Shown here: positions 1 to 29,842 of the stretch, in pieces
Position numbering within the stretch: the first letter of the stretch is position 1
Layout of the letters: the number at the start of each line of letters is the position of its first letter
From: a virus
Virus record (IMG/VR): IMGVR_UViG_3300009152_000147
Span: 1-29,842 of that record
Reading direction: 5' to 3' (one strand)
Length of the DNA stretch: 29,842 nt
Notes under the pieces: model-generated
What the model was told of the DNA's origin: nothing
The model's database searches: none
Seen by the model: only the letters and a program-made list of their open reading frames with translations
Made by a program: the position numbers and the translations under genes

Positions 1-1
1 A

Positions 2-1810
2 GCTGGAGTTACCCCAAGTCATGACAGCTCAACTGCACTTAGGTCACTTGTTGCTCTCGGTTCTTCAGCCGCGTTCATGCCTGTAACCTCAATGTTGCAG
101 CTTACTGAGTCGATGCCAACTGGACTTCACGCTCCCTCTGGTATAGGCTCCGACAATTGGTTCCAAAAACTGCTTGGGCTTACGAAACCAGGTGTTTTTG
201 CAACCGCTGACACTGTTAAAATAGCCTTCCTTAAATCAACAAACTCGGTTATATCAGCTTTGACGCCACTGCAAACGGACGCAATGCTTCCGCATGCCGA
301 CAAGTTCATGTACCGACTGGCCGAACGCTCGGGTATAATCATGTCAACCTTGATGGAAGACCTGCCAATGAGCTCTGCCGACCCGAGGACAAGGCTGGGC
401 AGGTTCGCGGACCACATGATTCAGAGATATCACCAGTCTGGAAGTGCACTTGCCACAGTTACCAACATGTCAAGAGTGGCCGTCTTAAAGGCAAATGTAT
501 TAATGTTGGAAACGACAGCAGACGACATTCTGCTCAGAGAGCTGGCAAGATACGGAGCACAGGGCCTCGGTGCCGCTGGAGCCCCGACAGTTGAGGAGTT
601 TGTAAAGCTACTAAAGCCGCACGAAATACTGCTATTCCGAAATCTTGGAATACCAGACTCTGAACTTAAGAGCTTCCTGCTACATGCACTGTCAACAAGA
701 GCAATTACCGACAAGGACATCTCAAAGATACCCAGCCACGCCATAGACGCGGTGTTAAATAACCTCATAGATAGTGCGTATACCGAGGGTAACAAGAGTG
801 CCGAATTGTACTCGAACGTGATAAATAGACTCAACTTCTTGACAATACAGCGGTCAATACCCGCAAACATGTCAAGACTAAGAGGCCTTGTTGACAGGCA
901 TGTTGGCGTTTTCCCTGGGTCGTTCATGTTCTTCTTGACCAACTTCAACTCCGCCTACGGAAGAAATGTTGTTCTACCCGCTGCAAGACTGGGAACTGGA
1001 GGGTTTACAAGGAGCGCAACTGTCGCGAAGGCTGGCGAGCAGGAAGGCATATACAGAAAGGGAGTTTACTCCACGGACGTTGCCTACCCCATAAGCAGAA
1101 CCAGCACGGCACTCACAATGCTGCCAGCACTGGCAATGCTCGTAGCCTCGTCTACTCTGGTAAACTACGGCACAAGAATGGCCAGAATGAAGCTAAGAGC
1201 AGACCCTTCATCAACATACATAGACCAAAAGCAAATACCAGAAATGATATTTGCCGCCATTGACCAAACTGGTTGGACCGCAAATCTCTCCCTTCCTATC
1301 AACATAGTACAAGCCCTAAGATACGAAAGAGAAACCGCTCAGATAGCTGCTGGTCCGTTCTTTGGTGGTATGGCTGGTGTTATTGACTACGCAAGAACGT
1401 ATTATGGCAATAAGAACTCACCTAATACACCAACCGCAGAACGAGCATTTGCAAAGCAGCTGTATGATATGTTGCTTAGACCAATGGCCCAGGTCGGTCT
1501 ACAGGCCATGTCCCCCAACTCTACAATTGGAGACGTGTTCAACTTTACCATGACACAGACCATGGCCCTTCCAGCCACCAGAGAGGCCTTCATGAGATGG
1601 TTCGCGAATGACGCTGGAAACCAAGGCCAGCGCGTCCCAGTGAGCAAGTCTGACCTTGAAAAAGCCTTCGTAAAAGGACTCATAAACAGACAGCAGTTGC
1701 TCGAAGGAATCAAGAGAAGAGAGCTTTATGACTCGCAATATAAACGTGACAAGGCACAAAGGGAGTTAAATGAAGCTATCCAGAGAAGAAAAGAACAGGC
1801 GAATAAATAA
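2..1810 (+). CDS. large virion protein, C-terminal part (possible internal/ejection protein)
   Basis: The frame is open from the first bases of the window, so this is the C-terminal ~600 residues of a longer protein; the first in-window ATG (77) is unlikely to be the true start. The chain is mostly helical in character, with one hydrophobic stretch (LTMLPALAMLVASSTLVNY, encoded near 1117-1173). The tail is strongly basic and charged, ending in Arg/Lys/Glu-rich sequence. Large proteins with a late hydrophobic segment, lying between structural and lysis genes, are often internal virion or DNA-ejection proteins. That role is inferred from size, composition and position; I see no catalytic motif. 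Codon use (many AGA, ATA, ACA) matches the head genes at the other end of the window. The 3' end overlaps the next gene by 41 nt. Confidence 0.6.
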   Translation, partial: AGVTPSHDSSTALRSLVALGSSAAFMPVTSMLQLTESMPTGLHAPSGIGSDNWFQKLLGLTKPGVFATADTVKIAFLKSTNSVISALTPLQTDAMLPHADKFMYRLAERSGIIMSTLMEDLPMSSADPRTRLGRFADHMIQRYHQSGSALATVTNMSRVAVLKANVLMLETTADDILLRELARYGAQGLGAAGAPTVEEFVKLLKPHEILLFRNLGIPDSELKSFLLHALSTRAITDKDISKIPSHAIDAVLNNLIDSAYTEGNKSAELYSNVINRLNFLTIQRSIPANMSRLRGLVDRHVGVFPGSFMFFLTNFNSAYGRNVVLPAARLGTGGFTRSATVAKAGEQEGIYRKGVYSTDVAYPISRTSTALTMLPALAMLVASSTLVNYGTRMARMKLRADPSSTYIDQKQIPEMIFAAIDQTGWTANLSLPINIVQALRYERETAQIAAGPFFGGMAGVIDYARTYYGNKNSPNTPTAERAFAKQLYDMLLRPMAQVGLQAMSPNSTIGDVFNFTMTQTMALPATREAFMRWFANDAGNQGQRVPVSKSDLEKAFVKGLINRQQLLEGIKRRELYDSQYKRDKAQRELNEAIQRRKEQANK

Positions 1811-2189
1811 GTGCAGAAGGTCGTGGAGCCACGCAAAATGGCTCTACCACATATGCAGGGCTCGAGCTAGGAGGCTCGGAACTGAGTGGGACTTGCAAAT
1901 ATCAGACATACACGTCCCTTATAAATGTCCTGTTCTTGGCATAAAATTAGTGATGAATGTTGGGTTCGGCAAGGGCAACTCTGCAACAGTGGACAGAATA
2001 AATCCCCAAAAAGGGTACACAAAGTCCAACATAGCCGTGATATCACACATGGCCAATAGAATAAAATCCAATGCAACCTCGGAAGAAATTAAAAAAACCT
2101 ACCAATGGCTTAAAAAAAATGAAAACAATCACAGCATTCATAAAAACAATCATAGAACTCGCAAAGCTTCTTACAAAAAAATAAAATGA
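1770..2189 (+). CDS. HNH-type endonuclease-like protein
   Basis: 139 residues, very basic. The centre carries CPVLGI followed, about 20 residues later, by ATVDRINPQKGYTKSNIAVI and then a MANRIKSNAT segment. This is the pattern of a widespread phage family annotated as HNH endonuclease, where VDRI-P-KGY-xxN-xxV-S-xxAN-xxK marks the active region. Such proteins nick or cut DNA, either as free-standing homing endonucleases or as packaging partners. The gene starts inside the 3' end of the virion protein gene (41 nt overlap) and its stop overlaps the next start (2186). It could be an inserted homing-type gene, or a resident gene of the lysis cluster. The start at 1770 has no Shine-Dalgarno; no later ATG precedes the conserved part closely. 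Confidence 0.65.
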   Translation: MKLSREEKNRRINKCRRSWSHAKWLYHICRARARRLGTEWDLQISDIHVPYKCPVLGIKLVMNVGFGKGNSATVDRINPQKGYTKSNIAVISHMANRIKSNATSEEIKKTYQWLKKNENNHSIHKNNHRTRKASYKKIK

Positions 2190-2902
2190 ACAAGATATGC
2201 GCAATATTGACCTGTTTCTGTCTGTCATCCTGCAGTTCACCGAAGGAGGACATTCCGCATCCGCAACCCGCTTCGGAGAGGCTTATCGGAACAGAGGAGA
2301 GGTCGAACTCACGTGTATCAGCTTCCGCTGGAGCTATCATCAAAGCAAACGAGCTCAATACAAACGTGAACTCGAAGACCGCAATAAACGCAGAAGCTGG
2401 TCTGATTTCAGCGACAGTTGGAGCTCCTACACAGCTAGATATGGAAGCGGCCCAGAAGAGAATAGAACACTACCTGGGAGGAAGAATCAAAGAAGCCGAA
2501 ACCGCAAGGGCAACCGCTGAGAAGGATGCAATCGCGGGAAGGGAAGAGATTGAAAGTCTTAAAAGACAACATAAGAAAGAAGTAGAAGAATCAAAAGCCG
2601 AGATAGCCATGCTGAAGGCTAAATCAATAGAAGATAGGAAAGAAAATACCACCCTGCTCTTCGCCTTCTTCGGTGCGTCACTTGCGTCAATCGGGGCACT
2701 CGGTCTGGCCTTCACGCCATTTAAAAGAAGCTTTGCCTACCTGCTTGCCGCGGGACTGCTAATGGGCGGCATAGCATTCGTCTGGGATAGCGTCTGGTTC
2801 CAGGTATTTGTAGCACTTTCAATAGCACTAGGCATTGCTTATGTTATTAAATCAATCAAAGATAAAAATAAACAAAATGAGCCAGGAAAAGAACCTACTT
2901 GA
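2186..2902 (+). CDS. lipoprotein with coiled coil and C-terminal membrane segments (unimolecular spanin-like)
   Basis: 238 residues. The N terminus is a lipoprotein signal peptide with lipobox LSSC, making Cys16 the predicted lipidated residue. A polar region follows, then a charged, probably coiled-coil stretch (about residues 95-150, rich in Ala, Glu and Lys). Three hydrophobic segments (about 155-180, 184-203, 206-226) and a Lys-rich tail complete it. An outer-membrane lipid anchor, periplasmic coiled coil and C-terminal inner-membrane anchor is the layout of unimolecular spanins such as T1 gp11, which fuse inner and outer membranes at the end of lysis. T1-type spanins have one membrane segment, so three is unusual. 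The holin-like gene follows with a 26-nt overlap, supporting a lysis role. One exact 12-mer lies inside (2680). Function is inferred from topology only. Confidence 0.5.
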   Translation: MNKICAILTCFCLSSCSSPKEDIPHPQPASERLIGTEERSNSRVSASAGAIIKANELNTNVNSKTAINAEAGLISATVGAPTQLDMEAAQKRIEHYLGGRIKEAETARATAEKDAIAGREEIESLKRQHKKEVEESKAEIAMLKAKSIEDRKENTTLLFAFFGASLASIGALGLAFTPFKRSFAYLLAAGLLMGGIAFVWDSVWFQVFVALSIALGIAYVIKSIKDKNKQNEPGKEPT

Positions 2903-3191
2903 GTCATTCTTAGATAACTCAATAATAAACGCAACAATTGGTGCGATTGGAATGTCATGCAGACTCCTCCTGTCAAAGTCAAAAGATATGAATATATGGA
3001 AAGCCGTTAGACATATTCTTGCCGCTATGGGGACGGGCATCCTTGCGGGGCATTCGGTAGGGGCGTTTATAGACAACGAGAGTGCCAAGTTCGCAGCGGT
3101 CAGCGTGGCTGGTTGCGCGGCTCCAGAAGTGCTTGACGCGGTCATTGAGTATACAAAGGGGCAGATAGAAAAATTTAAGAAAAAGAGTTGA
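2877..3191 (+). CDS. holin-like small membrane protein
   Basis: 104 residues when started at the ATG at 2877 (MSQEKN). An upstream in-frame ATG at 2835 lies deep inside the preceding gene and is less likely. The first part has a Gly/Ala-rich hydrophobic stretch (NATIGAIGMS). Two further hydrophobic segments, around ILAAMGTGILAGHSVGAF and FAAVSVAGCAAPEVLDAV, precede a Lys-rich C-terminal tail (EKFKKKS). Small size, two to three membrane helices, the Gly-rich turn, a late A-P-E motif and a basic tail fit phage class II/III holins of the LydA/holin-3 type. It sits directly behind the spanin-like lipoprotein gene. The endolysin candidate is not adjacent; it lies about 7.5 kb downstream (10660). 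I did not identify an exact family. Confidence 0.5.
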   Translation: MSQEKNLLESFLDNSIINATIGAIGMSCRLLLSKSKDMNIWKAVRHILAAMGTGILAGHSVGAFIDNESAKFAAVSVAGCAAPEVLDAVIEYTKGQIEKFKKKS

Positions 3192-3221
3192 CGCCAGCCC
3201 TCGGTTGGGAAAACTAGGTGA

Positions 3222-3446
3222 ATGAAAACCGAGTATGACGTCAAAGGTCTACTTGACTCCGTTGGGGGCAAGGCGGACGCCCATGCATTGTTGGCTGCAG
3301 AAAATTGCAACGTCACAATTAAAGCTATTGACAAGTGGATACTCAGACGCAGCATACCTTCATACGCAATCATGGCTCTCATCGTTGGAGCCAGCAAATA
3401 CAAGGGTATAACGCTTGACGTACCAAAATTTTGGAAGAAACTCTAA
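3222..3446 (+). CDS. small helix-turn-helix protein (Cro/YdaS-like)
   Basis: 74 residues. The order is a DxxGG turn (LLDSVGGKADAHALL), then VTIKAIDKWILRRSIPSYAI, then a hydrophobic helix. In Cro/YdaS-type phage regulators the pattern is: helix, GG, A-x-A-L, V-x-x-x-V-x-x-W, R-x-x-IP. Here the Trp and the RxxIP signature are both present, so a DNA-binding monohelical HTH protein is plausible. It stands between the lysis cluster and the replication genes, a common position for a regulator. The weak AGGTGA before the ATG is one of the few Shine-Dalgarno-like sequences in the window. It is one of three candidates to bind the dispersed 12-mer; no direct evidence links them. Confidence 0.45.
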   Translation: MKTEYDVKGLLDSVGGKADAHALLAAENCNVTIKAIDKWILRRSIPSYAIMALIVGASKYKGITLDVPKFWKKL

Positions 3447-3448
3447 CC

Positions 3449-3877
3449 ATGAAAAACACAAAAGAAATCAGCATCGAAAAACTCAAGAGCAGACTCACCA
3501 GCATCGCTCGCGAGAAAGCATTCCTCGTCAACGAGGAAAAAGAAATCCAAGAGACCCTTCGCGAAAAACTCCAGCGTCCGTTCACTGATGAACTCAAGAC
3601 TCTCGGCAAAGAAAGCGGAGAGGTCACCATGCAGGTTGATGACGTCAAGGTGAAGATGGAGATTCGCAAGACAGTCACTTGGGACAGCGACCAACTCTAC
3701 CTCATCGCCAAGGAGATGGGCCCAGAGAACGCGGTCAAAGTCATGACCATCGAGGCTTCGATGCCCGAAACAAATTACAACAAGATTCCTGTTGACAGCA
3801 AGTGGTGGCCAGCAATAACGTCTGCTCGCACAGTCAAGTACTCTGAGCCCAAATTCTCTTTTCCCACCCAAGAATAA
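3449..3877 (+). CDS. conserved phage protein of the recombination cluster, unknown function
   Basis: 142 residues when started at ATG 3449 (MKNTKE), 2 nt after the previous stop; an in-frame ATG at 3431 overlaps the upstream gene and is less likely. The first 45 residues are charged and likely form a coiled coil (REKAFLVNEEKEIQETLREK). The rest reads as alternating beta-type sequence with VKVKMEIRKTVTWDSDQLYL and an aromatic C-terminal part. Proteins of this shape often sit immediately before the P-loop ATPase/SSB pair in phage recombination operons, so an accessory role in recombination is plausible. I do not recognise a catalytic motif. It is spaced 8 nt from the ATPase gene by an A/C-only leader and is probably cotranscribed with it. 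Confidence 0.55.
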   Translation: MKNTKEISIEKLKSRLTSIAREKAFLVNEEKEIQETLREKLQRPFTDELKTLGKESGEVTMQVDDVKVKMEIRKTVTWDSDQLYLIAKEMGPENAVKVMTIEASMPETNYNKIPVDSKWWPAITSARTVKYSEPKFSFPTQE

Positions 3878-3885
3878 AAACACAC

Positions 3886-4770
3886 ATGACCACCAAATCA
3901 CACACCAAGTTCGGATTCATTAAAGCAGATGACAGACTCAAGGCAAAGCCCAAGGTCAACATCGCAATGTTCGGACCCAGCGGAGTCGGCAAGACCACAC
4001 AGGCCCGAACCCTCGACCCCAAGACCACCCTTTTCGTTGACCTTGAGGCTGGCACTCTTGCGATTCAAGATTGGGCTGGCGATGTGTTCGACATACGAAC
4101 TGCGGCTTCTGCTATTGGCCTTCACCCTTGGGAAGTTGCTCGCCTACTTGCGTTAATCGTAGGCGGTGCTGACCCCTCTGACAAGGAAGGCCCCTACTCG
4201 CAGAAGGCTCTAGACTGGGCCAAGGACGCCCTTGGCATCCCAGACCTCGACAAGTACTCCGTCATCTACCTCGACTCCATTACTGTCGCGTCCCGCTTCT
4301 GCCTCGACTACTGCAAGAGCAGCCCTCTCGCGGTGTCAGAGAAGACTGGCAAGCCCGACAATCGCGCTGCCTATGGTATGCTCGGGCAAGAGATGATTCG
4401 CTGGCTCACGCACCTCCAGCACAGCGACAAGTCCATTGTCGTGGTCGGCATCCTTGACCGCATTGAAGATGACCTCAAGCGTGTCATGTGGGAACCGCAG
4501 ATTGAAGGTGCCAAGACTGGCAAGGAACTTCCCGGAATTTTCGACCAAGTCCTTACTCTTCAGAACTTCAAGGGCGAAGACGGAAACATGTATCGAGCCT
4601 TCGTCTGCCAGCAGCAGAATCAGTGGGGCTATCCCGCGAAGGACCGCTCTGGCCGACTCGAACTCTTTGAAGCACCCGACCTTGGAAAGTTGATGATTAA
4701 AATCCGAGACGGAAAAAGAATTGACACTACACTGGTGACCGCCTTACCTACCAGTGCTGAGTCTAAGTAA
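3886..4770 (+). CDS. RecA-like P-loop ATPase, Sak4-type phage recombination protein
   Basis: 294 residues. Walker A is GPSGVGKTT at residues 30-38, and a Walker B-like strand VIYLDS is at 126-131. A second strand ends in VVVGILDR near residue 190. This is the layout of the AAA_24/Sak4 group, single-domain RecA-like ATPases that phages use for single-strand annealing and recombination together with an SSB. The SSB-like gene follows directly, which matches the known Sak4-SSB pairing. A one-mismatch copy of the 12-mer (4146-4157) lies inside the gene. The start has an A/C-only leader (AAAAACACAC) and no Shine-Dalgarno. Family placement is confident at the P-loop level; the Sak4 role rests on context and length. 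Confidence 0.75.
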   Translation: MTTKSHTKFGFIKADDRLKAKPKVNIAMFGPSGVGKTTQARTLDPKTTLFVDLEAGTLAIQDWAGDVFDIRTAASAIGLHPWEVARLLALIVGGADPSDKEGPYSQKALDWAKDALGIPDLDKYSVIYLDSITVASRFCLDYCKSSPLAVSEKTGKPDNRAAYGMLGQEMIRWLTHLQHSDKSIVVVGILDRIEDDLKRVMWEPQIEGAKTGKELPGIFDQVLTLQNFKGEDGNMYRAFVCQQQNQWGYPAKDRSGRLELFEAPDLGKLMIKIRDGKRIDTTLVTALPTSAESK

Positions 4771-4787
4771 CAACAGGCGAGGCAAAA

Positions 4788-4804
4788 CCAAAAACCAAAA
4801 AACA
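4788..4804 (+). repeat. 17-nt A/C leader repeat, copy 1 (before SSB gene)
   Basis: CCAAAAACCAAAAAACA, identical to 28058-28074 ahead of the major capsid gene. It lies 11 nt upstream of the start codon in a leader with no G in its last 30 bases. Low complexity makes a chance match possible, but both genes are expected to be highly expressed. A shared unstructured translation-enhancing leader is therefore reasonable. Confidence 0.6.
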
Positions 4805-4815
4805 CACATACAAAC

Positions 4816-5415
4816 ATGAAGTTCACCCCCGAAGCAGGTCTTGGCGACAAGGCCGAACTCATCCCGAATGGCACTCTCGTCAGTGCCGTTATCACCATCA
4901 ACCAAATCAAGCAGTCCCAAGCCACCGAAGGCAAGTACCTTGCTGTCGAACTCACTGTCTCCAGCGGTGAGTATCAGAACCGCAAGATTTGGGACATGAT
5001 TTGCGACCCGTCTGACGAGCGTAACAGTGACGCTTGGCGCAAGATGGGAATGACGGCTCTCACCCGTGCGTTCGAGTGCGCTGGCATCTTCCAGCACGAC
5101 AAGAAGGAGTCCTACGATTCCATGGACGGCAAGAGCATCGAAGACATCGCTCGCACCCTTGATGGCATGGAAGTCATCGTCAAGGTCAAGGTCGAGAAGT
5201 CCTCTGACCCCGCCCACGCGGACAAGAACAAGGTTGGCGAATGGCTCACCCCGAACCCCCGCTCTGGCGGTAACTCTGGTTGGGTCAAGTTCAAGCAGCA
5301 GGGTAATGGCAACAGCCCTTCCCCTTCCGCTGCCCCTAAGTTCTCGTCCCCCTCGTCCGTCCCCTCTCCTTCGTGGCTGAAGAGCCCTGCGAAGAAGTCG
5401 GAACTGCCGTTCTAA
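4816..5415 (+). CDS. ssb: single-stranded DNA-binding protein (phage SSB-like, DUF669-type)
   Basis: 199 residues. The first 130 residues read as a beta-rich OB-type domain: short strands (VSAVITINQI, YLAVELTVSSGEY), an R-K-I-W-D strand, then a helix (SDAWRKMGMTALTRAF). A flexible Pro/Ser/Gly-rich tail follows from about residue 150, ending in SELPF. This resembles the acidic-hydrophobic tip (DDIPF in E. coli) by which SSBs recruit partner proteins. The order Sak4-like ATPase then SSB supports the call. The protein would coat single strands during replication and recombination. The A/C-rich leader contains a 17-nt segment (4788-4804) also found before the capsid gene. Two hairpins follow the gene. 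Confidence 0.7.
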   Translation: MKFTPEAGLGDKAELIPNGTLVSAVITINQIKQSQATEGKYLAVELTVSSGEYQNRKIWDMICDPSDERNSDAWRKMGMTALTRAFECAGIFQHDKKESYDSMDGKSIEDIARTLDGMEVIVKVKVEKSSDPAHADKNKVGEWLTPNPRSGGNSGWVKFKQQGNGNSPSPSAAPKFSSPSSVPSPSWLKSPAKKSELPF

Positions 5416-5431
5416 TCATGCCCAGTCCCAA

Positions 5432-5511
5432 GATTGAATTGTTGTGTGGTTCAATCCTAATGCAGTCCAGAATCGTTGTGGTTTCTGGACTGCAGGGCAC
5501 AATCTAACCAC
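5432..5511 (+). promoter_or_regulatory. twin hairpins with matching loops after the SSB gene
   Basis: This fills most of the 125-nt gap between 5415 and 5541. Hairpin 1 has stem GATTGAA/TTCAATC (5432-5438 with 5450-5456). Hairpin 2 has a perfect 12-bp stem TGCAGTCCAGAA/TTCTGGACTGCA (5461-5472 with 5483-5494). Both loop regions contain GTTGTG followed by GGT(T). Downstream AACCAC (5506-5511) can pair with GTGGTT at either loop edge, allowing a pseudoknot. No T-run follows, so this is not a standard terminator. It could stabilise the transcript end or act as a translational operator. Confidence 0.6.
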
Positions 5512-5540
5512 CAGAAATGGTACACACATAAACTTTCCCA

Positions 5541-5777
5541 ATGAAAAACATAACACTAAAATCACTTATGACGATTCACGGAAACCTGTCTAAAGCAGTG
5601 TCCGAGAACAAGTCATATACAATAAGAAACCCAGAAGATATCATTCATATCATAGAGGAGTTCGCAAAGATTAAACAGGAATGCGACTCCCTTCGATCGG
5701 AACAGGAGAAACTCTTGAGAGTACTTGCTTCGCTTCAAGACATGGCTGAGTCTGTACAAAAAATCATCCAAGAATGA
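5541..5777 (+). CDS. small coiled-coil protein, unknown function
   Basis: 78 residues. The second half is a predicted coiled coil (FAKIKQECDSLRSEQEKLL and onward), with heptad-like Leu/Ile spacing to the C terminus. No enzymatic motif is visible. It is the first of a compact run of short genes with overlapping ends; its TGA overlaps the next ATG as ATGA (5774-5777), indicating translational coupling. The start has no Shine-Dalgarno (CTTTCCCA before the ATG). I cannot give a function; the neighbouring coiled-coil proteins suggest they may bind each other. Confidence 0.6.
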   Translation: MKNITLKSLMTIHGNLSKAVSENKSYTIRNPEDIIHIIEEFAKIKQECDSLRSEQEKLLRVLASLQDMAESVQKIIQE

Positions 5778-6007
5778 GCCACAGTTCGTCCAACAGCCCT
5801 TACACGGAAGGTCAGATAATAACCATCCAGACCGACCACATCGCGTCACTTGCGTCAAGGGTGATAGAGTACCAGACTAACTTCGATGAACTCATGGACA
5901 TCGCGGTAACGATGCGAGGCGTGATTATAGCGAGCGGTATCAACGACAACGAGGCGTTCAACAGGCAGTCCGAACGGCTCATGAAGTTTATCTCTGAAAA
6001 GAAATGA
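5774..6007 (+). CDS. small phage protein, unknown function
   Basis: 77 residues, coupled at both ends by ATGA overlaps (5774-5777 and 6004-6007). The N terminus is Ser-rich and polar. The remainder looks helical, with heptad-like hydrophobics (IASLASRVIEYQTNFDELMD) and an amphipathic C-terminal helix. A one-mismatch 12-mer (5848-5859) lies inside and is read as L-A-S, preceded nine bases earlier by a GCGTCA half-copy. I do not recognise a family. Confidence 0.6.
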   Translation: MSHSSSNSPYTEGQIITIQTDHIASLASRVIEYQTNFDELMDIAVTMRGVIIASGINDNEAFNRQSERLMKFISEKK

Positions 6008-6153
6008 AAAGAGAAGAGTACTACATGGATATGTACTACGAACTTAGGGATGATTACAATCATCTTAAGTCGGAAAAACTTGAACTAATGGCCGAGGTCG
6101 AGCGGCTGACCGCTAAAATAAATGAGTTGGAAAATAAAGAAGACAAGCGGTAA
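6004..6153 (+). CDS. 49-residue acidic coiled-coil protein
   Basis: A short gene starting ATGAAAAGAG, overlapping the previous stop as ATGA and ending TAA at 6151-6153. The product begins MKREEYYMDMYYELRDDYN and continues with Leu and Val at heptad-like spacing (LKSEKLELMAEVERLTAKIN), typical of a short leucine-zipper-like coiled coil. It overlaps the next gene by 32 nt. Coupled ends, uninterrupted reading and clear coiled-coil character support a real gene despite its size. It may pair with the neighbouring coiled-coil products. Confidence 0.55.
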   Translation: MKREEYYMDMYYELRDDYNHLKSEKLELMAEVERLTAKINELENKEDKR

Positions 6154-6322
6154 AAAGGTATGGGGATACAGGCCCAAGCCTCACAAGGGATTGACTGATT
6201 ATGAGAAGAAAAAAGTTGCCTCAAGCCTACAGACCGACAAACTCAGATGGGAACACCTGTTCTCACTAAACAAATGGACACCTCAAAATGATTTACGAAT
6301 TCAGAAACCCAATGCCAGTTGA
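6122..6322 (+). CDS. small basic protein, unknown function
   Basis: 66 residues, rich in Lys, Trp and Tyr in the first half (MSWKIKKTSGKKVWGYRPKP). Such composition often goes with nucleic-acid binding, but no fold is recognisable. It overlaps both neighbours (32 nt upstream, 35 nt downstream), part of a chain of interlocked short genes from 5541 to 7544. Alternative starts are not obvious. Confidence 0.5.
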   Translation: MSWKIKKTSGKKVWGYRPKPHKGLTDYEKKKVASSLQTDKLRWEHLFSLNKWTPQNDLRIQKPNAS

Positions 6323-6503
6323 AACCGAACTTGGTTACGGCATGATGATTTACGTCAGAGATGGTGGCACCTTCGCAAACGATGTTTTCGCGATAGTACT
6401 TGATAATGACGGAGTCATCAGACACTTTACCTCAGACCAGTTCAAACTGGTTCGCAACGACACTTTCGATATTCGCACCCAACACACACATGTCCAAACC
6501 TAA
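6288..6503 (+). CDS. small phage protein, unknown function
   Basis: 71 residues. The sequence alternates short beta-type strands (GYGMMIYVRD, DVFAIVLDNDGVIRHF) ending in TSDQFKLVRNDTF. This has the look of a compact beta-barrel-like domain in which a value is displayed by the pattern AIVLDNDG. It overlaps the preceding gene by 35 nt and the nuclease gene by 14 nt. No family is recognised. Its C-terminal His/Thr-rich tail is encoded by the A/C-rich leader of the next gene. Confidence 0.5.
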   Translation: MIYEFRNPMPVETELGYGMMIYVRDGGTFANDVFAIVLDNDGVIRHFTSDQFKLVRNDTFDIRTQHTHVQT

Positions 6504-7287
6504 ACCAGAAGTCGGCCTATTACAAAAATATGTCGATGAAGCGATGATGGTCGCTCATCAAAAACAAGAGAGACGCAAGTACCTCGGAGCCTCGCGCTGG
6601 GGGGAATCTTGCAGTCGCAGACTCGCGTACGAGTACCACGGACAGAAGGCAGACAATCCGTTTGCTGGCCGTACGCTCCGCATCTTCAACTGCGGTCACG
6701 ATGGCGAAGAACGCATGGCGGAGTATATGAAGACCGCTGGCTTCGAGATAATAACCCACAGTCCTTCTGGCGGTCAGATTGGCTTCTCAGCCTGTGACGA
6801 TAAGATGAAGGGTCACATTGACGGAGCCATCACCGCAGGACCAGAAATTCCGGGACTTAACTATCCTTGCATCTGGGAAAACAAGATGCTCGGCAAGAAG
6901 TCCTTTGATGACGTAGTCAAGAAGGGCGTCAAGGAGAGCAAGCCTGTCTACTACGCACAGGTCAATATCTACATGGCCTACATGGAGCTGCCTCAAGCTT
7001 TGTTCACGGCCCAAAACCGCGACACCTGCGAAATCTACCATGAGGTCGTTGACTTCGATGCTCGGTGTGCGCAAGAGTGTTCTGACAAGGCGTTCAACAT
7101 CGTCAACTCAGCCAACCCAGACGAGTTCCCGCGAATCAGCAACGACCCCGCCAACTTCATATGCAAGTTCTGCGACTTCAGAAAGACCTGCCACGGAGAC
7201 AAGATAGAGGACAACTTCGTGACTGACGGAAACTTTATCACACCCAAACCACCAGAAAACCCTAAGAGCCCATTCCTATTCATATGA
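6490..7287 (+). CDS. PD-(D/E)XK nuclease with Cas4-like cysteine pattern
   Basis: 265 residues from ATG 6490 (MSKPKP). That start, after an ACACAC leader, fits better than the in-frame ATG at 6400. The nuclease core shows GHIDG (108-112, Asp111) and WENK (129-132, Glu130 and Lys132), the D...ExK signature. Cys41 near the N terminus pairs in pattern with CxxC-x5-C at 225, 228 and 234, as in Cas4 and AddB exonucleases, where four cysteines hold an Fe-S cluster. The likely job is resection of DNA ends for recombination or replication, fitting the Sak4, SSB and primase-helicase neighbours. No cas1/cas2 is nearby, so a CRISPR role is not suggested. The 3' end overlaps the next gene as ATGA. Confidence 0.8.
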   Translation: MSKPKPEVGLLQKYVDEAMMVAHQKQERRKYLGASRWGESCSRRLAYEYHGQKADNPFAGRTLRIFNCGHDGEERMAEYMKTAGFEIITHSPSGGQIGFSACDDKMKGHIDGAITAGPEIPGLNYPCIWENKMLGKKSFDDVVKKGVKESKPVYYAQVNIYMAYMELPQALFTAQNRDTCEIYHEVVDFDARCAQECSDKAFNIVNSANPDEFPRISNDPANFICKFCDFRKTCHGDKIEDNFVTDGNFITPKPPENPKSPFLFI

Positions 7288-7544
7288 GTACCGAAACCAG
7301 AGAGAGACTCGCAGCACAGAACCCAGACATGATGTTCATGGACGGATTTGATGCTGCACTTATTGGCAGCTGCCTTAGCTTTGCTAAGGTGCCTGTAGCT
7401 TGCTATGATGTTGAAATTATACTCAAGGTACACATGGACGCTGGCATGACAGCTGAGGACGCTTGGGACTTTTTTGAGTTCAACCAACTCGGCTCGTATG
7501 TGGGCGAGGAAACGCCAGTCTTCTTCTTTAAGGACAAGGCATAA
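7284..7544 (+). CDS. conserved small phage protein, unknown function
   Basis: 86 residues, starting in an ATGA overlap with the nuclease gene. The pattern GFDAALIG, then a short VACYDVEIILKVHM stretch, MTAEDAWDFFEFNQLGSYVG and ETPVFF is one I recognise from many phage genomes. There a D-AL-G start is followed by a Y-D helix and an EEA-xx-FFxFN-xxGxYVGExTP ending. The family has no established function that I know. The gene lies 1 nt before the primase-helicase start, so coupling and a replication link are plausible. Confidence 0.65.
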   Translation: MSTETRERLAAQNPDMMFMDGFDAALIGSCLSFAKVPVACYDVEIILKVHMDAGMTAEDAWDFFEFNQLGSYVGEETPVFFFKDKA

Positions 7545-7545
7545 C

Positions 7546-9849
7546 ATGATTGACGAATCAAGGGTGTTCCAGCACCTGTCGCTTTTATTTCCGTTCGAGT
7601 TTACGAACAAGGAATACGTATGCATCCGTGGTATCGGTGAAAAGGGCACACAGCGCGAGGGTGTCTTTAAGGAGGACATATTCCTTCATCCATTCAGCGA
7701 CCCAGCATGGATGTACCACGCCTGTGCCCACATCAAGCGGTGGTCCGAACATGGCATCGCCTCGTTCATAGTCCCAGGAGTTCTCAAAGAGGCCAGGGGC
7801 TCCGCTGAGGCTGTCTGTAAGTTCGCGACTGTGGTGGTTGACATCGACAGCGGTGACACCGCAGCCAAACTACTCCACGCGGAGAAGTACCTTGGCGTAC
7901 CATCCATGGTCATAGAGTCTGGCGGTACCACCGAGGAAGGATTCCCGAAGGTCCACGCCTATTGGCGTGTGCCACCGACTGCCGACATCGCCAGTGTTGT
8001 CAAGGTACGCCATGCTATCGCCATAGCCGTTGGTGGTGACCCTCAGTTCGGACTTGGCGTCCCGTCAAATCCGTATGGCAGGGCGCACCAGCCCGTCAGA
8101 ATTGCTGGCTCACTCAACTGCAAGGGCGGTGGCAACAAGCAGGTAATAATAAGATCGGAAAATGACACAATGATGTTAGACCCATCTGGCGTTCTTACAA
8201 TCGTTGAGGCCATGCCCCGAGCGGAAGGCCTACCGCCCATTGAGGAGGACGCCAAGTTCAAGTTCAAACGCGAGGAGAAGGTCCAACTCAACAAGGATGT
8301 CAAGGCTGGCGGTGACGGAGAAGAGACCCGATGGGGTATGTTTAACCGCGTGGCTGGTCACTACATCCATTGTGCCCGACTTGCGGACATGACCATAAGT
8401 GAGGCTCGCGATGCCACCTTCGGCTGGATGCAAGCCCACATGCAACCACCATGGCCAGACTCAAGGTTTGAGGCAGAGTGGAAAAAGCTAGACCAGCGTG
8501 ACAGACACGCCAACGGCCCATACCCAACAGCAGAGCAGCCGATTGTCCCACAAGGCAGCGGACTCGATGTCTGGGCTACCCACAAGTGGTCCATGGGGGA
8601 ATCCCCTAAGCGCGAGTTCATCGTTCCTGGCCTCATCCTCGCAGGTAAGCACCAGCTATTGGTAGCCGAAGGCGGAGCTGGTAAGACATTCTTGGCCCTA
8701 GACCTCGCGATGAAGGTGGCAGCTTATGCTGGCCCCAAGCCAGAGGACATCAAGAAGTGGTGCGGAATGCCAGTAAACAAGGGCGGAACCGCTGTTGTCA
8801 TCACTACTGAGGACGACAAGGAAGAACTACACATAAGACTTAATGACATAGACCCAGACGGCAGTATGCGTAGGGCTGGCGGTGATAAGTTCATCGTGTT
8901 GCCTACCATTAACACAGGTGGCTCCTTCTGTGTGTCAGAGAAGGACCCGCGTACAGGTGAAATCAAGGCCTCCAAGAAGTGGGCAGAGATACTCACGATG
9001 CTTTCAGCCATACCAGACTTGTCTCTGGTGGTCATAGACACCCTTAATTCAACGCTGCACGGAGACGAGAATAGTGCCGTCACCATCAACGAGTATGTCC
9101 GACACGCCTCACAGGTCTGCGGTCAGCTTGGGGCAGCTTTGCTGATGACCCACCACATCCGCAAGCAGGGAGAGGAACCCATCCGCACGGCAGAAGACAT
9201 GAAAGCTGCCGTCCGTGGCTCCTCAGCTCTCCCCGCGGCTTTCCGTGCCGTCATAGGCGTCTGGCACTGCTCTGACTACATCCGAAGGATGGAAGCCATG
9301 GGCATGGTCCCTTCGCGTGGCTGGCTCTGGAAGATGGCTGTCATCAAGGCCAACAACCCAGAGATGCACCAAGGCGAGCTTACCCTGCTTCGTGGCAAGG
9401 AAGGCCTCTTGCGGGATGTTTCCAGCGTGGACTCGTTCCACGCGGTAAACTCCAACGAGCGCGAAGCGTGGCTGTTCTTGGCTATCCGACTTGCGTCAAT
9501 CGCTGGCCACCCCTACTCGGTGGAGGGCAAGAACGCCAAGAGCGGACTTTATAGACGCAGGGGTGAGTTACCCCCCCTGCTTAGACAAACAGGCCCAGGG
9601 GAATTAGCCATAATAGTGGACAAAATGCTTAATGCAGGTATCCTTATTACAGCGTCAGCCTCTGGTACGGAGAAGAAATGGCTCGACACCCCCACAGGTC
9701 AGTATGCAAACTGTGACGAGGATGGTGCTGATGTAAACTCTGGGGCGTACCTAGACCAGCCTAAATGGGCTGAGTTCGAGTATGACATGGAGTTAAAGTC
9801 TTGCATCAAGAAAGGAACCAAGAAGCCCAAAAACCACTTCGAGTCATGA
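7546..9849 (+). CDS. primase-helicase (prim-pol-like domain plus RepA-like hexameric helicase)
   Basis: 767 residues from ATG 7546 (MIDESR), 1 nt after the previous stop. The first ~230 residues resemble a RepB/prim-pol-type primase: VVVDIDSGD places Asp99 and Asp101 in a DxD pair, followed by a conserved H-A-Y-W-R strand. A primase C-terminal-like helical linker (about 270-340) follows. The helicase domain has Walker A EGGAGKT (375-381), ITTEDDKEE, Walker B LVVIDT (Asp498) and LLMTHHIRK, as in RepA/AAA_25 helicases. One chain would thus prime and unwind DNA for phage replication. An exact 12-mer lies inside (9489-9500). The stop is only 8 nt before the first tRNA gene. The C-terminal ~150 residues are unassigned, possibly winged-helix. 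Confidence 0.8.
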   Translation: MIDESRVFQHLSLLFPFEFTNKEYVCIRGIGEKGTQREGVFKEDIFLHPFSDPAWMYHACAHIKRWSEHGIASFIVPGVLKEARGSAEAVCKFATVVVDIDSGDTAAKLLHAEKYLGVPSMVIESGGTTEEGFPKVHAYWRVPPTADIASVVKVRHAIAIAVGGDPQFGLGVPSNPYGRAHQPVRIAGSLNCKGGGNKQVIIRSENDTMMLDPSGVLTIVEAMPRAEGLPPIEEDAKFKFKREEKVQLNKDVKAGGDGEETRWGMFNRVAGHYIHCARLADMTISEARDATFGWMQAHMQPPWPDSRFEAEWKKLDQRDRHANGPYPTAEQPIVPQGSGLDVWATHKWSMGESPKREFIVPGLILAGKHQLLVAEGGAGKTFLALDLAMKVAAYAGPKPEDIKKWCGMPVNKGGTAVVITTEDDKEELHIRLNDIDPDGSMRRAGGDKFIVLPTINTGGSFCVSEKDPRTGEIKASKKWAEILTMLSAIPDLSLVVIDTLNSTLHGDENSAVTINEYVRHASQVCGQLGAALLMTHHIRKQGEEPIRTAEDMKAAVRGSSALPAAFRAVIGVWHCSDYIRRMEAMGMVPSRGWLWKMAVIKANNPEMHQGELTLLRGKEGLLRDVSSVDSFHAVNSNEREAWLFLAIRLASIAGHPYSVEGKNAKSGLYRRRGELPPLLRQTGPGELAIIVDKMLNAGILITASASGTEKKWLDTPTGQYANCDEDGADVNSGAYLDQPKWAEFEYDMELKSCIKKGTKKPKNHFES

Positions 9850-9857
9850 AACACCCC

Positions 9858-9929
9858 GCCACAGTAGCACAATGGCAGTGCATCTCTTTTGTAAAGAGCA
9901 GGTTGTCGGTTCGACTCCGACCTGTGGCC
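9858..9929 (+). tRNA. tRNA-Thr (anticodon TGT)
   Basis: Acceptor stem GCCACAG pairs perfectly with CTGTGGC. The D-stem is GCAC/GTGC, and the T-arm is GTCGG-TTCGACT-CCGAC. The anticodon loop TTTGTAA gives TGT, reading ACA. The anticodon stem has one mismatch at its outer pair (T/C). CCA is not encoded. It begins 8 nt after the primase-helicase stop codon. Confidence 0.88.
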
Positions 9930-9935
9930 CCTTTT

Positions 9936-10020
9936 GGAAGGTTGGCAGAGCGGTTTATTGCACCTGTCTTGAAAACAGGCGTGGGGCAACCCACCGCAGG
10001 TTCAAATCCTGCACCTTCCG
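9936..10020 (+). tRNA. tRNA-Ser (anticodon TGA)
   Basis: Acceptor stem GGAAGGT pairs with ACCTTCC. The anticodon stem-loop is CCTGT-CTTGAAA-ACAGG, anticodon TGA (reads UCA). A long variable arm (GTGGG-CAAC-CCAC type), typical of class II tRNA-Ser, separates it from the T-arm GCAGG-TTCAAAT-CCTGC. CCA is not encoded. It starts 6 nt after tRNA-Thr. Confidence 0.9.
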
Positions 10021-10023
10021 AAC

Positions 10024-10098
10024 GACCCCGTAGTTCAATGGATAGAACAGGCGGTTTCTACCCGCCTAATCTTGGTTCGAGTCCAAGCGGGGTCACCA
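10024..10098 (+). tRNA. tRNA-Arg (anticodon TCT)
   Basis: Acceptor stem GACCCCG pairs with CGGGGTC. The D-stem is GTTC/GAAC, the anticodon stem is GGCGG/CCGCC with loop TTTCTAC (anticodon TCT, reads AGA), and the T-arm is CTTGG-TTCGAGT-CCAAG. Discriminator A and CCA are encoded. The final A of the CCA is also the first base of a one-mismatch copy of the dispersed 12-mer (10098-10109). Confidence 0.9.
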
Positions 10099-10109
10099 CT
10101 TGCGTCAAG
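10098..10109 (+). promoter_or_regulatory. dispersed 12-mer, one mismatch, abutting tRNA-Arg
   Basis: ACTTGCGTCAAG starts at the last base of the encoded CCA of tRNA-Arg and lies 77 nt before the next tRNA. The rest of the spacer (10110-10186) contains no gene or clear structure that I can see. Confidence 0.7.
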
Positions 10110-10186
10110 TCGGACCCTGGAGACCCCCCAGATGAGGAGGAAGATGTGATTGACACCAGCGACAGTAGTGCTTGGCTATCTAATAT

Positions 10187-10262
10187 GGGCCCTTAGCTCA
10201 ATGGTCAGAGCAGTCCCCTCATAAGGGATTGGCTGTCGGTTCAAATCCGACAGGGCCCACCA
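10187..10262 (+). tRNA. tRNA with anticodon CAT, probably tRNA-Ile2
   Basis: Acceptor stem GGGCCCT pairs with AGGGCCC. The D-stem is GCTC/GAGC, anticodon stem-loop GTCCC-CTCATAA-GGGAT, T-arm GTCGG-TTCAAAT-CCGAC, and ACCA is encoded. A CAT anticodon may mean elongator Met, initiator Met or Ile2 (lysidine-modified, reading AUA). The opening (CCCTTAGCTCA) and the TTGG after the anticodon stem resemble E. coli tRNA-Ile2 more than tRNA-Met, and AUA is common in the late genes. Ile2 activity would need the host TilS enzyme. Confidence 0.85.
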
Positions 10263-10277
10263 CTTGTAAAACATTGT

Positions 10278-10658
10278 ATGACTACTAACAACTTACCAGA
10301 ACCAGACAACGGCCCACGAACACCAGAGGACTTCGCTCGGCTGTTTGATGCCATAGTGCTGGCAACAGAAAACCCCAAAGACTACGAGATTTCCGGGACA
10401 CTATGGTGCAACGAGAAGTCGCAGCCTGTCTCGGGTATGAAGTCTGGGCTTCCATGGCTTGGAGACGCTCCCTTGCAATTCAGAGACATCGCGTCTTTGC
10501 GCAAGGCAGCAAAGGACTTCTTGTTTTACTTCGACCACAAGCCTAAGATTTCACTGTGCGTGGGCGTCAAAGCACCACCAACCAAGAAACGCAAATCAGA
10601 GTTCCGCGAGGTACTCTACATCGGCACGATTCCTTGGGAAATTATTGACGAAATTTAA
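10278..10658 (+). CDS. hypothetical phage protein
   Basis: 126 residues, beginning 15 nt after the last tRNA. The N terminus is polar (MTTNNLPEPDNGPRTPEDFA), followed by a helix (LFDAIVLATE). A mixed region contains LPWLGDAPLQFRDI, and a beta-rich C terminus has KISLCVGVKAPP and EVLYIGTIPWEII. No family or motif is recognised. The next gene starts 1 nt after its stop, so the two are probably one transcript with the lysozyme-like gene. Start context has no Shine-Dalgarno. Confidence 0.55.
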   Translation: MTTNNLPEPDNGPRTPEDFARLFDAIVLATENPKDYEISGTLWCNEKSQPVSGMKSGLPWLGDAPLQFRDIASLRKAAKDFLFYFDHKPKISLCVGVKAPPTKKRKSEFREVLYIGTIPWEIIDEI

Positions 10659-10659
10659 T

Positions 10660-11115
10660 ATGAACACAACCATCGTAGCGCTGGTATCATTGGTCCAAAT
10701 CGCATCACCGCAGAACATCAAGATTGCTGAATCAATCGCGTACGCTGAGTCGTGCGGTGATTACAGAGCAGTCGGTGATGACGGCATGGCATGGGGTGCA
10801 TACCAGATGCACAAGGTCGCTTGGGACGATTGCAACACATTTCGCAAGAAGTACAAGATGGCCGTCATCCCTTGGCAGAACAGGCAGTACAAGGCGTCAC
10901 AGGACATCATGGCGATGACCTACATCGAGATAATAAGGCGTAGGTTCGTGGCAGATTTTAAAAGAGAACCCTTGCCAAAGGAGGTATACATGGCATACAC
11001 CATGGGATACCAAGGAGCAAGCGACATCAACTTCGAGATACTTCGCGCACCCACCACCAAGCAAAAGGGCGTGCTACGCTTCATGGAGAAATTTCGATCA
11101 AACACCACAAAATGA
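10660..11115 (+). CDS. lysozyme/lytic transglycosylase-like endolysin candidate
   Basis: 151 residues from ATG 10660. Residues 1-17 (MNTTIVALVSLVQIASP) form a weakly hydrophobic leader, perhaps a signal peptide or signal-anchor. The core has AESIAYAESCGDYRAV with Glu30 as candidate catalytic acid, followed by GMAWGAYQMHKVAW. This matches the order seen in goose-type/SLT-like lysozymes (catalytic E-S, then a G-x-x-G-x-x-Q segment) and in small phage endolysins. It would cleave the peptidoglycan glycan strands at lysis or, less likely, at entry. It lies well away from the holin- and spanin-like genes (2.2-3.2 kb), an unusual split. Its stop overlaps the next start as ATGA. Confidence 0.6.
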   Translation: MNTTIVALVSLVQIASPQNIKIAESIAYAESCGDYRAVGDDGMAWGAYQMHKVAWDDCNTFRKKYKMAVIPWQNRQYKASQDIMAMTYIEIIRRRFVADFKREPLPKEVYMAYTMGYQGASDINFEILRAPTTKQKGVLRFMEKFRSNTTK

Positions 11116-11309
11116 AAGACTACCAAAGAAAAACCACAGGACACACCCAACTCCTTTACGCACTCGCACAGGCTCGCAGACGCGGTGAGAAGGCTGATGT
11201 ATTTATCAGTCAAGAAGCCGCTGAGGAGATTGTCCACCAATTCCGAAAGGAAAAGAAACTAAAACTAAAACTACAAAACAATGAACCAGAACACGAAACA
11301 ACTAGATAA
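11112..11309 (+). CDS. small basic helical protein, unknown function
   Basis: 65 residues, overlapping the lysozyme-like gene as ATGA and the following gene by 29 nt. The sequence is strongly charged: THGQLLYALAQARRRGEKAD-like helix, a second helix (ISQEAAEEIVHQFRKEKK), then a Lys/Leu tail. It may bind nucleic acid or a protein partner. No family is recognised. Confidence 0.5.
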   Translation: MKDYQRKTTGHTQLLYALAQARRRGEKADVFISQEAAEEIVHQFRKEKKLKLKLQNNEPEHETTR

Positions 11310-11508
11310 ATTGCTTACTAACGTAATCAATGTGGTAAAATCGGGTGCATTTACTGACGCCCAAGTGCAGGACATATACTCCTCTGACGGAGTGCAGACT
11401 GCCAAAATCACCAGAAACGAAGACGGCACATTCAATGTCTCCGTGTCTCTGCCACAGGCAGATGGCATTGGTCGCGACATCATGGCGGAGGAGAACGTCC
11501 AATCGTGA
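11281..11508 (+). CDS. small phage protein, unknown function
   Basis: 75 residues. An N-terminal helix (QLDKLLTNVINVVKSGAF) is followed by a beta-type half (TAKITRNEDGTFNVSVSLPQ). It overlaps the previous gene by 29 nt and the next by 4 nt (GTGA). No recognised family; the interlocked ends are the best support for expression. Confidence 0.55.
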   Translation: MNQNTKQLDKLLTNVINVVKSGAFTDAQVQDIYSSDGVQTAKITRNEDGTFNVSVSLPQADGIGRDIMAEENVQS

Positions 11509-11756
11509 GTACCAAGCGCAAGTGGGGTGAGTCCAAGGCTATGGTCATACAGGCCCACGGCATGGGCCTCACAGTCAAGCAGACTGCCAAGCGGTTCGGA
11601 CTGAGCATACTGACTGTCCGAAACCTGGTTGCTCGTCTGGGCATCACCATGTCGGCCGAGAGGCGTGGCTCGTTCGACAAGTTGACCCGCAAGTACGCGG
11701 AGTTCAAGTACGGGGAAAGCGAGGAACGTCCTCGCGGGGAAACTGAGGAAGCATAA
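11505..11756 (+). CDS. small helix-turn-helix DNA-binding candidate
   Basis: 83 residues, starting at GTG in a GTGA overlap with the preceding stop. The centre reads GMGLTVKQTAKRFGLSILTV followed by RNLVARLGI. This is a helix-turn-helix: Q-T-A-x-x-F-G-L-S turn, then a recognition helix V-x-N-L-V-x-R-L-G. Basic residues precede it (STKRKWGESK) and the C terminus is acidic. Phage proteins of this form act as regulators or terminase-like DNA binders. It is the second of three candidates for binding the dispersed 12-mer. Downstream lies a strong inverted repeat (11769-11837) that could be its target or its message's structure. Confidence 0.55.
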   Translation: MSTKRKWGESKAMVIQAHGMGLTVKQTAKRFGLSILTVRNLVARLGITMSAERRGSFDKLTRKYAEFKYGESEERPRGETEEA

Positions 11757-11938
11757 TGCACAACCACATGATTACCAACAACTTAACTGCGTACTCGACC
11801 TACCTTCCTCAACCCATGTGTAAGTTGTTGGTAATCAACGAGGATGATGAGGATATATATAGGTATAGAGTAAGCCCCAAGGGGGCGCTTACGCTCTTGG
11901 TGCTTCCAACCTATATCGCCCATCTCATACTTAAATAA
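11756..11938 (+). CDS. doubtful 60-residue open frame over a structured region
   Basis: The frame starts in a TAATG overlap and could encode 60 residues (MHNHMITNNLTAYSTYLPQP...). Against it, the region contains a 17-bp perfect inverted repeat and a second GC-rich hairpin. The composition looks unlike the neighbouring genes, and no protein motif is visible. The region may instead hold a structured RNA. It is listed so that the stretch is not left blank. Confidence 0.25.
   Translation: MHNHMITNNLTAYSTYLPQPMCKLLVINEDDEDIYRYRVSPKGALTLLVLPTYIAHLILK
11769..11837 (+). ncRNA. 17-bp perfect hairpin with C-rich loop; candidate structured RNA
   Basis: TGATTACCAACAACTTA (11769-11785) is the exact reverse complement of TAAGTTGTTGGTAATCA (11821-11837). 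The 35-nt loop holds pyrimidine-rich CCTACCTTCCTC. A further hairpin lies downstream at 11872-11894 (GTAAGC...GCTTAC with a GC-rich interior). No T-run follows, so neither is a normal terminator. A small RNA, a processing signal or an operator are all possible. Confidence 0.5.
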
Positions 11939-11947
11939 ACAAAACAA

Positions 11948-12427
11948 ATGGAAAACGACAACACACCACCACAATCTTTTGATCTTTACATAAACTGCAA
12001 GGGACACCCACGACCACAACCACGACCCCGCTTCTACCAAGGACGCATTATCGCAAATGGCGATGCCAACTCACAGGCGTGGAAGCGAATCTTGGTCGGG
12101 GCTATCCAGCAAGCCAAACTCGCCCAGCGATGGGTGACACCACTACCAGATGTCCCGCTCATCATCCGCATGGACTTCTTCTTCGCCACCAAGGACGCCC
12201 AGCGATGGCACACACCGCACACCCATAAGCCAGATACAGACAACCTCGCCAAACTCGCGATGGACGCCTTACAGCAACTCAATGTCATGTTAGATGACTC
12301 ATGCGTCTCCACGCTCCGCATTAGTAAGACTTGGGTCGGTGAAAGAACCGAAGGTGTTTCAATCTCAATCGCGGCACTACCACCACCATTCCAAAAGACC
12401 AAAAAGAAAAAGAAGAAAGATGCTTGA
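11948..12427 (+). CDS. rusA: RusA-type Holliday junction resolvase
   Basis: 159 residues. The N-terminal strand KGHPRPQPRPRFYQGR, the KPDTDNLAKLAMDAL block and LDDSCV are the RusA signatures. Asp96, Asp98 and Asp117, with Lys102, align with E. coli RusA Asp70, Asp72, Asp91 and Lys76 by spacing. The protein would be a homodimeric, Mg-dependent nuclease that cuts branched DNA from recombination or before packaging. It completes the recombination set with the Sak4-like ATPase, SSB and Cas4-like nuclease. The C-terminal tail is unusually Lys-rich (KTKKKKKKDA). The leader is A/C-rich (ACAAAACAA) without Shine-Dalgarno. Confidence 0.9.
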   Translation: MENDNTPPQSFDLYINCKGHPRPQPRPRFYQGRIIANGDANSQAWKRILVGAIQQAKLAQRWVTPLPDVPLIIRMDFFFATKDAQRWHTPHTHKPDTDNLAKLAMDALQQLNVMLDDSCVSTLRISKTWVGERTEGVSISIAALPPPFQKTKKKKKKDA

Positions 12428-12436
12428 CCCACCACC

Positions 12437-12448
12437 ACTTGCGTCAAT
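12437..12448 (+). promoter_or_regulatory. dispersed 12-mer, exact, between rusA and zinc-ribbon gene
   Basis: It lies 9 nt after the rusA stop codon, preceded by CCACC; 30 nt of A/C/T-rich leader separate it from the ATG at 12479. Confidence 0.75.
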
Positions 12449-12478
12449 ACTAACCCTACATCACCAACCCACCACCAC

Positions 12479-12721
12479 ATGATTAACTGCCATCAATGCA
12501 ACGCACCCAAGAAGGTTCTTACCTATTTCCCTTCTTTCCCGATAGCCACCACCACCAGCAAGAAAGGGGAGCCAGCCGTGTTATGCAAGAAGTGCCAGCG
12601 CGAGTTAAAGGCGGTCCGATTTCAAGAAAAAGAAAAACCAGAGTTAGTGCTTGCGTCAATCGAGACCAATGGCATCGTGTTCTCAGACGGCACATTCAAT
12701 CTTTTCCCAACCACCAAATAA
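12479..12721 (+). CDS. small zinc-ribbon protein, unknown function
   Basis: 80 residues. Cys4-x2-Cys7 and Cys36-x2-Cys39 form a CxxC...CxxC pair expected to bind zinc, as in small phage zinc-ribbon proteins that bind DNA, RNA or RNA polymerase. The C-terminal half has a short beta-type segment (ETNGIVFSDGTFNLF). A one-mismatch 12-mer (12649-12660) is read here as L-A-S-I. The start follows an ACC-rich leader with an upstream exact 12-mer 30 nt away. The role is unknown. Confidence 0.6.
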   Translation: MINCHQCNAPKKVLTYFPSFPIATTTSKKGEPAVLCKKCQRELKAVRFQEKEKPELVLASIETNGIVFSDGTFNLFPTTK

Positions 12722-12730
12722 ACCACACAC

Positions 12731-13207
12731 ATGAAAATCAAGAAGTACCTGCAAAACGCCCTCGCCAAGTTCATCTTTGATGAACCGCTCGAAAGCATCA
12801 AACTAAGCCTCAATGTAGCACACATCCTGTCTGCGAAGCCCGAGGACGCCACCACCACCGAGGACGATGACAAGCAGCCCATGGCTGACTGCGTCAGCAC
12901 TCTGCACGACCATGAGAAGCGTATCGAAGCCATCGAGGACTACGAGTCCCGCATCAGCGATTGCGAGGACCATGAGTACAAACTCGATGAGTTGTCTAGC
13001 GAGATTGAAGAGATGAAGAGTCTCTCCGAGGACACCGAGCAAGCGATTGCCGACCTCCGCGAAATCACCGCCCTCGACTTCCCCGAGGAGTTCACCAAAG
13101 CCTTGGCACAACCAGAGTTCGTCACGCTCATCGAAACCATCATCAAGAACGAGCGTGAGAAGGGCAAGAAGAAGAAGCCCACCACCACCAAGAAGAAGAA
13201 AGCCTAA
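12731..13207 (+). CDS. acidic coiled-coil protein with Lys-rich tail
   Basis: 158 residues. A short amphipathic N-terminal region (KIKKYLQNALAKFIF) precedes an acidic central part that reads as a long coiled coil (about residues 55-115, repeated H-E/E-I patterns). The C-terminal tail is very basic (REKGKKKKPTTTKKKKA). No enzymatic motif. Such proteins often act as scaffolds or DNA-associated structural factors, but I cannot assign one. The leader is CCACACAC without Shine-Dalgarno. Confidence 0.55.
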   Translation: MKIKKYLQNALAKFIFDEPLESIKLSLNVAHILSAKPEDATTTEDDDKQPMADCVSTLHDHEKRIEAIEDYESRISDCEDHEYKLDELSSEIEEMKSLSEDTEQAIADLREITALDFPEEFTKALAQPEFVTLIETIIKNEREKGKKKKPTTTKKKKA

Positions 13208-13210
13208 TTT

Positions 13211-13254
13211 CCCACCACCACCACCACCACCACCAAGATACCACCACCACCAAC
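13211..13254 (+). repeat. (ACC)n low-complexity leader
   Basis: The 47-nt gap between two genes is almost entirely ACC triplets with one AAGAT interruption. The run continues into the next gene, where it encodes a row of Thr. Similar short ACC runs lie at 12428-12478 and inside the neighbouring genes. It may be an unstructured translation leader or the result of replication slippage. Confidence 0.7.
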
Positions 13255-13557
13255 ATGACCGACACCACCACCACCACGGAAGCCACCCCCCGCCAGCGTC
13301 GCGGACGCAAGTTGCACGACACCGCCCAGAGCAAGGATGCGAACGGCTGTGTGATGCACCACATCCGCATCCACGCCACGCTCGACAACATCATCCGCGA
13401 AATCGTCCGCGAGCAGGGAGTCTCGTTCCGCGATGCGTCCGAGGAGGCGATGATTGACTACGCTAACAAGCATGGTCGCAGGGTCGTTTCCATCACCAAG
13501 GAAATCGAGGTTCGCACCATCGAGAAGGTCACGACCTTTGCTGACGCTGACGCGTAG
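13255..13557 (+). CDS. ribbon-helix-helix-like DNA-binding candidate
   Basis: 100 residues. A Thr-rich, basic N terminus (TPRQRRGRKLHDTAQ) precedes HHIRIHATLDNIIREIVREQ and SFRDASEEAMIDYANKHG. A short strand (IRIHA) followed by two helices is the layout of ribbon-helix-helix (Arc/MetJ) proteins, which dimerise and bind short operators. It is the third candidate binder of the dispersed 12-mer. An exact copy begins 1 nt after its stop codon, another follows 15 nt later, and the motif is densest just downstream. This position would suit autoregulation. RHH folds are hard to call by eye, so the assignment is tentative. Confidence 0.45.
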   Translation: MTDTTTTTEATPRQRRGRKLHDTAQSKDANGCVMHHIRIHATLDNIIREIVREQGVSFRDASEEAMIDYANKHGRRVVSITKEIEVRTIEKVTTFADADA

Positions 13558-13558
13558 C

Positions 13559-13570
13559 ACTTGCGTCAAT
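13559..13570 (+). promoter_or_regulatory. dispersed 12-mer, exact, after the RHH-like gene
   Basis: It begins 1 nt after the TAG stop and is followed by CGTGGAGTCACTTCC leading into a second copy. Confidence 0.75.
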
Positions 13571-13585
13571 CGTGGAGTCACTTCC

Positions 13586-13597
13586 ACTTGCGTCATT
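13586..13597 (+). promoter_or_regulatory. dispersed 12-mer, one mismatch, second copy in the gap
   Basis: ACTTGCGTCATT; 27 bases from the start of the first copy to the start of this one, and 14 nt before the terminator at 13612. Confidence 0.7.
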
Positions 13598-13611
13598 CAT
13601 GGCTGACGGAG

Positions 13612-13638
13612 AACCCTCTTAACCGAGGGTTTTTTATT
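13612..13638 (+). terminator. rho-independent terminator
   Basis: Stem AACCCTC/GAGGGTT with a six-base loop, followed directly by a T-rich run. It ends the transcript of the RHH-like gene and separates two 12-mers upstream from one downstream. Confidence 0.85.
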
Positions 13639-13660
13639 TATGCTAATCTTACATGAATCC

Positions 13661-13672
13661 ACTTGCGTCAAT
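13661..13672 (+). promoter_or_regulatory. dispersed 12-mer, exact, before the AAA ATPase gene
   Basis: Located between the terminator and the ATPase gene, 28 nt before the ATG at 13701. The order terminator, 12-mer, gene recurs at 17.98, 18.6 and 18.95 kb. Confidence 0.75.
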
Positions 13673-13700
13673 GCCGTAGCGGTACACAAACCTCTTTGCC

Positions 13701-15038
13701 ATGACGCACCCAACCGATAACACAAACCCCGCAACCGCAACCCCCAAGACCTATGCCGAGATGTCGCACAACGAACGGCAGAAGTACCAGAACGAAACTC
13801 CGCTGTCCGAGTGGACGATGGAGATGCTCACGATGGCGATGCCCTCGCGTGGCTACGGATATATCTCCGAGGACTCCGCGATGTGCAACACCGAAGCCCA
13901 CTACAATCGTTGGTTCAACCTCATGGGCGTGAGTGATGCACAGTTCAACGCCCTCAACGACAAGCAACGCATCGACATCTACGATGACAAGAAGGACGGA
14001 CTGCTCCGTACTGTCATCAAGATGCGTCCTGCCGACATCCGCAACCGCCCCGCCACGCTCTCCCACTTGGAAGTGAGTCGCGTCCGCGAGTGCATTGATG
14101 CCGACAAGATGGCGTTCGCGATGAGCGACAGCATCGTGAAGGCGATGGTTCACGCCACGCAGAACGCGGTGACTCTCGAAGATGTCCGCAGGATTGTCCG
14201 CGATGAGATGCCACTTGCGTCAATGAAGGGTGGCAAGCCCCGCGTCATCAAGATTCAGCAGGGCGATGAGGAGGCTCGCGTCATCGAAGGCATCGTTCAC
14301 AAGAAGTTCGACCGCGTGTTGAAGATGTGTACCCGCGATAATGTGATGCTCGTTGGCGGTGCTGGTTCGGGCAAGACCACGATTGCCCGACAGGTCGCTG
14401 GTGCGTTGAAACTTCCCTTCTACTTCACAGGTGCAATCCCGCACGAAGCCAAGTTGCTGGGCTTCATCAACCCTCACGGCAAGTATGTCGAAACCGCTTT
14501 CTATCGTGCGTGGACTACGGGCGGTGTGTTCCTCATGGACGAGGTCGATGCCTCCGACCCGCAAGCCATGCTCTCCATCAACGCGGCACTTGATAACGGC
14601 ATCTGCGATTTCCCGAACGGCATGGTCGAGAAGCACAAAGATTTCCACTTCATCGGAGCCGCGAATACTTTCGGCAAGGGTGCTACCATGGACTACATTG
14701 GTCGCAACGCCCAAGACGAAGCAGGACGCTCCCGCTGGTTCTACATCCATATCGAGTACGATGAAGTGATGGAGGAAACCATCGCCCAACAGTTCGCCCC
14801 CGAAGAGATTACGCTGGGCTGGTGCAAATACATCCGAGCCGTCCGCAAGGCGGTGGAGACTCTCTCCGAGCGTCACATCGTGTCCCCGCGTTCCACCATC
14901 AAGGGAGCGAGGGCGTTGGCTATCGGTATCCCCCGCGATGAAGTGGAGGACGCGGTGCTGTGGCATCAGATGGATGGCGAACGCAAGCGACGCATCCTCG
15001 AAGAAGCGAAGAAACTCTGCGGAGGACTCCTGCCCTAA
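13701..15038 (+). CDS. MoxR/CobS-like AAA ATPase (AAA_5)
   Basis: 445 residues. The first ~200 residues are a helical, charged region without a known domain. The ATPase core has Walker A GGAGSGKTT (219-227), Walker B FLMDEVD (Asp280, Glu281) and a sensor-like FHFIGAANTFG strand with Asn. It continues through SRWFYIHIEYDEVMEE, as in MoxR, CobS and dynein-related AAA_5 proteins. Such ATPases remodel partner proteins, often a VWA or other partner encoded next door. CobS-like copies occur in several phage groups with unproven roles. The next gene (15061) may be the partner. One exact 12-mer lies inside (14213) and others flank both ends. Confidence 0.8.
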   Translation: MTHPTDNTNPATATPKTYAEMSHNERQKYQNETPLSEWTMEMLTMAMPSRGYGYISEDSAMCNTEAHYNRWFNLMGVSDAQFNALNDKQRIDIYDDKKDGLLRTVIKMRPADIRNRPATLSHLEVSRVRECIDADKMAFAMSDSIVKAMVHATQNAVTLEDVRRIVRDEMPLASMKGGKPRVIKIQQGDEEARVIEGIVHKKFDRVLKMCTRDNVMLVGGAGSGKTTIARQVAGALKLPFYFTGAIPHEAKLLGFINPHGKYVETAFYRAWTTGGVFLMDEVDASDPQAMLSINAALDNGICDFPNGMVEKHKDFHFIGAANTFGKGATMDYIGRNAQDEAGRSRWFYIHIEYDEVMEETIAQQFAPEEITLGWCKYIRAVRKAVETLSERHIVSPRSTIKGARALAIGIPRDEVEDAVLWHQMDGERKRRILEEAKKLCGGLLP

Positions 15039-15045
15039 TCCATCC

Positions 15046-15057
15046 ACTTGCGTCAAT
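15046..15057 (+). promoter_or_regulatory. dispersed 12-mer, exact, 3 nt before a start codon
   Basis: The motif, then CCC, then ATG at 15061. The same tight ACTTGC.TCAATCCCATG arrangement recurs at 17375. A promoter at this distance could not place its -10 before the gene, which favours an operator or RNA-level role here. Confidence 0.75.
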
Positions 15058-15060
15058 CCC

Positions 15061-15918
15061 ATGACCATGCTTAACATCAAGGAACGCACGACAGAGACAA
15101 GTGCGGTTCGCGTCTACCACTCCGTTGAACACGCCTTGCGTGTCGCGGAGAATGGTGGCGTATGGAAATCTACTCGCTCGTCCCGCAAAGGCTCCGACTC
15201 TTGGTCGGGCGGTTCGTTCTCCGAGGCGATGAAACTCGCCAAGTACGGCTGGCGTGACGGAGCGAAGGACATCCGCAAGGCGTTCGCTGACCTTCCCTCG
15301 CCCTCGCTGTCCGCTGGCAACGCGTGGAGGCACGACTACTATGGCGAACGCATCGACATGGCTCGCTTCTCCTATGGCGATGACGCTTGCTTCCGCACCC
15401 GAAGCGGTAGCGACAGGGGTCGGGCGAAACTCGTCCGCATCCTCGTCCCCATGGCTTACCCATGCTCCACCAGCGACACCGATGTAGTCAACCGAGGCTC
15501 TGCCATCATCAGCGTGGTGGACGCGTTGGAGATGACCCGCAGGACTGTCGAGTTGGTCTGCTGTTACTCATCGACCTCCGCTGGCTCCCGCAAACCAACA
15601 TCGGGCTTCCACATGAACCACGCTGTCGTGGTGAAGCAAGCGGGACAACCATTCGACATCGAACGCCTCGCGTTCTTCCTGTCGCACACCGCGTCTCTCC
15701 GCAGGATTGGATTCGCCCTCATGGAGTCGGTTGCCGAAGCGGAGCAGTCGCACAGCGGTGGCTACGGCTACGGATGCAACATCCACCCCGATGATTTGAG
15801 CATGAACACCATCGCGTTGCCCGAACTCCACGGAGGCAAGTGGAACACTCCCGCCAAGGCTCGCGAAACACTTGCGTCAATCGTGCGTGAACAAGGACAC
15901 GCTCTCTCCTTCCGATGA
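15061..15918 (+). CDS. possible AAA-ATPase partner protein, unknown function
   Basis: 285 residues from ATG 15061 (an ATG two codons later is also possible). The N-terminal part has YHSVEHALRVAENGG and GGSFSEAMKLAKYGWRDGAK. The middle has a hydrophobic VNRGSAIISVVDALE strand-helix and the C-terminal part is Gly/His-rich. A GG-S-x-EA-x-x-LA-x-x-GW block followed by a VDALE region is something I associate with uncharacterised phage proteins found beside AAA ATPases. No VWA metal site is evident. Adjacency to the ATPase gene (22 nt) is the main functional clue. An exact 12-mer (15870) is read as L-A-S-I near the C terminus, 33 nt before the next start. Confidence 0.6.
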   Translation: MTMLNIKERTTETSAVRVYHSVEHALRVAENGGVWKSTRSSRKGSDSWSGGSFSEAMKLAKYGWRDGAKDIRKAFADLPSPSLSAGNAWRHDYYGERIDMARFSYGDDACFRTRSGSDRGRAKLVRILVPMAYPCSTSDTDVVNRGSAIISVVDALEMTRRTVELVCCYSSTSAGSRKPTSGFHMNHAVVVKQAGQPFDIERLAFFLSHTASLRRIGFALMESVAEAEQSHSGGYGYGCNIHPDDLSMNTIALPELHGGKWNTPAKARETLASIVREQGHALSFR

Positions 15919-16037
15919 AGGACAGGCTTGCGTTAATCCTTCTGGTGGCTTGTTATCTGTTCATGGCAGTTGCCATCTGCTCGATTGCAAGTTGCACCGC
16001 GAAGCACCTTTCCCCCCAAACCACAACCCAGAAATAA
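15915..16037 (+). CDS. 40-residue lipoprotein
   Basis: A short gene starting in an ATGA overlap with the previous stop. The product is MKDRLALILLVACYLFMAVA followed by ICSIASC and 13 more residues. The positively charged start, hydrophobic core and lipobox IASC make Cys27 the predicted lipidated residue, leaving a mature peptide of about 14 residues. Phage Rz1-type outer-membrane spanins and plasmid colicin-lysis proteins are small lipoproteins of this kind, though Rz1 is longer. It also contains a two-mismatch 12-mer (15926-15937). Coupled start and clear signal support a real gene; the function is unknown. Confidence 0.55.
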   Translation: MKDRLALILLVACYLFMAVAICSIASCTAKHLSPQTTTQK

Positions 16038-16045
16038 CACACACC

Positions 16046-16927
16046 ATGAAGCCCAAACCCGAAAACGAAAACAACGATGAAGGAATCAAGCCAACGCTCC
16101 ACGAGAATTCGTGGGAGGTTCGCATCGCGGAGATGCGACTCCGCGGTGGCTCCATCCTTGAAACTTGGTATCCCCTACTTGCGTCAATCCTGTCCCATGT
16201 CGGGCAGACTGCCGTCCTTACGGCTCGCTCCGCAGGGCTGGTGAAGGACGCAGACGCGTACCGCAGGAACATGGACACGGCTCGCTTCTGTGCTGCCGTT
16301 CGTGCCTCGCTCGTCTTGTTCAACGAAGGCGGTGCAGAGTACGCGTCCAAGAAACTCGAACGCATTACGGACGGACACGAACCCGACACCGCGAAGGAGA
16401 TGGTCGAGAATTGGATTGCGACTGTTAAGCAACTCCCCGCCCCGCACTTCCCGATGATGGACACCAAGGTCATGGTCGCGATGCGTATCCGCGAGGACGA
16501 AGAGGAGAACACCATCGAACTCGTCTTTGACGAGACGCTCTGCGGTAAGAACCTCCACCACCCCGATGACAAGGACGCACAGGAAGCCATGGCGAACGAG
16601 ATGGCGAAGCAGGAGAAGCACATGGGCATCACCAACAAAGTGCCTCCCATCCTCTCGGACGATGAGAAGCCCCGCGATGGCGTGGACGAGGATGGAACGA
16701 CCACCACTACCAAGGATGTCGGTGGCTTCATCGAAGTGCGGAAGACCAAAGACCGCACGCCCACGCCTCCGAAGAAACCCGCGAAGAACGACAAGAAGAG
16801 CCTCAACGATTTCCTCGATGAGATGCTCTCCAAGCAAGCGGAGGAATCGGACAAGCGAGCGAAGGACGCGAAGGACAAGCGAGACGCGGAGGATGACGAA
16901 CCTCTCCCGCCCTCGCGGTTCAACTGA
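16046..16927 (+). CDS. hypothetical phage protein with disordered charged C-terminal half
   Basis: 293 residues from ATG 16046, which follows an A/C leader (AACACACACC). The N-terminal half appears folded and helical (WEVRIAEMRLRGGSILETWY; RRNMDTARFCAAVRASLVLF). The C-terminal half is highly charged, with Thr, Asp, Lys and Pro runs (TTTTTKDVGG; PTPPKKPAKNDKKS), and ends in ADDEEPLPP-like acidic sequence. No motif is recognised. An exact 12-mer inside (16177) encodes L-A-S-I, and another follows the stop by 9 nt. It may work with the ATPase and partner genes upstream, by position only. Confidence 0.6.
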   Translation: MKPKPENENNDEGIKPTLHENSWEVRIAEMRLRGGSILETWYPLLASILSHVGQTAVLTARSAGLVKDADAYRRNMDTARFCAAVRASLVLFNEGGAEYASKKLERITDGHEPDTAKEMVENWIATVKQLPAPHFPMMDTKVMVAMRIREDEEENTIELVFDETLCGKNLHHPDDKDAQEAMANEMAKQEKHMGITNKVPPILSDDEKPRDGVDEDGTTTTTKDVGGFIEVRKTKDRTPTPPKKPAKNDKKSLNDFLDEMLSKQAEESDKRAKDAKDKRDAEDDEPLPPSRFN

Positions 16928-16936
16928 CGCTCTCTC

Positions 16937-16948
16937 ACTTGCGTCAAT
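16937..16948 (+). promoter_or_regulatory. dispersed 12-mer, exact, before a terminator
   Basis: This copy lies between the stop codon at 16927 and the terminator hairpin. A promoter reading into a terminator would be pointless, so this copy argues for an operator or stoperator role. Confidence 0.75.
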
Positions 16949-16953
16949 CACAA

Positions 16954-16980
16954 GCCCCCGACATCGGGGGTTTTTCTTTT
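16954..16980 (+). terminator. rho-independent terminator
   Basis: Stem CCCCCG/CGGGGG with loop ACAT, followed by TTTTTCTTTT. Almost the same hairpin ends the transcript at 17982. Confidence 0.92.
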
Positions 16981-17036
16981 GCGTTGTGTCCAGCGTGTCG
17001 CGGTGCGTAATGGGAGATGCACTACGCACACATACC

Positions 17037-17369
17037 ATGAAACTAAATCACCCGCCTGTCATTCAATGGAATGACCCCACCGCAAGCATCAGCATGATTT
17101 CCCACTCGGGACACACGCTCGATAAAGCACCAGACGGAGCCTCGTTCACGCTCCGCTTTCGGCAACCCTCGAACGGCTACATCATGGTCGAGTGGGAGGT
17201 CGAGAGTGCTGACCACAGCATCTTTGAGGAAGGCTCCATCACCATCGCGTACAAGGATGACGGCATGATGGGCGAAGCCATCGACTATGACGGAGCGTTT
17301 GAACTTCCGCACCAACTCAATGACCGCCTCATGGCTCTCGGCTACTGCACGAAGGACATCACCGCCTAA
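17037..17369 (+). CDS. hypothetical phage protein
   Basis: 110 residues from ATG 17037 (MKLNHP), after a CACACATACC leader. The upstream gap holds a 7-bp inverted repeat (GTGCGTA 17003-17009, TACGCAC 17023-17029) just before the start. The protein is beta-rich in appearance (GASFTLRFRQPSNGYIMVEW; SITIAYKDDG) with an acidic helix near the end. No family is recognised. It stands alone between a terminator and the next 12-mer, so it probably has its own promoter in the 56-nt gap. Confidence 0.55.
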   Translation: MKLNHPPVIQWNDPTASISMISHSGHTLDKAPDGASFTLRFRQPSNGYIMVEWEVESADHSIFEEGSITIAYKDDGMMGEAIDYDGAFELPHQLNDRLMALGYCTKDITA

Positions 17370-17374
17370 TAATC

Positions 17375-17386
17375 ACTTGCATCAAT
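17375..17386 (+). promoter_or_regulatory. dispersed 12-mer, one mismatch, 3 nt before a start codon
   Basis: ACTTGCATCAAT then CCC then ATG at 17390, the same spacing and CCC as at 15046. Confidence 0.7.
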
Positions 17387-17389
17387 CCC

Positions 17390-17608
17390 ATGAGCGAAAC
17401 CAATCCCCTCGGTCAGCCAGCACCCGACAGCGTATTCAAATGCGACTGCGGTAGCGGACTCCACACACAGAAGCAGTACGATGGACACGGCATCTATCTC
17501 TGTCGCACCTGTCGCACCTGCCACCAGAAGAAGATGAGTCGCTATCGTCGCGACATCCGCGAGCAGTACGAGTGTGACGAACCCATCTACGGAGAGGGCG
17601 ATTACTAA
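17390..17608 (+). CDS. cysteine-rich zinc-binding-like small protein
   Basis: 72 residues. Cys18 and Cys20 (CDCGS) and Cys38, Cys41 and Cys44 (CRTCRTC) around a DGHGIYLC core suggest a zinc site. The CDCGS...DGHGIYLC..C pattern with a basic KKMSRYRRDI tail is one I recall from unannotated phage and bacterial proteins. The CRTCRTC segment comes from a tandem 9-bp duplication near 17503-17520. The acidic C terminus ends EGDY. Function unknown; DNA, RNA or protein binding is possible. Confidence 0.6.
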   Translation: MSETNPLGQPAPDSVFKCDCGSGLHTQKQYDGHGIYLCRTCRTCHQKKMSRYRRDIREQYECDEPIYGEGDY

Positions 17609-17610
17609 AC

Positions 17611-17622
17611 ACTTGCGTCAAC
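17611..17622 (+). promoter_or_regulatory. dispersed 12-mer, one mismatch, intergenic
   Basis: ACTTGCGTCAAC starts 2 nt after the stop codon and is 29 nt before the ATG at 17652. The intervening leader contains TACTAAAAC, a possible poor -10 element. Confidence 0.7.
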
Positions 17623-17651
17623 CTCGCACCTCGTACTAAAACAAATTCGCC

Positions 17652-17957
17652 ATGCACTACCACACACGCAAACGGAAAGCCAAGAAGAACAACACCACCG
17701 CGAACAAGACTCTCGCCACCATCGCCTCCGCGGTGGTCTGGCAGGAGTTCGACACGCTCACCAACAACATCCTCCTCGCCTTCGAGGGAAGCGAACGCGT
17801 GGACGCGTTCCGCAAGTTGGCGAAACTCGCCAGCATCAAGGCTGACGAAATCGAGGATGACATCCGCAAGTTCCACGAAAAGCGAATGGGCGTTTCTCTC
17901 GCTCACCTTTCGCTCTCGAAGGGAATGTGGGTGCGGAGGGTTCACACGAAACTGTAA
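17652..17957 (+). CDS. small basic hypothetical protein
   Basis: 101 residues. The N terminus is very basic (MHYHTRKRKAKKNNTTANK), followed by helices (VVWQEFDTLTNNILLAFEGS; VDAFRKLAKLASIKADEIED). It has no recognised motif. The basic start and helical body could fit a nucleic-acid-binding protein. The gene is a single-gene unit: 12-mer upstream, terminator downstream. Confidence 0.55.
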   Translation: MHYHTRKRKAKKNNTTANKTLATIASAVVWQEFDTLTNNILLAFEGSERVDAFRKLAKLASIKADEIEDDIRKFHEKRMGVSLAHLSLSKGMWVRRVHTKL

Positions 17958-17980
17958 GCGGTCAACGCATACGGAAGCAA

Positions 17981-18009
17981 CGCCCCCGACATCGGGGGCT
18001 TTTTGTTTT
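17981..18009 (+). terminator. rho-independent terminator
   Basis: Stem GCCCCCGA/TCGGGGGC (17982-17999) with a short CA-type loop, followed by TTTTTGTTTT. The last base runs straight into the next 12-mer. Confidence 0.92.
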
Positions 18010-18010
18010 C

Positions 18011-18022
18011 ACTTGCGTCAAT
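18011..18022 (+). promoter_or_regulatory. dispersed 12-mer, exact, directly after a terminator
   Basis: 27 nt before the ATG at 18050. The start region TGGTCGTGCATGAA (18041-18054) is repeated exactly at 19007-19020 with the same motif-to-ATG spacing. Confidence 0.8.
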
Positions 18023-18049
18023 CTCTGCTCTGACCTTCTCTGGTCGTGC

Positions 18050-18229
18050 ATGAACTACCCATACCGCCCCCCACTGTCACAACGCATCCGCACCGCGAGC
18101 CTCTGGCTCTTGGTCGATATGCTCAACGCTCTCTCGCGTCTCGCGTTCCGCGTTGGTCGCGTCCTCTCGGACGCTTCCGATGCTGTCGCGGTGCATGAGT
18201 TCACCAACCGCGAGAAGACCATCCGATGA
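18050..18229 (+). CDS. small basic hypothetical protein
   Basis: 59 residues (MNYPYRPPLSQRIRTASLWL...). The middle (LWLLVDMLNALSRLAFRVGR) is an amphipathic, partly hydrophobic helix that could sit on or in a membrane; the C terminus is polar. The stop overlaps the next start as ATGA (18226-18229). No family is recognised. It begins 27 nt after an exact 12-mer, with no Shine-Dalgarno. Confidence 0.5.
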   Translation: MNYPYRPPLSQRIRTASLWLLVDMLNALSRLAFRVGRVLSDASDAVAVHEFTNREKTIR

Positions 18230-18582
18230 CCAAGGCAACGCACAAGCAGGCTCGCCTGCTCATCGAAGAGCAAGCCACCTTCACCGCGTCCTCGGTGTTC
18301 GCGATTCAGTACCCGCGAGGATATGTCGTGTTTTCCTATGGTCATCACTTCCCGATGTTCGCTTGCGTCAATGACAGGGACGGCAGTCGCAAGTGGTTCG
18401 TGAATGTCCGCAAGTATTCGACCACGACCTCGAAGCACACGACCACGCTCCGTCCTCGCGGTGTGAGCCTCACGCCTTCCTCGCATGACACGATGCTGGG
18501 GCTTCATCGTGCTATCGCTCGCGGTGACGCTCACGACCTCGCTTGTTATATCGAGGGTGACCCGCATCACGCGAAAGGCTGA
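18226..18582 (+). CDS. conserved-looking phage protein, unknown function
   Basis: 118 residues, coupled to the previous gene. The features are a basic start (MTKATHKQARLLIEEQATFT), then VVFSYGHHFPMFACVNDRDG and YSTTTSKHTTTLR. A V-x-x-YG-x-HFP strand followed by Y-S-x-TTS-x-H is a pattern I recall from many uncharacterised phage and plasmid proteins. No catalytic role is known to me. A one-mismatch 12-mer (18361-18372) is read here in a different frame, as C-V-N instead of L-A-S-I. A terminator follows 22 nt after the stop. Confidence 0.6.
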   Translation: MTKATHKQARLLIEEQATFTASSVFAIQYPRGYVVFSYGHHFPMFACVNDRDGSRKWFVNVRKYSTTTSKHTTTLRPRGVSLTPSSHDTMLGLHRAIARGDAHDLACYIEGDPHHAKG

Positions 18583-18604
18583 ACGCCTCGCGAGCAAAAC
18601 GAGA

Positions 18605-18636
18605 AGCCCGATGTGATGTCGGGCTTTTTTGTTTCC
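18605..18636 (+). terminator. rho-independent terminator
   Basis: Stem AGCCCGA/TCGGGCT (18605-18611 with 18619-18625), loop TGTGATG, followed by TTTTTGTTT. The next 12-mer begins at 18637. Confidence 0.92.
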
Positions 18637-18648
18637 ACTTGCGTCAAT
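18637..18648 (+). promoter_or_regulatory. dispersed 12-mer, exact, directly after a terminator
   Basis: 60 nt before the ATG at 18709, longer than the usual 27-30 nt; the extra length is an A/C-only leader. Downstream bases (CGTGCATCGCAGATT) resemble those after the copy at 18977. Confidence 0.8.
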
Positions 18649-18708
18649 CGTGCATCGCAGATTTATCAAGCGTGTCGCAAGACACCAAACACCAAACCAA
18701 AACCAAAC

Positions 18709-18924
18709 ATGAGCAACATGAGTTACTGTCGGTTCAACAACACACGCATCGACCTCCAAGACTGCGTTGACGCGTGGCATGAGGGCGTGTCCTCCAAGGA
18801 CGAAGCGAGAGCGAGGAAGGCTCTCATCGAGGTCGCGGAGGAAATCATCGAACTCGCGAAACAGGATTCCGAGATGGTCGCGAACCTCGAACTGAATGAG
18901 GAGGGCGATGACGATTCCGAGTAG
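18709..18924 (+). CDS. conserved small phage protein (MSYCRF type)
   Basis: 71 residues, beginning MSNMSYCRFNNTRIDLQDCV and continuing with helices (ARARKALIEVAEEIIELAKQ) to an acidic end (EEGDDDSE). A start of MSNMSYCRF-x-NT-x-x-DL-x-DC is found in many uncharacterised phage and bacterial proteins, so the gene is real. Function unknown. The leader (ACACCAAACCAAAACCAAAC) is A/C only. It is a single-gene unit between two terminators. Confidence 0.7.
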   Translation: MSNMSYCRFNNTRIDLQDCVDAWHEGVSSKDEARARKALIEVAEEIIELAKQDSEMVANLELNEEGDDDSE

Positions 18925-18944
18925 TCGCTTTTCACTTACGAAAA

Positions 18945-18974
18945 AAAATCAGACCGCTTCGGCGGTTTTTTTTT
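18945..18974 (+). terminator. rho-independent terminator
   Basis: Stem ACCGC/GCGGT with a TTCG tetraloop (18953-18966), a T-run after it and an A-run before it, so it could work in both directions. Confidence 0.9.
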
Positions 18975-18976
18975 GC

Positions 18977-18988
18977 ACTTGCGTCAAG
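18977..18988 (+). promoter_or_regulatory. dispersed 12-mer, one mismatch, directly after a terminator
   Basis: ACTTGCGTCAAG, 27 nt before the ATG at 19016, matching the spacing of the copy at 18011. Confidence 0.8.
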
Positions 18989-19015
18989 CGTGGGTCGGAG
19001 ATTGTTTGGTCGTGC

Positions 19016-19534
19016 ATGAAAACACATACGCATAACGAAATGACAAAACTGATTCTCACAAATCCCGATAAGGTTCGCGACCTTGTTCGGCTCACGCTGA
19101 CTGTCTGCTGGCACGCGAAAGTGTGCGGTGCGGTGAACATTGAGTTCGAGGGTCAGCACTTCACGCTCGCTGTCTCAATCATCGGAGACGGCAAAGGCGG
19201 TGAGCGTACTTGGATTAATGACGCTTACATGATGCCAGAAGGAAATACTAATTGGCTTCTGCGGGATATGAAAATGAAGTTCGCTTGCGTCAAGGCTGAC
19301 GCGAAAAAGGAAAAGAAAGAAAAGAAGAAAGCGAAGCGTGAGCATGAGTCGCTCACGGATGAAGAGTTGCAGGAGTATCACGCGAACGCTCTCGCGACTC
19401 GCAGAGGTGCTGGCGGTCACGGCAAGGCTCACTACAACGGACTCCGCGTCATCGCGTTCCTCGCGGAGATGGACGCTCGCGGTCAGAAGCCCGATGGTCG
19501 CGAGGGTTCGTTTAACGGCATCGGCAGTTACTGA
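19016..19534 (+). CDS. hypothetical phage protein
   Basis: 172 residues from ATG 19016; an in-frame ATG at 19040 is possible, but 19016 has the conserved TGGTCGTGCATGAA context. The N-terminal half is beta-rich (CGAVNIEFEGQHFTLAVSII). A Lys/Glu-rich helix follows (KADAKKEKKEKKKAKREHES), then a helical C-terminal part with RRGAGGHGKAHYNGLR and ending FNGIGSY. A two-mismatch 12-mer inside (19283) is read as C-V-K. No family is recognised. Confidence 0.6.
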   Translation: MKTHTHNEMTKLILTNPDKVRDLVRLTLTVCWHAKVCGAVNIEFEGQHFTLAVSIIGDGKGGERTWINDAYMMPEGNTNWLLRDMKMKFACVKADAKKEKKEKKKAKREHESLTDEELQEYHANALATRRGAGGHGKAHYNGLRVIAFLAEMDARGQKPDGREGSFNGIGSY

Positions 19535-19540
19535 CCCGCG

Positions 19541-19592
19541 ATTGACGCAAGTGAGCAAGGGAGCCAAGTGGCTCCCCCTCGCTCGCGTCATT
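19541..19592 (+). repeat. long imperfect inverted repeat holding a reversed 12-mer
   Basis: The 111-nt gap before the small terminase gene. ATTGACGCAAGT (19541-19552) is an exact 12-mer on the minus strand. ATTGACGC pairs with GCGTCATT (19585-19592), GAGC with GCTC, and GGGAGCCA with TGGCTCCC around an AG loop; a four-base bulge and a few mismatches interrupt the stem. No T-run follows. It may be a binding site for regulators or terminase, or a transcript-stabilising hairpin. Confidence 0.6.
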
Positions 19593-19645
19593 CCTGGGGG
19601 TCGTGTGAGCGTCTCGCGGTTGACGCGTGGGCTGACTCGCGCACG

Positions 19646-20242
19646 ATGTCGGGCATGGAGCAGAGAGAATCAAGGGCGGGAGGCGGTATCGCGATAAGGG
19701 CGGGAGCCGTCCGTATTGGCTCTCTGGGGCGTTTTGAGTCTGGGGTTGGGGTGGAGAGCCTCACGGAACAGCAGAGAGCCTTTGTGGAGGCGTTCTGCTC
19801 AAATGGCGGGGACGCGAAGCGAGCGAGCAAAGATGCGGGATACTTGTCCCCCCACGCTCCAACCCGCCTCATGGGATTGACGCAAGTGAGACACGCTGTC
19901 TCCCTCAACCTTGAACGGCAGGTCAAGGGGGAGGGAGCCTCCCTCGCGTGGGGTTGCGTCCTGCACATCCTCCGCGACCCTGCCACGCCCTCCGCTGTCC
20001 GCTTCCAAGCAGCGAAGTGGACGCTTGAAGCAAGTGGGCTTAACGCAAGCGTGAACCCGAAGCCCGACTCGATGCCTCTCGCCTCAATGTCGCTCGCTGA
20101 CCTCGAAGGGCTGGTAGAGGCTACGCGTGCCTCCCTTGCGTCAGTCGTGGACATCGAATCGAGCGAAAGCGGGGGTTTTTCAGAGGATGCCACCCCTCCC
20201 GCCAAGGGCAACGCGGTGGTCGATTCCATTGACGCCCCGTAA
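19646..20242 (+). CDS. terS: terminase small subunit
   Basis: 198 residues from ATG 19646; an in-frame ATG at 19568 lies within the inverted repeat and is less likely. The segment LTEQQRAFVEAFCSNGGDAK followed by RASKDAGY is the classic start of phage small terminase helix-turn-helix domains (LT-x-x-QxxFVExYxxxG-x-xxAxxxAGY). The remainder is helical, with a flexible Ser/Pro-rich tail. It would recognise phage DNA and load the large subunit. It keeps the GC-rich codon style of the upstream block, unlike the tail fibre gene that follows. Here the 12-mer is reversed (19876-19887, exact); another copy on the plus strand (20134-20145) has two mismatches. The large subunit is separated from it by the tail fibre gene. 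Confidence 0.75.
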   Translation: MSGMEQRESRAGGGIAIRAGAVRIGSLGRFESGVGVESLTEQQRAFVEAFCSNGGDAKRASKDAGYLSPHAPTRLMGLTQVRHAVSLNLERQVKGEGASLAWGCVLHILRDPATPSAVRFQAAKWTLEASGLNASVNPKPDSMPLASMSLADLEGLVEATRASLASVVDIESSESGGFSEDATPPAKGNAVVDSIDAP

Positions 20243-20285
20243 CATAAATTTTTGAAAAAACCTACCAACCTAGACATTTTGTACC

Positions 20286-23200
20286 ATGAGCAATCAACCT
20301 CCCCCTTACAGTCGGCAATTTAACTTTGAAGATTACCAGACATTAAACCCAACCGCACCGCTCCCAGGGGAGAAGGTTGAGGCAGAGCTAAATGGAGCTC
20401 GATCTTCCATAAACCAAACAATATCAAGACTTAATGAAATCCAGAATGCTGATGGAAGCCTCAAAACCCCCGCTGCTCTTGCCGCGGAAACAACTGCCAC
20501 TGCTACTGCTGTGGCTACTACTGTGGCTGAATCCGCCACACAGGCCTACCTGTCAGCAAACTACGACCCGACTATAGCCGCACAGGCAGCAGCCAGCGCA
20601 GATGGTGCCGAGGCTGACAGAATCATAACTGGTAGCTATCAGCAATCGGCCCAGGCCAATGCTTATGCCGCTGAGCAGCAAGCTCAGTTTGCACAGACAC
20701 AGGCCTCACAGGCATCTACAGCCAGACAACAGGCTCAAGACCATGCCGCTGCAGCCAACACCTCAAAGCTAGAAACTGCGGCTTTGGCCGTAGCCGTTGA
20801 GGCAGACTTCAATGAGGTCGCTGCTGTTTATGCGGCAAGCTTGTCGCTCAAGAATTGGGTAGATTCAGAGTCATTCCAGTTCCTGCACAAGCGGGAAGAC
20901 ATGGCGGACGCTGGTGCCATAATGATGTTTAACGATGGTGAGGCCGATAATACCCTAATCGGTAAGGTTTTCCAGGGTGCATCTGTTAGTCTCGACTCTT
21001 CGGTTGTATACAGACCGCCTACATCTGGAACGTCTGTCGGCAACATGGACATATTCAGCGGTCCGTGGTGGGTCGAGGGTCACGATTCCCCAGAAGACCC
21101 GCACAAGATTGTCATGCGAGATATGATGTCTTGCCTAGTTGACACTTGGACGACTTTTGGACCAAGGGTTGGCTCTTGGTCTGGCGGGGTTGGAAATATA
21201 AAGCCAAGACAGAATGGCATTAACGGACAGCCTAATACGTCAGCGCACATAGGCCCAGAAAGAATTAAAGGCGTCAATTACTCAAAGGATAACTTTGGGA
21301 TTGGCCTGTACCAAGGCTCATCGCCATTGACACCTAAGAGCTACGTTGACGATGCCGACTTGGCCCTTGGCGTCAGAATTGACGGCAAGGCCAACACAGT
21401 GCATACGCACATAATTGGGAATGTTACTGGACTGCAGACCGCGCTGGATGGAAAATCTGCTACTACGCATTCGCATATTATCTCTGATATAACTGGGCTT
21501 CAGACTACAATAGATGGAAAGCTTTCACTTTCTGGTGGAGCAATGAGCCATAATGCATTTATAACAATGACAGAATCAACAAATGATTCTGAGCTTGCTG
21601 GGTGGGGTCTTGGTGTTGAGCTTACGTCAGATACAACACAGGGTACTACAGTTGAATACAACGGATTGCATACCTATGGTAATGGAAGTTTTATTACTGT
21701 AAATCCTACTGGTATAACATTCCCAGACTCTACAGTCCAGACAACAGCATGGACTGGAACTGGAGGCTCATTCCTGCCGCTTGCTGGTGGCACAATGACG
21801 GGTAATATAACATTTGATGGTACATCTGGTCAGTACATAGGCAAGGGTTCGTTCGATACGTCTCGCGGTGGAAACTTTGGCATTAGCTTGATGTGTTCAA
21901 TAGGTTATGAATTTAATTGGCAAGCTGGATGGCTTAAAACAACTGAGCAGGGAAGCTCGGCTGGGCGTTCGTTGTATCTAGACTGCGATGCTGGAACCAC
22001 ACTTAAAGCATGGAGCATTGCAAGTAACCATGGAGTTGAAATTCGCGCTGATGCTATTGTATTTCCAGACTCTACAGTTCAAACTACTGCATCAAATAGC
22101 GCATGGCAAGTTCAATCAGTAACAAATTCTCATTATATGAGTGGAGCTCCAGCTACATCTGGACCTTTTAATTTTACATATTTTGATAATTGGACTCAAT
22201 CACAATCAACAGTTGAATTAAGAATAGAAGCACCAAGTGATGGATTTAACTATGATGGATATAATGTTAACTTTGATGATGCTGCTCCTTATGCATCTTT
22301 TAGCGTTAATCATCCTAGCAAAACAGTAATAATAGGACTTAATGGATACGCGACAATGCAAGAGGCTGTTTCTGCTCTCAACTATGGGATTGGAAGCGGT
22401 GGATGGATTCTTTATGGAAATGGAAGTCCGTATGCAAGTGCCAGTGTTTTAACTGGAGCCAGTAGAACTGTTTATGGAGTACAGGTAAATGCCAATGGTA
22501 AAAGCTTCGTAATTAGAGAAGGATTCATTGAAACGTTTAACGAGGTTATAAAAAATAACAATTACTTCGATAGGCTTATTGGAACAGATGCTGGTGGTAA
22601 AATGTATTTTTATGATAAGAGTCTTTACGCAGAATCTGCAGATGTTGCATATAAATCCGGGACTACATTCACTGGAAAAGTAAACCTTGCAGCGCCAACG
22701 GCTAACACGGCAAGCCTTAACCTTGGCGTGGGGACATCACCAACCACCTCTGTTGCTGGTGACATCTGGATTTCTACTAACATTAACTTTAAGGCAAACG
22801 ATGGAGTGTTTAAACTCGTTGCTAACACAAACACAACGAACACATTTACACAGCCACAAATTATCAGCAGTACCACGACTTCGGCCGCCCTGCGAATCAC
22901 TCAACTAGGGACTGGTGAGGCGTTTCGCGTTGAAGACTCTACCAGCCCAGATTCAACTTCATTTATAGTAAGTAATGATGGAAACGTTGGAATAGGATAT
23001 TCCAGCTTAACGGAACCTACGACCGCAAATTTAGCAATAAAAGGAAGAACTGGCATTGCAAGATGTTTAAATATTGATGCTACTGTAAACGGATACGGAA
23101 TAGGTTTGTTTGGAATGTCTGGAGTAATGGCAATGAATGTTCAAAATGGATATATAAATTGCGATGGTGGTGGTATTAAATTGGGCTATTATGGGTCTAT

Positions 23201-23306
23201 TATTTCACAAGTAAAAGCACCAGTAGCTGGAACTGGAACATATGATAAGGAGATTGAAATATCCATAGGAGGTAATGCATATAGAATTCCTTGCCGACAA
23301 GTCTAA
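20286..23306 (+). CDS. tail fibre / receptor-binding protein
   Basis: 1006 residues. A short N-terminal region, probably for virion attachment, precedes a long Ala-rich coiled coil (about 60-190). The central part includes two collagen-free fibre repeats: HTHIIGNVTGLQTALDGK and HSHIISDITGLQTTIDGK. FPDSTVQTTA occurs twice (near 21719 and 22063). The C-terminal region contains GNVGIG-type fibre sequence. No S74 chaperone domain is visible. It should form a trimeric fibre that binds the host surface. Two inner stretches (about 21.54-22.65 and 22.94-23.29 kb) are much richer in A and T, a sign of recombination in the host-range part. The stop overlaps the large terminase start (TAATG). Confidence 0.85.
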   Translation: MSNQPPPYSRQFNFEDYQTLNPTAPLPGEKVEAELNGARSSINQTISRLNEIQNADGSLKTPAALAAETTATATAVATTVAESATQAYLSANYDPTIAAQAAASADGAEADRIITGSYQQSAQANAYAAEQQAQFAQTQASQASTARQQAQDHAAAANTSKLETAALAVAVEADFNEVAAVYAASLSLKNWVDSESFQFLHKREDMADAGAIMMFNDGEADNTLIGKVFQGASVSLDSSVVYRPPTSGTSVGNMDIFSGPWWVEGHDSPEDPHKIVMRDMMSCLVDTWTTFGPRVGSWSGGVGNIKPRQNGINGQPNTSAHIGPERIKGVNYSKDNFGIGLYQGSSPLTPKSYVDDADLALGVRIDGKANTVHTHIIGNVTGLQTALDGKSATTHSHIISDITGLQTTIDGKLSLSGGAMSHNAFITMTESTNDSELAGWGLGVELTSDTTQGTTVEYNGLHTYGNGSFITVNPTGITFPDSTVQTTAWTGTGGSFLPLAGGTMTGNITFDGTSGQYIGKGSFDTSRGGNFGISLMCSIGYEFNWQAGWLKTTEQGSSAGRSLYLDCDAGTTLKAWSIASNHGVEIRADAIVFPDSTVQTTASNSAWQVQSVTNSHYMSGAPATSGPFNFTYFDNWTQSQSTVELRIEAPSDGFNYDGYNVNFDDAAPYASFSVNHPSKTVIIGLNGYATMQEAVSALNYGIGSGGWILYGNGSPYASASVLTGASRTVYGVQVNANGKSFVIREGFIETFNEVIKNNNYFDRLIGTDAGGKMYFYDKSLYAESADVAYKSGTTFTGKVNLAAPTANTASLNLGVGTSPTTSVAGDIWISTNINFKANDGVFKLVANTNTTNTFTQPQIISSTTTSAALRITQLGTGEAFRVEDSTSPDSTSFIVSNDGNVGIGYSSLTEPTTANLAIKGRTGIARCLNIDATVNGYGIGLFGMSGVMAMNVQNGYINCDGGGIKLGYYGSIISQVKAPVAGTGTYDKEIEISIGGNAYRIPCRQV

Positions 23307-24889
23307 TGTCCGAGGAAACAAAGAATAAGAAAGAGAACCTTGAGCGGCAGATAAAAGCCGCCAAGAGGCTCATTGCTATCAAAAAGGCCAAGAACAGCAT
23401 TCTCGACTTCACGAAGTTGACCATGCCGAGCCCAGAAGACCCAGACAACACCGACTTGAGTAGGTATTCAGCAGCCAAGCATCACGAAGTCATCTGTGCC
23501 GCGCTCGAAGAGGTAGAAGCTGGACGCATTCAGCGGTTAATTATCACCATGCCGCCTCGTCACGGCAAGTCTGAGCTCGCTTCTAGGCGTTTTCCAGCCT
23601 GGTTTTTGGGCAAAGACCCGTATCGCCACATGATATTTGCCACATATAATGACGAATTTGCGTCAGACTTTGGCAGACATGTGCGCGATACCATGAAATC
23701 TGACGTTTTCAAGCAAGCTTTCCCGCTGTGTAAGCTAAAAGCTGGTTCTCAGGCGTCAGACAGAATCTCAACAGAAGAGGGCGGCATAGCTGTTTTCGTT
23801 GGAAGAGGCGGTTCTCTTACTGGCCGCGGTGCCGACTTGCTGGTTATCGATGACCCTATTAAGGACAGAGAAGAAGCTGACTCAAAAACGCTCCGCGACA
23901 AGCTTTGGGGATGGTTTACGGACGTTGCCATGACCCGACTAATGACCGCAGGGGCGCGAGTCGTCATTATTATGACCAGATGGCACGAAGACGACCTGGT
24001 TGGGCGGCTAATTGACCCAAAGAATTCATATTATGTGCCAGAAGAAGCGGCAAATTGGAAGGTATTGTCACTTCCTGCAATAGCCGTCAACGATGACCCT
24101 ATGGGAAGAAAGTTTGGCGAGCCTTTGTGGCCAGAAAGATTCGATCTAGACTTCTTAAACCAGGCAAAAAGACTTAATCCTAAGGGATTTTCTGCTCTTT
24201 ACCAGGGTTCTCCGTCCCCAGACGATGGTGACTACTTTAAGCGTGAATGGCTCAAGTTTTACACCCCTAGCGAGCTGCCGCGAAACCTACGATTCTACGT
24301 TGCGAGCGACCACGCTGTTTCTACCGACCAGGAAAGAGACGCAACATGTCTGCTTCCCGTAGGCGTTGACGATGAGGACAACATATGGGTGCTGCCAGAC
24401 GTCTGGTGGAGGCGTGCCGACACCGAGACTGTAGTTGAGGGCATGATAGACCTAATGCGAAGGCGTACGCCACTGATGTGGTGGGCTGAAAGCGGTCATA
24501 TTACTAAGTCAATAGGTCCGTTTTTGCGCAAGAGAATGGCAGAAAGACAAATTTACTGTGCCATAGATGAGGTTGTACCTACAAAAGACAAGCAAACCAG
24601 AGCACAGTCAATAAGAGCAAGAATGAGCATGGGAAAGGTCTTTTTCCCCAGGTTTGCCACTTGGTGGGGAGATGCCCAGGACGAAATACTTAAGTTCCCG
24701 TCATCCTCACACGATGACTTTATTGACGCACTCGCGCACATTGGGATGGGCCTCGACAAACAGGTCAGAGCTGGCGGAGCCATTGTTAAGGTTGACAATA
24801 TGCCCAAAAGCGGAACACTTGCATGGGTCAAGTGGGCAGACAAATTTAGAAAGAGGAACGAAGGGTTCCTCCGAATGGGCGGTTTCTAA
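23306..24889 (+). CDS. terL: terminase large subunit
   Basis: 527 residues from ATG 23306 in a TAATG overlap; the in-frame ATG at 23291 is inside the fibre gene. ATPase motifs: Walker A-like PPRHGKSE (83-90), Walker B LLVIDDP (Asp182, Asp183), and the coupling/C-motif region VVIIMTRWHEDD. Nuclease motifs: YVASDHAVS with an Asp, a later DVWWRRADT strand, and HDDFIDALAH near the end. The order is that of the large terminase that pumps DNA into the prohead and cuts it. It precedes the portal gene, the usual order. A weak 12-mer resemblance at 23657 has three mismatches and is probably chance. Confidence 0.92.
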   Translation: MSEETKNKKENLERQIKAAKRLIAIKKAKNSILDFTKLTMPSPEDPDNTDLSRYSAAKHHEVICAALEEVEAGRIQRLIITMPPRHGKSELASRRFPAWFLGKDPYRHMIFATYNDEFASDFGRHVRDTMKSDVFKQAFPLCKLKAGSQASDRISTEEGGIAVFVGRGGSLTGRGADLLVIDDPIKDREEADSKTLRDKLWGWFTDVAMTRLMTAGARVVIIMTRWHEDDLVGRLIDPKNSYYVPEEAANWKVLSLPAIAVNDDPMGRKFGEPLWPERFDLDFLNQAKRLNPKGFSALYQGSPSPDDGDYFKREWLKFYTPSELPRNLRFYVASDHAVSTDQERDATCLLPVGVDDEDNIWVLPDVWWRRADTETVVEGMIDLMRRRTPLMWWAESGHITKSIGPFLRKRMAERQIYCAIDEVVPTKDKQTRAQSIRARMSMGKVFFPRFATWWGDAQDEILKFPSSSHDDFIDALAHIGMGLDKQVRAGGAIVKVDNMPKSGTLAWVKWADKFRKRNEGFLRMGGF

Positions 24890-24909
24890 CAAACAAACAA
24901 ACAAACAAA
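24890..24909 (+). repeat. (AACA)5 microsatellite leader
   Basis: The whole 20-nt gap between the large terminase stop and the portal ATG is a tetranucleotide repeat of A and C. It probably acts as an unstructured leader; its length could vary by slippage between isolates. Confidence 0.75.
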
Positions 24910-27009
24910 ATGGAAAACTACGAACAACAGATGCCTATGGGTCAACCCCAGATGGCTCCTCAAATACCAACCGATGCTGATGGAAAAATCATATCCAGAA
25001 ACATCGACATGCCAGACGAGTCAAGGGCAAACCTTGTGTCCGACTGGCTTAGCAAGATTGAAGAGGCTAAGGCCTTCTGGCATCCCCAGTTCACGCGAAT
25101 GCGCGAGGACATGGACTTTGTTGCTGGCAAGCAGTGGGAAAATTCTCACGCAAGCGACACAAGATACGTTGCCAATGTCGTACAAAGACACATACAGCAG
25201 CGTGTTGCTTCGCTTTATGCAAAGAATCCGACTGTTACTGCTAGACGCAGAAAGACTTTAGACTTTGCCATCTGGGATGGCGGCATGGGCATGCTACAGG
25301 CCGCACAGGCAGAAGCCGAAATGGCTTTGGCCGCTGGCCTTCCTCCTTCTCCCCAGACGCTAGAGTTTCTAGCTGACTTCCAGGCTGGCGTCCAAAGACG
25401 TCAGTTCATGGACAAGCTGGCAAAGACAATGGAAATTGTATTTAAGTATTCACTGGAGCAGCAGGTTCCAGACTTCAAGCTGCAGATGAAGCAGTTGGTA
25501 CGCAGAGCGTGCATATGTGGCGTTGGCTATGTAAAGATAGGCTTTGAACGTATCATGGAACGCAGACCAGAAGACTCTGATAAGATAAGAGATATTACCG
25601 AAAAGCTCGCCACGCTGAAGCGAATAGCTTCGGACATACACGACAGAGAGCTGACCGAAAGCTCTAAGGAGATGGAACAGCTTAGACTAATGATGGTTGA
25701 CCTGCAAAACCAGGAACTTAAAATAGTAAGAGAAGGCATGGTCTTTGACTTCCCGTCTTCTACATCAATAATCCCAGACCCAAGATGCAAGCAGCTTAAG
25801 GACTTTGTCGGTGCTAACTGGGTTGCCCAGGAGTTTATTCTCAGCAATGACGAGGTTAAGGAAATATACGGCAAGGATGTTTCAGTTGGCAGAAGAATGA
25901 TACGTAAAGCACTTGGCATGACAATGCCGTCCTATTCAAAGAATGAAGACATTGCTGTTTACGAAATCTATTCAAAGAAAGACAACCTTAAGTATATAGT
26001 CGCAGATGGTTACCCAGACTTCCTGCAGGAACCATCGGCTCCATATCCGTGTATTGAGAGATTCTGGCCGTTCTTCACACTAAGCTTTAATGACATTGAG
26101 TCAGATAAAGACATCTATCCTTGCTCAGATTCGAGACTCCTGCAGCCGATGCAGAAGGAATACAACAGAGCAAGACAGGGCTTGCGCGAACAACGTCACG
26201 CCAATAGACCCAAGTACATCGTCCCCAAGGGCATGCTTGATGACGAAGACAGAGCTAAGCTCCAGTCTCACCCAGCCAATGCCGTCCTGGAGCTCAACGC
26301 GGTCACGCCAGGCACCAATGTAGGCCAACTAATACAGCCTATGCCGCTGGCTGGTTTTGACCCGATGATGTACGATACGAGCATGATATTTGACGACATC
26401 CTTAAGGTTGTCGGCTCACAGGAGGCCAACATGGGCGGTACGTCAAACGGAACTACGGCTACAGAGGTTTCTGTTGCAGAGGGCTCAAGAATGTCAGCAA
26501 TACAATCTAACATAGACGATCTTGATGATATGCTTGCTTCCATGTCAAACTCAGCTGGACAGGTGATGCTTAAGTACTACAACGAAGAAACTGTTAAGAA
26601 AATAGCTGGACCTGGTGCCGTTTGGCCATTGTTTGACATGCAGACCATATCGGAAGAGATATTCTTGGAGATAGAGGCTGGCTCGTCTGGCCGACCCAAC
26701 AAGGCACAGGAAATATCTAACTTTGAGCGAATTGCTCCTCTGTTGATGCAAATTCCGGGAATATCCCCAGAATGGCTGGCCAAACAGGCCGTGACCAGGC
26801 TTGATGACAGAATGGACATCTCAGACGCGGTGATAGCTGGGATACCCTCCGTTGTAGCAATGAACGCTCAGCAGCCGCAAAACGCTACTGGGGACTCAGA
26901 TAGTAACCCAAATGAGCAAGGCAGCGAAGGCGGAAACAAGACGGAACGCCCACAAGAACAGTCCCCTTCGGCTCCAGACGCAAAGCGTCCAGAGACTACG
27001 TCAACATAA
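24910..27009 (+). CDS. portal protein
   Basis: 699 residues. The start is Gln/Met/Pro-rich, followed by LVSDWLSKIEEAKAFWHPQF and REDMDFVAGKQWENSH, then YVANVVQRHIQQRVASLYAKNP. That N-terminal pattern (aromatic-rich, R-x-N-x-V-x-x-H) is typical of podovirus/siphovirus portals. Later segments (about 100-200 residues) form alpha/beta wing-like sequence, and the C terminus is low complexity and polar. Twelve copies would form the ring through which DNA passes. Position after the large terminase and before the scaffold gene fits. AGA and ATA codons are frequent. It has an A/C-only leader. Confidence 0.85.
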   Translation: MENYEQQMPMGQPQMAPQIPTDADGKIISRNIDMPDESRANLVSDWLSKIEEAKAFWHPQFTRMREDMDFVAGKQWENSHASDTRYVANVVQRHIQQRVASLYAKNPTVTARRRKTLDFAIWDGGMGMLQAAQAEAEMALAAGLPPSPQTLEFLADFQAGVQRRQFMDKLAKTMEIVFKYSLEQQVPDFKLQMKQLVRRACICGVGYVKIGFERIMERRPEDSDKIRDITEKLATLKRIASDIHDRELTESSKEMEQLRLMMVDLQNQELKIVREGMVFDFPSSTSIIPDPRCKQLKDFVGANWVAQEFILSNDEVKEIYGKDVSVGRRMIRKALGMTMPSYSKNEDIAVYEIYSKKDNLKYIVADGYPDFLQEPSAPYPCIERFWPFFTLSFNDIESDKDIYPCSDSRLLQPMQKEYNRARQGLREQRHANRPKYIVPKGMLDDEDRAKLQSHPANAVLELNAVTPGTNVGQLIQPMPLAGFDPMMYDTSMIFDDILKVVGSQEANMGGTSNGTTATEVSVAEGSRMSAIQSNIDDLDDMLASMSNSAGQVMLKYYNEETVKKIAGPGAVWPLFDMQTISEEIFLEIEAGSSGRPNKAQEISNFERIAPLLMQIPGISPEWLAKQAVTRLDDRMDISDAVIAGIPSVVAMNAQQPQNATGDSDSNPNEQGSEGGNKTERPQEQSPSAPDAKRPETTST

Positions 27010-27048
27010 TATTTGACAAACAATAAATTCTGGTAACAATATAAACCG

Positions 27049-28050
27049 ATGGATAATTCAAATGACGCTAATACAGCTACGGATTCGTCAACCGAGGCAG
27101 ACATCACTGGCTTGACCGCTACTGATGTTGGGACACAAAATGGAGACAGTCCCTCTCCGCAAGACGAAAATAAGAGGCGTTCTCTTCTTGATGTTGTCAG
27201 AAATGCAGCAATCAAAAGAACAATGGCCGATGAGGACTCGTCATCTTCAGCAAGATATAATGAATCGGTGGGTTCGACAGGCGAGCGAGTGGACAACTCC
27301 TCTAATGTCGGTGGCTCAAACGAGGAAAATATTCCGTTCCACAACCATCCAAGATGGAAAGAAGTGATGCGCGAAAAGGCACAACTTGCCGAAAAAGCGA
27401 AGCACTACGAAGAAATCTCGGATTACATGAGAGCCAATGGGCTGACTAATGTTGAGCTGGCGCAAGGATTCGAGGTTATGGCCTTGATGAAAAACGACCC
27501 GTTCAAAGCTAAGGAAGTTCTCAATTCGCACATGTCTAAATTAGCTGAATACACTGGTGATATACTTCCAGTTGACATACAGGAAAAACTAGATAATGGG
27601 TTTATTGACTCGGACGCAGCAAAGGAACTTGCGTCCTATAGAGCCAGAGGCCAACTGTCAGCTAAGGCTGCAGAAGAATATAACGCTAAGGCTGCAGCAG
27701 AGGCCGAGAGTCTATCTCGGCAGCATATGTACCAGGCGGTGGTTGATTGGGAGTCCCGCGTAACACTAAAGGATTCTGAGTATCGAAATAAGCAAGCGTT
27801 GGTCACGGATAGAGTTAAAGCAATCATGCAAACAGCTGGCAATCCCAAGTCTCCAGAAGAGGCCGTAAAGTATGTCGAGCAAGCGTATGGTGAAATCAAT
27901 CAGAGATTAGGTTCTCTGGCTGGCCGAAACACTCCTTCTAGAATGCCAACATCTTATAACAGTTCGTCCAGCGGAAATAGTGCTCCGCAACCCAGAACGC
28001 TCAAAGAAGCGGTTTCCTGGGCAGCACTTCGAGGTGGCTCAGCTCGTTAA
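27049..28050 (+). CDS. scaffolding protein candidate
   Basis: 333 residues. The first ~100 are acidic, Ser/Thr/Asp-rich and probably disordered. The middle and C-terminal parts are mostly helical (MREKAQLAEKAKHYEEISDY; KELASYRARGQLSAKAAEEY). A short basic C terminus (TLKEAVSWAALRGGSAR) resembles the coat-binding end of phage scaffolds. Its place between portal and major capsid genes is the usual scaffold position. It would help the capsid assemble and then leave. No protease motif is visible. The preceding gap (27010-27048) is A/T-rich. Confidence 0.75.
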   Translation: MDNSNDANTATDSSTEADITGLTATDVGTQNGDSPSPQDENKRRSLLDVVRNAAIKRTMADEDSSSSARYNESVGSTGERVDNSSNVGGSNEENIPFHNHPRWKEVMREKAQLAEKAKHYEEISDYMRANGLTNVELAQGFEVMALMKNDPFKAKEVLNSHMSKLAEYTGDILPVDIQEKLDNGFIDSDAAKELASYRARGQLSAKAAEEYNAKAAAEAESLSRQHMYQAVVDWESRVTLKDSEYRNKQALVTDRVKAIMQTAGNPKSPEEAVKYVEQAYGEINQRLGSLAGRNTPSRMPTSYNSSSSGNSAPQPRTLKEAVSWAALRGGSAR

Positions 28051-28057
28051 ATTTAGG

Positions 28058-28074
28058 CCAAAAACCAAAAAACA
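28058..28074 (+). repeat. 17-nt A/C leader repeat, copy 2 (before capsid gene)
   Basis: Identical to 4788-4804. It is followed by TATAAAAAT before the ATG, giving the capsid gene a G-free leader of more than 20 nt. Confidence 0.6.
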
Positions 28075-28083
28075 TATAAAAAT

Positions 28084-29160
28084 ATGGCATACGACGGCAA
28101 TCCGATTTCAGCCTTTACAACTGGCGAAATCGCTTCAATAACAAACGCTGCTCTTGATTTCTACATCAAGGGCGAAAGCTTCGCTCAAACCATCCAGGAA
28201 AAGCCTCTGCTCGGCAAAATGATGTCCAAGCAGAAGACCTTCCCTGGCGGCAAGGGTCTCATCAGCATACCTATCGTCTCGGAATACACCACAGGCATCG
28301 AAGGCTTCGTGGGTGACGAACAGGTCTCATACGACAACCCGAACAACATGAAGCGTGTCACCTTCCCCTGGAAGGAAATTCACGCGGGTATCTCGCTTAC
28401 GCTCACCGAGCTCAAGATTGACGGCATTTCTGTCGTTGACACCCTTGACGGCTCGAACGTCAGCAGACACTCTGAACGTGATGTCACTGTCCTCACCAAC
28501 ATCCTTGAGCATAAGCTCGCTGATATGGCTGAAGGCTGGTCTCGCTCGTTCAACGAAATGCTTTGGAATGACGGCACACAGGACAACAAGCTTGTCCCTG
28601 GTCTGTCGTTCTTCATCGCTGACGACCCCACCACGGGTGTTGTCGGTGGCGTCAATCGCGCTACCGCTGGTAACGAGTTCTGGAGAAATCGCTCTCTTGT
28701 TGGTGCCAACAAGATTGTGCCCTCCGCCTCTGCCCAGACGCTCACAAAGACACTTCGCCAGGAAGTTAGACAGCTCAAGCGTTATGGCGGCAAGCCCGAC
28801 ATCCTGCTCTGTGGTTCTAAGTTCATCGAAGCCCTTGAAGCCGAAATCCATGAAAAGGGTATCTATACCCAGGCTGGATTCGTCAACAGCGGTAAGACCG
28901 ACATCGGCATGGGTGATATCTCCATGCGTGGCGTTGGTACCTTCGTGTACGACCCGACCTTGGATGACCTTAATAAGTCAGACTACGCTTACTTCATCGA
29001 CTCCAATAACATTAATCTGTATGTTATGGAAGGCGAAGACCGCAAGACGCATAACCCTGCTCGTCCTCACGACAAGTATGTTCTGTATCGTGCGATGACC
29101 TGGACTGGTGCCACTGCGGCCAGACAGCTCAACGGCTGCGGTGTCTACCAGGTTGCCTAA
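28084..29160 (+). CDS. major capsid protein
   Basis: 358 residues. The start (GEIASITNAALDFYIKGESF), GGKGLISIPI and KRVTFPWKEIHAGISLTLTE, a central P-x-L-x-D-like helix region and the C-terminal DNNINLYVMEGEDRK segment match HK97-fold phage capsid proteins of the type found after a scaffold gene. It would form the icosahedral shell. Codon use shifts toward CGT, AAG, GGC and CTC relative to its neighbours, as expected for the most strongly expressed late gene. A strong terminator follows 31 nt after the stop. Confidence 0.88.
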   Translation: MAYDGNPISAFTTGEIASITNAALDFYIKGESFAQTIQEKPLLGKMMSKQKTFPGGKGLISIPIVSEYTTGIEGFVGDEQVSYDNPNNMKRVTFPWKEIHAGISLTLTELKIDGISVVDTLDGSNVSRHSERDVTVLTNILEHKLADMAEGWSRSFNEMLWNDGTQDNKLVPGLSFFIADDPTTGVVGGVNRATAGNEFWRNRSLVGANKIVPSASAQTLTKTLRQEVRQLKRYGGKPDILLCGSKFIEALEAEIHEKGIYTQAGFVNSGKTDIGMGDISMRGVGTFVYDPTLDDLNKSDYAYFIDSNNINLYVMEGEDRKTHNPARPHDKYVLYRAMTWTGATAARQLNGCGVYQVA

Positions 29161-29191
29161 AAAGCAGCTCAGTAGAGCAAAATGAAATAGT

Positions 29192-29222
29192 GGGCTCAGA
29201 CTTGACAGTCTGGGCCCTTTTT
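29192..29222 (+). terminator. rho-independent terminator after the capsid gene
   Basis: Stem GGGCTCAGACT/AGTCTGGGCCC with one G-T pair and loop TGAC, followed by TTTTT. It would reduce expression of the genes behind the capsid gene. Confidence 0.9.
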
Positions 29223-29229
29223 GTATATT
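29202..29229 (+). promoter_or_regulatory. sigma-70-like promoter overlapping the terminator
   Basis: TTGACA (29202-29207), 16 nt spacer, TATATT (29224-29229). The -35 box sits in the loop and inner stem of the terminator hairpin. A start site about 7 nt downstream would fall at or near the ATG at 29239, so the transcript would be leaderless or nearly so. This is the closest match to a bacterial housekeeping promoter that I found. Confidence 0.55.
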
Positions 29230-29238
29230 AATGGCTCT

Positions 29239-29568
29239 ATGGAACTAGCAAGAATATCTATCACGCTGTCTGGTGACCTCGGTAACGTTGTCTACAAGAA
29301 CGGCATCACAGTGCCCGAAGCGTCAGTCCTTCGCGCGATGCACGGCAAGGGCTCAGTGTCCGTTGTCTACATCGAAAGCATGGACAAGCGAAATCATGGC
29401 ATCGAGCTTTCTAGGCTTATAACGAAGTATCCCAAGGATGTCGTTACAAAGCTGTGGCCTGGTGAAAACCCGCGTCTACCTGTTCGTTTTTCTGACATCG
29501 GTCTTTCCGAGCCAGAACTTACAGTGCGTCCACTTGCGTCAACTGAGAAGACTGAGGACTCTGAATAA
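29239..29568 (+). CDS. small head-region protein, unknown function
   Basis: 109 residues from ATG 29239. A TTG at 29221 is in frame but lies in the terminator T-run, so it is unlikely. The N terminus is beta-type (ELARISITLSGDLGNVVYKN) and the middle reads VSVVYIESMDKRNHG. The tail is acidic. Position after the capsid gene suggests a head decoration, completion or connector role; no motif supports a choice. A one-mismatch 12-mer (29532) lies inside, 24 nt before the next start. The stop overlaps the next ATG (TAATG). Confidence 0.55.
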   Translation: MELARISITLSGDLGNVVYKNGITVPEASVLRAMHGKGSVSVVYIESMDKRNHGIELSRLITKYPKDVVTKLWPGENPRLPVRFSDIGLSEPELTVRPLASTEKTEDSE

Positions 29569-29842
29569 TGGCTAGGAACACAACTCTCTCTCAGTTGAGA
29601 GACCAGTTGCGGTCTGAGATTGGTGCCTCGCCCAGCGTGGCCATGGGCGTCAATGCCGTACCTCAGATGAACCACATCCTCAACAGGGTGCAGGAGCGGC
29701 TGTGGCTTGAATATGACTGGCCTTTTCTGTGGACAGAGACCGACATACAGTCGGTTGATGGAGTTAGGTATTACAACATACCAAGCACTGTAAGTCCAGA
29801 TCGAATAAGAAAGCTTATGGTCAACTGGAATGACTACTGGTA
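29568..29842 (+). CDS. head-tail adaptor-like protein, N-terminal part (cut by the window edge)
   Basis: About 91 residues to the edge. TLSQLRDQLRSEIGAS, then AVPQMNHILNRVQERLWLEY and DWPFLW, match the start of phage proteins annotated as head-tail connector or virion structural protein (LR-x-x-L-R-x-E-x-G, then N-x-x-L-x-x-x-Q-E-x-L-Y-x-E-Y-D-WPFL). The gene lies two genes after the capsid gene, where adaptors are common. The C terminus is missing here, so the call rests on the N-terminal pattern. Start chosen at the TAATG overlap with the previous gene. Confidence 0.6.
   Translation, partial: MARNTTLSQLRDQLRSEIGASPSVAMGVNAVPQMNHILNRVQERLWLEYDWPFLWTETDIQSVDGVRYYNIPSTVSPDRIRKLMVNWNDYW

Follow-up and report, generated by a model that had tools for sequence, protein, structure and literature searches.

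A polar motif recurring among the early genes of an uncultured tailed phage and its relatives, possibly a stoperator-like regulator site

Promoter-early-stem-loop (PeSL) elements of T4-type phages are mobile regulatory cassettes. The stoperators of L5 and other cluster A mycobacteriophages are asymmetric 13-mers present in 20-30 copies oriented with transcription, with phage-specific variants and with few copies at promoters and most elsewhere (PMC6550527, PMC9283540). The SAS/ESAS elements of cluster K are 13-bp polar repeats that stand 3-7 bp before an ATG and hold an SD core, AGGAG, with 6 of 125 in ORFs (PMC3203893, PMC12699233), and the promoters of the phiEco32 and 7-11 phage sigma factors are few and of the extended -10 type (PMC4331800).

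We analyzed a fragment of an uncultured tailed phage (the whole 29.8 kb stretch, hereafter the window) with five colinear IMG/VR relatives (G1-G5, of which G4, at 48.8 kb, is near-complete), making six genomes. All genes run in one direction, so that polarity with transcription is inseparable from polarity with the genome or packaging direction. The phage genes include Sak4, a Cas4-type exonuclease, and RusA. A capsid search of genome contigs for the host had a MAG contig labelled Deltaproteobacteria as its sole match, which gives no host identification.

The core of the motif, TTGCGTCA, whose first T (T0) is the origin of the spacings to ATG given below, occurs 25 times in the window where 1.4 are expected (100 first-order Markov simulations gave at most 7), mainly as CACTTGCGTCAATC; CACTTGCGTCAA is seen 17 times against 0.01 expected, and matches with up to three mismatches number 71 versus 29, a count reached by no shuffle. 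The element spans 12-14 bp, (CA/G)TTGCGTCA(A/T/C)TCC, and is present in all five relatives as CTTGCGTCAATC or GTTGCGTCANTC, nearly always oriented with transcription: exact TTGCGTCA is found 23+/2- in the window, and the 11-mer TTGCGTCANTC 27+/0- in G4. Its flanks drift phage by phage (CTTGCGTCAATC vs. GTTGCGTCATTC/ACTC) around a constant core. Copies are dense in the early block and sparse to near absent in structural genes. Among the IMG/VR matches listed for the 14-mer, L023 alone has many copies and the others one each, and the papers found by searching the literature for the motif were unrelated. A uniform host-type signal, such as Chi or an uptake sequence, was rejected: copies concentrate in early genes, and none are present in TerL relatives of 67-70% identity, in Microcystis phage Mae-Yong1326-1, or in Rhizobium phage N65.

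Placement of the copies (Table 1) is tied to terminators, 25 of the 29 early-region terminators having a copy within 30 nt where about 14% would be expected. An earlier note on this DNA had described a repeated cassette of terminator, 12-mer, 27-30 nt, and start codon; we confirm that the terminators near 13612, 17981, 18605, and 18945, placed at 13608-13635, 17982-17999, 18602-18628, and 18951-18968, are each followed by a 12-mer, and the 12-mer-to-ATG gaps it gave (30, 28, 29, 27, and 27 nt at 12437, 13661, 17611, 18011, and 18977) are exact. The cassette is real, but the copies at 12437 and 17611 stand behind a stop codon with no terminator, and the gap rule breaks after the 18605 terminator, where the 12-mer lies 60 nt from the ATG. 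One more terminator, at 16952-16973, has a copy ahead of it instead of behind. The spacing is kept in the five relatives: of the 16 gene families, 9 have T0 37-40 nt before the ATG and 13 have it at 33-41 nt. About half of the copies fall outside the cassette, namely, two separated from an ATG by 4 nt (15045, 17374), nine or more intragenic ones, three in front of terminators (13558, 13585, 16936), and reversed copies at 19542 and 19877. Because the intragenic, pre-terminator, and 13-nt copies among these are not promoter-like, a terminator-promoter cassette describes the arrangement only in part. As in T4-type PeSLs, a terminator and then a putative promoter lie between small early genes, but the repeated part here is the 12-mer, not the whole cassette, and is also found without a terminator.

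Table 1. Motif copies, terminators, and associated features in the window, by position
Feature	Position	Strand	Remarks
Outlying intragenic copy	2679-2692	+	
Cro/YdaS-like helix-turn-helix protein, candidate regulator	3222-3446	+	Kept in G3, G4
Outlying intragenic copy, gene 5774-6007	5847-5860	+	
Outlying copy in primase-helicase gene	9488-9501	+	
Copy adjoining 3' end of tRNA-Arg gene	10097-10110	+	
Copy 5' of gene 12479-12721	12436-12449	+	After stop codon at 12427; T0 to ATG 40 nt (38-40 nt in G1, G2)
Intragenic copy, reads LASI, gene 12479-12721	12648-12661	+	Identical codons in G1, G2
Small ribbon-helix-helix-like protein, candidate DNA-binding regulator	13255-13557	+	Sequence kept in window, G1-G4
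Copy adjoining stop codon of 13255-13557	13558-13571	+	Kept in G1, G2
Copy 8 nt in front of terminator	13585-13598	+	Arrangement common to G1, G2, G3, G4
Intrinsic terminator	13608-13635	+	Then copy, T0 13663
Copy behind terminator	13660-13673	+	T0 to ATG (13701) 38 nt, also in G1, G2, G3
Copy inside CobS-like AAA gene 13701-15038	14212-14225	+	Kept in six genomes; other reading frame in G3-G5 (MPLAS vs. MPLRQ/MPLRH)
Copy filling stop-to-start gap, 5' of DUF7192 gene	15045-15058	+	T0 to ATG (15061) 13 nt
Copy in 3' end of DUF7192 gene	15869-15882	+	T0 43 nt before ATG 15915
Variant copy TTGCGTTAATC, start of small gene 15915-16037	15925-15938	+	
Copy inside gene 16046-16927	16176-16189	+	Identical codons in G1, G2
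Copy between stop codon and terminator	16936-16949	+	1 nt to terminator; likewise G1, G2
Intrinsic terminator absent from the earlier note's list	16952-16980	+	Copy in front, not behind
Variant copy TTGCATCAATC	17374-17387	+	T0 to ATG (17390) 13 nt
Copy behind stop codon	17610-17623	+	T0 to ATG (17652) 39 nt; in G1, TATAAC 18 nt downstream of TTGCGT
Intrinsic terminator with U tract	17982-18008	+	Then copy, T0 18013
Copy behind terminator	18010-18023	+	T0 to ATG (18050) 37 nt
Weak -10-like hexamer TTCTCT	18036-18041	+	17 bp after TTGCGT
Copy inside gene 18226-18582	18360-18373	+	
Intrinsic terminator with U tract	18602-18635	+	Then copy, T0 18639
Copy behind terminator	18636-18649	+	T0 to ATG (18709) 70 nt; TTTATC at 18662-18667
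Intrinsic terminator with U tract	18951-18974	+	Then copy, T0 18979
Copy behind terminator	18976-18989	+	T0 to ATG (19016) 37 nt; TTGTTT at 19002-19007
Copy inside gene 19016-19534	19282-19295	+	
Inverted motif pair around hairpin, end of early gene block	19536-19600		Equivalent in six genomes, z-scores -4.4 to -5.7
Reversed copy inside terS-like gene, beside GAGACA/TGTCTC hairpin	19876-19889	-	Also in G1, G2
Copy in structural region	29531-29544	+	T0 34 nt before ATG 29568; also in G1, L133, L135

Roughly 30-40% of the early-block copies are intragenic. Their codons are identical between the window and G1 in 29 of 29 cases (background 64%; p=3e-6), between the window and G2 in 27 of 29 (background 60%), and between G4 and G3 in 20 of 21 (background 47%; p=3e-6). 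This identity, with the change of frame at the copy in the AAA gene, rules out a protein-level cause, and the constraint, as read from the aligned sequences, is on nucleotides, not on protein. The AAA-gene copy stands just before the AAA domain. Coverage follows genes: all 13 of the 13 early genes of G4 have a copy, from 16 sites (8.4 expected, P=0.0001), and 12 of 15 do in the window (P=0.07), a weaker result than in G4. Cluster K SAS elements are similar in being polar repeats of the non-structural region that lie in part near an ATG and sometimes include the upstream stop codon, but only the 13-nt class here approaches their 3-7 bp position, with most copies elsewhere; the motif (consensus over aligned copies, TTGCGTCAWTCY) is without an SD core, has two spacing classes, and has many intragenic copies.

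Behind terminators, the motif typically begins 8-14 nt from the stem, leaving no space for another promoter, and an AT-rich hexamer lies exactly 17 bp downstream of TTGCGT (+23..28 from T0; shuffle p=0.0004), where the -10 box of a leaderless message would be expected; in a sigma70-type test (hexamers 16-18 bp apart), the mean -10 score of these copies is negative (-1.6). Other promoters of this phage have a -10-like box 3-7 nt before the ATG, which makes leaderless messages plausible. The suggestion that TTGCGT acts as a -35 box of leaderless messages gains support, from the spacing, the hexamer, and the lack of other promoter room, for the copies behind terminators or at 27-30 nt, and does not extend to the intragenic, pre-terminator, and 13-nt copies, conserved though they are. 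The same features, together with the 37-40 nt spacing, would suit a motif that does no more than supply the -35 half of promoters dependent on a special sigma factor or activator, with every early gene a self-contained moron- or PeSL-like unit of promoter, gene, and terminator that yields a leaderless message. We consider this unlikely, since the intragenic copies are without the hexamer (AT 0.35-0.56 at +23..28), spread along genes, and conserved, there is no gene that the 13-nt and pre-terminator copies, conserved too, could start, and no conserved sigma-like protein was found. The special sigma factor invoked by the earlier note did not emerge: a sigma-region-4-like helix-turn-helix at 11505-11756 is a weak match with no homologue detected in the motif-bearing G3 and G4, and was rejected as specificity factor. 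The phiEco32 and 7-11 phages likewise have a short conserved phage-specific element (a promoter element there), but no conserved sigma or anti-sigma factor was found in this clade. Promoters for a phage RNA polymerase were also rejected, as no phage RNA polymerase or sigma gene was recognized in G4, whose 4418-aa protein has SNF2-helicase-like matches only.

The motif might instead work as a tag in RNA, a sense sequence on every early mRNA that would be the target of a phage RNA-binding protein, ribonuclease, antitermination factor, or small antisense RNA. It is always in sense, at about one per gene, its 13-nt copies sit at the ribosome-binding-site position, and the reversed copies and hairpins at 19541 and 19876 resemble an antisense seed plus stem, a hairpin with an anti-motif arm being conserved in six genomes. 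That arm, however, pairs with a motif copy in G3 and G5, post-terminator copies would be transcribed by read-through only, initiation at the DNA level accounts better for the AT hexamer and the constant 38-nt spacing, and no Rfam match above the gathering score was found except tRNA, so that we regard an RNA tag as quite improbable. Very unlikely, in our estimate, is a recombination or exchange-boundary sequence at gene borders (a gene-cassette linker, or a DNA-uptake or Chi-like site): copies do lie at gene borders and terminators, one directly precedes the AAA domain of its gene, and the phage encodes Sak4, Cas4-type exonuclease, and RusA, but the strong early-gene concentration with near absence from structural genes, the sharp spacing to ATG, and the drift of the motif between phages argue against it.

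We prefer, and think quite possible, an explanation in which a phage regulator binds the copies as polar sites, acting at leaderless promoters on initiation and at the remaining copies on elongation, in the manner of L5 stoperators. A phage-encoded transcription regulator would bind the 12-14 bp element, and nearly every early gene has one or more copies of it. Behind a terminator or stop codon, if the next gene leaves room, a copy would stand as the -35 element of a weak promoter that starts transcription at or beside the ATG and so yields a leaderless message, and the regulator would act on initiation; where there is no room, or the copy is intragenic or precedes a terminator, the bound regulator would act on passing RNA polymerase, as at L5 stoperators. 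The net effect would be an early block controlled gene by gene, for example, by shut-off after a Cro-like or ribbon-helix-helix protein accumulates. Protein binding, the identity of the binder, and the sign of regulation are what we infer here. In its full form, with one polar operator per early gene serving as the -35 of a post-terminator leaderless promoter or, lacking room, placed in coding sequence, and one regulator controlling initiation or elongation in phages with no recognized lysogeny genes, the proposal is possible but doubtful.

The resemblance to L5 stoperators lies in an asymmetric site of about 13 bp in 20-30 copies with transcription, a sequence that differs between related phages, and copies of which some are at promoters and others not. 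Unlike L5, copies here go with terminators and keep a fixed distance of 38 nt to the ATG, and a large share is intragenic; moreover, no L5-type repressor, integrase, or parA/parABS was recognized among the scanned proteins of near-complete G4, nor did Pfam/PHROG scans of G4 and window proteins reveal an immunity repressor combining an HTH with a Stoperator domain, so that a lysogenic role is not supported. The ribbon-helix-helix-like candidate has a low-confidence AF2 model with two helices, no Pfam match, and no significant PDB match; the Cro/YdaS-like candidate has a predicted structure with pLDDT 90 and N15 Cro as its best fold (E 0.37, below significance). The sites of Cro and ribbon-helix-helix proteins are usually symmetric or repeated, which counts against the regulator-site explanation with these candidates, and that explanation leaves the reversed copies and the inverted pair near terS unaccounted for.

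Motif flanks, spacing, and candidate regulators vary together among the six genomes, which makes these a ready-made set for testing. If the regulator-site explanation is right, these phages would have stoperator-like, gene-by-gene transcription control in a clade without a recognized lysogeny module, and one site would serve both initiation and elongation control, its placement set by gene packing.

The window, a linear IMG/VR virus fragment of 29,842 bp, has a predicted gene content that marks it as a tailed phage, and the + strand carries all of the genes used here, with four tRNAs in the fragment (small-gene calls are ORF-based). SD sequences are absent at most starts, and A/C-rich leaders precede the start codons. 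We find 25 copies of TTGCGTCA, whose first T we define as T0, against 1.4 expected, and 17 copies of CACTTGCGTCAA against 0.01 expected. A motif scan retrieved relative G1 (locus L023), colinear with the window and 79% identical to it in nucleotide sequence across 9 kb, and protein searches provided four more (G2–G5), giving a comparison set of these six genomes only, one of them (G4) near complete at ∼48.8 kb because the ends of its 49,750-bp contig overlap by 984 bp at 97.5% identity. Positions 2–1810 of the window match the C-terminal part of a 4418-aa protein with SNF2-helicase-like segments (G4 29512–42768; loci L154/L155), apparently a giant polyvalent virion protein.

The motif reads CTTGCGTCAATC in the window, G1, and G2, and GTTGCGTCATTC, or a version ending in -CACTC or -CAATC, in G3–G5; among the other loci compared, we find no dispersed TTGCGTCANTC set. 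Orientation is strongly polar, with 27 forward and 0 reverse copies of TTGCGTCANTC in G4, and the exceptions in the window lie at and within the terS-like gene. In each of the six genomes, the stretch separating terS from the final early gene contains an inverted motif pair that forms a strong predicted hairpin (z −4.4 to −5.7), one arm being degenerate in the window and in G4. One copy (10097–10110) begins at the very 3′ end of a tRNA-Arg gene, likewise in G2. Other repeats occur elsewhere: GTCTG/CAGAC is ∼5-fold over-represented in two TerL relatives (IMGVR_UViG_3300042519_001001 and 3300024348_000072; 213 and 231 copies, both strands summed, ∼20 kb), and Microcystis phage Mae-Yong1326-1 (OP028995.1) has 51 copies of TGTCCTGG/CCAGGACA (4.4 expected), with no coding-strand preference among them.

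Coordinates of features and records of relatives
Feature	Position or record	Strand	Context
Sak4-like annealing protein	3886	+	gene content
SSB	4816	+	gene content
Cas4-type exonuclease	6400	+	gene content
Primase-helicase	7474	+	gene content
RusA	11948	+	gene content
CobS-like AAA	13701	+	gene content
DUF7192	15061	+	gene content
Terminase large subunit	23291	+	gene content
Portal	24910	+	gene content
Major capsid (MCP)	28084	+	gene content
Inverted motif pair and hairpin	19536–19600; equivalents in G1–G5		early/structural border
-10-like boxes	20240–20286, 24880–24910, 27020–27049, 28050–28084		before structural-gene ATG
G1	3300021961_000917		relative (IMG/VR)
G2	3300047273_000108		relative (IMG/VR)
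G3	3300023174_000812		relative (IMG/VR)
G4	3300044641_002729		relative (IMG/VR)
G5	3300010388_000330		relative (IMG/VR)

The earlier note described a repeated cassette of terminator, 12-mer, 27–30 nt, and ATG; its coordinates and gaps all agree with the sequence, and the cassette is real but represents only one subset of a larger motif set. When the early blocks of the six genomes are searched with a simple terminator finder, a motif copy lies within 30 nt of 25/29 terminators (12–16% for random positions). Downstream copies mostly start 8–14 nt past the stem, directly after the U tract, and upstream copies end 0–10 nt ahead of it. In G4 and the window, intergenic sequence makes up 11–12% of the early block, yet holds 11/16 and 11/18 copies (p about 2e-7 to 3e-7). 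T0-to-ATG distances form two clusters, at 13 nt (TTGCGTCAATCCCATG, often occupying the entire stop-to-start gap) and 37–40 nt. The latter interval contains the median for 9 of 16 gene families, and 200,000 uniform draws (20–90 nt) never placed 9 medians within any 4-nt window, although families and distances were hand-assembled and the P is indicative only.

Copies of the 38-nt and post-terminator class have an A+T content of ∼0.72 at T0+23..28 versus ∼0.35 at +14..22, and their mean -10 score is maximal at T0+23, a peak retained with one representative per family (shuffle p=0.0004). As the same note held, no good TATAAT follows the motif: the hexamers of this class (TTCTCT, TTGTTT, TTTATC, TTTTGT) are poor sigma70 boxes, and therefore an activator or other specificity factor would be needed; one G1 copy has TATAAC 18 bp away. 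The note's proposal of leaderless messages is, on sequence grounds, plausible for this phage generally, because the structural genes have better -10-like boxes 3–7 nt from the ATG, including TATAAT-like boxes ahead of MCP and portal in the window or relatives, but it does not extend to intragenic copies, which show no AT-rich or -10 signal at T0+23..28.

Intragenic copies are nevertheless under nucleotide-level constraint. Considering only codons with a conserved amino acid, motif codons are identical in 29/29 cases between the window and G1 (64% elsewhere, p=3e-6), 27/29 between the window and G2 (60%, p=7e-5), 20/21 between G4 and G3 (47%, p=3e-6), and 17/18 between G4 and G5 (73%, p=0.02). 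The AAA-gene copy is retained in 6/6 genomes, reading MPLAS in the window, G1, and G2 and MPLRQ or MPLRH in G3–G5. All 13 early genes of G4 have a copy inside or in the preceding gap (8.4 expected, P=0.0001), as do 12/15 in the window (P=0.07).

The pattern fits one predicted DNA-binding regulator with a polar site. At post-terminator genes it would act promoter-proximally, given that the distance to the ATG is fixed, the AT hexamer is present, and no room remains for another promoter; at intragenic and pre-terminator copies it would control elongation, which is the simplest single-factor explanation. In mycobacteriophage L5, elongation is blocked by repressor sites oriented with transcription (PMC6550527, PMC9283540), and the motif would work like these stoperators. 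We do not class it among them because we recognised neither a lysogeny module in near-complete G4 nor, in Pfam/PHROG scans of G4 and window proteins, an L5-type stoperator repressor; the SAS of cluster K mycobacteriophages differ in both position and sequence. Candidate regulators are a Cro/YdaS-like HTH protein (3222–3446; AF2 pLDDT 90, best fold matches N15 Cro, E 0.37) and an RHH-like protein (13255–13557), both conserved wherever relatives cover the region. The motif set is best called a variant of dispersed polar phage operators.
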